From a virus: DNA of 64,000 nucleotides. Below the pieces are notes generated by a model. It did not search any database and was not told the DNA's origin. It was given only the letters and a program-made list of their open reading frames with translations. Made by a program: the position numbers and the translations under genes. Below are positions 1 to 64,000 of the stretch, piece by piece. Location of the stretch: positions 62,001-126,000 of IMG/VR virus record IMGVR_UViG_3300035070_002905; one strand, given 5' to 3'. Position 1 is the first letter of the stretch, and every line of letters starts with the position of its first letter.

Positions 1-633
1 AGAAGGGTAATCAGGATGACGCTGATTATTGTGCATTTGAATTATCGAGTCGTTACCAGCTTCATCAAGGTTATTGGTACTTTTCCATATCGTACAAACC
101 CACTCAGTTGCATCAATAGTTGGAGTCTGGCTACCAATTAGTGATTTATAAGGAGGAAGAATGATCGGATCGTGAATTTCGTAAAGACCCTCTGGAACAA
201 AGGTAACAGCATGATTCGAGATGCAAGCTCTAAACGCAGGTTCCCAATTATCCCCCACCCTCGAATTCTCATAATCTAAAACATTTCCGATATCTGAAAA
301 TCTATCGTAAAGTGTTCTAGGCGTATTACTACCTGCCGCCGTCACTAGGATCTCGTTACCTACTGCGTCGACCAGACCCTGAGGAGCATCTTCGACCCAT
401 TGGCCTTGAGAAGTCCCTTCGTTCACGTGCCAGATATACGTCAGGCCGTTAGAATCGTCAAACCACTGGAGTCCCGGCTCGGGTGCTGCCGGTGGAGTAG
501 CGCTCTGGATTTTAACGGCAGAGCTACCGTATTTAATAACTGATGTCCACTTAGTACCGTCCCACGTGTAACGGTAGTCTCCATACTCGTAGACCTGCCC
601 TACGATCGGGGCGGTTGGGAAGCTAATAGCCAT
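1..633 (-). CDS. Tailspike / tail fibre with pectate-lyase-like fold (partial, C-terminus beyond window)
   Basis: The frame is open from an ATG at 633 to base 1, giving 211 residues without a stop, so the gene continues past the left edge. An AGGAG-type ribosome site precedes the start. Residues near 45-80 hold a short Trp/Tyr-rich module (TYIWHVNEG...QWVEDAPQ) that is also present in the neighbouring 1,292-residue spike. Then comes a region typical of the start of a beta-helix spike (TFVPEGLYEIHDPIILPPY resembles Pectate_lyase_3 openings). It is probably a receptor-binding or capsule-degrading spike; the catalytic part is not visible. Confidence 0.75.
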   Translation of the reverse strand, partial: MAISFPTAPIVGQVYEYGDYRYTWDGTKWTSVIKYGSSAVKIQSATPPAAPEPGLQWFDDSNGLTYIWHVNEGTSQGQWVEDAPQGLVDAVGNEILVTAAGSNTPRTLYDRFSDIGNVLDYENSRVGDNWEPAFRACISNHAVTFVPEGLYEIHDPIILPPYKSLIGSQTPTIDATEWVCTIWKSTNNLDEAGNDSIIQMHNNQRHPDYPS

Positions 634-685
634 ATATGACTCTCCTTATGTTATGATTGCCGGGTGATCAATCCGGGTGTACTAC

Positions 686-693
686 TATTTTAG
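686..693 (-). promoter_or_regulatory. Late-promoter-like motif CTAAAATA
   Basis: Minus-strand CTAAAATA followed by GTAGTAC, 53 bases upstream of the partial tailspike start. It is one of about ten copies of (C/G/T/A)TAAAATA found at the heads of gene blocks in this window, resembling the T4 late promoter TATAAATA. Function is inferred. Confidence 0.45.
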
Positions 694-694
694 G

Positions 695-723
695 CAAAAA
701 GAAAGCCGCCCGAAGGTGGCCTT
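695..723 (-). terminator. Intrinsic terminator of the 1,292-aa spike-gene neighbour region
   Basis: On the minus strand AAGGCCACC pairs with GGCGGCTTT (one wobble, one mismatch) around a TTCG tetraloop, then TCTTTTTG. It lies just after the stop of the spike gene at 728. Confidence 0.7.
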
Positions 724-727
724 GTTG

Positions 728-3700
728 TTAGATTAGTTTCCAGTCTGAGGATCCGGATCCTATAGAGTTAACTACCATGTATGCATTGTTGGCTGTTACA
801 TCTACGTATACCTGTCCGTAGTAAGTGCCGCTAAACGCAGGAGGAACTGATCCTATCTGAGCAAACGGGCCTAGATTGACGAAGGATGTTACTGTGGCAT
901 CCTGTCTAATAGAGGTTTGACGGATACCCTTCAGTACCATATCGTTCGTACCCTCTACTAACTCTACCACGGTACCAGCTACTACTATAGATCTAATAGC
1001 TTCTACTCTATCAGAGACTACCTTATTATCAGATATATTTGCAGTCGAGGCATCTTGAACCCATATACCTGCCCTCGAGCTAGTAGGAGAGGTGACGGAG
1101 CAGTATTCGTCTACAATGTTATTTTTAACATCTATACTAGTAGAAGAGGAGTCTCCTCGAACTGATATAGGAGTAACTGAAGTGTTCCGTATGATATTAT
1201 CGGAAACCACTGCATTACCCGTCACCCATGCGTATATACCGTTCTTATCTATAGTAGATTGGAATCTACCGTCGATTATATTATTAGTGATATACGCGTT
1301 GACAGCAGACTGGTTAGACACGGATACTCCACAACCTAGGAAGGTGTTAGATACTATCGATATGTCACTTACAGGAGATCCTGAATCGATCTGTACCAGT
1401 AAGGCTCCTGCCATGGCACTAGCCCCTGCACCTCCATCGAAAGTATTTCCGCTGACAACAATGGAAGTATCCGCAACAGAACCTCGGTTCCTGAGGACTA
1501 CAAGATCCTGCTCTACGTTACCTACAAATCCATTAGCAGTTACTTGATTATCAGTTATACGCAAGACTCCCTTTCGATAAGTATTGGCGTCCCAGTCAGT
1601 GGAGTTACCTCCGGCATCTATAAAAGTACCTCTACCTACCTCTGCATAGAAGCACTGTACGATATTCCCAGATATCGTATGCTCCATACTTATAGGTTCA
1701 GTAATCTTAATAGCTGATGCACCTACCGAGTTACGGATGGTATTATCTATATAAGATATGCGGTGACCGCCTAGAGTACATCCTCCATCGATATAGTTAC
1801 CCTGGAACGTAATGTTCTCTCCATTACCATGAGTATCTACAGCTCCTACTGAAGTAGTACAGATAGAAGTACAGTTCGTAACTTGGCTGTTACGTACTAC
1901 TATAGACCCGTTAGATCCACCTCCTCCATGAGCTATTCCGTGTCGAATAGACTTAAAGAAGCTGTTAGTTAACGTCAGGTCCTGACAGTTACTTACACTA
2001 TAGCCATAATACGTGTTGTTAGGGCTAGCTAAGCGATTACTCATATCTACTACTAAGTTCGTAGAGGATACATACCTGCATCGGTCTACTAATATGGCAG
2101 CGTAATCAAAAGAGTTCGCCTTTATATCCTCCAGGTGCAATCCCATAACTCCTGCGATTCGCAACCCAAAGTCTTGAGTTAAGTTCTCTTCACAGACTAG
2201 ACTGAATCCTTTAGCCGTAAAAGAAGTACCTGTGTGTCGGTATATACGGACATCCGTAAGATCGTTATATCCGTCGTATAGAGATTCCTTACTATATACA
2301 GTATTTCCTATTACCTGATTAACCTCTAGGAACTCTCCTTTATAATAGTTATCTCTGGCAGGATTAAAGGATCCTATAGTTGCATCCCATATGATCAGTT
2401 CGTCGCCTGCGCTTATGCTAGATGCGTCTACTACGTCTATAGACCTCTCCCCTACTTCACCTACGGTAGATGCCAGAGTAGTCACCTGGGTAAGCCAGTT
2501 AGAGTCGTCCTCCCCATACCTAAACGCTGTAGTTATAGAATCTCCCGAGATGATAAATCGTACTGAGTCAGAGCCCTCTCCCTTAAAGGCACTACATGGG
2601 GTGAGGTCTATTTGAGACGTTATTTTATAGCTTCCAGGAGGAGTATAAACCGATCCTCTAGTATTAATGGCTGCCTGGATAGCTGCAGTATCATCCGTTA
2701 CACCATCGCCTACTGCACCGAAGTCCTTAACGTTTACTACATCGGCGAAACGCTGGTTAAGTGCACGAGCCTGCGTAGAGCCTACTGAAAGAATCTCTGC
2801 TGCGTTAATCGACTCAGCCGTCTGTGCCGCCGCCTGTGGAGAATCATCTACCCATTGATAGCTATTCCCATCGTTGAACCAGATGTATGTACGTCCAGAT
2901 TCTGTATCGTACCAGCGAGCATTGTCTACTGGGTTCTCTGGAGGAGTAGGCTGTACGTATGAACGTGAGTCACTTGCCTCTGAACGAATCTGTGCGATCT
3001 CGGTTAGTACGTTGTTAAGATCCTCTGTACCTAGCTCACCGTTCTGGTAGTGGCTCGACTTGATACATAGTACGTACGCCACGTTATCCGGACGAGTCTC
3101 TGCACCGCCTGCCGCTACGCCAGTACCGTTAGCTACTAGAGCTGAAGTGCCTGCTCCGGTAGGAACCTGACCGATGCCGTAAGGAGTTCCACCTACAGTA
3201 AGATCCATCTCGCCTACAGAAGAGCCTTGCTGACTACCGATTACTCGTGCCTGCATTGTACCAAAGAACTGTAGCGTAGCCACCGTCCAGTACTGATCGC
3301 TGTTAGGGTGTTGCAGACCGCCTGCGCCTAGTACACGCCAGTGACGGTGTGCAGCCAGTTCAGTCGATGCGATTGTTACCAGTGCGTTGTTCGTATTGCC
3401 TGGTACGACTGCCGAAGCGTCAAACCATACGCCACCATCGTCAGAATACTGAAGACGGATCTGGCTAGGCAGGTATTGAGCGCCTAGAGATTCTGCATTG
3501 AACAGAGTGATCGAGTTAACTGTAGTCGGAGCATCGAACGAGTAGCCGATAGACTGATCTGCGAAGTTAACCGTAGTCGTAGTCGATGTATTACCATCCC
3601 ATAGATTCTCTGTAGTACCTGGGAATGTAGTAGTCATCCAGCGGCCTAGCTCGTTGGCAATCAACTGGCTTGGAATCTGCGTAGTATCTGTACCTGCACC

Positions 3701-4606
3701 GAAGTCGTAGCATCGTACGAAGTCGCCGCGTGAATCTGGTAGAGTAGCCACTTCCGCTGCAGGGTTACCTGTCAGGAATGTCACTAGCTCTGGGTACATA
3801 GAACGAGTGATCGTTCCACCGATTGTACGCAACCAGCCTGCCGGTACGTTGTTATTCGGGAAGTAACCCATAAAGCCTACCGGTACATCTGCCACGCGTG
3901 TAGCTGCAGGAATACCGATGTGACGTACGCTGATAGTCTCCGAGCGAGGCACGAAGTTAAGCGTCAGGACATTACCTGCCAGACTGTACTCAGTAGTCGA
4001 TAGGATCGAACCGTTACGGATAACAATTACAGATGAACGGCTAGGAGCCTGACGGCTAAGCGTAATGTCACGTGTGTTGTTAGCTGCAGAGAATACATGC
4101 TGCTCTTCGGTGATCTCGTTAACGTTGTACGGGTGGTTAACCTGGCTGATCTGCCATTGCGTACCGTCGAAGATCAACTGGATGTAAGCGTTACGTAGAT
4201 CTAGTACTAGGTCTGTATCGCCTTCAATCGTAGAGCCTGTAGGTATAACCGTTACTGGACTTACTGCGAAAGACGAGTCTCGGTCGGCTACTGCTACTAG
4301 ATTACCTACTACTGGATTAGCCGGTAGCGTGATTGTGATACCACCTGCAGCCATGTAGCCGATCTTATCGGTAGCCGTTACGTCGGCATCGGCGTTAATC
4401 CATGATAGGCCCTGTGGAGGTAGGCTAGACCACTGGATGCCGCTATCACCGCCTCCAGAAAATGCTTCCAGGAATTTACCGCCCTGGCCGGCGTATCCCG
4501 GAGCATCGTTAAGATCACTCCAGTTTAGTACCGCTTTGACTTCCGTGCGGATATGCTCCAGAAGTTCGTCGGATATGGTAGAAATACCAACTCTTGTATT
4601 TGCCAT
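728..4606 (-). CDS. Large tailspike with collar, discoidin-like and beta-helix regions
   Basis: 1,292 residues. An N-terminal virion-binding part is followed at about 250-320 by a phage tail-collar-like domain (VPVGFMGYFPNNNVPAGWLR ... LPDSRGDFVRCYDFG). Residues about 350-450 look like an F5/8-type-C (discoidin) fold (RLQYSDDGGVWFDAS, HRHWRVLGAG). A Trp/Tyr module (RTYIWFNDGNSYQWVDDSPQ) precedes a classic Pectate_lyase_3 opening (VNVKDFGAVGDGVTDDTAAI, about 640) and a long parallel beta-helix rich in N and V. It is probably a trimeric receptor-binding spike, perhaps a depolymerase; catalytic residues cannot be named. The start has AAAGGAGCCAAG before ATG. Confidence 0.85.
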   Translation of the reverse strand: MANTRVGISTISDELLEHIRTEVKAVLNWSDLNDAPGYAGQGGKFLEAFSGGGDSGIQWSSLPPQGLSWINADADVTATDKIGYMAAGGITITLPANPVVGNLVAVADRDSSFAVSPVTVIPTGSTIEGDTDLVLDLRNAYIQLIFDGTQWQISQVNHPYNVNEITEEQHVFSAANNTRDITLSRQAPSRSSVIVIRNGSILSTTEYSLAGNVLTLNFVPRSETISVRHIGIPAATRVADVPVGFMGYFPNNNVPAGWLRTIGGTITRSMYPELVTFLTGNPAAEVATLPDSRGDFVRCYDFGAGTDTTQIPSQLIANELGRWMTTTFPGTTENLWDGNTSTTTTVNFADQSIGYSFDAPTTVNSITLFNAESLGAQYLPSQIRLQYSDDGGVWFDASAVVPGNTNNALVTIASTELAAHRHWRVLGAGGLQHPNSDQYWTVATLQFFGTMQARVIGSQQGSSVGEMDLTVGGTPYGIGQVPTGAGTSALVANGTGVAAGGAETRPDNVAYVLCIKSSHYQNGELGTEDLNNVLTEIAQIRSEASDSRSYVQPTPPENPVDNARWYDTESGRTYIWFNDGNSYQWVDDSPQAAAQTAESINAAEILSVGSTQARALNQRFADVVNVKDFGAVGDGVTDDTAAIQAAINTRGSVYTPPGSYKITSQIDLTPCSAFKGEGSDSVRFIISGDSITTAFRYGEDDSNWLTQVTTLASTVGEVGERSIDVVDASSISAGDELIIWDATIGSFNPARDNYYKGEFLEVNQVIGNTVYSKESLYDGYNDLTDVRIYRHTGTSFTAKGFSLVCEENLTQDFGLRIAGVMGLHLEDIKANSFDYAAILVDRCRYVSSTNLVVDMSNRLASPNNTYYGYSVSNCQDLTLTNSFFKSIRHGIAHGGGGSNGSIVVRNSQVTNCTSICTTSVGAVDTHGNGENITFQGNYIDGGCTLGGHRISYIDNTIRNSVGASAIKITEPISMEHTISGNIVQCFYAEVGRGTFIDAGGNSTDWDANTYRKGVLRITDNQVTANGFVGNVEQDLVVLRNRGSVADTSIVVSGNTFDGGAGASAMAGALLVQIDSGSPVSDISIVSNTFLGCGVSVSNQSAVNAYITNNIIDGRFQSTIDKNGIYAWVTGNAVVSDNIIRNTSVTPISVRGDSSSTSIDVKNNIVDEYCSVTSPTSSRAGIWVQDASTANISDNKVVSDRVEAIRSIVVAGTVVELVEGTNDMVLKGIRQTSIRQDATVTSFVNLGPFAQIGSVPPAFSGTYYGQVYVDVTANNAYMVVNSIGSGSSDWKLI

Positions 4607-4643
4607 TCTTGGCTCCTTTAGTTACGTTGCGCGCGCTATACTC

Positions 4644-4676
4644 TATTTTACACATAATAGGGATTTCGGTTATAAG
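4644..4676. promoter_or_regulatory. Divergent promoter region
   Basis: Minus-strand GTAAAATA (4644-4651) lies 38 bases before the spike start. Plus-strand GTTATAAG (4669-4676) lies 44 bases before the RuvC-like gene. The same pair of motifs recurs at 62853-62876 between divergent genes. Inferred from recurrence. Confidence 0.5.
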
Positions 4677-4719
4677 TGATATAGAGAGGGACATGATAAC
4701 GACTATCTATGGAGGATTG

Positions 4720-5217
4720 ATGGATCATACTGAATATTACCTAGGGATCGACCCTGCATGGAAGACCTGTGCGGTAGCCTTGATGAACGATCGTAATGAA
4801 GTCATTAAGTCTATCGTACTGGACCCGTCTACCATGGAGATGGCCGAGGTTCCCGATGTAGTAGAAGCTTGGCTGGGAGGTGGATTCCACCAGATTATCG
4901 GCTGCTGCATGGAGCGTTTCGTCTACTATGAAGGCGTGCACAATCCAGACAGCGAGCGGATTCTGATGGTAATCGGCCAGCTACAATATTGGTTACGCAC
5001 TAAGAACATTCCCTGTACGCTCTGGAGAGCATACGATTGGAAGAGTCGTCTTAGTAAGCACTTATTTAAAGAACGGGATTTCCGTAATCCCAGTGATCGC
5101 TTCGATAAGGTATTCTCAGTGGCAGCTGCAGAATGTTGTACCGGCGTGAAATTCGAAACAGACCACGAGGCCGATGCAGGATGCTTGGCCTATCTAGCAG
5201 GAGCTATGTATGCATAA
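4720..5217 (+). CDS. RuvC-like Holliday junction resolvase / RNase H-fold nuclease
   Basis: 165 residues from the ATG at 4720, chosen because GGAGG lies four bases upstream. The fold signature is a first strand YLGIDPA with D11, an acidic residue after the fourth strand (MERFV, E65), and a C-terminal DHEADA with D148 and D152. This is the acidic quartet of RuvC-type resolvases. The middle helix (ERILMVIGQLQYWLR) fits the family. Likely role: resolving branched DNA during replication or before packaging. It opens a plus-strand operon and overlaps the next gene by eight bases. Confidence 0.75.
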   Translation: MDHTEYYLGIDPAWKTCAVALMNDRNEVIKSIVLDPSTMEMAEVPDVVEAWLGGGFHQIIGCCMERFVYYEGVHNPDSERILMVIGQLQYWLRTKNIPCTLWRAYDWKSRLSKHLFKERDFRNPSDRFDKVFSVAAAECCTGVKFETDHEADAGCLAYLAGAMYA

Positions 5218-5920
5218 GTTTACTGAGTACCAAGGACGAGTACTCAATAGTGTAGAATACAACGGCGTGCCTTACGCGCGCATGGGCGATATCATCGAGT
5301 GCATTGTACCGGGCGGCTGGTCGGACTACGAGCAGGTACTCAACTCGGATCAGGGTCTCATCGAAGATCTCGACTTGATATATCTACCGGATGATGTATT
5401 CTGTGAAGCTGATGGCTGGCACATTCCAGTCAGTAAAATAAGCTGCTGGTTATTCACCATTAAAGTCCGCGACTGCGATGACGATATGCAGGATCGCTTC
5501 CGTACCTTCCGACGTGACTGTGAGAAATCCTTTCGAGTCACTTGGGGTATGGACGTCGAGGACGTACGGGTACGCGTGCGCGAGATGCCCTTCCAGGAGC
5601 AGGCGTCTTACGAGGAGCTACTCTGGGCCTTCCGATCTCTAGGAGTTCCAGTAGAAGATGAACCTGATGAGTTAATCATCTACGACGTACTAACTAATCT
5701 CGCCTCGCATAGTGAATGCGGACGGGCTGGACAGAAACTGGCAGACATGCTGACGTACATCGACGACCTTCCCGGTGGCGAGTACATCTTGGAATACATT
5801 GAAAACTACTTACTAAATCGCCTACCGGACTCGGTGGATCTGCAGGACTTCCTTGAAGAGCTAGACCGCCGCGTATCGTTTATGGCAAGCCAATTCATAG
5901 GAGAAACAAATGCAAAATAA
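5210..5920 (+). CDS. Antirepressor-like protein with P22_AR_N-type N-terminus
   Basis: 236 residues. Residues about 10-115 resemble the P22 antirepressor N-terminal domain: V-x-Y-N-G-V-P-Y-A near the start, then an aromatic segment WHIPVSKISCWLFTI and a helix DRFRTFRRDCEKSF. The family normally binds host or prophage repressors, or DNA. The acidic C-terminal half (ending about 236) has no recognised domain. It is the second gene of the operon, overlapping both neighbours slightly. Family assignment is from motif pattern only. Confidence 0.6.
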   Translation: MHKFTEYQGRVLNSVEYNGVPYARMGDIIECIVPGGWSDYEQVLNSDQGLIEDLDLIYLPDDVFCEADGWHIPVSKISCWLFTIKVRDCDDDMQDRFRTFRRDCEKSFRVTWGMDVEDVRVRVREMPFQEQASYEELLWAFRSLGVPVEDEPDELIIYDVLTNLASHSECGRAGQKLADMLTYIDDLPGGEYILEYIENYLLNRLPDSVDLQDFLEELDRRVSFMASQFIGETNAK

Positions 5921-6491
5921 GATTCACGATATCATGGACCACGCCTGGGATCATCCTGCAGTGGACGAAGTACACACCATGCGAGTTGGCTTAATCACAA
6001 ACACCGTTGGACAGGCTCGTCCTGTCGTCATTACAGATCTAGATGATATTATGTTAGAAGAACCTAAAGTGGACCTCTCTAAGATCATCGAAGAACTGCC
6101 TCTAATCGTACACTTCGGTGTCGACCATCTTATCGCTGTACTAATCGTCTTGGACGCTGACTCTGGTAAAATTCAGTGCTATCCTTTCAGTAATGATAAT
6201 GAACATAACAAATGGTTCGTCTACGATATCGCGTTCGACATTGTCGATCATGATAAAGTGGAAGTCCGTCCAGTTCATCCATGGGTCACTGTTGCAGATG
6301 ATCTTTACCAAGAAACTTACGAGCATATGGAGGCATTAGCATCTGTATGTATGTCATTCCTCACTCGATTGGGTGAAGGGACTCTAGTAGAATCAGAGGA
6401 TAACTTCGAGCGACTCAATAAGAAGCGCACGAAGAATGGGAAATTTCCTCGACGACCTAATTGGAACTTAATATGTGGAAGCCAAGTTTAG
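5910..6491 (+). CDS. Hypothetical protein, 193 aa
   Basis: A good ribosome site (AGGAGAAACAA) precedes the ATG. Acidic first two thirds with beta-rich segments (LIVHFGVDHLIAVLIVLDAD) and a short basic C-terminus (KKRTKNGKFPRRPNW). No family recognised. It overlaps the antirepressor-like gene and the next gene, so it is probably co-translated with them. Confidence 0.7.
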   Translation: MQNKIHDIMDHAWDHPAVDEVHTMRVGLITNTVGQARPVVITDLDDIMLEEPKVDLSKIIEELPLIVHFGVDHLIAVLIVLDADSGKIQCYPFSNDNEHNKWFVYDIAFDIVDHDKVEVRPVHPWVTVADDLYQETYEHMEALASVCMSFLTRLGEGTLVESEDNFERLNKKRTKNGKFPRRPNWNLICGSQV

Positions 6492-7162
6492 AATTTACTT
6501 TACGATTGAAATGGTTTACTTTTACTACTAAGATCGTTCACATGTACCGCAAGGTACGTGACAAGGTGATGAACTATATCACTAAGCACGACCTTGAAGA
6601 GTGCAACGGAACTTCTATGGCTGCGGCATTCGCTGGCGGCACATGCGTAGGTATTACTGCAACTTCAAACCATGCAGGGAACCGTGATGTCACGGTACCT
6701 GCGGGTATTCTACTAGGCGCTGGCGCTGTGGTAGGAACTATTGCTATGCTCTGCTGGGGTAGAATGCCGGGGAGCAAGAGAGAGCTTACAGAGGAAGAGT
6801 GGGATACCGCTCTGCAGATAGTCGGAATGACTAACCTGACCTGTGTAGCTACTACTATGCCTAAGCACGTCGATATTGCATACGCTATGGTTACCGGAAC
6901 CAGTCTCCTGGAGATTGACGACGAGGAACTACGCGATCGATTCATGCCTAAAGAGGAGGAGCCGGATTTCGATGAAAGTAACTTCTTCATGAGCGACGAT
7001 GACGACGAAGAAGATGACGAGGACGACTGGAAGAGTACGCCTAAGAAATCGAAAAGAAAAATGAACTTGGACTGGGACTTCCCAATTAAAGATCCAGATG
7101 ACTACAGGGAAAGTAAGTTAGAGGATAAATACTCAGGAGATAAATCATGGCTAGTGATCTAA
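6473..7162 (+). CDS. Hypothetical membrane protein with acidic tail
   Basis: 229 residues from ATG 6473; a TTG four codons earlier is possible. A hydrophobic stretch of about 20 residues (AGILLGAGAVVGTIAMLCWG, near residue 85) looks like a membrane segment. Residues about 160-190 form a strongly acidic run (DDDDEEDDEDD) followed by a Lys-rich patch. No family recognised. The end overlaps the next gene by 16 bases. Confidence 0.6.
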   Translation: MWKPSLEFTLRLKWFTFTTKIVHMYRKVRDKVMNYITKHDLEECNGTSMAAAFAGGTCVGITATSNHAGNRDVTVPAGILLGAGAVVGTIAMLCWGRMPGSKRELTEEEWDTALQIVGMTNLTCVATTMPKHVDIAYAMVTGTSLLEIDDEELRDRFMPKEEEPDFDESNFFMSDDDDEEDDEDDWKSTPKKSKRKMNLDWDFPIKDPDDYRESKLEDKYSGDKSWLVI

Positions 7163-7674
7163 AAACCTACCTACCTGTAGAACTCAAGCGCTACCGCAGA
7201 CGTTACGCATTCCGCTCTAAGCGAGATGACGATGGACGTCAGGAATACGTGATTAAGTTCAAAGGGTGGAACGGAGAGTTAACTAAAAAGATGACTCAAG
7301 CAGAAGCTCGAAAGTTCTGTACCACGTATTCTAATGGGGTAATGAAGCATGCAGTAGAGTGTGCTCCATATCACGAACACGGGCGTGAGGCCTTTAGAAC
7401 TCGTAAGGTAATTGGAGATCCGGTGATCGGTACTCTGATGCGGTCGTTTAAAAATATGGCCGTAGAAGAGACCGAGAAGAAGGATTCGAAAGACAAAGCA
7501 AAGGAGATGCTTAATGATAATCGGAATAGCGGGACCAGCAAAGGCGGGGAAGGACACAGTAGCGGCGATGATCGGGTGGCAGACGACGAGTTTCGCCGAT
7601 CCTCTAAAAGAGGTTACCGCTCTAACCTTCGACATTCCTCGCGAGGACCTAGAGACTCAGGAGGGGAAGGCTAG
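7147..7674 (+). CDS. Hypothetical basic protein with overprinted C-terminus
   Basis: 175 residues, start supported by AGGAGATAAATC-ATG. The first 120 residues are basic and look like a normal protein. The last 53 (Ser/Arg/Gly-rich) are read from the same DNA as the start of the dNMP kinase gene, an overlap of 161 bases. The tail composition is what one expects of an out-of-frame reading, so either the stop has been lost or the tail is tolerated. Confidence 0.65.
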   Translation: MASDLKTYLPVELKRYRRRYAFRSKRDDDGRQEYVIKFKGWNGELTKKMTQAEARKFCTTYSNGVMKHAVECAPYHEHGREAFRTRKVIGDPVIGTLMRSFKNMAVEETEKKDSKDKAKEMLNDNRNSGTSKGGEGHSSGDDRVADDEFRRSSKRGYRSNLRHSSRGPRDSGGEG

Positions 7675-8140
7675 TAAGCATCCTAACGGATTCGGCTTTA
7701 CTAACCGCGAGCTGCTCCAGATGGTCGGTACGGATATGTTCCGTAAGGTAATTCACAACGACGTGTGGACGGAGAAATTCAAACGCACCATTAGCAGTGG
7801 AGGTAATTGGATTGTTCCTGATGTACGCTTTGATGGAGAAGCTCAGACTATTCTGGATGCAGGTGGAATCATTCTTGACGTGGTACCGGGATACGACGGA
7901 TATGAAGAAATTCCTGGTACTCATAGCAGTGAAGCTGGTATTAATCCTGATCTGGTTAATTATCGTATATACAATGATTCTTCCATAGACGATCTACAGC
8001 ACCGTACCTGGGAGACTTGCTGGGCGCTGAACATTCAGTTCCCCGGCGAGTTCGATGAAGTACTCCGTACGATGAATATGGATGATCCTGTAATGGACGG
8101 CTGGGTGGAGGCTCTACATGAAGCACAAGACATGGCTTAA
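7514..8140 (+). CDS. Deoxynucleoside monophosphate kinase
   Basis: 208 residues. The P-loop GPAKAGKDT (residues 6-14) and the overall layout (FADPLKE, a long middle helix, WIVPDVRFDGEA) match the T4 gene 1-type dNMP kinase family, which phosphorylates dNMPs to dNDPs for phage DNA synthesis. AAGGAG at 7501 sits seven bases before the ATG. It starts inside the preceding gene and overlaps the deaminase gene by 23 bases, so the two nucleotide enzymes are probably coupled. Confidence 0.8.
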   Translation: MIIGIAGPAKAGKDTVAAMIGWQTTSFADPLKEVTALTFDIPREDLETQEGKASKHPNGFGFTNRELLQMVGTDMFRKVIHNDVWTEKFKRTISSGGNWIVPDVRFDGEAQTILDAGGIILDVVPGYDGYEEIPGTHSSEAGINPDLVNYRIYNDSSIDDLQHRTWETCWALNIQFPGEFDEVLRTMNMDDPVMDGWVEALHEAQDMA

Positions 8141-8594
8141 GTGCGCTCAGGCGGTAGCTGAGGATTCTAAGTGTATCTCGATGAAGGTAGGTTGTGTGCT
8201 CGTTAGCGATGGGCATGTGATCTCTACTGGATATAATGGTTCGGCTAAGGGCGATCATAACTGTTCGGATGTCCACAAGGAACGTGGCCCCGAGCATTCT
8301 GATTGGTCGAATAAGTTCGAGATTCACTCGGAGATGAATGCCATCATCCACTGTCCGGTGAGTACTTACGGTATGATTGCATACGTAACGCATTCTCCGT
8401 GTTGGAACTGTACTAAGCATCTGGTGGCGGCCGGTGCTAAGTCCATTCACTTCATGGAGATGTACTACCGTATGGATCCCGACGAGTGGTCTGAGGTAAT
8501 CGACTATTGTAAGCGTATGGGCGTAACGCTAGTTCAGTGGAAGGATAGCTTTCTTCCTGAGAAGATCTGGGTGAGTAAGGTGGAAGCATGTTAG
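8118..8594 (+). CDS. dCMP deaminase-family zinc enzyme
   Basis: 158 residues. Zinc and catalytic residues are visible: H70-x-E72 (IHSEMNAI) and C95-x2-C98 (SPCWNC), the cytidine/deoxycytidylate deaminase signature. It probably converts dCMP to dUMP for dTTP supply. It sits immediately after the dNMP kinase and overlaps the next gene by seven bases. The N-terminus also has C19/C26 and an extra Cys/His-bearing segment (CSDVHKERGPEH), as in phage dCMP deaminases with a second metal site. Confidence 0.88.
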   Translation: MKHKTWLKCAQAVAEDSKCISMKVGCVLVSDGHVISTGYNGSAKGDHNCSDVHKERGPEHSDWSNKFEIHSEMNAIIHCPVSTYGMIAYVTHSPCWNCTKHLVAAGAKSIHFMEMYYRMDPDEWSEVIDYCKRMGVTLVQWKDSFLPEKIWVSKVEAC

Positions 8595-8911
8595 GATTCG
8601 TAGACAAGCTAATCGATTCTCTCCCGGATATGATGATTGAACATGAGTACTATAGCCATACCTTTAGCGATGGTACGGTTACTCTTCAGATCAACTCATG
8701 GAACTATTACAACGAGGCGGATAATGACGCTCCTCGTGTAGTAGGTAGTTCCAATTGTACAAGTGATATGGGTATCGAACTGACTCTGTTTATAGATAGA
8801 GCCAACATTACTCGCAAACTTAGTCAATCTGAGATAGAGCGTATATCTAATGCGGCTATCGATATGGTTGAAGATGATGTTAACAATAAGATGGAGAAAT
8901 GGCTATGCTAA
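8588..8911 (+). CDS. Hypothetical protein, 107 aa
   Basis: Overlaps the deaminase stop (GCATGTTAG) and has AAGGTGG upstream. A beta-strand-rich core (GTVTLQINSWNYY) is followed by a C-terminal helix with acidic residues. No family recognised. Confidence 0.65.
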   Translation: MLGFVDKLIDSLPDMMIEHEYYSHTFSDGTVTLQINSWNYYNEADNDAPRVVGSSNCTSDMGIELTLFIDRANITRKLSQSEIERISNAAIDMVEDDVNNKMEKWLC

Positions 8912-9135
8912 TTCTAATGCAGCTAACTGTAATTATCGCAAGTGTACTATCTAGTGCCCTGTGCTTTCAAAAGGCATGGAGTGCAGAGGGCCACGACTGG
9001 TTCTCTCTATGGAATATCCTAGCGTTTATCGTCCCTATGGTCATGTTCGCTCTAATGGGTCTGGGCAACGGGTTGATGGTTCCTCTACTTCTACTGGCTC
9101 ACTCGTATTCTGAGAAGCTGTGGGAGAGAGGCTAA
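8899..9135 (+). CDS. Small membrane protein, 78 aa
   Basis: Two or three hydrophobic helices (MLILMQLTVIIASVLSSALC; IPMVMFALMGLGNG-type; LMVPLLLLAH). The ATG at 8905 is an alternative start with better spacing from GGAG at 8893. Likely an inner-membrane protein; function unknown. Confidence 0.65.
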   Translation: MAMLILMQLTVIIASVLSSALCFQKAWSAEGHDWFSLWNILAFIVPMVMFALMGLGNGLMVPLLLLAHSYSEKLWERG

Positions 9136-9263
9136 TGGGTATGCTACTCGGCGTATTTATTCTAGTGCTATTCGTGTACTTTTTACTGGTCAAGATGAAG
9201 GGAGGAAAGGTAGTCTCAGGGAACTGGGACTGCGGAGATGATGACGACTACAAGGGATATTAA
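9135..9263 (+). CDS. Tiny single-pass membrane protein, 42 aa
   Basis: ATG overlaps the previous stop (TAATG). One membrane helix (LLGVFILVLFVYFLLV) and an acidic cytosolic tail ending DDDDYKGY. Confidence 0.6.
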   Translation: MGMLLGVFILVLFVYFLLVKMKGGKVVSGNWDCGDDDDYKGY

Positions 9264-9345
9264 AGAAAGACGCAGGGCCCTTCTGGGCCTTGCAATTACG
9301 TGCATGTTTTTATTTGGTGCTGCATGGGCATGCGGAATGAGCTAA
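9238..9345 (+). CDS. Possible 35-aa membrane peptide
   Basis: Short basic N-terminus (RDIKERRR) and one hydrophobic helix (ALLGLAITCMFLFGAAWACG). It overlaps the preceding gene; the ribosome site is poor (GGAG directly before the ATG). Reported because the positive-inside pattern is convincing, but it could be chance. Confidence 0.35.
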   Translation: MMTTTRDIKERRRALLGLAITCMFLFGAAWACGMS

Positions 9346-9358
9346 TTGGAGTAATACT

Positions 9359-9628
9359 ATGAATTTACGATTAGACAATCGTCGAGTGTCTTGTAACGAA
9401 CTTAAGGTACACGGCGTTATTTACCATATGTTCTCTGTATGGTTTTCACAGGATGAGATAGACGATGGTCTACATCGTAGAGTCAAAGGATTGACTGGAC
9501 AGTACTTCTACTCGGTTGTAGACGGCCCTTCAGGTTGCTTAGATCGACAGGATAGCGGGCAGTCGTTTACCTTTGGTACGCTGCGTAAACATGAGATCAA
9601 ATCTCTAGGAGAGCTACGTGGCAATTAA
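9359..9628 (+). CDS. Hypothetical protein, 89 aa
   Basis: GGAGTAATACT precedes the ATG. Beta-rich, no recognised family. Its end overlaps the GTG start of the next gene. Confidence 0.6.
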   Translation: MNLRLDNRRVSCNELKVHGVIYHMFSVWFSQDEIDDGLHRRVKGLTGQYFYSVVDGPSGCLDRQDSGQSFTFGTLRKHEIKSLGELRGN

Positions 9629-10031
9629 ACTGTATAGCGCATTAGACACCGATATCATCTGCACTACCTTTATTGAAGGTGTACGCGTAGACTTCGGATG
9701 GCATGAGGATATGCATCCTCCTACACACTATTCCATAGACTACGATGGAGAGATCTACATAGGTACTCATGCATTCTGGATTGCATCTGAGCCTCATGAG
9801 CTTGATGATGACGGAGACCTGGTTGTCAACTGGAACGAGATGAGTGAGGATGGACATCAGGTTAGTCTAATAGGTAAGTGGGGTGAATTTAATACCGGCC
9901 TGTACGGCGAGCTTACTCTGGTAGATGTCGAAGGTCCTCCTATTATCGAAATAACTAAATACGGAGAGGCGGAGAAATGTAACTGCGCCGACTGCCGACG
10001 AGAGAGGGAGACCGAAGATGGGGATGTATGA
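9618..10031 (+). CDS. Paralogue 1 with C-terminal Cys cluster (CNCADC)
   Basis: 137 residues, GTG start with AGGAG six bases upstream. Shares with the next gene the pattern D-x-I-I-C-T-T-x-I-E-G, F-x-W, PPTH, DYDGE and a C-terminal C-x-C-x2-C. The Cys cluster could bind zinc. No known family; tandem duplication with gene at 10018. Confidence 0.65.
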   Translation: MAIKLYSALDTDIICTTFIEGVRVDFGWHEDMHPPTHYSIDYDGEIYIGTHAFWIASEPHELDDDGDLVVNWNEMSEDGHQVSLIGKWGEFNTGLYGELTLVDVEGPPIIEITKYGEAEKCNCADCRRERETEDGDV

Positions 10032-10449
10032 CGCCCAGCCAGATGACATTATCTGCACTACCGTTATCGAAGGTAAGCGAATCGACTTCGCCTGGCCTGA
10101 AGATCTATTGCCTCCAACTCACTTTAACTTTGACTACGACGGAGAGTTCATCGTAGGCAATTATCCTTTCTATGATCCGGATCGCCCTCACCATGAAAGT
10201 AGTCTATCCACTAACTGGGCTACAAGAGACGGTCTCTCATTTATGGATGGGTACCTTGCTACCGGCGTAGGATACACTAACATAGAGAACTCTGCACTTA
10301 GCGGTGAGATTACTCTGGTAGAAGTCGAGGAAGATACTCTTATCCAGTATGCCGAGGGCACTTCTAAGAGGGAGGAAGTCTCCTGTGAGTGTCCGGACTG
10401 TCGACCTGATATGCATGCCAGCGATGAGAACTATGCGTTAGGCGCATAG
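10018..10449 (+). CDS. Paralogue 2 with C-terminal Cys cluster (CECPDC)
   Basis: 143 residues, tandem duplicate of the gene at 9618 (DDIICTTVIEG, PPTHFNFDYDGEF, CECPDC). It overlaps its copy by 14 bases and closes the plus-strand operon before a bidirectional terminator. Function unknown. Confidence 0.65.
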   Translation: MGMYDAQPDDIICTTVIEGKRIDFAWPEDLLPPTHFNFDYDGEFIVGNYPFYDPDRPHHESSLSTNWATRDGLSFMDGYLATGVGYTNIENSALSGEITLVEVEEDTLIQYAEGTSKREEVSCECPDCRPDMHASDENYALGA

Positions 10450-10451
10450 CA

Positions 10452-10480
10452 AAAGAGCCTCACTAGGAGGCTCTTTTTTA
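10452..10480. terminator. Bidirectional intrinsic terminator
   Basis: Perfect 10-bp stem (AAAGAGCCTC / GAGGCTCTTT) with loop ACTAG and T-runs on both strands, between convergent genes. Confidence 0.9.
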
Positions 10481-10482
10481 GC

Positions 10483-10875
10483 TTATGGGATAAGTTCCCA
10501 GTGCGGTAGATCGTTAAACTTCTGATCAGTCGTACGTTTATCACCATCCCAGTCACCACCGTATCGAACTTTGATACCCAACTCTTCAGCTACGCGGAAT
10601 ACGTAACCTGCAAATAGGTAGAATCGTCCTAGGTCGTCCCAATCGATAGGATATGGCGCCACGTCTACTGCAATCGAAGGAGAAGTGTTGTGCTTACTCT
10701 CTGGATACTTCAACTTACTCTTACCAGTATAATACGCCTGGTTCTGTTCGTCTTCTCCACGCTCTCCGCAGAGGATACTACAGTCGAAAGTCTTAACGAC
10801 TTCCTGGAAGAGGCGCTGGAGGTCTGGATGACAGGTCTCTAGACGCGCTCTACTTGATTTTCCGAATTTTGCCAT
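10483..10875 (-). CDS. Endolysin: M15-type (T5-like) L-Ala-D-Glu peptidase
   Basis: 130 residues from the ATG at 10875 (CAGGAG upstream; a longer reading upstream lacks a ribosome site). Zinc ligands are visible: SKHN (His), AVDVAP (Asp) and the C-terminal PHWEL (His), the H-x(n)-D ... H pattern of VanY/T5 lysins. Length matches the T5 endolysin class. It probably cuts peptidoglycan at lysis. It lies at the end of the tail operon, after a hairpin at 10927-10956. Confidence 0.85.
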   Translation of the reverse strand: MAKFGKSSRARLETCHPDLQRLFQEVVKTFDCSILCGERGEDEQNQAYYTGKSKLKYPESKHNTSPSIAVDVAPYPIDWDDLGRFYLFAGYVFRVAEELGIKVRYGGDWDGDKRTTDQKFNDLPHWELIP

Positions 10876-10926
10876 TATGTCACTCCTGGGCGGCAGCCCT
10901 CTGTAAGCCATTCTAAGAGACTTTGG

Positions 10927-10956
10927 CCCTAAGGCATGCCATTGGTCACCTTAGGG
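10927..10956. repeat. Inverted repeat between tail operon and endolysin
   Basis: CCCTAAGG and CCTTAGGG, 14 bases apart, with no T-run. It could be an RNA processing or stabilising hairpin between the 10964 gene and the endolysin. Confidence 0.5.
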
Positions 10957-10963
10957 TCTAATC

Positions 10964-11356
10964 TCATCGTGCTGGCGTTTCTGGAAGCGCTGGATAGGTC
11001 TCTACGACCTCTGGAGCCTCCAAGTTGTATTCGATTAGAAGTAGATCAAATGCTGACTTCATGACGGTGATTACGTCATCGGCCAGAGCTTCAGTTGAAA
11101 CCCATTTTTTAGCATCTGTGTACTTACATAATCGCTTGCCAAAGTTACTAGTCCAGTCGGTACTGTAGTCGGGATACTTGGCGATCTCGTCAAGGTGCCC
11201 AACTACCTGCCAATCGAGTAAACTGCCGTCTAGATCCACAGTCCACAGAAAGATATTCCGTGGAAAGTCTACTTCACTATTCGTATCGTCTACTACGGCT
11301 TCTACCAACCACTGACCCGAGTCAAAGCTCTTCGTGATAGTTAGATAGTTTGCCAT
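10964..11356 (-). CDS. Hypothetical tail-cluster protein, 130 aa
   Basis: Start chosen at 11356, where ATG overlaps the previous stop (TAATG). C-terminal proline-rich end (VVETYPALPETPAR). No family recognised; last gene of the baseplate block, perhaps a tail accessory protein. Confidence 0.65.
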   Translation of the reverse strand: MANYLTITKSFDSGQWLVEAVVDDTNSEVDFPRNIFLWTVDLDGSLLDWQVVGHLDEIAKYPDYSTDWTSNFGKRLCKYTDAKKWVSTEALADDVITVMKSAFDLLLIEYNLEAPEVVETYPALPETPAR

Positions 11357-11856
11357 TAGATATACCTGATTCTCCACTGAAAGATTAACGAGAAGGCATC
11401 GGTCTTAGAGATAGATCGGAACGTCTTGATATTGAACATATCACCTGACTCCTTGAAGAGTGCAGTCTCACTGATCTCCTGTCCATTACCCTCATCCTGA
11501 CTTAGCGAGTATACGATCTGAATGTATACCTGAGTATCATCAGTAGGATCGCTAGGAGTAATCGTCACGTCTGTGTTGATACCCGTATTGATCGGAGCGT
11601 ATAGATCGTTGTTAGTAGGATCTGGTGCGATTGGACGTAAGCCCTCTGGATCTAGCACACCGCCGGTCCCTACCTTGAACGTATTCAGTAGATCGAACGG
11701 TGTAGTGTTATCATATAGGAATGCCAGGTGATGACGGCGGCTGGGCATGGTGATCGTATTGCGCTCTGTCAGCACATGCTCCTGATTACCGTCCTGGTAT
11801 TCCTTAAAGATTGTTAGCTCTCCGTATGCGCACGGGGCTGATTCTTCCAACCTCAT
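11356..11856 (-). CDS. Putative tail/baseplate structural protein, 166 aa
   Basis: Beta-rich with a pattern seen in small phage tail proteins: early RNTITMPSRRHHLAFL, an FKVGTGG segment, then ISETALFKESGDMF and a C-terminal strand SLIFQWRIRYI. Located directly after the large wedge-like protein and translationally coupled to it by overlap. Assignment from context and general pattern only. Confidence 0.5.
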   Translation of the reverse strand: MRLEESAPCAYGELTIFKEYQDGNQEHVLTERNTITMPSRRHHLAFLYDNTTPFDLLNTFKVGTGGVLDPEGLRPIAPDPTNNDLYAPINTGINTDVTITPSDPTDDTQVYIQIVYSLSQDEGNGQEISETALFKESGDMFNIKTFRSISKTDAFSLIFQWRIRYI

Positions 11857-14054
11857 TGTAGTCTCCTTATTACATTAATTCGCTCAGCTACACCAGTATC
11901 AGTAGTAGGTACGCCACCACGATTCATGTACATAACTGGGTTGGCACCTCGTCCGAGTTCATCGTCTTCGAGGTAGTCATCGTATATCCCATCTGCTCTA
12001 CTACGGTCTAGTAGGAACCTTGCCTGATTCTCTTCCACCATTCCTCGAGTAATCTTAACGTCGGCGCCTGCGCCTACTGGATACTCGTATACGGCACGTA
12101 GATCGTCTGCGTCTTCTACCGGGAACATCGTAGGGACTTGCTTAGTAGCATCTACCAACCAGCCCACCGTCCAAGTATCGTCATCTACCCTCTGGAAGAA
12201 TAGCTTACCGTCAGACTCGATATCCGCCACTGAAGGTGCGTACATCTGGTATGCGTAAGGCGACCACTTAGGGTTTAATCCTACATTAGCGTACGGGAAG
12301 TTAAAGTCTCCCGAGAACTCTGCTAGGATGTTCTGTGTACGCGTTACGATGTTATCGTAGTGCTCGAACATATCGACGCTACGTAGGAAGTACTGGGCTC
12401 TACCGTTGATGTTAAAGCTTGGGTTCACATAACGTATTTTAGTTACTACCTCGTTAGCTGTCATCAGGTATAGCGGCACTACGTTCCTATCGTTGAACGT
12501 TACCGTATCTCCCAGAGGGAAAGTATCGGCAGATACGACTGTACGAGTTATACCAGATTGGATATCCGGTCTCGGGTTGCCATCTCCATCGAATCCCTGC
12601 GTATTGTAAGAGCGGTAACCCCTACTGATAACGCCACGGCTTGTCGGCTTATTAGTATCTCCACGTGAACCCATTAGAAGTCCAGTGTACGCCCCGTACT
12701 TATCTCCGATAGTCTGGAACTCTGGAGTCCACCCTGAATTTCCAGGCCAGTCACCGTAGCCGAGTAGAGTAGCAGTGTACTCAGAGCCTTGGAATCGGTT
12801 ATACCAATGCTTACCGCGCAGGAAGTAAGGTCGATACTCGGGATCGGTAGGGTCCTCGTAAGATGCTCCGCGGTCCATATAGCGAACGCTAGGAGGTGCA
12901 ATACAGGTATCATCTAAGTGAGACTGTGCGTCGTACTTAAAGTCGTCTACCAGGTTAACCGGCTCGTCTTCCAGTATCGCCTTCCATACGAAGATCGGAA
13001 AGGTATACGAAGGCTTGGCGTAGTTAACTAGTCGCTGTGCAGTCGTAAAGGCCTTAACGGTCTGGTCGGGCTGAGGCGTAATGATTACCTGGAACATATG
13101 GTGCTTTAGGAAGTCCTGCATCATACGGTCGCCTACAGATCCTGGAGAACAGCGCCCTACATCTCGTGAGGAGTATCCATTAAGAACTTCATTAGGCAGA
13201 TACACGTTGTACCACCATTCGCCGTTATCGTAGTAATCCTGTACTTCAATCCAAGAGGATAGTAGTTGGCCTTCCTGTAGAGTGTCGCCTACCGCTAGGT
13301 CTGGATACATACCGTAAGGAAGTAGGTAGCTCTGACTTGCGGTAAACACTAGATGGTTACGATTAGTCAAATCCTGAGTAATACTAAGGACTTCTTCCGT
13401 AGCACGCGCGTATGGCATTCCCATTGTAAGGTTAACGCCACGCTCGATGTTACTCTTATTAGGTCCATTGGCGTATAGATAGTAGACACCTTGAAGGAAT
13501 TGCTTGTAGTTGAATACAGAGTCTTCCTCATCGAATTCTACTAGGCGCCCGAAGCTGTTATTGATCCACTTATCGTCGACCTCTACGTCTGACATCCAGA
13601 TAGCGTATTGTGGAGTACCCGTCTCAGTGTACCGTACGGGGAACTTATATTCGCTAATCGGCTTGTTAAACTTGATCGTACTATTAGTAGTGTTGATCTC
13701 GTAATCTCTGCCATTATTAAGCGTCTGGGTTGGTAGTAGCGCTCGGTTCATCAAGCGCTCTGCAGACCAGGTACCGTCTACTAGGTTGAACTCGGTGAGA
13801 TCTAGAGGATCTACCGAGTCGCTATCGCTTAGTAGCAGTAATTTAATACGTGTATGGTAGCGCTTCTGGATGTCATCAAGGGAGATCCCCGCGCTACGCT
13901 GTAAGAAATTGCTGTACACCTCTGCCAGACTAATCGTCTCGGAGGCTAGGATACCTTCTACTAACTCAGAATCGCCAAATACGTTGGTCCAGAAGTCCGA
14001 AATGCCGTACATATAGACTAGGGAACCATCGCTAACATTTGGTGCTTCTATCAT
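11853..14054 (-). CDS. Putative baseplate/tail structural protein, 733 aa
   Basis: The ATG overlaps the stop of the gpJ-like gene (ATGA). The N-terminus has a helical opening (ISLAEVYSNFLQRSAGISLDDI); the rest is beta-rich with many aromatic residues. The position right after gpJ is where wedge connectors (T4 gp7 or P2 gpI equivalents) usually lie. No sequence motif proves this. Confidence 0.5.
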   Translation of the reverse strand: MIEAPNVSDGSLVYMYGISDFWTNVFGDSELVEGILASETISLAEVYSNFLQRSAGISLDDIQKRYHTRIKLLLLSDSDSVDPLDLTEFNLVDGTWSAERLMNRALLPTQTLNNGRDYEINTTNSTIKFNKPISEYKFPVRYTETGTPQYAIWMSDVEVDDKWINNSFGRLVEFDEEDSVFNYKQFLQGVYYLYANGPNKSNIERGVNLTMGMPYARATEEVLSITQDLTNRNHLVFTASQSYLLPYGMYPDLAVGDTLQEGQLLSSWIEVQDYYDNGEWWYNVYLPNEVLNGYSSRDVGRCSPGSVGDRMMQDFLKHHMFQVIITPQPDQTVKAFTTAQRLVNYAKPSYTFPIFVWKAILEDEPVNLVDDFKYDAQSHLDDTCIAPPSVRYMDRGASYEDPTDPEYRPYFLRGKHWYNRFQGSEYTATLLGYGDWPGNSGWTPEFQTIGDKYGAYTGLLMGSRGDTNKPTSRGVISRGYRSYNTQGFDGDGNPRPDIQSGITRTVVSADTFPLGDTVTFNDRNVVPLYLMTANEVVTKIRYVNPSFNINGRAQYFLRSVDMFEHYDNIVTRTQNILAEFSGDFNFPYANVGLNPKWSPYAYQMYAPSVADIESDGKLFFQRVDDDTWTVGWLVDATKQVPTMFPVEDADDLRAVYEYPVGAGADVKITRGMVEENQARFLLDRSRADGIYDDYLEDDELGRGANPVMYMNRGGVPTTDTGVAERINVIRRLQ

Positions 14055-15619
14055 TCGTTCGCTCCTATGGTCAGATTACGTAGGTAGAACTTCTCGGTCG
14101 GGATCGTATCATAAGTATCCACGATTGTAGTAGAGGAAGTAGTCAGATCTCTCGCTACCTTCTCTCCGGTTAAGTTCAGTGGAAGTACAAAGTCGGTTAC
14201 TCCAGAAGAGTAGATCGCTTGGATCACTTCGCTGGCGTATAGAGTACCTCCGTTAGGGATGCTCGCTATGTAAGTCTCTACCGCTGTACGAGTATCCGTA
14301 GTGTCAGTAGGCGGAGTACCGTGCGTAAGGATATTCACATCGATAAATACCGGTACGAACGCCCTTGCCAGGTAGTCTGCTGTAACTACTCGATTATCCT
14401 CGCCGTCAAGCCATGTCTGCACACCGCCTAGCCCTGAGAATACCTGTGCGTCCAGCGTAACCTTAGCGTTCGGCTGGCCTATAAAGCGAACCTGAGTGAT
14501 CTGCTTAGAGGATAGCCCCATATCTAACTCGCCTACCAGCGGAACGCCGTCCGTATAGGTAGTACTATTAGAGATCTGCGTAGTAAACGGTGTGTTTGCA
14601 GGGACATCGTCTGGATCTGATCCAGGAGGCGGTGCACTAGACTGCGTTATGCTAATTACCGGACCTTCTATGTTGATCAAGCCGGCTGCGTCAGTAGTAA
14701 ACTGGTTCGACTGGATAATCGGGTCTGTATCTACTAGGATATCTGTAAAGCCGCCACGATGGTAATCGATAAGATCGCCGTAGTTAGGGTGTAACGGGTC
14801 AATATTCTCAATCTTAATCAAATCGCGGTATAGGTAAGGACTTCCTAGCCCGAATACCTGCACGCTATTGATGTAGTTGAACTGATCGGTAATCAACGAG
14901 CGTATAGAACGGTCATTTATCAGGTTACGCGTAGAGATCGAATCGTATGAGCGGCCTACCATCTCGGTATTCGTCTCGGCAGCGATCGCCTGCTGCGAGT
15001 TATACAAGATCTCGCCCTGTAGGAAGTACGGAGAGAAGATCGTGAAGTATAATAGGTCGCCTTCGCTTAGGTTATACTCAGTAGTCTGTCCCTCGGACTG
15101 TAACGTGATGTCTACGTACCATAGATCCTGACTGTTATCATACTCGAAGTAGAACTGACCGGTAACTGGAGTAGTAACTGGCGGTAGTACTGTAGTATTC
15201 GCTCGTGGAGTGAAGTACAGAGTATCATCGGTAGAGAATCGAGCGGTAGCAGGTATCTGTACGGCCGTAGGAGTTCCCGTAGGAAAGCTAAAGTACAGTC
15301 GGCTAACTACCTGTGCGCTAGTGCCCGTCTTACGGGTGATGAAAAAGTTGCTCAGACGGCGATCTACGATATCTGCATCGGAAGCATCCGTGATATTGTT
15401 TAGATCAGACTCGTCGAAGTAGTAGGTGATAGCCTTCTGGATCGATGCCATCATTACTGCATTAGGTCGGACGATCATGTCTCTAATAGCAGTACCCTGT
15501 CTGAAGTCATACGTCGGGAACAGAGCTGATAGATACTGAGCTGCGAATACTTCCGCCTCTACAATATCGGCTCTCTCTACCGTTATGCCTTCTATAATTC
15601 CAAATAAGTTAGTAGCCAT
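14051..15619 (-). CDS. Baseplate wedge protein, gpJ/gp6-like
   Basis: 522 residues. The N-terminus holds the family pattern AQYLSALFPTYDFRQGTAIRD, followed by a helix and a beta-rich middle (YFSFPTGTPTAVQIPATARF). The C-terminal part has the typical IDVNILTHGTPPTDTTDTRT and YIASIPNGGTLYASEVIQAI. gpJ-type proteins join the wedge to the hub and sheath in contractile tails, so this supports a myovirus. Neighbours: gp25-like upstream. Confidence 0.85.
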   Translation of the reverse strand: MATNLFGIIEGITVERADIVEAEVFAAQYLSALFPTYDFRQGTAIRDMIVRPNAVMMASIQKAITYYFDESDLNNITDASDADIVDRRLSNFFITRKTGTSAQVVSRLYFSFPTGTPTAVQIPATARFSTDDTLYFTPRANTTVLPPVTTPVTGQFYFEYDNSQDLWYVDITLQSEGQTTEYNLSEGDLLYFTIFSPYFLQGEILYNSQQAIAAETNTEMVGRSYDSISTRNLINDRSIRSLITDQFNYINSVQVFGLGSPYLYRDLIKIENIDPLHPNYGDLIDYHRGGFTDILVDTDPIIQSNQFTTDAAGLINIEGPVISITQSSAPPPGSDPDDVPANTPFTTQISNSTTYTDGVPLVGELDMGLSSKQITQVRFIGQPNAKVTLDAQVFSGLGGVQTWLDGEDNRVVTADYLARAFVPVFIDVNILTHGTPPTDTTDTRTAVETYIASIPNGGTLYASEVIQAIYSSGVTDFVLPLNLTGEKVARDLTTSSTTIVDTYDTIPTEKFYLRNLTIGANE

Positions 15620-16116
15620 TATTCGTTCACCGTAATCCCTAAGCTAGTGAATGGAAGTGCGATAGGAGCCGATTCGCCTGCACGTGAGATTAGCTGGACG
15701 TTAATAGCTACGGAGTCATCTGTAGAGATGATACCTAGAACCTTCGCCGACTCTAACTGTGAGGTCGTTCCTGCAGAGCTGATATTGAGGATAGACTTAG
15801 TCTGAAGCTCTGCCTGCTTAATTGCACTCTCTATATCCGAACGAAGAATGTGTAGGTCCGACGTCTGGATATTTCGTTGTTGGTTAAAAGTAGAAAATGA
15901 CGTACCGCGTGTTCCGTGTATTACATCGGATCGGGGTGACGTCATGAGTACCTTCATAAATGTCTGTGCGATCTTCTGTATACCAGAGATACGCTTAGGG
16001 TTCCTACCGAACCCCAGATCGATTGCACCTTTAGGATAGCCTTCTGGGAAATCGAAAAAGAGGACGTCGTATGTAGACGTCCCGTCTAAGTTTGCTGTAT
16101 TACCTACGCGTGCCAT
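15619..16116 (-). CDS. Putative gp25/gpW-like baseplate wedge protein
   Basis: 165 residues. The segment IQKIAQTFMKVLMTSPRSD followed by GTRGTSF resembles the gp25/W pattern (helix, then G-T-R-x-G). It directly precedes the gpJ-like gene and its end overlaps that gene's start by one base, the usual order W-J. The C-terminal extension is longer than a minimal gp25. Confidence 0.65.
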   Translation of the reverse strand: MARVGNTANLDGTSTYDVLFFDFPEGYPKGAIDLGFGRNPKRISGIQKIAQTFMKVLMTSPRSDVIHGTRGTSFSTFNQQRNIQTSDLHILRSDIESAIKQAELQTKSILNISSAGTTSQLESAKVLGIISTDDSVAINVQLISRAGESAPIALPFTSLGITVNE

Positions 16117-16475
16117 TAGTTACCAGCCTCCTTCGCTTGTTGGAGCAGGTTATTAGACTGCCTGTTGTAGTTCCACTTAGCAATGTTGTCCGTCTCTTCC
16201 TGAAGGGCATCTGCGTAGTAGTCTCCACGGCCCATTAGGCGGATGGCGTACTCTGCTGTCTGCGCCAGGTTATCTCGATACCCTCTAATAAGTGCAGCCT
16301 CGGGCTGTCCAGGTCGATCACCAGATACGGATTGAACTACTGCTCTTACTGCAGTGAAATCATTCGGGTCTCTATCGTTGAACTCTTCTGGTACGTTGAG
16401 AGGATCTTCGAGGTATAGTCGTTTACTCTCTAGGTACACCAGGAATTCATCATACATACCAAGAAGATTATCCAT
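16116..16475 (-). CDS. Hypothetical protein, 119 aa
   Basis: Helical, with Tyr/Asn/Gln-rich C-terminus. GGAGAAGTACG precedes the ATG. Lies between the sigma-like gene and the baseplate genes; overlaps the former by eight bases. No family recognised. Confidence 0.65.
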   Translation of the reverse strand: MDNLLGMYDEFLVYLESKRLYLEDPLNVPEEFNDRDPNDFTAVRAVVQSVSGDRPGQPEAALIRGYRDNLAQTAEYAIRLMGRGDYYADALQEETDNIAKWNYNRQSNNLLQQAKEAGN

Positions 16476-17157
16476 CGTACTTCTCCAATAGGCTCTGAAC
16501 TTTATTTTTTAGCTTACGCTGAGTATAGTTCAACTTGTTGGTGTCCATACCGAACTGCTCGGTCATATCTGCCTGACTCATACCGGAAGTCTTACTATCG
16601 AAGAACTTCAATTCGTCGGGCTTCAGGTTTTCCTTAATGTAGTTCAGCTTGATAGTGTCATCAGAGAACTGACTGGCTACGCCTGCGACTTCCTGACGAG
16701 ACTCGTAGATATCCTGGAACAGGTTTTCCTTAAGATCCACTACCTCTTTAACCGTCCAGTTAAGGCGAGTAGCCAGTTCCTGATCGGTAGGTGCACGTAG
16801 AAGCTCAGACTCTAGATCGTCTAGCGCCTTCTTGTAGTGCTTGAACTTACCCTGCTGCTTATCTTCCGACATACGCACTACGTTCTGGTAGGTGTAGTTC
16901 AGACGACTCGCCTGGGCGATATGGTTGAATACGTGTGTTGAGAGCTTAGCACCTTTACTAGGATCATACGTCTCGATACCCGAGATGGCGTGCTTAGAGA
17001 TCTCTGCCTTAAGCGCTGCGTCGGGTAGCGAACCGGATAACTGTTGGTGCTTCTTATTGAGGACAGGCTGGAGAGCCATTAGAACCTTAGTGCGGTCCTT
17101 CATGTTACCAGTCTGTTGATATACTTGATACAGCTCGTCTTCTTTATACTGTGCCAT
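16468..17157 (-). CDS. Sigma-70-family-like transcription factor
   Basis: 229 residues. Region 2 is readable at about 55-95: A-I-x-G-I-E-T-Y-D-P-S-K-G-A-K-L-S-T-H-V, then NHIAQASRLNYTYQNVVRMS, matching the YDP-x-G-x-x-F-S-T-x-A core. A region-3-like helix pair follows at 114-145 (APTDQELATRLNWTVKEVV), and a region-4-like helix-turn-helix at 190-225 (SQADMTEQFGMDTNKLNYTQRKLKNKV). It probably directs host or phage polymerase to late promoters; (C/G)TAAAATA motifs are candidates. Its place inside the tail operon recalls late-expressed regulators. Confidence 0.75.
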   Translation of the reverse strand: MAQYKEDELYQVYQQTGNMKDRTKVLMALQPVLNKKHQQLSGSLPDAALKAEISKHAISGIETYDPSKGAKLSTHVFNHIAQASRLNYTYQNVVRMSEDKQQGKFKHYKKALDDLESELLRAPTDQELATRLNWTVKEVVDLKENLFQDIYESRQEVAGVASQFSDDTIKLNYIKENLKPDELKFFDSKTSGMSQADMTEQFGMDTNKLNYTQRKLKNKVQSLLEKYDG

Positions 17158-17420
17158 TAGACTTCTCCCGATAATACTTTCGATGTTACTACAGTGTACG
17201 CGTAGTTGAGCATGAACTGCTGGAAACTCTTGCTATACTGCCTGTTAATGAAGCAGTTACGTGCAGTAGAGTTCGGAGCGAGTTGCCCGGATACGCTATT
17301 AGGTACAATGAAGTAATTACGACGTTTCTCGTTGATGAGGTCACTTGACGACTTATTACTGTTGGTCGGAAATGAGAGGGACGGCGGGGAACCGCCCTCT
17401 GGATAACGTCTACCTTCCAT
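17157..17420 (-). CDS. Hypothetical protein, 87 aa
   Basis: Start taken at ATG 17420 with AAAGGAGTCAAG upstream. Basic, Ser/Asn-rich N-terminus; stop overlaps the sigma-like start (TAATG). No family recognised. Confidence 0.6.
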   Translation of the reverse strand: MEGRRYPEGGSPPSLSFPTNSNKSSSDLINEKRRNYFIVPNSVSGQLAPNSTARNCFINRQYSKSFQQFMLNYAYTVVTSKVLSGEV

Positions 17421-17430
17421 CTTGACTCCT

Positions 17431-19689
17431 TTAATATTCCAAGAATGGGCTTGATTCAGCATCAATACCTGCTGATACTATTTTACCGCCTTCTTGGGTC
17501 GTATCTTGGAGTCTGGTAGGGTTACGTACATACTCGACATCGGTTAGATCAGTAGAAATCCAATCGTCTATGTCGACATATCCGGTTTGTCCATCAGCAA
17601 TACGTTCTTGTTCGAGCTCGTAGAGTGAAGTGATGTTGCGTGCGACTAGCATCAGGCTGCCCTGTACCGTGTCGTAGAATGGTCCCTCTCCATCTGTAGT
17701 CCAATGACCGCCCGTATCTGCTGTACGGGTGAACGGAATCATTGTACCGGTAGTGTAGTCCTGTAATAGAGCCGGTTCGGCTGCCCCTACTCCTAGTACT
17801 TCTTGGTATACTTGACAGGCCTTTATGTAGCCCTTAGAGTTACCGTAGATACGCGGGTCTTCTGCCAGATCGAACGTAGCCATTAGGTATGGGTTGATCG
17901 CTGGTAGATTGAACTTAGCCAGTTCTGCTAGGGTCGATAGGCTGGTCATCCCGTATGTGGTAGATGACATACCATCTGCAGAGATATCATGTGTGATACT
18001 CGTACAGAAACCGTGGTAGCTATCTCGACTAGGTACAGGATCGACTACGTCCATCGGATATCCTACTACGGCGTACGGGTTAAATACTCCGGTAGCTGAA
18101 CCCTGACGAGACTTAGCGGTCTCCTGTGCAAACTCCTGGTCTGCGTATAGGAAGTTAAGGCGTTCGAAACTAGCGATCCCTGAGCTAGTCCCCAGTGGAT
18201 TGTAGTTAGGATTGCCTGGGTACATAGTGTTCCAAGCCTGTAGAGCTGCATTATACTCTGTACCGACTACCTCTGTGCCGCCGCCTTCAGTGTCCTTCTC
18301 TTCCAGGTAGCCACGCATTAGGTTGTACTTCATAGGTAGCTGCGTGACCTGAGCACGTATGCCCTGACCCCACTCGTACTTACCGACCTTGTTATTGTAA
18401 GAAGATCGTGAGCTGCCCAGGTTACCGCCTGCACCTCCGCCACGGGCGTACCGTACCGAGTGTGGGCTAGTATAAGTAATGCTTGGACCCATCTGACCCA
18501 TACCTGCCAGGCCTGCTGTAGGATTGGCTAGGTTGACGGTACGTGTAGGAGTCGCCGAGTACATACTCTGCATGTTAAACGAGTAGTACATGTTCGGGAG
18601 TAGCACGTTACATATCGGAGCGTAGTAGTATGGTAGGCGAGGCTTCGTGATATACTCGATGATAGAACCGTCTGCTCGGCTGACCGGGCTGTTCAGGGTA
18701 ATCATATCGTACTCGAGTAGATCTAGCATCATCGATACCAGTTGACCATAGCTTCCTATCTCGGGACTCGGCATGCCGGCCTGTAGAGATTGCAGTGCTG
18801 CTACCGATAGTTCTTTCTGTGCGGCCTCCCCTACGAACGTCTTATACGCTAGGGGGATCATAGTAGGCTTGTTGTCTACATCGGGATTGGCCTTAGCGTT
18901 CTCTTCCGGTCTGAAGTTGTACGTGCTAGTTGCAATGCCGTTCTCGATAGTCGGGTGGCCGGTCATTCGCTTCCAGAACTTGATACCGTCTTCTACCATC
19001 GGAGTGAATAGCTCCCTCATGGCTTCCGAGTCGTTAGAACCAACGTTCCTCTGTGCGTCTAGCTTCAGGATATTCCATAGTACGCGGATCATTCCCGGTG
19101 TACCCTGTAGGCGTAGTGCCTCGGCGGCGTCTGCTACATTCTGATGGCTGTCCGTGCCTGCCGTAGCGCTGATACCTTGTAGAGCTTTGATCATCGCCGT
19201 CTCGCGGCTGAACTCTGCAGTAGTCGTAGCGCCGGTAGCTGTAGGGTCGGTCTCGCTTAGAGCGCCCTGTACTAGCTGGCTAGAGTAGCGGATCAGGATA
19301 TCGCTCAGTACACGTGAGTGGTGAACGGCCTGTAGTGTAATCTGCTGCTGTGCTCCGTTAGAGCTGATAGACTTAGTATCGGATACTGCACCGATGATCC
19401 CAGAGAAGATCAGCTTATAGCCGTCCTGCTGGGTAGCTCGTGTAGCTCCCGAGATTACCTCATTAGGAGTAACGCCGTAGTTGTAGTCTCTAAAAAAGAT
19501 CTCTACCTTAGGCTGGTAGTTCCTACCGATCTCCTGCAGGCCTGCGAAAGGCGGCAGCGAGATGTCGGCGGTAGGGTTCTGCTGGTAAACGTTACTGATC
19601 CGAATATGGTTAAAGGGCACCTGAATGCCCTCTATGTATACCCGGTAGTCTTCGTACAGCATGTCTAATCCTGTTCGATTAAGTGACAC
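17431..19689 (-). CDS. Putative baseplate hub-like structural protein, 752 aa
   Basis: The N-terminal 160 residues look like a hub beta-barrel: YRVYIEGIQVPFNHI, KVEIFFRDYNYG, KLIFSGIIGAVSDTK and SITLQAVHHSR-type strands, as in gpD/gp27-like proteins. The middle is Gly/Tyr-rich and the end carries no enzymatic signature. A TAAAATA motif occurs near its 3' end (17479-17486). Hub function is inferred from position and pattern. Confidence 0.5.
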   Translation of the reverse strand: MSLNRTGLDMLYEDYRVYIEGIQVPFNHIRISNVYQQNPTADISLPPFAGLQEIGRNYQPKVEIFFRDYNYGVTPNEVISGATRATQQDGYKLIFSGIIGAVSDTKSISSNGAQQQITLQAVHHSRVLSDILIRYSSQLVQGALSETDPTATGATTTAEFSRETAMIKALQGISATAGTDSHQNVADAAEALRLQGTPGMIRVLWNILKLDAQRNVGSNDSEAMRELFTPMVEDGIKFWKRMTGHPTIENGIATSTYNFRPEENAKANPDVDNKPTMIPLAYKTFVGEAAQKELSVAALQSLQAGMPSPEIGSYGQLVSMMLDLLEYDMITLNSPVSRADGSIIEYITKPRLPYYYAPICNVLLPNMYYSFNMQSMYSATPTRTVNLANPTAGLAGMGQMGPSITYTSPHSVRYARGGGAGGNLGSSRSSYNNKVGKYEWGQGIRAQVTQLPMKYNLMRGYLEEKDTEGGGTEVVGTEYNAALQAWNTMYPGNPNYNPLGTSSGIASFERLNFLYADQEFAQETAKSRQGSATGVFNPYAVVGYPMDVVDPVPSRDSYHGFCTSITHDISADGMSSTTYGMTSLSTLAELAKFNLPAINPYLMATFDLAEDPRIYGNSKGYIKACQVYQEVLGVGAAEPALLQDYTTGTMIPFTRTADTGGHWTTDGEGPFYDTVQGSLMLVARNITSLYELEQERIADGQTGYVDIDDWISTDLTDVEYVRNPTRLQDTTQEGGKIVSAGIDAESSPFLEY

Positions 19690-20353
19690 TTCCGTATACT
19701 CCGTAGTAAGCGATGATTGCTAGAGCACGCTCTAGTATATCCTCTATTGTGTACAAGTAGTCATTCTCATCGATGTTCTGTCGTAGACTCCTCAGTCGAG
19801 GTACCAGACGATCCATCTCTGCATGACTTGTTATTAGACTCCAGTTCTCCGGGATAGTCGGTAGGACCGGTACGCCTAGCTGCTCGTAGCCCAGCAAGGC
19901 TCCTGAGTATGTGCCGGCTAGATAGTTCATATATCCACGAGTATCACCGGTAAGCGCATAGCTAGATCCTACTGCAGGGTTTAGCGTTACACCTACTCGA
20001 GCTCCGTAGCCACGACCGCATAGACGACAGAAGCCGTTCTCGGTTAGGCAGTTACCGGTATCTCTAGTCCGTACGAAGTAGTTGCCTGCAGTCAGGCGTT
20101 CTACTAGATATGGATCATCTATTGGCGCGTTGGTGTCCAGTGCGATTAAGCCGAGTACCTCATAGTCCGTGTCGGGGATATCCATCCTGCGTCCTATAGT
20201 AGTCTCACAGTCAATCTCCGTGCACGGCATGGTAGGATTAAGTATCTTGTTAGCGAACGAACGTAGAATAGGATCCGTGTTAGGGATCGCATCTAGGTTG
20301 AACACGTTCTGTAGTAGTAGGGAGTTCGAATAGGAACGTACACCTAATGCCAT
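19679..20353 (-). CDS. Tail-cluster protein with RNA polymerase beta-prime-like zinc motif
   Basis: 224 residues from ATG 20353 (GGAGGCTAAT upstream). Cysteines C44, C49, C102, C109 and C112 lie in a layout like the second zinc site of bacterial beta-prime: D-C-E-T-T-I-G early, then N-C-L-T-E-N-G-F-C-R-L-C-G-R-G and, shortly after, N-P-A-V-G. In beta-prime the equivalents are DCGTHEG, C-x6-C-x2-C-YGRDLARG and N-x-GEAIG. The rest of beta-prime is absent. It may be a structural protein with a borrowed fold, or a polymerase-binding factor; it lies three genes upstream of the sigma-like gene in the operon. Confidence 0.6.
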   Translation of the reverse strand: MALGVRSYSNSLLLQNVFNLDAIPNTDPILRSFANKILNPTMPCTEIDCETTIGRRMDIPDTDYEVLGLIALDTNAPIDDPYLVERLTAGNYFVRTRDTGNCLTENGFCRLCGRGYGARVGVTLNPAVGSSYALTGDTRGYMNYLAGTYSGALLGYEQLGVPVLPTIPENWSLITSHAEMDRLVPRLRSLRQNIDENDYLYTIEDILERALAIIAYYGVYGSVT

Positions 20354-20354
20354 A

Positions 20355-21671
20355 TTAGCCTCCCATCTTAATTGGTAGTGAAGGATCAAGCTCTGGCTCT
20401 TCCGTCTGAGGCGTAATGCCTAGCGATAGAGTGGCTCGTTGATTTACCACTAGTACTGCAGCTTCTCCTGTAGGAGTTCCTCGGGCAGCGCCCTTAGTTC
20501 CTCCGGCAGATAGCGATAGCATTGCAGGACCAGCATCTACATCAGGGCCTCCCGCTACATCTATTCGTCCACCTCCGCCTTCTCCGATAGAGCCTACCTT
20601 AGCGGACAGACTATCTGGGAAGTTACAGATCTTCGTAATAGCGTTATCGATATTGTTCGCCGCTCCATACACTGCACGGGTGGCCGACTCTATATTCCCG
20701 ATGATGTCATCGATGCCCGACTCGATTGCGTCTATGAAGCTCACTGCCTCGTTAGCGAATGCTGCTACCTGAGCGGCTAGATCGACTAGCGGTGCGGTGA
20801 AGTTACTGATGAAGTCGTTGATATCACCGAAGAAGTCCGTTACGTCCGAGGCCGAGAACCCGATTAGATCCTTAATGGTCGGCAGCGTAATGATCGACTT
20901 AGTATAATTACCGGTAGACAGGCCTGCAGTGACGTTAGCCGTGGGCGAGTCGTCGGGTAGAGGCACTAGGCTAGCCGTGTTGTTCGCAGTACGTGCAAAT
21001 ATGTCGGACGCCGTGATCGTAGGATCTCGCGTAGTAAGCGTAGTGTAGTTAATGTCACCCGAGCCGTCTGCATTTAGGAAGTACTCATCGGTAGAACGGA
21101 TGATGAACTCTCGTGCGATGAAGCTTGCAGTGAACCGTACGTCAGTATCTCGGTCTGCGCCCTGCTGTATCTGGATACTCAGGAAGGCACCGGTGAACTG
21201 TGCGTTGTTAATCGACATCTCTACGTACGAGTATTCCTGTGCAGCCTTACTACCGCGTAAGAAGTCTTTGTATAGCGAGAGGAACTGTGCGAACTGATCG
21301 TTGTCTAGGTCGTCTACTATGATACCGCTTAGGTTTACTACAATCGGTGCATGCCCGTAGAAGTATACGGCCTCTTTACCTCCGAAGGTATGTACAATCT
21401 GCTGTTTCTCTACGATGCCGTAATCGATGTTCTGTGCTATAAAGTTAATGTATCCAAGGCCGTCAGGGTTTAGTACATCCCACAGAGCATTCGACTGATA
21501 CTGCTGTTGGGTCTGACTGGCATTGGAGTGAAAGGTCGCCCATTCTTCATTCGGTACGTGGAAACGTAGAGAAGCCGCTGTACCGCGGCTCTCTTCTGCT
21601 ACCCTATATCGTGGACGTACAGTCTGGAGACGTTCTCCATTCTGATTAATACGACTTGGTAATTCAGCCAT
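20355..21671 (-). CDS. Putative tail/baseplate structural protein, 438 aa
   Basis: The first 200 residues are beta-rich (KEAVYFYGHAPIVVNLSGII, then FIAREFIIRS). A hydrophobic, coiled-coil-like part follows (FTAPLVDLAAQVAAFANEAV ... IESATRAVYGAANNIDNAI), then a Gly-rich tail. The position between tape measure and hub suggests a hub or tail-tip component. Confidence 0.5.
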   Translation of the reverse strand: MAELPSRINQNGERLQTVRPRYRVAEESRGTAASLRFHVPNEEWATFHSNASQTQQQYQSNALWDVLNPDGLGYINFIAQNIDYGIVEKQQIVHTFGGKEAVYFYGHAPIVVNLSGIIVDDLDNDQFAQFLSLYKDFLRGSKAAQEYSYVEMSINNAQFTGAFLSIQIQQGADRDTDVRFTASFIAREFIIRSTDEYFLNADGSGDINYTTLTTRDPTITASDIFARTANNTASLVPLPDDSPTANVTAGLSTGNYTKSIITLPTIKDLIGFSASDVTDFFGDINDFISNFTAPLVDLAAQVAAFANEAVSFIDAIESGIDDIIGNIESATRAVYGAANNIDNAITKICNFPDSLSAKVGSIGEGGGGRIDVAGGPDVDAGPAMLSLSAGGTKGAARGTPTGEAAVLVVNQRATLSLGITPQTEEPELDPSLPIKMGG

Positions 21672-21673
21672 TG

Positions 21674-21871
21674 TTACTCCCTTACGGTGGTCTGACGCAT
21701 AACGTTACGTTGTTCCAGTAGTTCCTTCTGTCCGAAGACTCCGCCTAGCTGTGTAGGCATGAACTGCTTCTCGGAATCCGTAGCTAGATGCCTTAGACGC
21801 CCTATTGTAGATTCCACATGAACCTTAAAGATTTCAGTGGATGTCATATTAACTAGTTTAATGCTGGCCAT
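21674..21871 (-). CDS. Small hypothetical tail-cluster protein, 65 aa
   Basis: AGGTAGATA precedes the ATG; mostly helical, with a middle SEKQFMPTQLGGVFGQ. Immediately follows the tape-measure gene; no family recognised. Confidence 0.6.
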   Translation of the reverse strand: MASIKLVNMTSTEIFKVHVESTIGRLRHLATDSEKQFMPTQLGGVFGQKELLEQRNVMRQTTVRE

Positions 21872-24807
21872 TATCTACCTACCTTATTCTTGTAGTCCTC
21901 TGTGGACATATGCCAAGGAGTGTCCTGGCGTAAGTTACGTTCGTTCAACTGCTTCATCTGCTGAGTCAACTCGTTAGTGGCAAAGCTATTGGCTTTCACC
22001 TGGCTGGCTAGGTCTCCGCTGTTGAGTAGATTGTCGAGGTTCTTACCGATATCCTTGAAGGCCGAAGTATCAATCCCCAGGTCGTCGTCAGACTTACCTG
22101 CAGCTTTCTCTTCTTGGTACTTCATAGCGTCAGCGATAAGCTTGGCGTCAGTATCGTTGTTGCCACCGAATATACTGCTAATGGCTCCCGTATTGAAGTC
22201 ATTCTCGATTGCCCGTGCACCGCCTCTATTGTTAATGTACTCTTCGGCGTCTTCACGAGAGAACCCTAGACTAGATAGCCTCTGAAGGATATCCTCTTTG
22301 CCATTAATGTTGGCTGCACTCGCCGACTTAATACCGCCTCCGACTGTCATACCAGTAAGCGGATCGAATGTCCCAGTAGTTGTAGGCATAGTATCGCGAG
22401 TCTTACCAGCTGCCTTAGCTGCCGTACCGACTATAGCGTCTATCTCACCTCCTGCCACTACCCTACGTGCCTCTTCTTCAGATACTCCGTAACCCTTAAG
22501 GTATTGTATCTGCTCGGCTTTGGATGCTCCCGTTAGGCGGGCTTTGATCGCCTTGTTCATATCGCCAGAGTAAGTGTCCTGGTATGCGCCACGTAGTACA
22601 TCTCCGCTAACGCCACGATCACCCATACGACTAGCAATGAAGTCATCGCCTGATTTCTTAAAGGCGCTTGCTGATACCTGCTTAACCTTAGTACGTCGGA
22701 TCTCATTTTTAGCTGCACCCTCATTTACCAGTTGGTTTACTCGAGTGGTTATGCCTGCAGGATCGTCTGTACCGAATACCGCACCGCCTGACTGCTTGTT
22801 TACCTTATAGGCTAGCGTCTCGATACGATCGAGCTCTTCCTGGGTATAGCTGTCACGTCCCAGTAAGCTCATTAGCTCACGGGCGTCTTGCTGTGCCTGT
22901 CCTTCAGCCTTAGCTGACTGAGTGGTAATACCGGTAATCACCGAGGTCCACTTATCGTTAGTCGAGAAGCTGCCTCCGCTAGTAGCTCCAGTAACCGGGC
23001 TAGTATAAGTACCCTGCATTGAACCTGACTGTAAGCCGACTACATTGCCGCCAGCGTCGTAACCCTCAGCACGCGCGGTACCGGGTACGCCTAGGATCGA
23101 TGCTGTAGTACTCTCCCAAGCATCCGCTAGCCATGAACTAGCAGCCAGAGGAGCTGTGCCTATTCCTGCACCTGCACCACGTGTATTAGATCCAATCTGA
23201 CGGAACTCGTTCTGAATAGCGCCTAGACCCCAGACGCCTGCCATCGATAGCCCTTCACGACCACGACGGTTAGCCGTCTCACGACGACCAGATGCATCCG
23301 ATGCTAGAGATCGGTTAGTACGGTTAGTAGGATCCTGCTCTGCCTGATATGCCAGTACAAGCGACTGGAACTCTTGCGAGCTATAGCCGTTCTGCTGTGC
23401 CACCGTAGCCAGGTTCTCGATCTTACTAGCGTCCATGCCCGAAGCACGTGCCAGACTCTGTAGCATCTTGAGTGGACCGTTGATCATGCCGTCGCTACCT
23501 ATGAACTCACTCATATTAGCGCCTTGGTTCATGAACTGCTTACCCATGGTACCGTAAGGATCAGCCGCGAACTGTGCTCCGAATGCAGAGGTCGTACCTA
23601 CTACACTAGAGCCTGGACGCATACCGCCCATCATCATCATTTGGCCCATCGGAGAGCTCATCATACGCATGCCGCCTTGCATTACGTTCTGAGTCATCCC
23701 CTCCATACCGCCTAGAGCTGCTACCTGTCCTGCAGAGATTAACCCTGAACGACGTGCTCCTGAGAAGCCGGCGAATATGTCTGCAGCCTGTGTCTGACCG
23801 AGTATCGGTGCGACGCCGTATTGGCTGGCGATCATCTGCCCTTGGTTACCTACGGTATTCATTAGCTGGTCTACGCTGACGCCTGATGCTGCCGAGGCAG
23901 AACTCATCATACGCATGACCGTTCCCATCTGAGAGATGTTCTCAACGCCGGCTCCACGCATGCGACTCATATAGTCCACAGCTTCTTTAACGGAGTCAGT
24001 GTTAGCTAACGTCATGATAGTCTTAACGTTATCGGCCATAGCCTTAACGCCTTCGGTAATACGGTTGACGTCCATATTGCCTATGTTGTTGAACATGCCT
24101 GAAGCCATACCGTAGTCGCCGATCGCGTTGAAGTCCTCTGCGGAGAACGTGAAGTCCTCTGCACCGGCTTTAGTTAACGCGCTGGACAGCTGGGTTGCTC
24201 TAGTATTACTAATACCGTAAGCTCCTGAAGCATTAGCGCCCTGGCCTGATACGAAGGTATCGCCTAGACGGTCACGCCAGTTCTGTGCTCCCCGACGAGC
24301 CTCTACGTATGGGTCCATTACATTACGGTCTGCGAAGCTAGCAACTCCAGCTGCGGCAGCCATCGGTAGCATTGCACCGGCTACAAAGCCACCTGCTGCT
24401 CCACCTATTGCTCCCATGCCGACTCTACCGGCTATACCGCGTCCTAGGGCTGAACCGAATCGGTTAGCTCCACCGGATAGCAGTCTATCTGCACCGTACC
24501 AGGCAGCCAGTGGGATCGCACCCTTCTGCATAGCACTCATGCCTGCGTCCATCGGTGCGAACGCAATGTTAGATCTGTGTGCTCCGTAGTATTGGGAAGG
24601 ATCGTCTCGAGCCCTCCTATCATCTCCGAATGGCGTAAACGCCTCGTGCATCGAATAGCCTAAACCAAAACGGGGAGCGTACGGGTTATCCGCTTGCTCC
24701 CTCTGGTAGGCTGGTCGAAACTGAGACATATAAGCCGGCGTCATGTAGGCAGGGTCTATGTTCCATCCCTGGTACGTGCTCATCGGCGTATTGAATTGAT
24801 CAACCAT
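21871..24807 (-). CDS. Putative tape measure protein, 978 aa
   Basis: Long, Ala/Gly/Met-rich and mainly helical, with hydrophobic stretches near residues 130-160 (GGFVAGAMLPMAAAAGVASF) and 380-400 (Met-rich). It directly follows the frameshifted chaperone pair, the standard position of a tape measure in tailed phages. Using about 1.5 angstrom per residue it would set a tail near 145 nm. Start has AGAGGACT upstream and overlaps the chaperone extension by eight bases. Confidence 0.7.
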   Translation of the reverse strand: MVDQFNTPMSTYQGWNIDPAYMTPAYMSQFRPAYQREQADNPYAPRFGLGYSMHEAFTPFGDDRRARDDPSQYYGAHRSNIAFAPMDAGMSAMQKGAIPLAAWYGADRLLSGGANRFGSALGRGIAGRVGMGAIGGAAGGFVAGAMLPMAAAAGVASFADRNVMDPYVEARRGAQNWRDRLGDTFVSGQGANASGAYGISNTRATQLSSALTKAGAEDFTFSAEDFNAIGDYGMASGMFNNIGNMDVNRITEGVKAMADNVKTIMTLANTDSVKEAVDYMSRMRGAGVENISQMGTVMRMMSSASAASGVSVDQLMNTVGNQGQMIASQYGVAPILGQTQAADIFAGFSGARRSGLISAGQVAALGGMEGMTQNVMQGGMRMMSSPMGQMMMMGGMRPGSSVVGTTSAFGAQFAADPYGTMGKQFMNQGANMSEFIGSDGMINGPLKMLQSLARASGMDASKIENLATVAQQNGYSSQEFQSLVLAYQAEQDPTNRTNRSLASDASGRRETANRRGREGLSMAGVWGLGAIQNEFRQIGSNTRGAGAGIGTAPLAASSWLADAWESTTASILGVPGTARAEGYDAGGNVVGLQSGSMQGTYTSPVTGATSGGSFSTNDKWTSVITGITTQSAKAEGQAQQDARELMSLLGRDSYTQEELDRIETLAYKVNKQSGGAVFGTDDPAGITTRVNQLVNEGAAKNEIRRTKVKQVSASAFKKSGDDFIASRMGDRGVSGDVLRGAYQDTYSGDMNKAIKARLTGASKAEQIQYLKGYGVSEEEARRVVAGGEIDAIVGTAAKAAGKTRDTMPTTTGTFDPLTGMTVGGGIKSASAANINGKEDILQRLSSLGFSREDAEEYINNRGGARAIENDFNTGAISSIFGGNNDTDAKLIADAMKYQEEKAAGKSDDDLGIDTSAFKDIGKNLDNLLNSGDLASQVKANSFATNELTQQMKQLNERNLRQDTPWHMSTEDYKNKVGR

Positions 24808-25138
24808 CTATTAGTCCTCTTACAACAGCCTGTCCGTCCTCCAGTTCCATAGTTGGACGTAAGTGCTTAACGTTATTCTGGTATTCATCCATCATCTCTG
24901 CGTATCGATCTTCGATGTCTTCAAACCAAAGCGCCGCTACTGCCTTACGGTATTGAGTCTTCATCAGGTCGATGTTATTTGTTGCTGCAGCTATCTGAGT
25001 CATGAGCATATGGCTTTCGGTCGCCTTCTGCTTACCTAGCGCCTTACGCAGTTGTCTATCTCGCATAGAAAGAAGGGGACCTGGATCGATCCCCTTTATG
25101 TAAAGTTCCATGCGCATATTCGCCCATGACTCTTTTAA
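24800..25138 (-). CDS. Frameshift extension of the tail assembly chaperone (gpT-like)
   Basis: About 112 residues (LKESWAN then an internal ATG at 25117). The frame is open from the slippery site in the -1 frame, so it is most likely expressed as a C-terminal fusion to the 174-residue chaperone (about 286 residues in all). There is no good ribosome site before the ATG at 25117. Helical. The lambda G/GT pair, and many other phages, use this layout right before the tape measure. Confidence 0.7.
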   Translation of the reverse strand, partial: LKESWANMRMELYIKGIDPGPLLSMRDRQLRKALGKQKATESHMLMTQIAAATNNIDLMKTQYRKAVAALWFEDIEDRYAEMMDEYQNNVKHLRPTMELEDGQAVVRGLIDG

Positions 25139-25659
25139 AAATTTTCTTCGCCGTACCCTAGGGCATTACGGATAGAGACATCGAAGGTGGACATGTGACG
25201 GCTAAGCATCTCGACTACCTGACTTGGGAGTGCGCGTACTTTGTCGTAGCGGGCCTTCTGGTCCATGCCGCTGTAGTCTGTACCGTTAAGATCCATCAGC
25301 GAGTATGATAGGCTCAGTACCGCAGCCATCGTCTGGTATGCAGACATCGTCTGGAACTGCATGCCGTCTAGCTGGCGGGCAATCTTCACGTCTTCATCCG
25401 CCGTGCGGCTCTTAAGCTTGCACGAGTAGCGCTTACCTAGCGGGAATGTCTCTTCGTATGAGCCCTGGAAGAATAGATCGTCGTAGATCTTAAGGAACTT
25501 AGCCTTCTCTGCCTCGCTCGGGCCTTCTACTACAGGCTCTTCTGGTAATTCAGGTAGTGTAGGCGTCACCTCGGCCTCTTCCTGTGCTTCAGCTACTAGC
25601 ATCGGCTCGTCGAAGTCCAGTGAGTTATCTACTTCAGCGAAGTCTAGTTTGTTTTCCAT
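25135..25659 (-). CDS. Tail assembly chaperone (gpG-like)
   Basis: 174 residues. An acidic, proline-containing N-terminus (EEAEVTPTLPELPEEPVVEG) precedes a helical domain (KIYDDLFFQGSYEETFPLGK, then SAYQTMAAVLSLSYSLMDL). The stop is embedded in the slippery site. Position between terminase and tape measure, and the frameshift fusion, identify it more than its sequence. A CTAAAATA motif lies 28 bases upstream. Confidence 0.7.
   Translation of the reverse strand: MENKLDFAEVDNSLDFDEPMLVAEAQEEAEVTPTLPELPEEPVVEGPSEAEKAKFLKIYDDLFFQGSYEETFPLGKRYSCKLKSRTADEDVKIARQLDGMQFQTMSAYQTMAAVLSLSYSLMDLNGTDYSGMDQKARYDKVRALPSQVVEMLSRHMSTFDVSIRNALGYGEENF
25138..25144 (-). other. -1 ribosomal frameshift site A-AAT-TTT
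   Basis: Minus-strand heptamer A AAT TTT in the zero frame, followed at once by the TAA stop of the chaperone. A -1 slip continues as TTA AAA GAG TCA TGG, in frame with the downstream gene. The heptamer fits X XXY YYZ. Confidence 0.7.
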
Positions 25660-25686
25660 TGTGTTTCTCCTTTTAGTATGTACCTA

Positions 25687-25722
25687 TATTTTAGGCATAA
25701 AGAAGCCCTCACGAGGAGGGCT
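25687..25722 (-). terminator. Terminator of the terminase gene, with adjoining CTAAAATA promoter motif
   Basis: Minus-strand AGCCCTC/GAGGGCT stem with 5-base loop (25704-25722), then TCTTTATG. Next to it CTAAAATATAGG (25687-25694) probably starts chaperone transcription. Terminator and promoter follow each other within 40 bases. Confidence 0.65.
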
Positions 25723-25729
25723 GGATGAT

Positions 25730-27370
25730 TTACTCTACGAAACGCTCGAAGTGTCCACAGGTGTACTGGTAGCCGAGGTATGCGAATGTAACCGCATGGA
25801 ACCAGTCATCAGGGATGTTCGGGTCTTTAACGTATAGACGCTTACCGACTCGAGTCTCTTCCTCGTAGATAGCCAGTGCGTCATTCCACAGGTATTCCGT
25901 CTGTTCCCAGCAGGGAGCAAGGAAGCGTCCTGGACCCCAACGCATAGCTGACATGATGTTATCCATGGCACGCGTACGGTCGGCTGCAAGGTAGTTACCC
26001 TTAGTATTCCAGTATAGCATCGTATCGCTTGATACATACTGGGTCATGATCGCACGGTTATGGCCGAAGCGTTGCTGCATGATCTCGCCTTGTAGTACAC
26101 CGACACCACGGTCCGAGCTGATACACTTAACGTTCCACTTATTAGCCATCTCACATACCAGGTCGACCTGATCGTGGATCTTCGCATCGGCGTACTTCTT
26201 AGAGTCTAGTAGAACGATCGAGTTGTCTGCACATATACCAATGACGACTGCGATGGTCGACGATGACTTACTGCCTGATACCGACCAGTCGACACCGAGG
26301 ATGGTCGAGTGGATGCTCCCGATCTTAGCCTCTAGGTGTGGCGGGACGTTAGAGCCATCGGGTAGAGGCCACTCGCGCCACTCGGGGTCTGAACATGCCT
26401 GAGCCTCGCCCAAGCTGAGTGATGATGCACCCATATCTGTAGCCAGACCGAATACTTCGTTAGCTAGTGTGGCTGGAGTGTACAGACCGCCTTTAAGTGA
26501 GTCCTCTACTTTCTTGTAGAGCTGAGGCCACTTAGGCTTACGGTCACCGGTCTCACCTTCAACCGAGATGTTGGCACCGAAGATTAGCTGTGGGAGATGC
26601 AGACCGACACGGTCCTTCTCGTTAAACTTAACCCACTGCCCGTCGAAGAAGTCGAAGCGTGAGTGACAGTGTGGACATACCATGTGCTTAGGGTTAACAC
26701 ACATCTCCATACACGTGTCGAAGTCATGTGGAATCACCCACTTGCTGCACTTATCGCACTTCTTAACCCATTCCTGCTTATTGCTCAACTGCCAGAGCTG
26801 CTCTAGGGTATTCGCCGTTGACTTACTCGTACCGGTGAACATCTGGTAGCCGAACTGAGAGGTGTTGAGGATCTCACCGATTACCGGGATGATGTCCATC
26901 GACACGTCCTGCACCTCATCGATACACATTAGGTCGGCTGTTAGACCACGCACACGGTCGGCATCTGCGCCGGTCTGTGCATACGACAGGTATACTGTAC
27001 TCTTATTCTTGTATGTCTTTTGGAATACGTTACCGACGTCCTTCTGATCCACACAGTACTTGCTGATATACTCACAGTCCCTGAAGATGTCCAGGTAACC
27101 AGAGGAGAATCGCTTGGTTTGTATCTGTGAAGGCGTGATGTATAACGATTGGAACCAGGGCTGTGCGACCGAGCCAATATTGATGCGTCCTGCAAGGCCT
27201 AGTGACTTACCCACCTGACGTGACGCCTTGAGTACTAGGTAATCCTCGTACGTATCATAAATCTTGCGTTGTGGACCGTAGTTGTTGCCAAACTCCACAC
27301 GTGACCCACGGAAATCTAGTATTGCCTCTGCAATCTGACTGCCCTTGAGCTTACTCATATCGATGTTCAT
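25730..27370 (-). CDS. terL: Terminase large subunit
   Basis: 546 residues. ATPase: Walker A R51-QVGKS56, Walker B LMCID151E152. Nuclease: first Asp in ILGVD361WS, second in ISSD420RGVG, third acidic pair in DDWFHAVTFAYLG near the end. Between them lies a zinc-ribbon-like insertion, C205-x2-C208 and C232-x2-C235. It pumps and cuts DNA at packaging. A CTAAAATA motif lies 24 bases upstream of the ATG. Confidence 0.93.
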   Translation of the reverse strand: MNIDMSKLKGSQIAEAILDFRGSRVEFGNNYGPQRKIYDTYEDYLVLKASRQVGKSLGLAGRINIGSVAQPWFQSLYITPSQIQTKRFSSGYLDIFRDCEYISKYCVDQKDVGNVFQKTYKNKSTVYLSYAQTGADADRVRGLTADLMCIDEVQDVSMDIIPVIGEILNTSQFGYQMFTGTSKSTANTLEQLWQLSNKQEWVKKCDKCSKWVIPHDFDTCMEMCVNPKHMVCPHCHSRFDFFDGQWVKFNEKDRVGLHLPQLIFGANISVEGETGDRKPKWPQLYKKVEDSLKGGLYTPATLANEVFGLATDMGASSLSLGEAQACSDPEWREWPLPDGSNVPPHLEAKIGSIHSTILGVDWSVSGSKSSSTIAVVIGICADNSIVLLDSKKYADAKIHDQVDLVCEMANKWNVKCISSDRGVGVLQGEIMQQRFGHNRAIMTQYVSSDTMLYWNTKGNYLAADRTRAMDNIMSAMRWGPGRFLAPCWEQTEYLWNDALAIYEEETRVGKRLYVKDPNIPDDWFHAVTFAYLGYQYTCGHFERFVE

Positions 27371-27393
27371 AAAGTCTCCTTGTTTGCTATACT

Positions 27394-27505
27394 TATTTTA
27401 GTTTGAGAATACACCCTAAAATATCTTAATGTATGCTTGACGATATCAAAGGAGGGGTGGTAGGTCATCTAGTACCGGCGCCCGTTCCTTCTAGATATTA
27501 AAATA
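27394..27505. promoter_or_regulatory. Divergent promoter region with three TAAAATA motifs
   Basis: Minus CTAAAATA at 27394-27401 (for terminase); plus CTAAAATA at 27416-27423 and TTAAAATAGTAGTA at 27498-27511 (21 bases before the next gene). The last matches the copy at 686 over 12 bases. The remaining sequence of this 155-base gap shows nothing else recognisable. Confidence 0.5.
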
Positions 27506-27525
27506 GTAGTAAAGAGGAGGCTTTT

Positions 27526-28200
27526 ATGTCACATATAAAACCAAAGGACCTCTACAAGCGTAGAGACCGATATAACAAGAAGATTCGCGGGTTCCACCCC
27601 CTCGTAGATGACCTGCTAGACGGCAAGATCGACGAGGAGTTGATGGAAGAGGTCAACGAGATCTACCACGACTCAGATATCACCAAAATACACGTAGAAG
27701 CTGCATTATGTTCAGATAGTAGCTACGATAAGATCTCCGAGGTGCTAGGTATCCCTGCAGACATCCTCGAATTGTACCACGACTGGATGTATCCTATCCG
27801 TGAACTCGGGTTGTCTTACAAGATACGTCATATCAACAAACTACCGGCAGGTACTGGACGAACTTACAAACAGTACGTGCATACAGAGGGTCTAGACTAC
27901 CTGATTCACCTCCTCGGTGGTAAAGTGGAGGTCTCACCTACTGAAATCATCAAAGAAAGCATGCAGACTGCTTACATGAAGGGCAAAGAGGCTCGTCATA
28001 GTAATATTTCATCAGAATCAAGCAAACAGGCACGAAATTGGATGCGAGACGGTGTTCAAACCGCATTAATCGTTAAAAATGAGCTTGGCGGCGCTGATAA
28101 CTACGATGCAGTGGCTGAATTGAGTGAAAAACTACAACTTGTACACGGCAAGGACGATGCGGCAAGCGCAGAAGACCTTGGAATTACTTTGGAGCCCTAG
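27526..28200 (+). CDS. Hypothetical protein, 224 aa, divergent from terminase
   Basis: Basic N-terminus, then a segment like a helix-turn-helix (YDKISEVLGIPADILELYHDWMY, about residues 65-90). AGAGGAGG precedes the ATG. Terminated by a strong hairpin at its stop. A DNA-binding or terminase-small-subunit role is possible but unproven. Confidence 0.7.
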   Translation: MSHIKPKDLYKRRDRYNKKIRGFHPLVDDLLDGKIDEELMEEVNEIYHDSDITKIHVEAALCSDSSYDKISEVLGIPADILELYHDWMYPIRELGLSYKIRHINKLPAGTGRTYKQYVHTEGLDYLIHLLGGKVEVSPTEIIKESMQTAYMKGKEARHSNISSESSKQARNWMRDGVQTALIVKNELGGADNYDAVAELSEKLQLVHGKDDAASAEDLGITLEP

Positions 28201-28216
28201 TGGCTCCATTTTTTTC
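28190..28216 (+). terminator. Intrinsic terminator
   Basis: TGGAGCC / GGCTCCA stem with loop CTAGT, then seven T. It overlaps the stop codon of the 27526 gene. Confidence 0.9.
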
Positions 28217-28224
28217 GTTTTCCT

Positions 28225-28232
28225 GTTATAAG
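28225..28232 (+). promoter_or_regulatory. GTTATAAG promoter-like motif
   Basis: Follows the terminator directly and lies 37 bases before the next start. The same GTTATAA(G/T) word occurs at 4669, 41535 and 62869, always in a short gap upstream of a plus-strand block. Confidence 0.45.
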
Positions 28233-28269
28233 TCCCTTGAGTATACAAACAATTTACCAGGAGATGCTG

Positions 28270-28431
28270 ATGAAGTATTTCACACAGTCCAGTGGAGTGT
28301 ACGCCGTGATCCTCGTAGCATTATGTGCTTTGATGGCCTACGCGTGTTCATTTACTGTAGTCGCACTGATCCCAGGCATGTTTGGGATTCTAACTATCAT
28401 GAGTTATATGGATGACGTATGGAATATTTAA
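28270..28431 (+). CDS. Small membrane protein, 53 aa
   Basis: Start taken at ATG 28270, six bases after AGGAG, not at the earlier TTG/ATG. Two hydrophobic stretches (VYAVILVALCALMAYACSF, VVALIPGMFGILTIM). Function unknown. Confidence 0.6.
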   Translation: MKYFTQSSGVYAVILVALCALMAYACSFTVVALIPGMFGILTIMSYMDDVWNI

Positions 28432-28583
28432 AGAGTGAGAACGTTGTAGGTCTAGCAGGTACAATCCTTGCGCTAGTCATCATGGGAGCTATCCTCGCGC
28501 TGTGCACCTGGTTGGTGTTCCAGTCTGCGTGGTGGTTGTTACCAATATTCTTAGGGCTCATGGCTCTCGGGGAGGCTGGATGA
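28419..28583 (+). CDS. Small membrane protein, 54 aa
   Basis: Overlaps the previous gene by 13 bases. Two membrane segments (VGLAGTILALVIMGAILALC; WWLLPIFLGLMALG). Stop overlaps the next ATG (ATGA). Confidence 0.6.
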   Translation: MEYLKSENVVGLAGTILALVIMGAILALCTWLVFQSAWWLLPIFLGLMALGEAG

Positions 28584-28966
28584 GTGAATGGACAGAATAC
28601 CTCAGTCGTGCAGTCAACGGGTCGGGTGAACTGGCCATTCATGTGGATGAGCGTGAGAATCGCATCATTTTAGACACCGGCGAGAAGAATAAGCTGCGTC
28701 TAGGTCATAAAGCGTGGAAACATGCTGGTTTTGAGCTAAATCTACCTGATTATGAGGGTAAATTGACGCATATTCGCTGTTCTTATCGTGAAGTGCAGCT
28801 CGAGAAGGTAATTCTACACGATAAACGCTATGAACTCGTTACTACTACCGGTTCGTATAATATCGTGCACCGTGCCTTCTGGCCTAACCGTGAGAACCAG
28901 CAACACTACGAGCACATGGACGGATTCGTCGAGCGTGTGCCTAAAAATAAATACTTTGTACAGTGA
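28580..28966 (+). CDS. Hypothetical protein, 128 aa
   Basis: Start at ATG 28580 preceded by GGGGAGGCTGG, overlapping the previous stop. Soluble, mixed charge, His- and Tyr-rich; no family recognised. Confidence 0.65.
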   Translation: MSEWTEYLSRAVNGSGELAIHVDERENRIILDTGEKNKLRLGHKAWKHAGFELNLPDYEGKLTHIRCSYREVQLEKVILHDKRYELVTTTGSYNIVHRAFWPNRENQQHYEHMDGFVERVPKNKYFVQ

Positions 28967-28972
28967 GGTAAC

Positions 28973-29179
28973 ATGGTACCAGAATATTTCTCACTTGATT
29001 TCAAGGGCGTAGTCGCTGCAGTCAAGTCTAAAGAGTATATTACAGATGAGATGGCTATTCTCAAAGTTACTCCGGTCTCCGGTGGACTTCGAGTCGAGCA
29101 CGTGACGTTCAGTCGCTGTTGTCCACCTGAATATGACACTACTACCGTAACAGAAGAGGAAATTAACAATGAAATTTGA
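28973..29179 (+). CDS. Hypothetical protein, 68 aa
   Basis: GAGGTAAC precedes the ATG. Short soluble acidic protein with adjacent Cys pair (RCCPPEY). Overlaps the next gene by 11 bases. Confidence 0.55.
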   Translation: MVPEYFSLDFKGVVAAVKSKEYITDEMAILKVTPVSGGLRVEHVTFSRCCPPEYDTTTVTEEEINNEI

Positions 29180-29423
29180 AGTTATCGCAACGCGCCTAAC
29201 AAATAAGAGCAACCGAGTAGAAGTTGCACTGCAAGCTCTTAAAGATATGCAAGATGAATGCTTCCACGATCATGTTGAAGAGACCTTCGAACCATATTTC
29301 GAAACGATGGGCATTTATCGTGCAGCTCCCTGGTCAATGATGAGCGGTCCAGAGTATTTCTACGTGTGTGTCCAGCAAGTTGGCACCGGTCACCGATATG
29401 AAATCCTCAAGTTGCTACAATAA
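29169..29423 (+). CDS. Hypothetical protein, 84 aa
   Basis: AGAGGAAATTAACA precedes the ATG. Its final codons (TTG CTA CAA) form the first copy of the TGCTACA repeat array that follows. Confidence 0.55.
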   Translation: MKFEVIATRLTNKSNRVEVALQALKDMQDECFHDHVEETFEPYFETMGIYRAAPWSMMSGPEYFYVCVQQVGTGHRYEILKLLQ

Positions 29424-29735
29424 TACACGTTGCTACACGTTTTGCTACACGCTAAAGCTAGGCCCTGCCTGGCTTTTCTTGTTTTTGTAGCAATGTAGCA
29501 TGTAGCAGTCGTTTTAGATACACACTTATAGAGAAAGACATACTAATACTTGGTCTTATATATAAATAAATAAAATCTCGTTTAGTGTATAGATGTGTAT
29601 AATAATGATACTCTCTCTACTAGTATGTGTATGTAAACGGATTTTTTTGCTACAATGCTACAAAATGGCACAAACCCTTACCCCGCCTAGAGAAATCGTG
29701 TAGCAAACCATGTAGCAAACTGTATTTTTGTAGCA
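29412..29735. repeat. TGCTACA/TGTAGCA repeat array around an AT-rich core (possible origin or control region)
   Basis: Eleven exact heptamers: TGCTACA at 29413, 29431, 29443, 29648 and 29656; TGTAGCA at 29486, 29494, 29501, 29699, 29711 and 29729; one variant TGGCACA at 29666. They form two palindromic clusters (three forward then three reverse; two forward plus variant then three reverse) flanking an AT-rich 120-base core (about 29519-29640). The whole 29424-29780 gap has no convincing gene. Confidence 0.8.
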
Positions 29736-29780
29736 AAACGACTCTTAAATTAGCTATTGACAAACGAAAGGACTGATGAT

Positions 29781-30164
29781 ATGAATCATCAAATAACTCT
29801 TACTCGTGGAGATCGGGAAGGCTTCGAGGAGTTTACCGACATCTTCACTAACGAAAGAAACAACAAAATCATCATCTGGTTTGAAGGTGACATATGTGGA
29901 CGCGGTGTACAATTCGGATTCGGTCACCCAGATCCGGACGCCTACTTCGAGATTCTAGATATAGAGGAGCCGGTAGGTTCTTTTGAAAGTCTAGAGCTAT
30001 ACGACGCCGAGCAGGTACATCCTGACACCCATCGCATGACGTATATCATCGTCACCGATCAAGGCCGCTACCCTATATGTATATTCCAGCATGAATCCAT
30101 CAATGTTAGCACGCAGTCTATCTGGAAGGGTGAAGTAGGCCGAGACTGGGAGAGTATACTATGA
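29781..30164 (+). CDS. Tandem paralogue A (WESIL family), 127 aa
   Basis: Start ATG 29781 with AAAGGA eight bases upstream. Pattern shared with the next three genes: GDREGFEEFTDI, F-G-F/W-G-F, YFEILDIEEPVG, YIIVTDQGRYPICI and a C-terminal WESIL. Beta-rich, acidic, no known family. First of four overlapping copies. Confidence 0.7.
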   Translation: MNHQITLTRGDREGFEEFTDIFTNERNNKIIIWFEGDICGRGVQFGFGHPDPDAYFEILDIEEPVGSFESLELYDAEQVHPDTHRMTYIIVTDQGRYPICIFQHESINVSTQSIWKGEVGRDWESIL

Positions 30165-30541
30165 GTCCAGTATCAACGCTGAGACGTGGTGATCGTCCCG
30201 GGTTCTACGATCTGGTAGACATCCAGATCTCGCCAGAAGGCTCCCGTCTACACCTGCGGTTCGAAGAGGGTACTAGCAATACCGGTATCACCTTCGGATT
30301 TCACGACGACCCAGACGCCTACTTCGAGATGCCTGAATTCGATGAGCTCGAGGGCGAGTTCCTCCGCCTAGAGGTATACCCTCGCGAGTGGGTCCACGAG
30401 TATACAACGGCACGTGTAGAGTATATAATAGTCACCGATAAGGGTCGCTATCCGATATGCATAATGAAGCATCAATCAGATGATGATAGTGGTGTAAGTC
30501 ACTGGGCCCACAATCCTAACTGGGAGAGTATCCTATGGTAA
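30161..30541 (+). CDS. Tandem paralogue B (WESIL family), 126 aa
   Basis: ATGA overlap with copy A. Closest to A (GDRPGFYDLVDI, FGF, YFEMPEFDELEG, EYIIVTDKGRYPICI, NWESILW). Function unknown. Confidence 0.7.
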   Translation: MSPVSTLRRGDRPGFYDLVDIQISPEGSRLHLRFEEGTSNTGITFGFHDDPDAYFEMPEFDELEGEFLRLEVYPREWVHEYTTARVEYIIVTDKGRYPICIMKHQSDDDSGVSHWAHNPNWESILW

Positions 30542-30912
30542 TGGCAACACTTGGTCCTACCGATGGTCTGGTAGACTTCCACGATATCCACACACAGGAG
30601 GGCAATGAGATCCTCCTCGAGTACCTCGACCGCGACGGTGCTCCCGTAGGCGTCGCCTGGGGCTTTAACGTACGAGACAACTGCACCTACGAGATCCTAG
30701 ACTTCACCGAACCCACCGGTGATCACATCCGCACCATCTTCGGAGCCCGACACACCCTCCACGAGGATACCACGGCTACGATGACGGTAACGATAGTCAC
30801 CGAGGACGGAGAGTTCCCGATCACCATCCTACAACACGGTCGTTCACGTGCAGACACCACCGGTCGCTGGATACGAGAGGTCCACCATGATGAGTGGGAG
30901 AGTATCCTATGA
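30535..30912 (+). CDS. Tandem paralogue C (WESIL family), 125 aa
   Basis: Overlaps copy B by seven bases; ATG 30541 is an alternative. Shares VDFHDI, WGF, YEILDFTEPTGD, TIVTEDGEFPITI and DEWESIL. Confidence 0.7.
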   Translation: MVMATLGPTDGLVDFHDIHTQEGNEILLEYLDRDGAPVGVAWGFNVRDNCTYEILDFTEPTGDHIRTIFGARHTLHEDTTATMTVTIVTEDGEFPITILQHGRSRADTTGRWIREVHHDEWESIL

Positions 30913-31253
30913 TCCTAGCAGAAATAAAGTACACAGGCGGTCGGACTAAGATATACGACATCTTCCACTACGATGAGTGTAGTCTATTCTTCCAGTTCGA
31001 CGATGGCTTCGTCCAATATGGATACGAGCACGGCCGTACCTGTGAACTAATCGCACCCGACGACTTCGAAGGTGACTTCGTAACGCTCATCCTGCATGAA
31101 TCTAACGAAGTACATCGAAATGTACACGAATCTCTGGCTGTACTACGCACTACAGTCGGGGAATACCACTTCCTCATCCGCACCCACGGCTCGCCCACTA
31201 CCATCGGACGACACACGAACAACCTACCCGTGGACGCGGAGAGCATACTATAA
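30909..31253 (+). CDS. Tandem paralogue D (WESIL family), 114 aa
   Basis: Start at ATG 30909 overlapping the stop of copy C. Most divergent and lacks the N-terminal GD segment, but keeps IYDIFHYDE, YGYEHGR, CELIAPDDFEGD and AESIL at the end. Confidence 0.65.
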   Translation: MILAEIKYTGGRTKIYDIFHYDECSLFFQFDDGFVQYGYEHGRTCELIAPDDFEGDFVTLILHESNEVHRNVHESLAVLRTTVGEYHFLIRTHGSPTTIGRHTNNLPVDAESIL

Positions 31254-31263
31254 GGAGCAACAC

Positions 31264-31497
31264 ATGGCAATTCTTGGAACAATCTTCGGCAGCCTCGGCA
31301 TGTTACTATCGGCAATCTCAATCCGCTTCGGTTGGATTATCATACTGGCTGCAGGCATCATCGACCTAATCAACGGAGCCGGCGTCGGCGCTGCACTATG
31401 GACGTGCACGTGGACCTTCTTCGTGCTCGTAGTTTGTGCGATTTTAGGCTTTATCTTCTCGGCTATCGTAACTGCAATCTCTGCTGATAATCTGTAA
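31264..31497 (+). CDS. Membrane protein, 77 aa
   Basis: Start ATG 31264 after AAGGAGCAACAC. At least two membrane helices (WIIILAAGIIDLINGAGVGA; TFFVLVVCAILGFIFSAIV). Unknown role. Confidence 0.65.
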   Translation: MAILGTIFGSLGMLLSAISIRFGWIIILAAGIIDLINGAGVGAALWTCTWTFFVLVVCAILGFIFSAIVTAISADNL

Positions 31498-31504
31498 TAA
31501 AATA
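31498..31504 (+). promoter_or_regulatory. TAAAATA motif before the ribonucleotide reductase
   Basis: ATAAAATACC, 29 bases upstream of the reductase ATG. Same core as the late-promoter-like motifs; low certainty as a single AT-rich hit. Confidence 0.3.
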
Positions 31505-31532
31505 CCTCTACCCCCAAATAAAAGGAATTACA

Positions 31533-33773
31533 ATGAAACTGACTGATACTCGTCAAATGATGGCCGACGCTAAGTTCTTCGAAGCATACTCTCGCTACAA
31601 CAGCACCCCTGCAGACTTTCTAGCAGGCACTGCCGGCTACGAGAGCTGGGAGACCTCAGTCAAGCGTGTAATGGATATGCACCGCACCAAGTACGCAGCA
31701 GAGATGACGCCTGAACTTGAAGAGATGATCGCATTCGCCCAGAAGGCATACACCGAGAAACGTGTACTAGGTGCACAGCGTGCCCTACAATTCGGTGGCG
31801 ATCAGATCCTAAAGCATAACGCTAAGATGTACAACTGTACCGTAAGTCACTGTAACCGTCCCGAGTTCTTCGGTGAAGCCATGCACATGCTCCTCTGCGG
31901 TGCCGGTGTAGGCTTCTCGGTTCAGTCACACCACGTCGAGCAGATTCCTCCGCTTAAAGCCCGTGGTAAACGCGCTAAGACATACGTGGTAGATGATTCT
32001 ATCGAAGGCTGGGCGAACTCGATCGACGTCCTAATCTCATCATTCATGAGTGAAGGCGCCAAACATCCAGAGTACTCTGGCTGTCACATCTCGTTCGACC
32101 TAAGCAACATCCGTCCACGCGGCTCATTCATCTCGGGTGGCTTCAAGGCTCCGGGCGCTGCTCCGCTACGTAAGGCCCTCGACCTAGTCGAAGCCCTGCT
32201 GGTACCTGTAGCCCTAGCCGGACGTAAGCTCAAACCGATCGAAGCCTATGATATCACCATGTACGCAGCCGATGCAGTAATCTCTGGCGGTGTACGTCGT
32301 TCAGCTACCATCTGTCTATTCGACGTGACCGACGAAGAGATGATGAACAGTAAGACCGGCGACTGGTTCAACAGTAACCCTCAACGCGGCCGAAGCAATA
32401 ACTCGGCGGTAATCCTACGTGACGAGATCACATGGGAGGAGTTCGAGCCAATCATGGAGAAGATCAAGGACTTCGGCGAGCCGGGCTTCATCTTCACCGA
32501 CAATAAGGAGTTCGCGTACAACCCGTGCGTGGAGATCGGCATGCTGCCTACCCTCGACGAGGATACCGACGGCATCCCTGCAGGTACACCGGGCTGGCAG
32601 TGCTGTAACCTAGCCGAGATGAACGGCGGACTGATCACCAGCCTCGAGGACTTCCGCATCGCCGCACGCGCCGGAGCGATCGTCTGTACACTACAGGCAG
32701 GCTACACCGACTTCGCCTTCCAGACGCCGGCCACCCGTGCCATCGTCGAGCGTGAAGCACTGATCGGCGTATCGATCACCGGCTGGATGAATAACCCTGA
32801 AGTACTCTTCAATGAGGAGAACATGAAGGAGTGCGCCGAGCTGATCCAGGCGGTAAACAAGGAAGTGGCAGCGATCATCGGGATCAACCCGGCAGCCCGT
32901 ACTACCTGTGTGAAGCCATCGGGCAACGCCAGCGTACTACTGGGCACTGCATCGGGCATCCACGGCGAGCACTCACCTAACTACCTGCGTCACATCCAAC
33001 TGGGTAAAGACACCGAGGTAGGTAAGCTGCTCGCCGAGGTCAACCCGGCCATGTGTGAAGACTCAGTCTGGACCGATGCATACTGTGTAGGCTTCCCGAT
33101 CGTAGCACCGTCGACCTCTATCTACAAAGAGGATCTATACGGCATCGAGCAACTGGAATACGTGAAGAAAGCACAACAGGTATGGGTAGAGCACGGCACC
33201 GACGTAGAACTGGGCGTCCACCCTAAGCTACGCCATAACGTGAGCAATACGATCTCCGTCCAGGACGGTACCTGGGGTGAAGTCGCCGAGTACGTCTTCG
33301 AGAACCGCTTCTACTTCGCCGGCATCTCCTTCCTAGGGGCTTCAGGCGATAAGGATTACGCCCAGGCGCCTAACGCCCAGGTGTACACCGAGGAGCAGCT
33401 GGTAGACATGTACGGTGCAGCATCGTTCTTCGCCAGCGGTCTGATCGTAGACGGCATCGACGCCTTCAACGGTGATCTATGGGATGCCTGTGCGGCAGTC
33501 CTCTGGAATCGCGAGATCCCAGTAGACAAGACGACCGTCCTACAGATTGACTGGGTGCGTCGCTTCAAGAAGTTCGCTAGCAACTACTTCGACGGTGACC
33601 AGGTGAAAGCCAGCTACTGTCTGAAGGATGTACAATACTTCCACAAATGGACTAAGATCCAGAACACTCTAGCGAGTATCAACTGGATCAACGACTTAGG
33701 CCAGAAGGAGTACACCGAGGTGGACACTATGGCTGCCGTGGCATGTTCAGGAGTAAAAGGTTGTGAAATCTGA
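31533..33773 (+). CDS. nrdJ: Adenosylcobalamin-dependent (class II, monomeric) ribonucleotide reductase
   Basis: 746 residues, the length of the Lactobacillus leichmannii-type enzyme. Visible landmarks: NC102TVSH (redox Cys), NPC332VEI (thiyl-radical Cys with E334), QCC358NLAEMN (second redox Cys), PSGNASVLLG loop, and a C-terminal redox pair C738/C744 (ACSGVKGCEI). It makes deoxynucleotides using coenzyme B12 and needs no separate small subunit or oxygen. AAAAGGAATTACA precedes the ATG. Confidence 0.92.
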   Translation: MKLTDTRQMMADAKFFEAYSRYNSTPADFLAGTAGYESWETSVKRVMDMHRTKYAAEMTPELEEMIAFAQKAYTEKRVLGAQRALQFGGDQILKHNAKMYNCTVSHCNRPEFFGEAMHMLLCGAGVGFSVQSHHVEQIPPLKARGKRAKTYVVDDSIEGWANSIDVLISSFMSEGAKHPEYSGCHISFDLSNIRPRGSFISGGFKAPGAAPLRKALDLVEALLVPVALAGRKLKPIEAYDITMYAADAVISGGVRRSATICLFDVTDEEMMNSKTGDWFNSNPQRGRSNNSAVILRDEITWEEFEPIMEKIKDFGEPGFIFTDNKEFAYNPCVEIGMLPTLDEDTDGIPAGTPGWQCCNLAEMNGGLITSLEDFRIAARAGAIVCTLQAGYTDFAFQTPATRAIVEREALIGVSITGWMNNPEVLFNEENMKECAELIQAVNKEVAAIIGINPAARTTCVKPSGNASVLLGTASGIHGEHSPNYLRHIQLGKDTEVGKLLAEVNPAMCEDSVWTDAYCVGFPIVAPSTSIYKEDLYGIEQLEYVKKAQQVWVEHGTDVELGVHPKLRHNVSNTISVQDGTWGEVAEYVFENRFYFAGISFLGASGDKDYAQAPNAQVYTEEQLVDMYGAASFFASGLIVDGIDAFNGDLWDACAAVLWNREIPVDKTTVLQIDWVRRFKKFASNYFDGDQVKASYCLKDVQYFHKWTKIQNTLASINWINDLGQKEYTEVDTMAAVACSGVKGCEI

Positions 33774-33966
33774 TCTATGGCCCGAACTACAGTTCCCACC
33801 TATTAACCTGTGGAATGTCTGGCCGACTGAAGCAGCTGCCGACGTTCACCTACAGCACTTCATTAAGAGCTGGTACGGTGAAGAGAAGCAGTCTGCTCCG
33901 GTAGAACGGACTACGAAAATACACGAGGGTGCACAACGCATCCTCAACTATGCTAAGGGCGCCTAA
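33763..33966 (+). CDS. Hypothetical protein, 67 aa, GTG start
   Basis: GTG at 33763 overlaps the reductase end by 11 bases, with GGAGTAAAAGG upstream. Conserved-looking opening WPELQFPPINLWNVWP. It may be co-produced with the reductase; no function known. Confidence 0.55.
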   Translation: MKSDLWPELQFPPINLWNVWPTEAAADVHLQHFIKSWYGEEKQSAPVERTTKIHEGAQRILNYAKGA

Positions 33967-33980
33967 GGGCGTCCTTTTTC
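33955..33980 (+). terminator. Putative weak terminator
   Basis: AAGGGCG / CGTCCTT stem (one wobble), loop of eight, then TTTC, overlapping the stop of the 67-aa gene. Confidence 0.5.
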
Positions 33981-33994
33981 TTGGGAGTAACAAA

Positions 33995-34324
33995 ATGAAA
34001 TTAATGCCTGACACTGTAGCAGAGATCTTCTCACTGCTAGACGTAAGCGAAATTCGACTAGGCGGCTCTGATCGCTACACTATTGATGTAACTGATCGAA
34101 TCACCGTTAGTTACCTGAAGAACGGTGGTACGTGGTTCGCCGACCTCCGACTGGATGATTGCTCCATCAGCCTGCCGGCAGACGATCGTGCAGCCTTCGT
34201 TAAGTGGTGGGACGACAATCATAAGCAGAAGATCGCCCAGGCCGTCTCCACCATCGAGCATGGACTAGACTGCGCCGTGCAGTTCTACCATGACCACGAC
34301 ACCCTACGAATCGAGGACTACTAA
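33995..34324 (+). CDS. Hypothetical protein, 109 aa
   Basis: Start ATG 33995, TTGGGAGTAACAAA upstream. Soluble; ITVSYLKNGGTWFADLRLDD suggests a beta core followed by a helix. Abuts the next ATG. Confidence 0.6.
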   Translation: MKLMPDTVAEIFSLLDVSEIRLGGSDRYTIDVTDRITVSYLKNGGTWFADLRLDDCSISLPADDRAAFVKWWDDNHKQKIAQAVSTIEHGLDCAVQFYHDHDTLRIEDY

Positions 34325-34999
34325 ATGAAATACATGGACGTATACGTGGCGCTGGACGCGCTAGAGCAGGCTAATGACTCTGTACAGGTAGTCTCTACCG
34401 ACTACGCTAAGGCCTACGAGCTGATCGAGCATAACAACTACCAGGAGGAGTTCGCTAAGGGTTCTCGTGAGTACGATATCCAGAAGTTCAGCATACCACT
34501 GGATACCATCTACTACATCGGTGGATCATCCGACGGCTACGTGACGCTGGTCTACTCGACCGACCCACTAGTCACCGAGCTAGAGTATCTACTGTACGAA
34601 GACCGTTACGCTGCCACCGACTGCTCTGGTTCATTCCAGGCGCTAGGCTGTACGCTACCGATGACCGACCTTAAAGAGGTGGTCATGAACATCTGGGGTG
34701 AGCGTCAGGCAGATAAAGCCCTACGCTTCCTCATGGAGAATGATCGACTCGACCTCTTCTACGAGATGGCAGCTCTATGGGAGCATCCACTCGATGATAT
34801 CGCCGAGTACTACGGTCTGGCTGACTCTACCTGGTGGGCGAAGGAGAAGGGGGTAGTGATCATGGATCCCGATGGATGGGACCGTCAGAACTACGAGTTC
34901 TCCTTCCAGACCGAGCTGATCGACGAAGACGAGTTCGACCGTCGACTGAGCATCTCTACCATCCTAATGTACGTAGAGAGGTCCAGATGTACTCAGTAG
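34325..34999 (+). CDS. Hypothetical protein, 224 aa
   Basis: Acidic, Tyr-rich, starts one base after the previous stop. The N-terminus (YMDVYVALDALEQANDSVQV) resembles the openings of its small neighbours. No family recognised. Confidence 0.65.
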   Translation: MKYMDVYVALDALEQANDSVQVVSTDYAKAYELIEHNNYQEEFAKGSREYDIQKFSIPLDTIYYIGGSSDGYVTLVYSTDPLVTELEYLLYEDRYAATDCSGSFQALGCTLPMTDLKEVVMNIWGERQADKALRFLMENDRLDLFYEMAALWEHPLDDIAEYYGLADSTWWAKEKGVVIMDPDGWDRQNYEFSFQTELIDEDEFDRRLSISTILMYVERSRCTQ

Positions 35000-35244
35000 A
35001 CATCGACGTGTACGTCACGGAAGACCACTACATATCAGAGGTCGAGAGTGACGAAGAACTGGCAGAGCTAGAGGCAGACTACGTAGAGGTAGAGAGATTC
35101 TCTGCTATCGTACCTGAGGATATGATCGAGAAGATCGTCTCCGACAAGCTCAAGACCCTTAAACCATGCGATCTACCCTACGAACTGCGTCGAGCAGTAG
35201 AACTAGAGTACGAGCGCAACAACTACCCTGAAATCTCATACTAA
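34987..35244 (+). CDS. Hypothetical acidic protein, 85 aa
   Basis: ATG 34987 overlaps the previous gene by 13 bases, with GAGAGG upstream. Very acidic helical centre (EVESDEELAELEADYVEVE). Confidence 0.6.
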   Translation: MYSVDIDVYVTEDHYISEVESDEELAELEADYVEVERFSAIVPEDMIEKIVSDKLKTLKPCDLPYELRRAVELEYERNNYPEISY

Positions 35245-35253
35245 GGACAGTAT

Positions 35254-35652
35254 ATGATCTATAAACTAACTATCGGCGACTACTGGGATGACGGTCACGG
35301 TAAATATAAACTGATGTACGTGGACTGCAACATCGAAGACCCTAAAGCCATCAACGATGCTGTACTATCGGTCGGTAAGATGATCGGTCTGTGCATCTAC
35401 AATGATATCTGCTGCGAATACGAAGAGGGCTGGATCAACCGCGAGAATGCTGCACGCTTACTAGAGCACGGCATCGACGTGGCCGAGCTGGCAGAGTACG
35501 ACGAGGAAGATCGCTACTACATGCACTATGAAGCTATGGTGCACCTCTACATGGCATACGCAGAGATCCACTTCCCGGAGCTAGAGTATGAAATCGTTAA
35601 AGACCAGGCCACCAGCCTCGGCGATCAGTTCGGCTACGGCCTCTTCTACTAG
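35254..35652 (+). CDS. Hypothetical protein, 132 aa
   Basis: AAGGACAGTAT precedes the ATG. Acidic, Tyr-rich, helical C-terminal half. No family recognised. Confidence 0.65.
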   Translation: MIYKLTIGDYWDDGHGKYKLMYVDCNIEDPKAINDAVLSVGKMIGLCIYNDICCEYEEGWINRENAARLLEHGIDVAELAEYDEEDRYYMHYEAMVHLYMAYAEIHFPELEYEIVKDQATSLGDQFGYGLFY

Positions 35653-35776
35653 GTGTACCAATGACTGCAGACGTGAAGGAGACCACTGCCGAACATGTGG
35701 AAAGACCTTGGAAGAAATGCGGGCTGCTCGTAGGGCGCGAGCGAGACGACAGCCCTCTGTTAGACGAGGTGATTAA
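35588..35776 (+). CDS. Small zinc-ribbon-like protein overlapping its neighbour
   Basis: 62 residues. GGAG lies seven bases before ATG 35588. The second half reads C-T-N-D-C-x5-H-C-R-T-C-G-K-T-L-E-E-M, like small DUF1289-type Cys proteins. It starts 65 bases inside the preceding gene and its stop abuts the next ATG. The 22 residues read from the overlap are low-complexity, so the functional part may be the last 40 residues. Confidence 0.5.
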   Translation: MKSLKTRPPASAISSATASSTRCTNDCRREGDHCRTCGKTLEEMRAARRARARRQPSVRRGD

Positions 35777-36460
35777 ATGTATAACGAAATGCCCTGGGAC
35801 TACCGAGTGTATCCCGGAGATCCATCAATACGTTACCGATCCAGAAGAGGAGACCTAGAGTACTTCCGAGAGGATCTCGCCGCCATGGGGTTCGTCCCCG
35901 GCGACGACGATCAGTTCCCTCGAGAGTTCACTACCGACTACACTGACAACGACTGGGTGCCCCGTGGCGAGACGTACACCCCTGACAACGACCGAGAGTG
36001 GCAGGCAGTGCGCTCGGGCTGTAACGCAGACGTACAGAGCTCTGAGGACTACGAGTGGGAAGATTTCATCGAGGACCTCGGGCTAACCGACCACGTGTAT
36101 CGCGGTCGACTGCCCGACCTCAACTTCGACTCAGACCTATCAGCTGCAAGTATAGAGCTGTTATCTAGGGGTATACCAGCGGACGAGTATATCTTCAACC
36201 AAATGAAAAAAGAGGGATCTACATGGACACCAAGGAGTTCATTCATGTCTTCGATAAACTACGACGCTTTATGGATATCCATTCAAGAGGCACAGCAGAG
36301 GAAATCTCTTTCTCTGAATACAACGGACAGTTCTACCTCGTGGGTACAAACGGGTACGAGTCCGAGTACGGGAGCGACGCTCACCATGAACGGCATGAAG
36401 TTACCGTACCCGGCGACTTCTTTGAGCGGATTGACGAGTACACTGGTGCACTGCTCATAG
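35777..36460 (+). CDS. Hypothetical acidic protein with overprinted C-terminus
   Basis: 227 residues, GAGG upstream. The first 145 residues are normal and acidic. The last 80, Ser/Thr-rich and unlike the rest, are read from the same DNA as the following gene (238-base overlap). An A6 run at 36205-36210 sits just before the overlap and could be an indel or slippage point. Confidence 0.55.
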   Translation: MYNEMPWDYRVYPGDPSIRYRSRRGDLEYFREDLAAMGFVPGDDDQFPREFTTDYTDNDWVPRGETYTPDNDREWQAVRSGCNADVQSSEDYEWEDFIEDLGLTDHVYRGRLPDLNFDSDLSAASIELLSRGIPADEYIFNQMKKEGSTWTPRSSFMSSINYDALWISIQEAQQRKSLSLNTTDSSTSWVQTGTSPSTGATLTMNGMKLPYPATSLSGLTSTLVHCS

Positions 36461-36567
36461 AGCGGCATCTAGAGCGAGAGCTCAAAGCAGAGCAGGCCCG
36501 TAAGAACCAGGAGGAGCGTGACCTGGCTGAACTACAACGACTACAGGAGAAGTATAATGCCAAGTAG
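36223..36567 (+). CDS. Hypothetical helical protein, 114 aa
   Basis: AGAGGGATCTAC precedes the ATG. N-terminal segment KEFIHVFDKLRRF, C-terminal charged helix (ERELKAEQARKNQEERDLAEL) likely forming a coiled coil. Stop overlaps the next start region. Confidence 0.65.
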   Translation: MDTKEFIHVFDKLRRFMDIHSRGTAEEISFSEYNGQFYLVGTNGYESEYGSDAHHERHEVTVPGDFFERIDEYTGALLIERHLERELKAEQARKNQEERDLAELQRLQEKYNAK

Positions 36568-36949
36568 AGCACAACTAGTGCAGATCCTAGATGGGTTTGC
36601 ACACGAGTGGATAGAGGAGCGTCTATACGAGCTCGCACGTATCCGTCACGGTAAATGTATCATCGGCATAGAGGATGTCTACTACGAAGCCGATCAGGCC
36701 TACGGACGTGCATACGAGGACGGCGGAGACTGTCATCCTACCGTAGCCTGGGTGAATGCAGGGGTAGACGAACTGCTCAGCTCAGAGGCAGCCCACGAGT
36801 CCTGGATGGAGCAACAGCGCATCGAGGCAGAGAAGGAGCGTCAGCGTCAGGAGGGCCTGCGAGCTCTAGCGGCGCAGCGTACCGAAGAGCACGAACGTGA
36901 ACAACTACGCAAACTAAAGGCTAAGTATGAGACAACTACTAGTAAATAG
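36557..36949 (+). CDS. Hypothetical helical protein, 130 aa
   Basis: Start ATG 36557 with AGGAG upstream. Ends in a charged coiled-coil-like helix (EQLRKLKAKYETTTSK) resembling the end of the previous protein (LQRLQEKYNAK), so the two may be related. Confidence 0.65.
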   Translation: MPSRAQLVQILDGFAHEWIEERLYELARIRHGKCIIGIEDVYYEADQAYGRAYEDGGDCHPTVAWVNAGVDELLSSEAAHESWMEQQRIEAEKERQRQEGLRALAAQRTEEHEREQLRKLKAKYETTTSK

Positions 36950-37310
36950 CATCAAGTGCCCGGACGGCACCGTCCTGACCAGTCGACACGTCCACGACTT
37001 CCAGAGCCACACCCAGGAAGACGGCCGTGAGTATTTCGTAGACGGTGGCTGCCACTACCAACGTATCGGTTACTCTGATGAGGAGTACCTGGACTGCAGC
37101 CTGTACAGCGATGACCCTCACGAGGTGATCCGAAGCAAGTTCATCTGGACATCCTTCGGTCGCTCGGGTAAAGAGGAGCCTATTCACACTGCACTGGAAG
37201 ACATCGGACGTGCACACTTGAAGGCTCTGCTGAACTGGCCTACCAGTCAGACCATGCGTCAGGTCTTCCAGGCCGAGTGGCTATACCGTGGAGGCGAGAA
37301 GCTATGGTAA
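36927..37310 (+). CDS. Hypothetical protein, 127 aa
   Basis: Opening CPDGTVLTSRHVHDFQSH, then DGREYFVDGGCHYQRIGYSD. This is a pattern of compact phage proteins of unknown function. Overlaps the previous gene by 23 bases. Confidence 0.65.
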   Translation: MRQLLVNSIKCPDGTVLTSRHVHDFQSHTQEDGREYFVDGGCHYQRIGYSDEEYLDCSLYSDDPHEVIRSKFIWTSFGRSGKEEPIHTALEDIGRAHLKALLNWPTSQTMRQVFQAEWLYRGGEKLW

Positions 37311-37663
37311 TCTATTACCATGTATGTGATGGCGGTGATGGCTCCTCTCACGTACGCTTCTTCGACTCGGCTGAGGCCGCAAAGATAGACATGGAGCAAA
37401 CCATAGCCATCGACGGGTACAGCGTGAGCGATGGCACCGAGTTCTTCGAAGCCGAGAATGTCACCGGTCTGCGTATATCTACGCTCGATGATATGCTTCG
37501 AGGATCTAACGGCGGTCCATACGAACTGGCTAGCTGTCCTTACTGCGACGAGCAAGTCAGCTGGTGGTCTCGCAACCGTATCTGGCGCTGCCAAGCTAAC
37601 TGTGACAAATCTGCCGAAGATTGGCGTCGTCACAAATACCTAACCGACGAGGATGTCCTATGA
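37304..37663 (+). CDS. Hypothetical protein with possible zinc site, 119 aa
   Basis: Start ATG 37304 with GGAGGCGAGAA upstream. C-terminal CPYC (about residue 78) and CQANC (about 95) could form a zinc ribbon with Trp-rich surroundings (WWSRNRIWRC). Confidence 0.6.
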   Translation: MVIYYHVCDGGDGSSHVRFFDSAEAAKIDMEQTIAIDGYSVSDGTEFFEAENVTGLRISTLDDMLRGSNGGPYELASCPYCDEQVSWWSRNRIWRCQANCDKSAEDWRRHKYLTDEDVL

Positions 37664-37965
37664 TCATCCGCATCCACCTCGACGAGGAACACCTCGACGG
37701 CTCTCGTATTGTACCACTGGACTGTGCACGCAGACTGGTAGACAACCTAGAGAGCTTCGACACGTTCTGCACCGAGTTCTTTCAACCACGCTTCCTAGAG
37801 ATGGGATACGACGTCCACGTACTAAGCGAAGACGGTATCATCACTCTAAGCGAGCTAATGGATAACACCCACCCTTACATCAACAAGGAAATGCGCCGAG
37901 CACACGACACCAGGAAGATGCTCGTAGCCGGTGCGTTTACACCTAAGCCAATAGAGGACTACTAA
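37660..37965 (+). CDS. Hypothetical protein, 101 aa
   Basis: ATGA overlap with the previous stop. Acidic, no family recognised. Its stop overlaps the start of the first SNSSSSSF gene (TAATG), linking that cluster to this operon. Confidence 0.65.
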   Translation: MIIRIHLDEEHLDGSRIVPLDCARRLVDNLESFDTFCTEFFQPRFLEMGYDVHVLSEDGIITLSELMDNTHPYINKEMRRAHDTRKMLVAGAFTPKPIEDY

Positions 37966-38405
37966 TGCGCACTAGACAAGGATTCGTCAGCAACTCATCT
38001 TCATCTTCATTCCTAATCTACGGCTTCGAGATGAAACCTGAACTCATGGCAGACTACATCGAGACTCTATCAACAGAAGAGATCGCTGCGCAGCTGCAAC
38101 GAGTTTACACAAATCGTAATAAAACGTTAGAAGTACTATGTGAGGAAGCAGCCGCTATGTCCACCGAAGAGCTAACGGATTGGTTCTCCGACGACATGTG
38201 GGATTTCGCTAACACGCTAGGTCTAGACTATGAGTCAACAGATTATGGCCCAGGCCTCATCGGTGTTAGTACGGATCCAACCTGCCTCTCACTCAACGAG
38301 TCGCTTAACGGCTGGCTCACCGCAGCAAACAAGCAGAAGGTCGACGATCTGGCAGCAGACTTCGGCGTACCAACTACACTAATTGGAGATGTATCATATG
38401 GCTAG
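37965..38405 (+). CDS. SNSSSSSF-motif protein 1
   Basis: 146 residues beginning MRTRQGFVSNSSSSSFLI. The rest is acidic and helical (EEIAAQLQRVYTNRNKTLEV, STEELTDWFSDDMWDF). After the first 18 residues it shows only loose similarity to the sister proteins. The first of four consecutive genes with the same N-terminal motif, all upstream of a radical SAM enzyme. Motif role unknown; it could be a recognition or modification tag. Confidence 0.75.
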   Translation: MRTRQGFVSNSSSSSFLIYGFEMKPELMADYIETLSTEEIAAQLQRVYTNRNKTLEVLCEEAAAMSTEELTDWFSDDMWDFANTLGLDYESTDYGPGLIGVSTDPTCLSLNESLNGWLTAANKQKVDDLAADFGVPTTLIGDVSYG

Positions 38406-38835
38406 AACACGCCAAGGCTTCGTAAGTAACTCAAGCAGCTCATCATTCATCATCGGCCTAGGTGTCGCTGTAGACCCTGAGGCCCTTAAAGACATCGGCT
38501 ACGGCATCAACACGCGTCAGCTCTGCGATATCTTTGAGAATCCAGGTTGGGAGATTGATGTTAAGACTCGCGGCGATCGTATCTACCTCGAGATGGAGTC
38601 TTTCACCTACAATACGGTAGAGCTAGACGTTACCGAGGTACCGCCAGATTCAGACATCGCGATCGTCTACGCGACTGGTCATGATGATTCAGACTTCTGG
38701 AACGGTGACGACTACGACTACGATAGCGATAACTGGGAGCTGGAGGGCCATCAGGAAGAAGCTCTTAAGGCACTCGAAGACGATGAGCTAATCGAATTCG
38801 GTACGTATGAAATCGGCGCAGGCCGCAACGGTTAA
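38398..38835 (+). CDS. SNSSSSSF-motif protein 2
   Basis: 145 residues, start at ATG 38398 (GGAGAT upstream) giving MARTRQGFVSNSSSSSFI. Overlaps gene 1 by eight bases. Acidic, Asp/Tyr-rich late part (DYDYDSDNWELEG). One residue longer at the N-terminus than its sisters. Confidence 0.75.
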   Translation: MARTRQGFVSNSSSSSFIIGLGVAVDPEALKDIGYGINTRQLCDIFENPGWEIDVKTRGDRIYLEMESFTYNTVELDVTEVPPDSDIAIVYATGHDDSDFWNGDDYDYDSDNWELEGHQEEALKALEDDELIEFGTYEIGAGRNG

Positions 38836-38844
38836 GGATAGACC

Positions 38845-39273
38845 ATGAGAACAAGACAGGGATTTGTCAGCAATAGCTCCAGCAGTAGCTTCTTACTGTA
38901 CGGTTGGTCAATGGATACGGCGGACGCTCTTCCGTATCTATGGGAGGCCGAGGATGACTTCATAGATCACCTCAAGCGCCACCATAACCTCCGCGATAAA
39001 TCGGAGGAGTACATCAAGGAACTGATGGAGAAGCCTGCAGAGGAGATCTACCAACACCTAGACTATGATACCTGGTGTCTATTCGAACCCTTTGCGGCAG
39101 AGCAGGGCGAAGACATAGTATACTTCGGATATAATCTAGGCAATCCCGAGTACATGAACGTCCAGCAACTAATGGAACCTCTGCTGACCCTTGAGATCAT
39201 GCAAGAGGTTGACGATGCGGCGGCCATTGCCGGTCAACGAGCTTCCGTGTACGGAGGCACCGTCTACAACTAG
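38845..39273 (+). CDS. SNSSSSSF-motif protein 3
   Basis: 142 residues, MRTRQGFVSNSSSSSFLL start, AAGGATAGACC upstream. The C-terminal half (EDIVYFGYNLGNPEYMNVQQ) resembles the end of protein 1 (STDYGPGLIGVSTDPTCLSL) in position and pattern. Confidence 0.75.
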   Translation: MRTRQGFVSNSSSSSFLLYGWSMDTADALPYLWEAEDDFIDHLKRHHNLRDKSEEYIKELMEKPAEEIYQHLDYDTWCLFEPFAAEQGEDIVYFGYNLGNPEYMNVQQLMEPLLTLEIMQEVDDAAAIAGQRASVYGGTVYN

Positions 39274-39281
39274 GAGATAGA

Positions 39282-39695
39282 ATGAGGACACGCCAGGGCT
39301 TTGTAAGCAACTCGTCGTCCTCTTCCTTCATCATCGTGACTCACTCAGAGAATATCCATCCGGATGTCGTGGGTGATGTCACGTGGTTCGATGAGGATAG
39401 AGTGCGTGAAGAGATTAAAGAGGTCTACGGATGGGATGTCGTAGATACGTTATACAACGAGTGGTTCGATAAGAATCCTCACCGAGAAGATCCACCCTCT
39501 ATGTGGGATAAGTGGTCTACCCTATCTGAAGAAGAGCAGTGGAAGCGCTTATTTAATATACCTGAAGCCCGCGAACTGTACGACTATATGATGGACGCAC
39601 TGGACGCCGGGGACTTTGTAGCTGAAGTCGAGATGGACTATAACGACCCGAGCGAACCCATCCGACAACACCATGAAATTATTAAGGAATACTAA
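39282..39695 (+). CDS. SNSSSSSF-motif protein 4
   Basis: 137 residues, MRTRQGFVSNSSSSSFII start, GGAGATAGA upstream. Acidic, Trp-rich. The stop codon overlaps the start of the radical SAM gene (TAATG), so the two are translationally coupled. Confidence 0.75.
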   Translation: MRTRQGFVSNSSSSSFIIVTHSENIHPDVVGDVTWFDEDRVREEIKEVYGWDVVDTLYNEWFDKNPHREDPPSMWDKWSTLSEEEQWKRLFNIPEARELYDYMMDALDAGDFVAEVEMDYNDPSEPIRQHHEIIKEY

Positions 39696-40882
39696 TGATT
39701 AATCCAAAGAAACACATCCTACCTGAAGCAATGCTGAAAAACTGTGAAGTATTCTACTCTGGCCACGGCGTGACCATCTACCAGGCAGGCGAGTGGCGCT
39801 TCGCCCGTTCTGAAGCGTACAACTACGACTACAACACGGTAGACGGCTTCTTCCGTCGCTGGGGTGCCACGCTAGACGAAGACCCTACCTTCGCACCACT
39901 TAACGAGATCCTCGACATCGAGGTGACCACCATTTGTAACGGTCCGGCTAACCGTCTGTGTTCCTTCTGTTACAAAAACAATAACCCTAACGGCTACAAC
40001 ATGCCACTGGCAGACTTCCAGGCGGTAATCGATAAGATGCCCTGGTTGACTCAGTGTGCACTAGGCGCCGATGCTCAGGGTACAACCAACCCCGACCTCA
40101 TCCCGATGATGCAGTACGCACGCAGTAAGGGTATCATCCCGAACCTGACGATCGCCGATGTAAGCGAGGAGGTTGCCGAGCAGCTAGCTTCAGTCGCCGG
40201 AGCTGTAGCTGTGTCTGTGTACCGACATGCAGGCTACGACGTCGCGTATGACTCTGTGAAGCGTCTAACCGACGCAGGCATGACTCAGGTCAACTTACAC
40301 TTCATGATCTCTCAGAGAACGTTAGAGGACGCCTATGAGGTATGTCGAGCCATTAAAGAAGATCCTCGTCTTGCTAATGTCAACGCCGTCGTATTTCTCA
40401 GCCTTAAACAGAAAGGCCGTGGACAGCGACACGAGTACGTTACTGAGACTGAATACAAGGAACTGGTGGATCACTGTCTGGCAGAAGGCATTCCCTTTGG
40501 CTTTGACAGCTGTTCTGCTCCTATATTTCTGGGCGCAGTTCGTGAGCATCCATCGTATGATCGTTTCCGCGAAATGGCAGAAGACTGTGAGTCAACCCTC
40601 TTCAGTTCATACATCAACGAACACGGACACTTCTTCCCTTGCTCCTTTACCGAGAAGTGGGTCGAAGGTGGATGGCTAGAAGGCATCGACGTGCTGGCTG
40701 CCGATGACTTCGTGACCGACGTATGGAATCACCAGCGTACCTGCGACTTTAAAGACGTCCTACGCGATAACACCGATGACCTTGGCTGTCGTCAGTGCCC
40801 GGCGTACGATGTGTGCGGTCGTCCGACTCGAGTGTACGATAGTGAAGTAGAAATTGTTGACTTGACTAGCTACAAGCGATAA
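39695..40882 (+). CDS. Radical SAM enzyme with SPASM-like C-terminus
   Basis: 395 residues. The cluster-binding Cys are C81-x7-C89-x2-C92 (CNGPANRLCSFCYK), a long variant of CX3CX2C. A TIM-barrel-like pattern follows (GADAQGTTNPDL, ITVS..V, NLHFMIS). The end has FFPC and C365-x2-C368-x5-C374 (CRQCPAYDVCG), a SPASM-type auxiliary cluster motif used by enzymes that modify peptides or proteins. Coupled to four SNSSSSSF genes, which are candidate substrates (inference). Confidence 0.85.
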   Translation: MINPKKHILPEAMLKNCEVFYSGHGVTIYQAGEWRFARSEAYNYDYNTVDGFFRRWGATLDEDPTFAPLNEILDIEVTTICNGPANRLCSFCYKNNNPNGYNMPLADFQAVIDKMPWLTQCALGADAQGTTNPDLIPMMQYARSKGIIPNLTIADVSEEVAEQLASVAGAVAVSVYRHAGYDVAYDSVKRLTDAGMTQVNLHFMISQRTLEDAYEVCRAIKEDPRLANVNAVVFLSLKQKGRGQRHEYVTETEYKELVDHCLAEGIPFGFDSCSAPIFLGAVREHPSYDRFREMAEDCESTLFSSYINEHGHFFPCSFTEKWVEGGWLEGIDVLAADDFVTDVWNHQRTCDFKDVLRDNTDDLGCRQCPAYDVCGRPTRVYDSEVEIVDLTSYKR

Positions 40883-40890
40883 ACTCACCC

Positions 40891-40906
40891 GGTTCAAGGA
40901 GGAACC
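40891..40906 (+). promoter_or_regulatory. Ribosome site inside a hairpin loop
   Basis: GGTTC-AAGGAG-GAACC immediately before ATG 40907: the Shine-Dalgarno sequence forms the six-base loop of a 5-bp stem. It may tune translation of the next gene. Confidence 0.5.
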
Positions 40907-41467
40907 ATGGCTACACATGAAATAACCTATGATACTGCAGACAATGCCGCTCGAGCCCTCAACACTATGAAGTGGTATAACCGAGACGGTAAGTTCTCTC
41001 GGAAGGGTACTACTGCAATGTTCGACATGCCCGACTCGCGTCCACTGCACGATCACGTAAGTGGTCATCCTCATCATGCTCTACAGTTCTGCGAGTTCGT
41101 CTCCCGATGTCGGATTCCAGAACTAGAGCCAACTATCCTATGCGACCCTGGCATTGCAGCACGATATGCTAAGAGTATCCTGAAGTCTACCTGGCCGGAA
41201 GCAGAGGATAAGATCTTCTCTAGCATCCACGCTATTACCTACTACCTAGAGGTACCGGGCGTTGATATAGATAGATGTAAGGCTGCAGTCATAGCAGAGG
41301 TAAACAGAGGCAGTGAGAGTAGCTACTGGAATGCGTACAACTACTGGGCGATCATCAGTCGTATCAAACAGGCCTGGCCTGAGGTTGAACCTGTACTGAA
41401 GCTGAACCCGTCTATCTGGGCGCAGTACCAAAGGTTATTACCTACATGGAATTCAACAAATTCCTAA
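40907..41467 (+). CDS. Hypothetical protein with WPE-type helical repeats
   Basis: 186 residues. Two segments fit a repeat common in phage proteins of unknown function: AARYAKSILKSTWPEAEDKI and YWAIISRIKQAWPEVEPVL (small-x2-Tyr-Ala ... W-P-E-x-E). Probably an all-helical protein. It lies between the radical SAM gene and the ubiquitin-like cassette. Confidence 0.65.
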   Translation: MATHEITYDTADNAARALNTMKWYNRDGKFSRKGTTAMFDMPDSRPLHDHVSGHPHHALQFCEFVSRCRIPELEPTILCDPGIAARYAKSILKSTWPEAEDKIFSSIHAITYYLEVPGVDIDRCKAAVIAEVNRGSESSYWNAYNYWAIISRIKQAWPEVEPVLKLNPSIWAQYQRLLPTWNSTNS

Positions 41468-41474
41468 AACCTGC

Positions 41475-41610
41475 TATAAATAAAGTGTAAGGAGTTATAC
41501 ACTCCTGCGGAAATTCAACATTCTAGTTATTTCCGTTATAATTAAGTTGTAAGGTAAACTACACCTTACTCGGAGCAAGTGCTCCAACAGGATTAGCAAT
41601 AGCGATCCTG
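41475..41610 (+). promoter_or_regulatory. Duplicated promoter and structured leader of the poly-ubiquitin-like gene
   Basis: Two related units: CTATAAATAAAGTGTAAGG (41474) and GTTATAATTAAGTTGTAAGG (41535), each followed by a hairpin (AGGAGT/ACTCCT at 41490-41506; GTAAGGT/ACCTTAC at 41549-41569). Two more hairpins follow: GGAGCA/TGCTCC (41572-41585) and CAGGAT/ATCCTG (41588-41610). A weak AGGA ribosome site lies near 41625. This suggests strong or regulated expression. Confidence 0.6.
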
Positions 41611-41638
41611 CAAAATGTCAACTATAGGAATCTGACAT

Positions 41639-42745
41639 ATGACTACTAAGATCATCATCCCTGGCCGTGAAGCACAAACTCTAACTGGCATGACTATGGA
41701 CGTAGAGCAAGTTAAAGCAGCTTACGCTGGTCAAATTGATCTTTCTGCGTATAACGTCGACACTCAAGTTGTTGATGGCGAAACAGTAATCACATTCTCA
41801 AACCGCACTGGTACAAAAGGAACTGACATGCAGGTAATTAACGAAGCAGGCTCTAACCCGGTATTCACTACTATCATCATTCCGGGCCGTGAAGCTCAAA
41901 CTATTCCAGGCATGGCGCTTGGCGTAGACGATGTAGTAGCAGCATTCGCCGGTCAAATCGATCTGAAGAACTACGAGTCTCAAGTGGCTCAAGAAGAAAC
42001 AGGTCCAGTAATCACATTCGCAAACCGTACAGGCACAAAAGGAAATGGCATGCAAGTAATCAACGAAGCAGGTTCTAACCCAGTATTCACAACTATCATC
42101 ATCCCAGGTCGTGAAGCACAAACGATCCCTGGTATGGCGCTAGGCGTGGACGACGTGGTTGCCGCTTTCGCTGGTCAAATCGACCTTAAGAACTACGAGT
42201 CTTCAGTTGCTACTGAAGATACTGGTCCAGTGATCACCTTCAGCAACCGTACTGGTACTAAAGGTAATGACCTGTTCGACGTGCTTTCACAGATGATGGC
42301 ATCTCCTACTACGGTAGAAGAAGAGCCGGCTGCTCCAGCTGGTCCTACTGGTACTAAGATCCTGATCCCAGGCCGTGAAGCTCAGGTAATCCCTGGTATG
42401 CTGATGGACGCTGAGCAAGTTAAAGGTGCTTACGCTGGTCAGATCGATCTATCTGCTTACAACGTTGACGTTAGCGTTGACGGTGACTTCCAGGTAGTGA
42501 CGTTCACTAACCGCACTGGTACTAAAGGTGCTGTCCTAGACGACAGCGCTGCACTTAAGCACACTAAGATCGTGATCCCTGGTCGTGAAGCTCAGGTGAT
42601 CAGCAACATGGTACTTGACGCTTCTGGCGTTAAAGCTGCTTACGCTGGTCAGATCGATCTATCTGCGTACAACGTAGAAGAAACTGAAGACGGTGACACG
42701 TTAGTAGTAACGTTCTCTAACCGTACAGGTACTAAAGGCGCTTAA
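41639..42745 (+). CDS. Poly-ubiquitin-like precursor: five tandem PRTRC-C-like (Prok_Ub) domains
   Basis: 368 residues. Five domains of 58-59 residues at 3-61, 77-135, 151-209, 239-297 and 309-367. Each begins I-I-I-P-G-R-E-A-Q and ends N-R-T-G-T-K-G, resembling PRTRC system protein C, whose members end ...TF-x-x-x-x-GTKG (from memory of the family). Linkers of 11-29 residues separate them, and the last domain is followed by a single Ala, so cleavage after Gly would expose five identical C-termini. The downstream E2-like, JAMM and E1-like genes are the expected processing and conjugation partners. It has its own promoter region and terminator. Confidence 0.8.
   Translation: MTTKIIIPGREAQTLTGMTMDVEQVKAAYAGQIDLSAYNVDTQVVDGETVITFSNRTGTKGTDMQVINEAGSNPVFTTIIIPGREAQTIPGMALGVDDVVAAFAGQIDLKNYESQVAQEETGPVITFANRTGTKGNGMQVINEAGSNPVFTTIIIPGREAQTIPGMALGVDDVVAAFAGQIDLKNYESSVATEDTGPVITFSNRTGTKGNDLFDVLSQMMASPTTVEEEPAAPAGPTGTKILIPGREAQVIPGMLMDAEQVKGAYAGQIDLSAYNVDVSVDGDFQVVTFTNRTGTKGAVLDDSAALKHTKIVIPGREAQVISNMVLDASGVKAAYAGQIDLSAYNVEETEDGDTLVVTFSNRTGTKGA
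41645..42739 (+). repeat. Five tandem coding repeats of the ubiquitin-like precursor
   Basis: Units at 41645-41821, 41867-42043, 42089-42265, 42353-42529 and 42563-42739. Units 2 and 3 share linker and nearly all residues but differ at many third codon positions, so the repeat is kept at protein level, not by recent copying. Confidence 0.85.
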
Positions 42746-42761
42746 GCCTTAGGTATTCTGG

Positions 42762-42791
42762 AAGGCGCCCCTCCGGCGCCTTTCTTTTTTT
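42762..42791 (+). terminator. Intrinsic terminator after the poly-ubiquitin-like gene
   Basis: AAGGCGCC / GGCGCCTT stem, five-base loop, then TTCTTTTTTT. It separates the precursor gene from the enzyme genes, so the precursor can be made in excess. Confidence 0.9.
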
Positions 42792-42809
42792 GCTAATCCA
42801 GGAGTAACC

Positions 42810-43409
42810 ATGGACTATCCACAACCAAGTGACGTACAGAAGCAGATCAATGATGCTATCGTAGCCTGTCTAGATAATAACATCATCCGTTCTCTGGAAG
42901 ACATCCTGGAGCCGATTATCGGTGAGCAGAAAGGAGTCTTCAATGGTTCAATCAAATATCGTGGCGATATCAGCGATGCACAGATGCTGGTTAAACAGTA
43001 TGTAGGCATGATGCCTCTACAACAGATCTGCGGTCGTATCCTCCACGACGATACAATCATCCGCCTATGGAAGGGCGAGAGCTGTGTGGTAACTGAATCC
43101 CTGATGAACACTACATTCGTTCGTCGTGGTGAAGATCACCTCAAGCTTATCTTGGTCACCGTAAATGACCCGGCTACAGTAGACTACGTGAGTAATCTAG
43201 ACTGTGCGTACAACATCGAGCTAAATGAAATGCCGGAAGGCCGCCTTGGTATTGAGCTGCAAGTTCCAGTCAGCACTACCAACGCCGATCACTACTTCCA
43301 ATTCCTACAGCGTCTACCAGCTATCCTAGACGTATACTACACTCTACTGACGAGGTTCCCTACATGTCAAATCTCTTCGATCAATTTTCCGGACTTTCTG
43401 AATTCGTAG
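42810..43409 (+). CDS. Unknown cassette protein, 199 aa
   Basis: First gene after the terminator, AGGAGTAACC upstream. Helical N-terminus, then a part with strands (HLKLILVTVNDPATVDYV, LGIELQVPVSTT). No known family recognised. Position suggests a role in the ubiquitin-like cassette; PRTRC operons also contain small uncharacterised members (E, F). Confidence 0.65.
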   Translation: MDYPQPSDVQKQINDAIVACLDNNIIRSLEDILEPIIGEQKGVFNGSIKYRGDISDAQMLVKQYVGMMPLQQICGRILHDDTIIRLWKGESCVVTESLMNTTFVRRGEDHLKLILVTVNDPATVDYVSNLDCAYNIELNEMPEGRLGIELQVPVSTTNADHYFQFLQRLPAILDVYYTLLTRFPTCQISSINFPDFLNS

Positions 43410-43648
43410 ATCTGCGTCACGAGTCGTATATGTCTCTGAACAATCTACTAGAAGGCCTTCGTAGCTTCAACGGCACACCTTCAGAAGCTCTTGAGATGGT
43501 TACTACAAGTAACTGGCAAGAAGGGCTTAACGAATACCAGCGACAGCAACAGCGTGTTCGTAACGGTAACCAACAAACGATCCGCGCTATGCAGCAGATC
43601 ACTTTCCGCGACTGTAAACCTGTAATGAGAGGAATCATCTATGTCTAG
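43364..43648 (+). CDS. Unknown cassette protein, 94 aa
   Basis: Overlaps the previous gene by 46 bases and the next by eight. Helical, Gln/Arg-rich C-terminal half (NEYQRQQQRVRNGNQQTIRA). One Cys (RDCKPVM). No family recognised. Confidence 0.6.
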   Translation: MSNLFDQFSGLSEFVDLRHESYMSLNNLLEGLRSFNGTPSEALEMVTTSNWQEGLNEYQRQQQRVRNGNQQTIRAMQQITFRDCKPVMRGIIYV

Positions 43649-44333
43649 TCATATCGACGCTCGTATCCACGCAGAAGGCTACGTATCTATCAGTAACGAA
43701 GCTGGTGCAAACAAGAACATCTCGATCCCTGACTTCTTGCGTAAGATCAACCAGCTTGAGCAGGAGAATGGCAACCAGACTCAGGAAGTAGGCGAGGCGT
43801 ATACTTACCCGTCGTCTATCCACTCGGTCCAGCGTACCACTGATGGTTTCATTGTAAGCCTGTACTTCAACGAGCGTGAAGCTAACATACGTCACTCGTA
43901 CGGTGAAAGCTACCTGATCACTGTACCTAACGTAATGATCCGTCTGGAGCTACGTAAGGTTAACGGCGAAGAGCGCTACTCGATTGTAGATGCACGCTTC
44001 TACGCTACCGATAAGAACCGCATCAGCTTGCCTACGGTATTCCCTAGCGAGCCACGCAGTCAAGAACATATCTGGGCACTACCATTCCCTAATATGTATT
44101 CCGAAGGTAACATGTGCTACGGCGGTAACAGCATGCCTAGCGTAATCTACCGTGATTGGACTGTACTAGACTCTGTCTACCAGACTCTGATCATCGATGC
44201 ATCATGTAACAACGACTTGAACGTACCGTCAGTTAACGATGGTCCGTCTAATGGCGACGACTGGTTACAAGTCCTAGCCGACCACCACTCTCGCGGTGAT
44301 GGTTTCCCTTACACTCGTCTATACAACTACTAG
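43641..44333 (+). CDS. E2-like protein of the PRTRC-B / Prok-E2_D type
   Basis: 230 residues. The central motif IWALPFPNMYSEGNMCYGG (144-162) matches the PRTRC protein B pattern (aromatic-x-P-x-x-N-x-Y-x-x-G-x-x-C-x-G). C159 would be the catalytic thioester Cys. It overlaps its upstream neighbour and precedes the JAMM gene, as in E2-JAB-E1 operons. Family pattern is from memory. Confidence 0.7.
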   Translation: MSSHIDARIHAEGYVSISNEAGANKNISIPDFLRKINQLEQENGNQTQEVGEAYTYPSSIHSVQRTTDGFIVSLYFNEREANIRHSYGESYLITVPNVMIRLELRKVNGEERYSIVDARFYATDKNRISLPTVFPSEPRSQEHIWALPFPNMYSEGNMCYGGNSMPSVIYRDWTVLDSVYQTLIIDASCNNDLNVPSVNDGPSNGDDWLQVLADHHSRGDGFPYTRLYNY

Positions 44334-44345
44334 GAATATACTACC

Positions 44346-45479
44346 ATGGCAATGATTATTAACCCGATTACTACAGCATTCATGACAGCAGCCGAGTACG
44401 ATTCAGGTGAATTCGCTCGCTTCCCATTCAAGTACATCCTTGAAGAGAACGGCTCGATCATGTACCACACACAACTAAGTGCAGGTCGCTTCGTCTGCAT
44501 GGAAGAAGCTAAGATCAAAGGCCTGGCGGTCAACAAGACGACTAAGCCTCGTGAAGCAATCTTGCAACATCTACCTAACGGTGGTCAACGCGTTCCTGAA
44601 GAGTTCTTCTGGCAGATCCGCCAGTTCTTCCTTGACGTAATGGGTATGGGCCCGTCTACATATGAAGCTCAGGTCTTCGTACTGTGGAACGAGCATACTC
44701 AAGAGTATCGAATCATGGTCCCTAAGCAAACTGTATCAGCAGCAGCGGTACGTTATGACATTCAAGATCAGCTAGGTGAAGGCGACCACATCATTATGGA
44801 TATCCACAGCCATAACGATATGGGTGCGTTCTTCTCGGGAACCGATGACCGTGACGATGCGAAGAACTGCTGGATCTCTGGCGTGTTCGGTAAGCTCTCT
44901 ACTAACCTAGAGTACCGCTTCCGCTTCAACGATGGCACCGGCCACCACTACGAGCTGGCTAAAGGTGATATCTTCACGGTACCCGCAGCACAGTCTCAAG
45001 AGACTCCGCAGGCTTGGATCGACCAGGTTGAAATCCAGACGTACTCGAGCACTCGGTATCAAGGATACAATCGTCAGCCTTATCAAAGCGGTAACTACGG
45101 CGGTTGGCCGAATAGGAACCGCAATGCAGTAGAGACTCAGGACTACCCTGGCTGGGGCGATTCATGGGATGACGATACTACGGGACTTTTTAGCGAGGCG
45201 TCAGACCTGGACGCCTTCTTAAACGGGTCTACATTCTCGGAAGATGATGCATACAGCGAGTTCTATGATACACTGGTTGACTGCCTGTCTACGTTAGACC
45301 CTAAAGAGAGCGTTAACGTTCTTAAAGAGTTCATTAGCTGGATCGACAACCCTGCTCATGAGGCTGAAACTACTGATCGTGAATGGGACTCCTATAGCGA
45401 CGTGACGTATTACTACAGCCTATTTAAAGTAACACCTGAAATGGGTAAAGCTGTCGCACAGGACGTAATGGGAGCTTAA
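44346..45479 (+). CDS. JAMM/JAB-domain metallopeptidase (PRTRC-A-like)
   Basis: 377 residues. A complete JAMM motif: E107 (STYEAQ) and H154-S-H156-x7-S164-x2-D167 (IHSHNDMGAFFSGTD). Zinc peptidases of this type mature ubiquitin-like precursors or remove them from targets. Here the five-domain precursor is the obvious substrate. An N-terminal 100-residue part and a C-terminal acidic/Tyr-rich extension of about 170 residues are extra to the core. Its stop abuts the homing endonuclease start. Confidence 0.85.
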   Translation: MAMIINPITTAFMTAAEYDSGEFARFPFKYILEENGSIMYHTQLSAGRFVCMEEAKIKGLAVNKTTKPREAILQHLPNGGQRVPEEFFWQIRQFFLDVMGMGPSTYEAQVFVLWNEHTQEYRIMVPKQTVSAAAVRYDIQDQLGEGDHIIMDIHSHNDMGAFFSGTDDRDDAKNCWISGVFGKLSTNLEYRFRFNDGTGHHYELAKGDIFTVPAAQSQETPQAWIDQVEIQTYSSTRYQGYNRQPYQSGNYGGWPNRNRNAVETQDYPGWGDSWDDDTTGLFSEASDLDAFLNGSTFSEDDAYSEFYDTLVDCLSTLDPKESVNVLKEFISWIDNPAHEAETTDREWDSYSDVTYYYSLFKVTPEMGKAVAQDVMGA

Positions 45480-46025
45480 ATGGAATTAGAACTGACACAG
45501 GGATGTGTCACTCTTATTGATGATGAAGATGCCGACCTTGTGTCGGCTCACAAGTGGTATCCTTTATACGTACCAAGTAGAGATAAATACATGGTGATAC
45601 GTAATAGGAAGATGGTGAACTACGAGAGGAGTGGTACTAGGTATCTGCATACCTTCCTACTGCCTGTTAAAGATGGATATTCTGTAGATCATATAAACAG
45701 GGATCCTCTAGATAACCGACGTAGTAATTTACGAGTAGCTAATAAGCAGCAGCAGCAGCTTAACACTGGACCTCGCAGGAATTCACCTATCCCGTATAAA
45801 GGAGTATCTTATAAGAAGACTAATAGCAATTACGTAGCTCAGATGTATGCACATGGTAGGAATATACATATAGGATCATTCGATTCTCCTACTGATGCAG
45901 CATTGGCGTATGATGAATACTCATTAGACTATTGGTCTAACATCCCCGACGATCCTATCTCAGGGTCGTATACACAATTCCTATATTTAAACTTTCCGGA
46001 GAAACACAATGGCACTATTGCGTAA
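45480..46025 (+). CDS. HNH-AP2 homing endonuclease (mobile gene)
   Basis: 181 residues. HNH core around 57-90 (H57; VDHINRDPLDNRRSNLRVAN with D70, H71, N79) and a C-terminal AP2 DNA-binding domain at about 105-153 (YKGVSYKKTNSNYVAQMYAH, GSFDSPTDAALAYDEY). Arginine AGG/AGA and AT-rich codons stand out from the neighbours, suggesting separate origin. It starts right at the JAMM gene stop and overlaps the E1-like gene by 17 bases. Confidence 0.85.
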   Translation: MELELTQGCVTLIDDEDADLVSAHKWYPLYVPSRDKYMVIRNRKMVNYERSGTRYLHTFLLPVKDGYSVDHINRDPLDNRRSNLRVANKQQQQLNTGPRRNSPIPYKGVSYKKTNSNYVAQMYAHGRNIHIGSFDSPTDAALAYDEYSLDYWSNIPDDPISGSYTQFLYLNFPEKHNGTIA

Positions 46026-47025
46026 ATTTGATTTACTTTTGCAGGACGTTATCGTCGTGGGTTGTGGTGGTACAGGTTCACGTACAATCCCTATGATCGT
46101 GCAGCTGTTGAAGACTGCTCCTGCAGCGATCGGTCCCGCGCTATACCTAGTGGATGGTGATGAGGTTGAGGCTAAGAACCTTGCCCGTCAGAACTTCATC
46201 GAGCCTGATATCGGTCGTAACAAGGCGGTTGTACTAGCTGAGCGCTACGGCCAGGCTATGGACTTCCCTGTACATGCACATCCGCAGTTCGTTACGGACG
46301 GCGGTAACATCGTGGGTGACATTAACCGATCGGCTAGCTCTAACGACTTCCGTCAGCTAGGCCAGATGCGTAAGATCTGGATCCTTGCAGTAGATAGCAT
46401 CAAGGCTCGTATGATGGTACTTCAACAGGCCGGTCACAACGATGTAATCATCGATGCCGGTAATGAAGATACATTCGGTCAGGTGAGCATCTACGATAAC
46501 ATCCACCTAGAGTGCCTCCAGGGCGACTCTACGCCGGAGTTAGGTCCCTTCCAAGGGGATTACGCACTGCCGTTCATTCCGTCGCCCCTGACGTCGTACA
46601 TCGCCGCTGTGATCAATCCTCCGGTTGCTACCGGTTCGTGTGCAGATCTAGATCAGTCTCTAGCGATCAACAATATGATGTCTGCGGGCATCGTTGGTAT
46701 GCTGCAGAACCTGATCTACAACAACGAGTTCTATACCTGTACTAACTCGTACGACCTGCACCGCGGTAACCAGTCGACTTCAATGAACCACCTCTGGTTC
46801 AACGAGACGATGGGCCGTCAGCGCTTCGAGAAGCAGGAGTTCGGTCGTCTTGGCGATGATCTACCTAACCGTCTGTACGATCACCTGTCTAGCCACTCTC
46901 AGAACTTCCTGATGGCGAAGAACATGGAGACTCGTCGTGGTTCAATGGTACATGAACTGCTTTGCGATATCCGCTCTAAGACTACTGCCGTAGATCCAGC
47001 CGTCCTGGCTGCTCTAAAGCTATAA
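46009..47025 (+). CDS. E1/ThiF-like activating enzyme (PRTRC ThiF-like)
   Basis: 338 residues. Nucleotide-binding GCGGTG (18-23), the conserved DGDEVEAKNLARQNF (D49, D51, R60) and K72, and D129 in AVDSIKAR match the ThiF/MoeB/UBA fold. C211 in TGSCADLDQSL is a candidate catalytic Cys. It would adenylate the C-terminal Gly of the ubiquitin-like domains. No separate zinc-finger pairs are seen. Last gene of the cassette, followed by a bidirectional terminator. Confidence 0.87.
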   Translation: MALLRKFDLLLQDVIVVGCGGTGSRTIPMIVQLLKTAPAAIGPALYLVDGDEVEAKNLARQNFIEPDIGRNKAVVLAERYGQAMDFPVHAHPQFVTDGGNIVGDINRSASSNDFRQLGQMRKIWILAVDSIKARMMVLQQAGHNDVIIDAGNEDTFGQVSIYDNIHLECLQGDSTPELGPFQGDYALPFIPSPLTSYIAAVINPPVATGSCADLDQSLAINNMMSAGIVGMLQNLIYNNEFYTCTNSYDLHRGNQSTSMNHLWFNETMGRQRFEKQEFGRLGDDLPNRLYDHLSSHSQNFLMAKNMETRRGSMVHELLCDIRSKTTAVDPAVLAALKL

Positions 47026-47028
47026 CAA

Positions 47029-47060
47029 AAAGGCCAGCTCCGTGAGGGGCTGGCCTTTAG
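47029..47060. terminator. Bidirectional terminator
   Basis: AAAGGCCAGC / GCTGGCCTTT stem with extended wobble pairs and flanking A/T runs, between the convergent E1-like gene and the minus-strand lysis genes. Confidence 0.85.
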
Positions 47061-47084
47061 TTCTTCTTATTTTTTCGCTTGTCC

Positions 47085-47444
47085 CTAGTTCCTAGCCTCC
47101 AGACGCGTCACCTGCTTTCTTAGTTCCGATAGCTCCCTAGGTACTTCTGATAATGCTTTTAACGTGGCAGATATTTCAGCCATATTAACCTCCGCGGCAG
47201 TTGATCGGTTCTGCGTCTCTCTTAGGCTTATCACTATGCCTTCTATATTTTTAGTATTGGTAGCTGCAATGAACTCCAGCTTATCGATCCTCGATACGCT
47301 ATCTGCTCGATGGTTTATGCTACTCTCTGCTGCATTCAATCTAACTTCAAGCTTCGCAATTGAGTTTTTTACAGTAGTCCATGCACCGAAAAGGGCTGTT
47401 ATTCCAACGCCCAGGGGTACTAAATTGGCTATTAACCATTCCAT
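47085..47444 (-). CDS. Membrane-anchored coiled-coil protein (possible spanin or XhlA-like)
   Basis: 119 residues: one N-terminal membrane helix (LIANLVPLGVGITALFGAW) then a long helical part with heptads (KNSIAKLEVRLNAAESSI ... ELRKQVTRLEARN). Such layout is common in phage lysis accessories. It follows the holin-like gene. Confidence 0.5.
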   Translation of the reverse strand: MEWLIANLVPLGVGITALFGAWTTVKNSIAKLEVRLNAAESSINHRADSVSRIDKLEFIAATNTKNIEGIVISLRETQNRSTAAEVNMAEISATLKALSEVPRELSELRKQVTRLEARN

Positions 47445-47453
47445 ATAATTCTC

Positions 47454-47882
47454 CTACTTAAACTTTCCTACCCATTGTTTCACCACTGCTTCTACCAGTG
47501 GAATAACGAGTCGACGATATCCCCATACAGACACTAGCATAAGCCCAAGGGCAATCTGATAGTATTGAGGCATGCTTTCCAGCACTGTGAATCCCGCCTG
47601 AATATGTGGTACCATCCCAGGAAAGAAAGCAAGAGGCACCGGTAAAAGGAACAGGTAGAAAGAGATATCATCCATCCAACCGGCAGCTGCGCGAGCCCCA
47701 GTATCCTGAGTAATATCTGCAGTCTGTCCTGCTTGTATTGCCTGGATCTTAGACTCCAGGTTGATCTTTTTTAGCTCATCCTTGCGCTCTTTCTGCGCGG
47801 CTTTAATCTTCTGTCCTTCAGTAAAGTAACCTCCGACAGCACTAGCCACCTCACCTACCCATCCGAATCCTAACATAAACAC
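47454..47882 (-). CDS. Putative holin (three-TM type)
   Basis: 142 residues, AAGGAGTGTTT before ATG. A basic helical region (KAAQKERKDELKKINLESK) precedes two clear membrane segments (ISFYLFLLPVPLAFFPGM; YYQIALGLMLVSVWGYRRL), with WMDDISF between, resembling GTA-type 3TM holins. Lysis function is inferred. Confidence 0.5.
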   Translation of the reverse strand: MFMLGFGWVGEVASAVGGYFTEGQKIKAAQKERKDELKKINLESKIQAIQAGQTADITQDTGARAAAGWMDDISFYLFLLPVPLAFFPGMVPHIQAGFTVLESMPQYYQIALGLMLVSVWGYRRLVIPLVEAVVKQWVGKFK

Positions 47883-47890
47883 TCCTTAAG

Positions 47891-47906
47891 AGGCCCCGAA
47901 GGGCCT
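47891..47906 (-). terminator. Short TTCG hairpin after the 1,246-aa fibre gene
   Basis: Minus-strand AGGCCC-TTCG-GGGCCT then CTTAAGG; T-tract is weak, so read-through to the holin-like gene is likely. Confidence 0.4.
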
Positions 47907-47910
47907 ATCA

Positions 47911-50900
47911 TTACCAGTACATGCTCACTGACACTGCATCATCCGTTAGAGTACCTGCTGCGTCTTTAACGTCAACGAATACTTCACCTAGAGTGATCGT
48001 GTAGTTACATGAACGTACTGCACCTGTTGCAGACCTAGCAGTTGCTATAACTGTAGTGGAATCGTCTAGAACCGGTCCAGCAGGAGCTATAGAGTACTGA
48101 CCTGCCTGAACCCGGGTAACAGCGACGGCGTCTGTAAAGTTACCGTGACGACCGTCGATAGCACCTGTATTACTCAGAGTCATGTGCAGTGCATTACCAG
48201 TCGAGGTGTTCTCGTTATGGTTGATGACCGTCTTACCGCCCTCTACGGCCCAGACATTGCCACGAGGTGAGGCAGTCTGCGTGAACGTCATCTCTTTCTG
48301 AGGGAATACCTGCAGAGAAGGCGTACCGCCGAACAGCTGGTTATCACCTACTTCACCCGATACCGTAGCCACTTCAGATGAACCATTCACGATCGTAAAC
48401 GTATTACCGAAGTCGTATAGACCTTTAGGTATGCGTACAGTCACCGGAGCGTTAACGTTCGGGATGTTGTAGCGAAGTCCCGTACGGATAGACTGCCTGT
48501 CCATCGTCACGTCGGTAGATGCCGCAGCAATCGTGTACGTAGTGATAGACTGAATAGACATGTCATTCACGGCGTTACCCGGTGGAGTGTAGAAGAACGT
48601 ACCGCGGTCAGTTGTACCACCGCCGGCGTAAGTTACTTCACCTACCTTCACACCATCAACGTGGATGTCACACGTGTCTTCGCCAGGAGAGTTGATCATA
48701 CTGATCAGATACATTGTATCACGTTCTAGATCGAACGTAGTGTTACCACCAGAGTTGATCATAGTAATCTGTAGCTGACCACTCGATACTGTAACGTTAT
48801 ACTCGAAACGTCCGTTAGAACCCCAAGAGGTGTTGTTCGGTTCGATATCCACCCAGATCTGACCATCGTGAGCTGCTCCGAACATAGCTCGTAAATCTGT
48901 ACGGAAGCCGTTAGCACGACAGGTATCCCAGAATGCCTGAGTATTATTAGGCGCTTGCAGTGTAATTGTACCACCGGTCTGAGTACAGCGGATCACTTCA
49001 GGGAATCCTGCGTGATTCTCTGTATTTACCCAGCGGACGTTGTTACTACCTGTCCAACCCGAGTCGGCTAGGGTATTGCCCTCTGCGAAGAAGAACTGAC
49101 CTACCGGCTCACCTGAAGCGATACGCGTAGTAGTCACGTAAGACCAGTCCGATCCATCGTACCAGATAGGTCGATTATCGGCCAGGCCATTCAACGCCAG
49201 AGAACCTGTAGGATGTCCAGTATTCTGCGGGATGATACGAGGTAGAAGTGTACCACGTAACGGTGAATCCTGCTGTACTACCACATTCTTCTCTAGGTCA
49301 GGCTCGTTAATGATAACGTGCATGTCGTAGTCGTATAGGTATACTGCTTGGTTAGTACCAGTCGAACGCTTACGTAGTGTAAGAACTGTATCGCCTGCAC
49401 CGGTAGCGAACTCATATTCGAACTCATACGTATCACCTACGTTGTTATTAGCTGCAGGGATCGTTAGCTCAGCTACCTGCGTACCCGTACTATCCACCAG
49501 TTCGAAGTCCTGCGTAGTACCACCTGAAGAAGTACTGATACCGAATCTCAAGTAGATTTTGATACGTTGGAATAGACAGTCGCGGAAAGTGATCTGCGTA
49601 CCGCCGGAGCCTGCTGTATTGTATCGAATACCAAAGTGAGTACCGCCACTGACGATAGGCATTAGTTCTCGTACCGAACCACCGGTATCAGCGCCGTTCA
49701 TAGTGATCGTCGATGCCGGGTTAAGACTAGTATCGTCGACCTCTGGACGCTTATCTGCTACTAGATCCGTCCAGTAGTTCGTATCGATAGGCCAATCGGT
49801 CTTGTTATTAGCTATCCAAGTACCATATTCACCTGCACTCATACGAGTACCGTGGCTTGCATACTTACCTATGATAACGTCGTCGGCATGGATATCTACC
49901 TGTGAATTGGTAGAGAAGTCGATGTACGCAGTGTTAGGGCCGTGCTCACCGATAGATGAACATGCTATACCTCCAGACGTTCCATCTACTATATCACGAT
50001 CAGACCACTCATCCGTACTAATAGTAGAGACTACTACTTCTGTACCTGTAGGAGTATATAGGGTAGGAGTACCGAATACTACACCTGAGGCGTAAGGCAG
50101 TGGAATGATACTAGACATCAACCCTTCGTACGTCTTGGATGGGTCTATTCTAATCTGTAATCGTATAGAGTCTACTGTATCGGCAGAATCTCGAATCATT
50201 CGGTACTGAGTACCTCCACCGATATCCCCTGTCTGTACCAGACCTAGGATACGGAAGGTAGTCGTAGACGTTCCATCGGGAACTCCACGTACCATGTTCA
50301 TGTTAATACGGTTAGTGATTACTGTATCGCCGCCCGATTGAATGAACAGGATAAAGTCAGCACCTGAAGTGTCTACCGTACCTGCAGTAAGTGCTGGCCA
50401 AGTAATCAAGTCGTACCAACCTATGCCACCTGCACCTAGATCAGTAAACTGTGCATATGCGTGTTGGCTGCCGCCTGCCGGGATGTTCTTAATGAATGAC
50501 GCGTCTAGACGATCATCTGCAGTAAGAGTCTCCAGGGCATCACGTACACCTGCACCGGATGTGTAGATCGTATCGGCTACAAACCCGTATGGATTGTACG
50601 TAGTTGTAGGGTTCAGAGTAACACCTACTGAATCATGGATGATCTCTATATGTGCATCACCGACACCACCTGTATCTAGGAATGTACCAGTTAGATAATC
50701 TTCGATGCGCAGGTAAGATGCTGCGAAGGCACTGTTACCGATTACAATATCACCAGCTACTTGTCCGAAGTTGTAGTGACTACCATTAGATAGTGTTATG
50801 TTACCTACCAGTGCTCCGATGTGCATCTCACAACGTGCAGCTGTGGAGTTACTTACGTTACCTGTAAGTGTAGCGTAAGGCAGTTCGAAGTCTAAGGGCG

Positions 50901-51651
50901 TAAATGGAGCGATGTTCTCTGTAAACGTAGACGCATCTTGACATTTAATAACGCGCTTACTTGTCGTAGGGAACGCAGAAGCTAGAGTAACCGCTTGCGC
51001 GATAGTCAGTACCGGCTGTTCCGGAGAACGACCATCGGCATTATCATCACCGCTAGCTGATACGTATACCATCTGTGCACTATCGATAAAGTCGATAGCT
51101 TCTGCACCTAGACGATCTGCGTCCGTAAGAGTCTCTAGCTTATCACGGATAGTACTAGCATCATCTTTAACTAGTAGAGAAGAAGGTTCTACCGGTCCGA
51201 ATACTACCTCTTCATCTGTCATTGGAGTCCAGACAGTTAAGTTCTCGGGGATGGTAGTTGTATCGCCTGCAGGATTCCTTGCAACTGATAGGTCTACATT
51301 CATAGACGACAGTGCAGCAGTAGCCTGAACTTGTAGATGTACAGGTGATCGTAGATCATTAGAATCTTCACGTAGAAGACGTACCATATCTACTGCAGGC
51401 ACATTAGAGTCTGTTGCGTGCGTTAGGATGCCCCATTTTACAGGTGCGTTACCTAGGTTACCTTGTATTGTGAAATCAAAGTAAGTGAACTCGCCTGCTT
51501 TAGACATGTCCAGCGTTACCCTCTCTGAGAAGCTGCCACTACCGGTGACGGTAGCGATAGTCAGCCAGTCGTTATTCGTTCGGGTCTGTCCTACTAGATT
51601 AACGGAGGTGAACGACTTATCCCCTACTGGGATTATATTTGCTATTGACAT
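47911..51651 (-). CDS. Large tail fibre/spike, 1,246 aa
   Basis: N-terminal 170 residues are a beta-rich attachment part. The linker STIRDKLETLTDADRLGAEA is followed at about 200 by a right-handed beta-helix-like region (VYVSASGDDNADGRSPEQPV). The linker returns as GVRDALETLTADDRLDASFI at about 380; several beta-sandwich-like domains follow. Shares the linker with the two fibres upstream. Probably part of the receptor-binding apparatus. Confidence 0.75.
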   Translation of the reverse strand: MSIANIIPVGDKSFTSVNLVGQTRTNNDWLTIATVTGSGSFSERVTLDMSKAGEFTYFDFTIQGNLGNAPVKWGILTHATDSNVPAVDMVRLLREDSNDLRSPVHLQVQATAALSSMNVDLSVARNPAGDTTTIPENLTVWTPMTDEEVVFGPVEPSSLLVKDDASTIRDKLETLTDADRLGAEAIDFIDSAQMVYVSASGDDNADGRSPEQPVLTIAQAVTLASAFPTTSKRVIKCQDASTFTENIAPFTPLDFELPYATLTGNVSNSTAARCEMHIGALVGNITLSNGSHYNFGQVAGDIVIGNSAFAASYLRIEDYLTGTFLDTGGVGDAHIEIIHDSVGVTLNPTTTYNPYGFVADTIYTSGAGVRDALETLTADDRLDASFIKNIPAGGSQHAYAQFTDLGAGGIGWYDLITWPALTAGTVDTSGADFILFIQSGGDTVITNRINMNMVRGVPDGTSTTTFRILGLVQTGDIGGGTQYRMIRDSADTVDSIRLQIRIDPSKTYEGLMSSIIPLPYASGVVFGTPTLYTPTGTEVVVSTISTDEWSDRDIVDGTSGGIACSSIGEHGPNTAYIDFSTNSQVDIHADDVIIGKYASHGTRMSAGEYGTWIANNKTDWPIDTNYWTDLVADKRPEVDDTSLNPASTITMNGADTGGSVRELMPIVSGGTHFGIRYNTAGSGGTQITFRDCLFQRIKIYLRFGISTSSGGTTQDFELVDSTGTQVAELTIPAANNNVGDTYEFEYEFATGAGDTVLTLRKRSTGTNQAVYLYDYDMHVIINEPDLEKNVVVQQDSPLRGTLLPRIIPQNTGHPTGSLALNGLADNRPIWYDGSDWSYVTTTRIASGEPVGQFFFAEGNTLADSGWTGSNNVRWVNTENHAGFPEVIRCTQTGGTITLQAPNNTQAFWDTCRANGFRTDLRAMFGAAHDGQIWVDIEPNNTSWGSNGRFEYNVTVSSGQLQITMINSGGNTTFDLERDTMYLISMINSPGEDTCDIHVDGVKVGEVTYAGGGTTDRGTFFYTPPGNAVNDMSIQSITTYTIAAASTDVTMDRQSIRTGLRYNIPNVNAPVTVRIPKGLYDFGNTFTIVNGSSEVATVSGEVGDNQLFGGTPSLQVFPQKEMTFTQTASPRGNVWAVEGGKTVINHNENTSTGNALHMTLSNTGAIDGRHGNFTDAVAVTRVQAGQYSIAPAGPVLDDSTTVIATARSATGAVRSCNYTITLGEVFVDVKDAAGTLTDDAVSVSMYW

Positions 51652-51660
51652 TTTGTCTCC

Positions 51661-51682
51661 TAAATAGGGGCCGGAGCCCCCT
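51661..51682 (-). terminator. Possible terminator of the 1,555-aa fibre gene
   Basis: Minus-strand GGGGC-TCCG-GCCCC followed by TATTTA; short stem. Confidence 0.45.
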
Positions 51683-51689
51683 TTATTTA

Positions 51690-54600
51690 CTAGATAAGAT
51701 ACGGTTGGCCTATGCCGATAAGAATCGTATCATCATCGATTACCTGGAATACCTCTTGGATCAAACCTGATACAGGCTGAGCCGAAGTAAATGTCCCTGC
51801 ACTGTTTAGCCAGTAGTACTGTCCGGTAGTATAGCCGTGTCCGGTAATCGTACAGATTCCGCTAGACTGTACTCGATAGGTACCGATGTCCACTACCTCA
51901 CATACAAAGCCGGTAGCCGGAGCCATAGACGATGCATCTGCCGGAGCCCAGTTAGCACCTGCACCTCTAGCTAGCAACTGCTGCTGAGTAAACGGATGGT
52001 TAGGGTGGACTACTGTAATGATATCAGTTGAAGCACCTTCGATAGCGCTAACGTTTAGACGCTCAGTACCAGTTAATGCCTCTAGCTTATCGCGAATCTG
52101 GATTCCAGTATCGCTGCCTACCGGCACGTCTGCATGAAACTTAATGTTAGTTACTGCAACTCGAGCGAATACGATGTGTAGATCGTTTGTTACCAGTCCA
52201 CCAGCTCCTGGAGTAGTCGAAACAGTCCAGTAAGTGGTGTCCGTATTAGTATGAGCTTCTGTACCAACTACTGGATCTATTTTAGTAGCACCACCACCCA
52301 CAGGGTTGCCTTCGTACACGCGGATATCACGATCAGTACCCGATGAGGTCACTTGACCGTATCGAATCTCTAGGACCATGTTATGTGTAAGGGCACCTGC
52401 CGGGACTACCAGCTCACATACATCCGCGGAGGCAGAAGTCTCATCGGCGAATACGTTAGTGAAAAAACCTGCACCGCTACCGAAACCAAGAGGGAAGCTA
52501 CGTCCTGCATCTCTACGGAATGATGCACTTACACCAAGGCCTTCGACCATGTCATCTGCTAGAGTGTTCAGTGGAATGCCGTTAGTAACTCCGAAATCCT
52601 CGAAGATCTTAAGGGCCGCACTACCGAATCCACTACCGCGGATATCAGATGCCATAAACGGAGCGTTAGATACTACCTGTAGATCGTAAACGCCTTGACG
52701 CTGTACTACTACGTGGTAATCATCGGTTGCAACCAGCGCACTATCTAGGTTCCAAACTACAGTCTGTAGAGCACCGTATACGTTAGACTCTTGACCGTAT
52801 ACCGGATCAACTACTACACCGCCTGATGTAGGATCACCTCGGTATACCCTGAAGTGCCTATCACCGGTAGCAGATCCACGTGCGAATCGCGCCTGTAAGA
52901 CCTTGCCTCGAGCTTCCTGTGCTGGAATTATGAATTCCGCTACTGCACCGTCTCCCGTTTCATCTACCGAGCTGTTAAGCCAGAACCACCACGAGCCTGC
53001 CGTTAATGAGGCAAACGGCATGATACGAGAGTTAGTATCTCTCCATGCAGTCCCTGGGACTAGAGTACGTTCAAGTAGCTCATCGCCCTGTGCCTTAGTA
53101 AGCGTAGTACCGGTAGGAATAGCATCACGTACCGCAATCTCACGAAATACGTTCTGGAACGTACCTGTACCATCTATATTCAAGTTCTGAATAGCAGATG
53201 AATCCAGGCGATCTGTACCTGTTAATGCCTCTAGTTCATCCCGAATCTGTGTACCAGTAGACTGGCCAAGAGATGTATGGAACTCTACGTCAAGTAGAAT
53301 CTGACGTCCTAGGTATACGTAGATGTCAGCTGAGTTAGCTGGGACCTGGTAAGTTACCGCATGAGCAGTAGCACCGCTGTTCGTACCGACTACCGGTAGA
53401 ATCTCTGTACCTGAAGCTGTAGCATCACCGTTGAATACACGTAGTTCACGAGTCAGACCTGACACGATATCACTTATGAAGAACGTGATGTATGAACCGC
53501 CAGTTAGATCTTTACCAGTGAAGATTACCTCGCTGTACGCGTGACCTGCATCTGTAGGATCTTGTCCACCCGATGGTGCATATACACCCCACGAGTCAGC
53601 ATCGTCGTAGTATGCTAGTGCAGTACGAGCTGTAGTAACACCTACACCAAATGTGCGTAGGATCTCTGTAGACTGTGCTACCGATAGAGCCTCATCATCT
53701 GCAATAGAGTCACGGTCTGCGATCGTCTTAGCATGCTTAGCGTACTTACTGAATACATTCTGTACCGCCCAAGATTCTAGGCGATTAGCCTCTGCCACCG
53801 ATTCGATATCATCGATAAGCTCTAGTGGAGTAAACCCTAGACGATTGTTGATCGCCTGAAGAGATAGCTCTTCCCAGTCTGCCGCGTTGAATGCACCTGC
53901 AGTAACCGTAGCGATAGCCACGTAGTCACGTCCAAGGTGAGATACATAGGCGCCGATCGCATAGTTGTTCGCGATGTTAAACACGTTGTAAGCTGCCGCA
54001 CCACGTAGGGATACGATGTCACCTTCAACTGCTTCGATTCGGTTTTCGTTAGTGATTGCACTGACGATCTGCCACTCCGCAACATCCCATGCACCTGCTG
54101 CCACGCCTGTACGTGCTTTGTACAATCTGCTTAGGTAGATTACGTAGGTACCTGCAGTATACGTTGCAGTAGAATCAAAGTCTGCCGGACGAGCTGCCCC
54201 GCGTAACGCCTCGATGTCTACTTCAGCTGTATCGATACGACCTTCGTTATCTACAATCGAGATGACCTGCCATTCCGATGCGTCGAAGTTACCTGGAAGT
54301 ACTGCTGCAATAGCATGGTATAGACGGTTGCCGAATACACAGCTATCGTCGATTGCGTAAGTAGCCGTAGAGTCAAAGTCTGCCGCTACTGCCTGGCCGC
54401 GTAGCTGTTCGTGCGCATCGCTGATACCTACTGAAGTCTCTAGGACTAGCGCTGCGTTACTTAGAGTAGACGCTTCGTACCAGTTAGCTGCATCCCACGG
54501 TCCTGCCGTAAGATCTTCACGAGCGATGAACGTACGGTTATCTGCTGTACGATATACCGAGTCACCTGCAGAGTATGCCTGAGTAGCGCTGAATTCTGTC

Positions 54601-56357
54601 GGGCGGGCTCCGCCACGTAGTTCCAGACGTTCCGGCGCACCGGTATCGCTAGATAGCGGTAGGTTAGTGTGCACTGCGATGTTGTTAACTGTTACTCGAG
54701 AGAAAACGATATGCAAATCAGTAGTTACTGCGCCATCATTCTCTGGAGTAGTCGAAACATTCCAGTAGGTCGTAGCCGCACCTGTATGCGCTTCAGTACC
54801 CTCTATAGGTGTCAACTTGGTTACGCCAGTCGTAGGATCTCCTGGGTATACACGAACATCACGTTCTGTACCGCCAGTAGTAACTTGACCATAGGTAACT
54901 TCTAAGACTTGGTTATGTGAAAGTCGGCTCGCAGGAATCACTAGTTCACATACGTCTGCCGTAGCTGCAGTCTCATCGCCGAACGAAGCCGAGAATAGAC
55001 CGGCACCATTGCCGAACATCCTAGGGTATTGACGTCCTGCGGTAGTACGGAATTCCGCACCGATACCCATACCTTGAACTATATCGTTAGCGTGAGTACC
55101 TAGTAGCTCTCCGTTGACTAGACCTGTTTGTTGGTTAACTAGCGCAGCAGCTTCTGAAAAGGATGCACCCTTAAGAGCGGCCATGTGATATGCTGAGTTA
55201 TCCACTAGTTGTAGATCGAAGATACCTTGACGCTGTACGATGATATGGATATCGCCAGCAACGCCGTCCGGGCGCTCTAGATCCCATACTGTAGTAGCCT
55301 GGCTACCGCGAAGAACGAACTCGTTACCTAGAATAGGGTCGATTTCCACACCTAGGTTAACCGGGTTGCCGTCGTATACGCGGAACATTCGAGTTCCAAT
55401 AGTTGACGAACGAGTGAACCTAGCAGTTAACGCCTTGCCACGTACTGATTCTGCAGGAAGTACTAATTCTATACACGCTCCGGCACCAGTCTCATCTATC
55501 TCACTGTTTCTCCACAGCATGAAGCTGTTATTAGACTGAGATACGATCGGCATGATACGTGAGTTATCAGTAGCCCAGAACGCATCGATACCTAGAGTAC
55601 GTCGAACAATCTCATCGGCTTGTGCTTTAGTTAACGTAGCACCTGAGGTAAGACCATCACGTACGAAGATCTCTTCTACTACCGGCTGGAATGCAGCATC
55701 GCCGTCGAGATTAAGATTCTGGATAGCTGATGCATCTAAGCGAGCAGTACCAGTAAGTTCTTCCAGACGATCACGGATTGTAGTACCGCGTGCGTTGTTA
55801 CGTACAGACAGTTCCTGCCATCGTGCCGTATTGAAGGCTTCCGGCGTAGTTACTGGATCGATACACAGGTATTCACGGGCAGACGTAGTCTCCCATACCG
55901 TAGCACCGAGTACGTACGTAGATGAAGCACTGTAGTCTGCCGAACGAGCTGCGCCGCGTAGCGCTACGATCTCTTCCGGTAGAACGCTAAGTGCTTCTAC
56001 TCGAGTGTTAATAGACTCTAGCGATAGATCCTGCCATTTAGCCGAGTCGAATGCTTCTGCCACGGTAACCGCAGTAGTACAGACATAGTGTACTGAGTTA
56101 AAGGTTACTAGATCATCTAGTGCGTATGTTGCGGTGGCATCATACAGTGAAGCAGAGTTGCTCCCGATGACGCTGTGTACGGTTGATTGTAGGAATCGTC
56201 CGTTAGAGAGAGTGATCTCGCCACCCGTACCATTACATAGGTACGATAGACCGGTCTCAGTGATAAACGTGAATTCGCCTAGCCTAATCGGTAGGGCAAT
56301 CGCTGCCGCTACAGTATCTGCCTGTAGACGTCTCACTTGTTGTTGGTTATAGCTCAC
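51690..56357 (-). CDS. Giant modular tail fibre, 1,555 aa
   Basis: N-terminal QQVRRLQADTVAAAIALPIR is homologous to the next fibre's start. Six modules of about 40 residues (at 72-112, 141-184, 589-628, 659-700, 727-766 and 791-832; pattern A-T-Y-A-x-G-x-x-V ... F-D-A-A-x-W-x-x-L-S) look like small Trp-bearing carbohydrate-binding modules. A 380-residue block at 194-573 recurs at 1038-1417. Linkers of the form IRDKLEALTGTERLDASAI connect the blocks. Probably binds surface sugars. Confidence 0.8.
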   Translation of the reverse strand: MSYNQQQVRRLQADTVAAAIALPIRLGEFTFITETGLSYLCNGTGGEITLSNGRFLQSTVHSVIGSNSASLYDATATYALDDLVTFNSVHYVCTTAVTVAEAFDSAKWQDLSLESINTRVEALSVLPEEIVALRGAARSADYSASSTYVLGATVWETTSAREYLCIDPVTTPEAFNTARWQELSVRNNARGTTIRDRLEELTGTARLDASAIQNLNLDGDAAFQPVVEEIFVRDGLTSGATLTKAQADEIVRRTLGIDAFWATDNSRIMPIVSQSNNSFMLWRNSEIDETGAGACIELVLPAESVRGKALTARFTRSSTIGTRMFRVYDGNPVNLGVEIDPILGNEFVLRGSQATTVWDLERPDGVAGDIHIIVQRQGIFDLQLVDNSAYHMAALKGASFSEAAALVNQQTGLVNGELLGTHANDIVQGMGIGAEFRTTAGRQYPRMFGNGAGLFSASFGDETAATADVCELVIPASRLSHNQVLEVTYGQVTTGGTERDVRVYPGDPTTGVTKLTPIEGTEAHTGAATTYWNVSTTPENDGAVTTDLHIVFSRVTVNNIAVHTNLPLSSDTGAPERLELRGGARPTEFSATQAYSAGDSVYRTADNRTFIAREDLTAGPWDAANWYEASTLSNAALVLETSVGISDAHEQLRGQAVAADFDSTATYAIDDSCVFGNRLYHAIAAVLPGNFDASEWQVISIVDNEGRIDTAEVDIEALRGAARPADFDSTATYTAGTYVIYLSRLYKARTGVAAGAWDVAEWQIVSAITNENRIEAVEGDIVSLRGAAAYNVFNIANNYAIGAYVSHLGRDYVAIATVTAGAFNAADWEELSLQAINNRLGFTPLELIDDIESVAEANRLESWAVQNVFSKYAKHAKTIADRDSIADDEALSVAQSTEILRTFGVGVTTARTALAYYDDADSWGVYAPSGGQDPTDAGHAYSEVIFTGKDLTGGSYITFFISDIVSGLTRELRVFNGDATASGTEILPVVGTNSGATAHAVTYQVPANSADIYVYLGRQILLDVEFHTSLGQSTGTQIRDELEALTGTDRLDSSAIQNLNIDGTGTFQNVFREIAVRDAIPTGTTLTKAQGDELLERTLVPGTAWRDTNSRIMPFASLTAGSWWFWLNSSVDETGDGAVAEFIIPAQEARGKVLQARFARGSATGDRHFRVYRGDPTSGGVVVDPVYGQESNVYGALQTVVWNLDSALVATDDYHVVVQRQGVYDLQVVSNAPFMASDIRGSGFGSAALKIFEDFGVTNGIPLNTLADDMVEGLGVSASFRRDAGRSFPLGFGSGAGFFTNVFADETSASADVCELVVPAGALTHNMVLEIRYGQVTSSGTDRDIRVYEGNPVGGGATKIDPVVGTEAHTNTDTTYWTVSTTPGAGGLVTNDLHIVFARVAVTNIKFHADVPVGSDTGIQIRDKLEALTGTERLNVSAIEGASTDIITVVHPNHPFTQQQLLARGAGANWAPADASSMAPATGFVCEVVDIGTYRVQSSGICTITGHGYTTGQYYWLNSAGTFTSAQPVSGLIQEVFQVIDDDTILIGIGQPYLI
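52107..55778 (-). repeat. Internal duplication in the 1,555-aa fibre
   Basis: Copies at 54639-55778 and 52107-53246 (380 codons each) encode the same domain order, for example TLTKAQADEIVRRTL vs TLTKAQGDELLERTL, and ADVCELVIPASRLSHN vs ADVCELVVPAGALTHN. The proteins have diverged, so the event is old. Confidence 0.85.
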
Positions 56358-56408
56358 AGTAATCTCCTATCTATGGTACGCATGCGCGCTAATTAATGTG
56401 CTTACGTA

Positions 56409-56443
56409 TATTTTAGACAAAAAGAAAGGGCCCGAAGGCCCTT
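56409..56443 (-). terminator. Terminator of the 1,348-aa fibre gene plus CTAAAATA promoter motif
   Basis: Minus-strand AAGGGCC-TTCG-GGCCCTT then TCTTTTTG (56418-56443), immediately followed by GTCTAAAATATACG (56409-56416), 52 bases before the next start. Same terminator-then-promoter layout as at 686-723 and 25687-25722. Confidence 0.75.
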
Positions 56444-56445
56444 CA

Positions 56446-59400
56446 TTAGGTTGGTCTGATGACGTCGAGGAAATCCTCGTTAGCCACTGAATCGTATACA
56501 ATACGAATCGCCGTGTCTGACACTCGGAATACTTCAGTGCCGTGTCGCAGGTGCGCTCCGTTGAACTGGAACCCTGCACGAGTATACTCGTCTGCAGTCA
56601 TGTTAGGGATCGCCCAGCTAGCTCCTGCCGCTACCGTAGCTGTGTACTCGGTAGAAATATCGAAGTTAACTGTAGGGACATCGCCGTTACGCTGTACTAC
56701 CGTATAGATTCCACTGCCTGTATGGACAACCTTACCTACGATGTACGAGTCACGTGGTACCGGAAGATCCTCTACGATGTACGCCTGCATCTGCTCTGAA
56801 GTCATCGGCTCACCGATATACTTCATCAACGCGATGTTAGGACTATCGGAGCGAGCGATCAGAGTATCCACTACGTACGAGTTAGCCGGTACAGTCGCCA
56901 GGGCATCATCCGATGCATCCCAGTACTGGTTACCTGTAGCGGAGCCGCCTGGACCCCACTGGTAATCCGTAACGAAGGTACGAGCCAGCTCTGCGAAGCT
57001 AGTTCCGGCTACTGGAATCAGAACCTCCAGATCTACCGTAGCGTCTGCCGCCGTGTTGTACTGACGTAGAGACTCTGCAATCACTCGACCGGTACGAACT
57101 GATAGGTTCTGTACGTTACGTGCAATGCTTCGGCCTACGACGACCGGAAGTCGTGTTAGATACTCGTTAAGAGTACCATCACCGAAGAACGGTCCGATTA
57201 CGTTAGTAGTCAGAGTAGATCCCGCTATGCGAATCTCACCTACTAGTACGATCTGCGCTAGCTCTGCATCTGTGAATAGTCGTTCCTCGCCCAGTAGGAA
57301 GTTAGAACGTTTAATCACGATGTCGATGCTAGGAGAAGTAGTAGAATTAACTACTGTGTATCGTCCGGTGGGTGCTGTAAATGTACCTACTGGACATATA
57401 CCGACTACTGCGTGCTGATCTGTAGCGACCATTCCATGAGCAATACCCGTCTCACCTGCGTACGATAGGTCTGTAGCGAATAGCTTAGCCTCGATCGCCG
57501 ACATAGCGAATGTCGTAATAGGACTCTCCAGCGTAATCGTCACTGCTCGATCATAACGTAGGCCGTAGTCTCCTACCGGAGTAACCTCCGTCTGAATCTT
57601 AGCGTTCAGCTCTGTCACCGCCGCCTGTAGCTCAGTCGCTACGATAGGGTTAGGTGAAGTATCCTGTGCAGGATCGTAACTAACATCTGCCGCCGTAATA
57701 GGAGGAAGACTAATAGCACCTGAACCCGCAGCCGTAATATCGATCACCGCGTAGCTCACTACATCGGTATCGTCTACGTTGTGCGGAATGACCTGTAGTA
57801 CAGTACTCCCGTCGAACGTACCCGTTACACTAGCACCACCGTTGATTAGCGATAGGACATCGGTAGGGTTACGTCGGATTATGTAGCTACCCTCGCCGAG
57901 TAACTTAACTGTAACCGTTGCAGAGTCAGGGACGTCTGCTTCTGTTACCGCGTTAAGGATAGGCGTTTCGAATACCCAGTCACGTACACCATCTGCGATG
58001 AAGATCGTATTCTGAACGATATCCTCAATGGTAACATACACTGTCGGTAACGATGTGAACACCGTGAACAACCAGTCTGACAGGTAGACATTCGATAGGT
58101 TGGCTACTTCGCCTGTATCGAAACGGTTCTCTGAGACTGAACCGGTATACGGTTGGACCCAATTAGATACTATAGCCGACTGAGCATCTGCTGCAGTAGG
58201 AGGAGTTACTGTAAGGGTCATTACACCCCAGTTATTACCAGCCTTAGGAGCGATCTCTACTCGGACATCAAAGTAATCTACTACACCGGTGAAGGTGAAT
58301 ACCGTAGAACCCATGGTGAATACAGTATCGCTGCCGACAACCTCTACGTCGATCAGTAGCTGACCTGCCGTATTAGGTACCGGAGAGTCTACTGCCGTCC
58401 AGCAAGACTGAAGACGAGCTTTACCTGATGCTAACTTGAAGTTATAGTCGATCACGTTACCGTTATCGAATACTACCGCCAGATTCTCCAGTGACATCGG
58501 ACGGGTTAGACCTGTCTGAGCAGTCGCTGAGGTATCTTCACATTGTAGTACGTTGCGTCCTGACTCGACTACCAGAGAAGGAGTACCTACCTCGGTCCAG
58601 CCTTGCAGTGTTGCATCACCGTTATACAGGTTAGTATTGTACGTTACGCGTGCCGTAAGGTTACGAGAAGTATGGAACTGAGTCTGAGACGTCAGGTCTT
58701 CAAGTAGATCCGGTACGATTACCACTAGCTCGCTGCTACTAGTAAGTTCGTGCTCGTTAGAGACTGCTGCGTATGTCGTATCCCCACCTTTCTGTACTAG
58801 CGCCGCTGCAAGTCGGTATCCGTTTCTACCTGAAGTAGGTAGAGATAGGATAGGAATACCTGCGGATAGCTCTGAGGCCGTGTACAGGGTGTCGCCCTTA
58901 GTAAGCAGTAGATCTCGAGATGAACCAGGCTTCTGGTAAATCCACAGGTAATCTACTGAGAACATACCTTCCGGGATCAGAGCATGCTGTGCGTTCGTTT
59001 CGTCTGAGTCTGGTACAGTACCTAGGATGTTATAGTAACGCCCATCGGCCTGCAGAACCTCATCACGGTTATCATCATCCGGCCATAGTGCACGCACGGT
59101 AGGTGACGTAGCGCCTAGATAAGGTACGACCTGTCCATACGTAGTACGGATGAATCCCGAGGTGATGTTGTAAGTAACACCTGCACCTGGGATTACGTTA
59201 ATACCGCTAAGGATCTCCGAGATTGTACCTTCTTTAATCTCCTCTGAACCGTTATCTGCAAGCCATATACTCTCGGTAATAGTATTAATATTACCTGAGT
59301 CCGCTAGTACGTGTGCGAAGTCCATCGCCCAGGGTTCGTTACTAGTGAATGAAGGGTTCTCACCTTCATCGCCTGTAAGTACAACGATATCATAGCCAGA

Positions 59401-60492
59401 GTTATTGATGTTAACTATGTTATAAGCGTTAGTGAACGTAGAGATATCATATTGTTCACGGTTGCTTACGATAAATAAGTTCTGTACTTCAAAATCTCTC
59501 AGTTGAATCGTAGGGATCGCAGGGATTACGTGATGTTGTCCACGGTATGTATAGCTAAGCGTGTTAACTAGACTTACTGTCAACGGGCCGGTCTGAGCCA
59601 TATATCCAGTAGGTCGTTGGTTATCGCCATTCGTATCGAAACCATAACCGCCTTCTACTGGAACAATCTGGTATGGATTCCATGAGTTAGCGGCAGTGCC
59701 TGCAGTAGAGAAGATCGTACCGGCAGCTACATAGGTCTTAGGGAATGGATACCCGACTAAACCTGCACTGTTGAACTGTACGCGCGTACCTGCAGCTACA
59801 AGCGGCTGATCGAAAGTAAAACGATAAACCCTATAGCCTACACCGTCTGGGTAGCCTGTCTGCTGATTGAAGATCGAACGGTTAAGAATGATCGTACCAG
59901 CTGAAGGCATAGTATCCACGATGAACGTGTTATTAGTACTTACCGGAAAGCTACCGTCTGCCGGCACTGTAGCCGAGACGTACAGCGCATCGCCTTCATT
60001 AAGCGTAATGCCTGGAATAGCAGAGTATTCTAGTTTGTAAGTACCGTTAACGTTACCATCAGTAGCAATCTGTAGGAAGCCCAAGTCTTCGTACGCAAAG
60101 TTCTCACCTAGGAACGACGGGTTGTACGGAGCGTAGTTCTCTGCATCTACCGTCGCCAGTAGACGGGTACCATCGTTAGCCTGCATTAGACTCTGCAGGA
60201 TAGTCTCTACGCTATCGTCAAATGGTACGTAGGGATCTGGCACTTCGCCACTATACGTGATGTTAGCCGCATCGCCGGGAGCACCGCCACCGGTGCCCGT
60301 AGAGATGTCAAATAGGAAGTTCCCATTGTCCAACTCAATATCCGCCACGTTAGTACGCGTAGTACGACAGATATACGGAGTGCTAGTATCCTGAAGGATA
60401 GCTAGTTCACCTGCCTGTACATCTGTTAGTATGGCTGTGGCTGCATCAGCCAGCTGTAACCTACGCAGCTGGTCTTGATTAATTGTCTTCAT
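56446..60492 (-). CDS. Giant tail fibre/baseplate-attached protein, 1,348 aa
   Basis: Opens QDQLRRLQLADAATAILTDV, homologous to the 1,555-aa fibre N-terminus, so both may bind the same site on the virion. The rest is beta-rich with many Gly/Asn/Thr turns; no catalytic signature. It is preceded by a 154-aa adaptor-like gene, with three bases between them. Confidence 0.75.
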   Translation of the reverse strand: MKTINQDQLRRLQLADAATAILTDVQAGELAILQDTSTPYICRTTRTNVADIELDNGNFLFDISTGTGGGAPGDAANITYSGEVPDPYVPFDDSVETILQSLMQANDGTRLLATVDAENYAPYNPSFLGENFAYEDLGFLQIATDGNVNGTYKLEYSAIPGITLNEGDALYVSATVPADGSFPVSTNNTFIVDTMPSAGTIILNRSIFNQQTGYPDGVGYRVYRFTFDQPLVAAGTRVQFNSAGLVGYPFPKTYVAAGTIFSTAGTAANSWNPYQIVPVEGGYGFDTNGDNQRPTGYMAQTGPLTVSLVNTLSYTYRGQHHVIPAIPTIQLRDFEVQNLFIVSNREQYDISTFTNAYNIVNINNSGYDIVVLTGDEGENPSFTSNEPWAMDFAHVLADSGNINTITESIWLADNGSEEIKEGTISEILSGINVIPGAGVTYNITSGFIRTTYGQVVPYLGATSPTVRALWPDDDNRDEVLQADGRYYNILGTVPDSDETNAQHALIPEGMFSVDYLWIYQKPGSSRDLLLTKGDTLYTASELSAGIPILSLPTSGRNGYRLAAALVQKGGDTTYAAVSNEHELTSSSELVVIVPDLLEDLTSQTQFHTSRNLTARVTYNTNLYNGDATLQGWTEVGTPSLVVESGRNVLQCEDTSATAQTGLTRPMSLENLAVVFDNGNVIDYNFKLASGKARLQSCWTAVDSPVPNTAGQLLIDVEVVGSDTVFTMGSTVFTFTGVVDYFDVRVEIAPKAGNNWGVMTLTVTPPTAADAQSAIVSNWVQPYTGSVSENRFDTGEVANLSNVYLSDWLFTVFTSLPTVYVTIEDIVQNTIFIADGVRDWVFETPILNAVTEADVPDSATVTVKLLGEGSYIIRRNPTDVLSLINGGASVTGTFDGSTVLQVIPHNVDDTDVVSYAVIDITAAGSGAISLPPITAADVSYDPAQDTSPNPIVATELQAAVTELNAKIQTEVTPVGDYGLRYDRAVTITLESPITTFAMSAIEAKLFATDLSYAGETGIAHGMVATDQHAVVGICPVGTFTAPTGRYTVVNSTTSPSIDIVIKRSNFLLGEERLFTDAELAQIVLVGEIRIAGSTLTTNVIGPFFGDGTLNEYLTRLPVVVGRSIARNVQNLSVRTGRVIAESLRQYNTAADATVDLEVLIPVAGTSFAELARTFVTDYQWGPGGSATGNQYWDASDDALATVPANSYVVDTLIARSDSPNIALMKYIGEPMTSEQMQAYIVEDLPVPRDSYIVGKVVHTGSGIYTVVQRNGDVPTVNFDISTEYTATVAAGASWAIPNMTADEYTRAGFQFNGAHLRHGTEVFRVSDTAIRIVYDSVANEDFLDVIRPT

Positions 60493-60495
60493 GTA

Positions 60496-60960
60496 TTACA
60501 CCTCTAAATCTTGACGTCTCTCACGAGAAGCATTAGCATCGGTATCTTCCACGTTGAACTTGAACTTAGATACGCCGTTCTGATCGTACATAGTAAGCAG
60601 GTTCGTACGCTTATCCCAATACCAACTACCCATTGTAGCAGTCTTGATATCGTTAAGTTCATCAATAATCTGCGCATAGATTGGATCTATGATAGCAGTC
60701 GGAGAATAATCAGTCATAATCTCCAGGACGTCATCACCGTCAGGTACGCCGTTAGGGTACTGTGTAAGATCTAGGGTTACTCGATGATAATTATTTGGAT
60801 CGTTCGGGTCTGTATTACTAACTGTATAGTCGGTAATGCGAACCAGTTTGATCCCGTTAAGATAGATCGTTTCTGCGTCTTTAGAAAACGGGTTGACATC
60901 GAAGGCGTTCTTACCTACTGCATCATCTCCCGTAAAGACTTCTGAATATCCGTAAGCCAT
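60496..60960 (-). CDS. Putative fibre-associated structural protein, 154 aa
   Basis: Beta-rich (FDVNPFSKDAETIYLNGIKL; FKFNVEDTDANASRER). The GIKLVRITDYTVS segment is typical of phage tail-fibre base domains. It lies just before the giant fibre. Confidence 0.5.
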   Translation of the reverse strand: MAYGYSEVFTGDDAVGKNAFDVNPFSKDAETIYLNGIKLVRITDYTVSNTDPNDPNNYHRVTLDLTQYPNGVPDGDDVLEIMTDYSPTAIIDPIYAQIIDELNDIKTATMGSWYWDKRTNLLTMYDQNGVSKFKFNVEDTDANASRERRQDLEV

Positions 60961-61445
60961 TACGCGGTACCTCCCGTCTTGTACATAGCCCTGATGTATA
61001 GGTCTGCAGCCTTAGTCCTTTGGTTCGTAACGAATGGACGACCTGCGTACTCGCTAAGACATGTATGGAATGCCTCGCCGTGCCCCTCATTATCTAGGAC
61101 GTAGCCAGTTACTTCACGTAGCATATCATTCTGAGGTACATTCGCTTTACCGAGGATCTTCCATGCTTCCTGAAAGGCGAACGCCAGCTCTAGTGAAGTA
61201 GGGATATCAGTATAGTGAGCGTCGGGGGTGTTGTTATTAGCCACCTCTACGAAGCGCAGGAAGTACTCTGCATCACCTAGGACTAAGTCAGGGTGTTCCT
61301 GTAGTGCCTTGAGCATTACAATCTGAACTACCGATAGCTCGTCGAAGCGAGCACCTAACTCTAGGCTAATTGTTTCTAACTCTAAAAAGTGCCAGTCAGG
61401 ACCGAGTGTCTTGTCTAGCGATTCATCTAATTTACTTAATAGCAT
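60960..61445 (-). CDS. Hypothetical structural-cluster protein, 161 aa
   Basis: Helical (ISLELGARFDELSVVQIVML). Its stop abuts the next start. No family recognised. Confidence 0.6.
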   Translation of the reverse strand: MLLSKLDESLDKTLGPDWHFLELETISLELGARFDELSVVQIVMLKALQEHPDLVLGDAEYFLRFVEVANNNTPDAHYTDIPTSLELAFAFQEAWKILGKANVPQNDMLREVTGYVLDNEGHGEAFHTCLSEYAGRPFVTNQRTKAADLYIRAMYKTGGTA

Positions 61446-61454
61446 CGTATTCTC

Positions 61455-62306
61455 CTATACCAGACTCTCTAGTACCTGTAGCTCTCCTAGAGGTAGTGCC
61501 TCGATGGCGTCCTTCATTTGGTGGGCTTCTTTAAGTAGCTGGCCGATATCATCACCTAGTGCAGCGCCTGCAGCCTCTGCGACTTTGATTAAGCTCTCAG
61601 CCGGTACGCTCTTCTTGTGTAGCTTAATAGAGCATGCTGCCTGCTTAACCATGAAGCAATCTTTATAGAATGACGGGCCGAAATAGTTAGCCGACTTCTC
61701 TAGTCCGCGGATGGTATTGTAAATGGCACGGTTATCTTCTACGCTAAGCTTCTCGGGATCGGTAGATGCAACTACCTGAGCGATCTTAGTGAACTCATCC
61801 TCGCCGGTAATATCTGCACGATGCTTGAGTGCTTCTACTGCAGCGATCTTACTCATAGTACCTGCGCCCGCGAAGATCTTGATGATATCTGAATCGACCA
61901 TGCTAGAGTAGTTATCCACTAGACTCTCACACGCCGATGCGATCTTATCCATATCAGGTCGTACCTGGGCTAGCTGAGTATGAATGAACCCCTCTGCCTG
62001 TGCAACCTTATCGCCTAGCTCTTGGACGCCTGCCTGACGTACCTGAGCGGCTTTAATCATCTTGCTAGTCATATCGGCTACAACACCGCGTACTTCGTAT
62101 AGGTCTACTGCTTTATCAACTCGAGGGATTGCATCATAATCACCTGGACGGTGTGCGATCTTCTCAAGGTATGCCAGCTCTAGTGCGCTGACGATCGTGT
62201 GGTCTTTGCTGTCTGTCTCATAGTTACCTTCCAGTGCGGCCTGTTTGACCATCTCATTAACTTCTGGAAGAAGCTCTGCTACTTGACGAATAGTATGTAA
62301 AGGCAT
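61455..62306 (-). CDS. Hypothetical helical protein, 283 aa
   Basis: Almost entirely helical with regular acidic/basic alternation (KAAQVRQAGVQELGDKVAQA). AAAGGAGCATTAT precedes ATG. Possibly a virion interior or chaperone protein; no family recognised. Confidence 0.6.
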   Translation of the reverse strand: MPLHTIRQVAELLPEVNEMVKQAALEGNYETDSKDHTIVSALELAYLEKIAHRPGDYDAIPRVDKAVDLYEVRGVVADMTSKMIKAAQVRQAGVQELGDKVAQAEGFIHTQLAQVRPDMDKIASACESLVDNYSSMVDSDIIKIFAGAGTMSKIAAVEALKHRADITGEDEFTKIAQVVASTDPEKLSVEDNRAIYNTIRGLEKSANYFGPSFYKDCFMVKQAACSIKLHKKSVPAESLIKVAEAAGAALGDDIGQLLKEAHQMKDAIEALPLGELQVLESLV

Positions 62307-62317
62307 ATAATGCTCCT

Positions 62318-62830
62318 TTAAACGGGTAGGCCGGCCATTTGGCGGGCTCTTTGTAAAATTGTTGGGTCTTCAACTGGATCACTTGGAATACCCTGTAGCA
62401 TCAGCATATCAGCTGCAATCTCAGGTTCCGTATGCGAGGCTACTCGATTTATTCGAGAGGTTACATCCAGTGCGTGTTTTTGTTTAGATCTGTCAGCAAT
62501 GATTTTAGCGATTGTCGCACCAGCACCTACGATACCGCCTGCTATGGCCATAGTCTTGTTGCTTGCTGATGTCCCCTTGGCTGCTGCCATAACGTTGGTC
62601 ATTAGCGCTGCGCCTACAGCACCTTTAGCTCCAGCGCCTAGTGCGCCTCGGGCTTTATCTGCCAGACTGGTCTCGGGTACCGAGAGCTTTCCGCTGGCGT
62701 CCATAATAGTTTCTCGTTGACCTTGCTGATCCATGCTACGAAAGTACGGGCTGTTTAACTGAACTGCCGGCGATACTCCACGCGATGTATTTGCGATAAG
62801 TGCACGAGATACATTTGCAAGTTTTTCCAT
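62318..62830 (-). CDS. Membrane-associated structural-cluster protein, 170 aa
   Basis: Ala/Gly-rich hydrophobic stretches (GAKGAVGAALMTNVMAAAKG; MAIAGGIVGAGATIAKIIA) flanked by charged regions. First gene of the right-hand minus block; CTAAAATA lies 23 bases upstream. Confidence 0.6.
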   Translation of the reverse strand: MEKLANVSRALIANTSRGVSPAVQLNSPYFRSMDQQGQRETIMDASGKLSVPETSLADKARGALGAGAKGAVGAALMTNVMAAAKGTSASNKTMAIAGGIVGAGATIAKIIADRSKQKHALDVTSRINRVASHTEPEIAADMLMLQGIPSDPVEDPTILQRARQMAGLPV

Positions 62831-62852
62831 AATGATCTCCTCTGTCTTTCAA

Positions 62853-62876
62853 TATTTTAGGGTATTGGGTTATAAG
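62853..62876. promoter_or_regulatory. Divergent promoter region
   Basis: Minus CTAAAATATTG (62853-62860) for the minus block and plus GTTATAAGAGAAGTATAGG (62869-) for the plus block, 16 bases apart, as at 4644-4676. Confidence 0.5.
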
Positions 62877-62911
62877 AGAAGTATAGGACAATCATTTTAC
62901 CGGAGAACGAA

Positions 62912-63031
62912 ATGAACTCATTCATCGCACGACTAAAGAATCTTAACCTGCCGCAATTCCTGTTAGTAGTCTACCTGGCTGCTACGACAGTTATTGGGTC
63001 AGTATTTGCAATCGGCACCTTCAAGGAGTAA
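62912..63031 (+). CDS. Tiny membrane protein, 39 aa
   Basis: CGGAGAACGAA before ATG. One membrane helix (FLLVVYLAATTVIGSVFAIG). Ends in the ribosome site of the next gene. Confidence 0.55.
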   Translation: MNSFIARLKNLNLPQFLLVVYLAATTVIGSVFAIGTFKE

Positions 63032-63034
63032 CAC

Positions 63035-63415
63035 ATGAAACTACCAGCACTAACGGAACTAGTGTTCAAAGATGTATATGCAGCGGGATTATCTGCACAC
63101 AAAGCAATTAGTAAGTTCAACTCGGTTAACTGCCGTGCTAACTTCTCAACGACCGTGCCTAAGTCTATTCGTGAAATGGAATCTGAGTATACCGTGGGCG
63201 CGCACATTATCAAGAACCACCGCGACCGCTATAAGTGGATGCCGCTAGAAGTGGAGTATGAAGGCGCAGAGTATCGCATCGTCGGTAAGCCTGAGATCTT
63301 CTTCCCGGGCTACGTAGCGATCGGTGACGACTACTACGCGGTGACTGCACAGGATCTTCTACGTGGTTACATTGAAGAGAGCATGCAGATCAGCAAGGAC
63401 GAACTAGAATGTTAG
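63035..63415 (+). CDS. Hypothetical protein, 126 aa
   Basis: AAGGAGTAACAC before ATG. Soluble; beta-rich second half (YRIVGKPEIFFPGYVAIGDD). No family recognised. Overlaps the next gene by seven bases. Confidence 0.65.
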   Translation: MKLPALTELVFKDVYAAGLSAHKAISKFNSVNCRANFSTTVPKSIREMESEYTVGAHIIKNHRDRYKWMPLEVEYEGAEYRIVGKPEIFFPGYVAIGDDYYAVTAQDLLRGYIEESMQISKDELEC

Positions 63416-63597
63416 ACATCGATGACTATGATCGCGAAGAAATTCGTGACATAGTATGCGAGAGTGACGAGCTCGTGCAGGCTATCAAGTATGAGATCTT
63501 AAATAATCTAGAGATCACAATGACAAATCCGTCAGAGCCAGGCGCTACTCCGCGTATCGCCCTGACCTACGACGGTGAGGTAATCAGTTCAATCTAG
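63409..63597 (+). CDS. Hypothetical acidic protein, 62 aa
   Basis: Short acidic helical N-terminus, then a strand pair (PRIALTYDGEVISSI). No family recognised. Confidence 0.55.
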   Translation: MLDIDDYDREEIRDIVCESDELVQAIKYEILNNLEITMTNPSEPGATPRIALTYDGEVISSI

Positions 63598-63605
63598 GAG
63601 GCAAT

Positions 63606-63803
63606 ATGGCCAGAGGAATGGCAATTCTTGGTGTATCAGTTCGAGACGAGTACATCACACCTTACCTATTTGAAACCATGGAAGAAGCGAACGACTGGGA
63701 GGCTCAGGCCGACGGTTGCTACCGCGAAGTCCATACTGGAGAAGTGAAGATTGTTAACGGCCGCCTGCAATGGATGCGCGGCTTTGATAGACCGGAGGAA
63801 TAA
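63606..63803 (+). CDS. Hypothetical protein, 65 aa
   Basis: AGGAGGCAAT before ATG. Compact alpha/beta (AILGVSVRDEYITPYLFETM); stop overlaps the macrodomain start (TAATG). Confidence 0.6.
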   Translation: MARGMAILGVSVRDEYITPYLFETMEEANDWEAQADGCYREVHTGEVKIVNGRLQWMRGFDRPEE

Positions 63804-64000
63804 TGCCGATTAATGAAGTAGTACAGGGCGACTTGATCGCCCTAGCTAAGAACTATGAGTACGAAGCGATTGCGCATGGCTGTAACTGCCTGTGTACAAT
63901 GGGGTCTGGAATCGCACCGATGATTCGTCAGGCATTTCCTGCAGCATGGGAGGCAGATCAATTTACCGTGAAGGGAGATCGAGATAAGCTCGGTAGCTAC
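63803..64000 (+). CDS. Macrodomain (ADP-ribose-binding) protein, partial
   Basis: 66 residues visible; the frame runs off the right edge. Macrodomain core: EVVQGDLIALA, then IAHGCNCLCTMGSGIAPMIR and AFPAAWEAD. The HGCN and G-S-G-I-A segments bind ADP-ribose in Poa1p-type macrodomains that act on ADP-ribose-1''-phosphate. In a phage it may serve NAD metabolism or counter host NAD-based defence (inference). Confidence 0.8.
   Translation, partial: MPINEVVQGDLIALAKNYEYEAIAHGCNCLCTMGSGIAPMIRQAFPAAWEADQFTVKGDRDKLGSY

Follow-up and report, generated by a model that had tools for sequence, protein, structure and literature searches.

A conserved N-terminal tag on unrelated phage proteins and its linked radical SAM/SPASM-type enzyme: a likely protein-tagging unit

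Introduction

The known substrates of radical SAM maturases are small peptides and a few dedicated partner enzymes. Several of the RiPP radical SAM/SPASM maturases (among SuiB, TigE, TvgB, EpeE and PqqE) act on Val/Ile or form side-chain crosslinks. In prochlorosin, Nif11 and NHLP systems, one enzyme serves many precursors that have an N-terminal segment in common. FxSxx peptides and rSAM-SPASM enzymes form modules of the VMAP conflict systems (Kaur et al., 2020; PMC7159879). In phages, gene 228 of Klebsiella phage Rpl1, a relative of the enzyme described below, has been called a predicted peptide-modifying enzyme, and its substrate is not named in the relevant passages of that paper (PMC9960720).

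Here we analyze a 64,000-nucleotide stretch of viral DNA (the window) in which four adjacent genes encode proteins with one N-terminal tag and lead into the gene of a radical SAM/SPASM-type enzyme. The open-access literature that we searched contained nothing relevant on the tag motif (subscription papers were outside the scope) and only the Rpl1 annotation for the enzyme. For the pair, we found neither a curated family above cut-off nor a paper in the open literature searched.

Results

The virus record that holds the window comprises 172,110 bases, with matches to terminase, baseplate wedge and ribonucleotide reductase. All four tag genes lie on its plus strand and either overlap or are separated by at most 9 bases. 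Tag protein 1 (37965..38405, 146 aa) starts with MRTRQGFVSNSSSSSFLIYG; tag protein 2 (38398..38835, 145 aa) runs from MARTRQGFVSNSSSSSFIIGLG to GAGRNG when read from the ATG at 38398, which fits, while the listed TTG start is probably wrong; tag protein 3 (38845..39273, 142 aa) starts with MRTRQGFVSNSSSSSFLLYG and tag protein 4 (39282..39695, 137 aa) with MRTRQGFVSNSSSSSFIIVTH. Tag gene 4 overlaps by 1 base the enzyme gene (39695..40882, plus strand), which encodes the 395-aa member of phrog_7293 that we propose as the tag modifier. All four proteins open with M(A)RTRQGFVSNSSSSSF, the 15-residue N-terminus being identical, and all are acidic (pI 4.05-4.38). No further copy of the tag was found in the 172-kb record. 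Tag protein 1 matched no Pfam or NCBIfam family, and the tag weakly matched the N-terminus of phrog_7397 (E 0.01-0.06). An earlier note, made from the sequence alone, had claimed the four shared N-termini, the acidic proteins, the radical SAM gene whose start is overlapped by the fourth tag gene and the cysteine patterns of its product, all of which are confirmed (C81-X7-C89-X2-C92 and C365-X2-C368-X5-C374). Its description of the bodies as otherwise divergent held with a small correction, as proteins 1 and 3 look weakly related.

The 45-nt stretch encoding RTRQGFVSNSSSSSF in protein 1 (37968..38012) was compared at the codon level with those of proteins 2, 3 and 4 (38404-38448, 38848-38892 and 39285-39329, all on the plus strand). 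In every pairwise comparison of the window's tags, 9-11 of the 15 codons were different, as many as four of them serine codons changed between TCN and AGY, and the amino acids were all identical; independent synonymous encodings would be expected to differ at 9.6 codons, given the codon usage of this phage. Since synonymous sites are saturated without any amino-acid change, selection acts on the peptide itself, and the saturation rules out a DNA-level repeat or a conserved translation signal as the origin of the tag. The shared tag is not due to chance either: enzyme-selected viral loci totalling 1.46 Mb contain the motif 278 times, and shuffled versions of them contain none. A tblastn search with the 20-aa tag returned no matches, its low-complexity filter having probably masked the serines. 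We also rejected a type IV prepilin-like signal with cleavage between G and F, since position 6 may be S, T or D; the tag contains no Glu, and in the modelled protein a beta-strand follows it, so that prepilin criteria are unmet.

Across genomes, the tag has the consensus M-K-x-R-x-G-F-V-S/T-N-S-S-S/T-x-S-F/Y, followed by two hydrophobic residues. When the positions were relaxed singly in a set of ~540 distinct tags, near-invariance was found at R4 (538/541), N10 (538/539), S11 (538/538) and S12 (538/539), with F/Y16 at 538/540, S15 at 524/537 and F7 at 528/540 (rarely L or Y). Position 8 was V in 521 tags and I in 16, a lone A being the exception. Position 9 is S or T and can be A, and positions 13 and 14 tolerate T, A and C, with V, G and N rare. 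Pattern-selected seeds push positions 1-16 towards the consensus in such tallies; the enzyme-first set (284 tags) gave the same picture, and we regard the conservation of the tag as shown.

The variable positions of the tag form dialects that follow the genome, a pattern that is likewise shown. At the variable positions, the agreement among unrelated proteins within one genome is 0.791, compared with 0.765 for orthologues across genomes and 0.738 for unrelated proteins of different genomes; in 200 shuffles of the genome labels, the maximum agreement was 0.760. For example, T6-F7 occurs in all nine tags of one virus, SLVSN, with L at position 7, in each of the four tags found in another, and RTRQGF in all four tags of the window. 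Dialects that follow the genome are as expected if each genome has one shared, co-evolving reader or modifier, and they probably reflect a trans-acting partner that the tags of a genome have in common.

The bodies behind the tag are varied. Single-linkage clustering at E 1e-5 sorts them into at least 20 unrelated families and many singletons, mostly from proteins of 80-300 aa, and they include Zn-ribbon proteins and, in some bacteria, long membrane or exported families with a hydrophobic stretch directly after the tag. One body family is common to bacteria and phages, as an HMM of the bacterial bodies matches viral ones (E 5.5e-11). Among the window's proteins, body relatives outside the window's phage were detectable for protein 2 only, whose family also occurs in other phages and a Lokiarchaeota genome. 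An AlphaFold2 model of protein 2, of moderate overall confidence (pLDDT 70), predicts a folded beta protein whose first strand begins at residue 14 and in which the tag is the disordered part (residues 1-13, pLDDT 37). A fold search with this model gave no significant match (best E 0.098), nor did a PDB sequence search with a tag protein give any match.

The enzyme matches phrog_7293 (E 2.2e-175), a family listed as of unknown function, and is ~58-65% identical to proteins of RB43-type phages and Slopekvirus and 24-60% identical to the wider set of viral and prokaryote homologues. Residues C81, C89, C92, Y93, C273, C298, C316 and C368 are invariant in 53 homologues. The window's enzyme has the spacing CX7CX2C rather than the CX3CX2C found in many homologues. 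Of the SPASM pattern C-x(9-15)-G-x4-C ... C-x2-C-x5-C-x3-C, it has C298-X12-G311-X4-C316 and C365-X2-C368-X5-C374; the final X3C is absent here and present in bacterial relatives. The Pfam SPASM score is 15.5 against a cut-off of 21.5 (34.1 in a bacterial relative), and the Pfam radical SAM score is also below the curated cut-off. Because these scores fall short, our radical SAM/SPASM assignment rests on fold and relatives. In a confident AlphaFold2 model (pLDDT 92), the best PDB fold matches were SuiB with peptide, SuiB, TigE and PqqE, with BtrN and EpeE further down. With its three cysteines and fold matches to SuiB, PqqE and BtrN, the enzyme belongs in the radical SAM superfamily, which is defined by a three-cysteine [4Fe-4S] motif and a partial TIM barrel, and we regard its fold class as shown; within that class, the nearest matches to the predicted fold are mainly peptide-modifying SPASM/twitch enzymes. 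A PDB sequence search returned SkfB and BtrN, plus PPR-repeat artefacts. No NCBIfam maturase model scored above cut-off for the window's enzyme or its bacterial relatives, and the N-terminal part of the enzyme lacks a PqqD-like winged helix, being all-beta except for two short helices.

Starting from the enzyme, we scanned IMG/VR with ten viral enzymes, themselves taken from tag-selected or enzyme-selected loci, and obtained 80 loci; these are not 80 independent events, some being near-identical relatives. Tag genes lie within 10 kb of the enzyme in 73 of the 80, with 319 tags in total (mean 4 and up to 10 per locus, median distance ~1.9 kb), every one of which (319/319) shares the enzyme's strand. 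The reversed motif, used as a control, occurred 0 times in these loci. Three of the seven loci without a nearby tag have tags elsewhere in longer records, up to ~200 kb away, and the remaining four are contigs of 9.7-38 kb. In an earlier scan, strict GFVSNSSSS was present in 14 of 19 enzyme records, with a control pattern at zero, and TFVSN, SLVSN or GFISN variants were present in several of the five others. LR756500 and a near-identical contig, whose enzyme relatives are the most divergent of the viral ones, gave no tag match. A distance of ~20 kb separates the enzyme from two tag genes in RB43-type phages, and a survey of 50,697 phage records gave 173 with the enzyme and 174 with the first RB43-type tag protein, the genus counts being almost the same. 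These phages are one clade and are counted as one lineage; within it, the pair has been retained without adjacency. No conserved third gene was found beside the viral enzymes except clade-specific neighbours, conserved neighbours being confined to the RB43-type clade and a bacterial subset, and neither a conserved protease nor an exporter was found near them.

Starting from the tag, the enzyme was present in 12 of 14 viral records fetched with tag proteins and in 32 of 50 viral contigs fetched with the pattern. Most of the 18 tag-bearing contigs without it are fragments and some are large (214 and 162 kb), and it is possible that some phages use another copy of the enzyme or none. A search for the strict pattern in 84,980 prokaryote species genomes gave 31 stretches, from carriers that include Lachnospiraceae, Treponema, Veillonella, Sulfuricurvum, Verrucomicrobia, Asgard archaea and Thermoplasmata. 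Whole-genome searches found the enzyme in 27 of 30 tag-bearing prokaryote genomes at E<=1e-3 and in 26 of 30 at 1e-20. In background samples of non-seed genomes matched by class or phylum to the tag-bearing ones, it was found in 4/290 Clostridia and 1/295 Spirochaetota, or 5/585 (26/30 vs. 5/585, Fisher p ~1e-36). In each of these five background genomes, a tag gene lies no more than 2 kb from the enzyme; the variants include MKIKADFVTNSSSTSF, MKIRSDFVTNSSSTSF, VKIRKGFVTNSSSTNF, MKIKSDFVTNSSSTSF and MKYRTGFVTNSSSSSN. The co-occurrence is therefore shown: applied from the enzyme side and from the tag side, the linkage test that the earlier note proposed gave a strongly positive result for viruses and for prokaryotes, also where the genes are not neighbours. 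Genome scans also find similar N-termini in bacterial and phage proteins, as that note had stated, and the predicted fold supports its statement that the enzyme fits peptide-modifying enzymes, with the final SPASM cysteine missing. It had further suggested that the N-terminus is a recognition tag or the modified site. The tie between tag and enzyme is supported; without mass spectrometry, which of the two applies is not settled.

In several bacteria (Acetatifactor, Lachnobacterium, Veillonella, Sulfuricurvum, Verrucomicrobia and others), the tag gene and the enzyme gene lie downstream of a trypsin-like/STAND ATPase gene on the same strand, and homologues of the ATPase were detected in eight loci at E<=1e-14. 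The ATPase of one bacterial locus (L196) has TASH and GLSGAP motifs and a P-loop, and matches Avs2 of PADLOC (E 9e-16). In this locus and its close relatives, the gene order is ATPase, a 142-aa gene, tag gene, enzyme and a ~300-aa gene.

Discussion

We consider it likely, at a probability of roughly 0.72, that these genes form a protein-tagging unit in which the enzyme modifies the tag in trans. That the tag is the substrate is inferred, as are the residue modified, the chemistry and the purpose; no modification has been seen, and modification by a dedicated enzyme, as in RiPP systems, is supported here by co-occurrence only. In this view, four different small acidic proteins would bear one standard N-terminal tag, which the adjacent radical SAM/SPASM-type enzyme would recognize in trans. 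The flexible tail would enter the barrel of the enzyme while the folded body remains outside, and a radical modification would be placed in the tag, most likely within F7-V8-S9-N10-S11-S12. A single enzyme would serve all tagged proteins of a genome (four here and, elsewhere, up to 10 in the stretch read). Fold neighbours offer candidate chemistries, namely a C-C crosslink (as in SuiB), a cyclopropane at V8 or an epimerization (as in EpeE), among which no choice is possible. TvgB converts Val to cyclopropylglycine (PMC9062424), and TigE, which is a fold neighbour, also belongs with the cyclopropane option. A three-residue F7-x-S9 cyclophane is disfavoured as the general chemistry, since Leu can stand at position 7 and Thr or Ala at position 9, and is not excluded locally. 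The marked N-terminus may give unrelated phage proteins one common fate. Our best guess at its role is host takeover or counter-defence, because several bacterial relatives share an operon with an Avs-type protease-STAND ATPase. By analogy with that Avs-like context, it is possible that the phage versions act in phage-host conflict, and this remains unproven.

The alternative that survives best is that the tag is only a recognition leader and that the enzyme modifies the protein bodies, in the manner of RiPP maturases with leaders. A common N-terminus with divergent downstream parts on many substrates is the layout of RiPP leaders, a single prochlorosin maturase acts on numerous precursors that share a leader, and SuiB, the nearest fold, binds a leader. 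Against it, the bodies are 80-300 aa long, fall into at least 20 unrelated families and have no common residue pattern; in the only protein modelled, the body has a beta fold and the disorder lies in the tag; and the near-invariance of R4, N10, S11 and S12 (538-541 tags) is stricter than usual for leader recognition. We therefore think this alternative unlikely. Less probable still is that the tag is a docking or localization signal for another factor, the enzyme modifying something else and being co-inherited as part of a module. The ~20-kb separation in RB43-type phages makes a single complex unnecessary, and some tag-bearing contigs lack a visible enzyme, both of which would suit such a signal; however, the long-range co-inheritance in the RB43-type clade and other viruses speaks against it, as does the fact that, across diverse viruses, no second conserved partner lies near the enzyme. 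Finally, an ordinary paralogous family, with the N-terminus as an unmodified structural element of one diverging fold, would suit the beta-strand right after the tag, the weak likeness of proteins 1 and 3 and the families that span bacteria and phages, but is very improbable given the Zn-ribbon, membrane or exported and otherwise unrelated bodies, the predicted disorder of residues 1-13, dialects that track the genome and not the body family, and a tie to a radical SAM enzyme that a structural element leaves unexplained.

If tag modification in trans is correct, a single enzyme appears to handle a full set of folded proteins, unrelated to one another, by means of one portable tag. The pair could prove to be a variant of the radical SAM maturase-substrate arrangement, with a genuine possibility that it represents protein marking of a new kind. 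On a bolder reading, toward which we lean slightly less than away, it would be a general N-terminal protein-marking system unlike any described, in which a carbon-centred modification on a universal 16-residue tag gives dozens of unrelated folded proteins of phages, bacteria and archaea a common fate in phage-host conflict. The enzyme and tag genes occur in over 170 sequenced records of Enterobacteriaceae phages, among them RB43 and RB16, which infect E. coli, as well as in many metagenomic phages. If our proposal is true, the widespread orphan enzyme phrog_7293 would gain a function, the substrate set of each genome would be predictable, a model phage would be available for testing the question, and a tag of this portable, enzymatic kind might find use in protein engineering.

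Compared with known systems, the two halves of the pair have been catalogued separately: phrog_7293 is the enzyme family and phrog_7397 starts with the same tag, both being of unknown function and not linked to each other. The FxSxx modules (PMC7159879) resemble our loci in their short F-x-S motif and SPASM radical SAM enzyme, and in the trypsin-STAND neighbour of our bacterial loci. In those systems, however, the motif is C-terminal and processed by a metallopeptidase, whereas the tag here is N-terminal and its F can be L. We noticed no VMAP, vWA or MoxR genes in the stretches read or among the conserved neighbours. With an N-terminal motif, replacement of F7 by L and no VMAP ternary genes, our loci do not meet the criteria of an FxSxx-type rSAM peptide system. 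RiPP radical SAM/SPASM maturases such as SuiB, TigE, TvgB, EpeE and PqqE are like the window's enzyme in predicted fold and cysteine arrangement and, as here, their genes adjoin that of the presumed peptide substrate. Unlike in RiPP systems, no RRE domain, leader protease or exporter was seen, and the criterion of a short precursor with a cleaved leader is not met by tag proteins mostly 80-300 aa long. Whereas the cores of prochlorosin, Nif11 and NHLP precursors are short, hypervariable and cleaved, the downstream parts here are recurring families of protein size. The presumed substrates thus differ from those of RiPP maturases in being full-size folded proteins of unrelated families, many to a genome, that carry one fixed N-terminal tag.

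Genes flanking the tag genes

Several small genes (36223-37663) lie upstream of the tag genes in the same run. The tag is absent from these small genes, one of which (37277-37663) contains a zinc-ribbon-like CPYC...C pattern. The gene at 41639-42745 encodes a 368-aa protein built from five ubiquitin-like repeats (IIIPGREAQTIPGM...FSNRTGTKG), and the protein matches Prok_Ub and PRTRC_C, both weakly. Given the repeats, we infer from sequence alone that the product is a phage polyubiquitin-like protein. After this gene comes a set (43641-47025) that shares the strand of the tag genes. It encodes an E2-like protein (weak match to PRTRC_B), a JAB peptidase that matches PRTRC_A at E 8e-21, an endonuclease of HNH/AP2 type and, at E 1e-20, a ThiF E1-like enzyme. 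The set would form a compact PRTRC-like ubiquitin pathway, a prediction that likewise rests on sequence and includes a poorly supported E2-like assignment.

Enzyme loci in other phages

The radical SAM gene of several RB43-type phages is immediately preceded by a gene on the minus strand (near 4209-4979 in phage loci L009, L010 and L013); the L010 copy is annotated as a homing endonuclease. In some records the enzyme itself appears in two pieces. A divergent relative (27-29% identity, CX3CX2C) is carried by a phage of 430-460 kb, represented by LR756500 and a matching IMG/VR contig (L008/L040). No tag match was found anywhere in these two records, and it is possible that this relative acts on a different substrate.

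Bacterial loci

Three bacterial tag genes, at L221:4451 (-), L290:2572 (+) and L291:about 1483 (-), encode long proteins in which a hydrophobic, signal-like stretch directly follows the tag. They are adjoined by an enzyme subfamily with the unusual spacing CX7CX6C and also by a membrane-protein-like gene. In another bacterial locus, L196, a trypsin-STAND (Avs2-like) ATPase, a tag protein and a radical SAM enzyme form an operon (1990-6813), with relatives in L199, L202, L207, L213, L214, L220 and L224. Operons of this type are candidates for a defence system.
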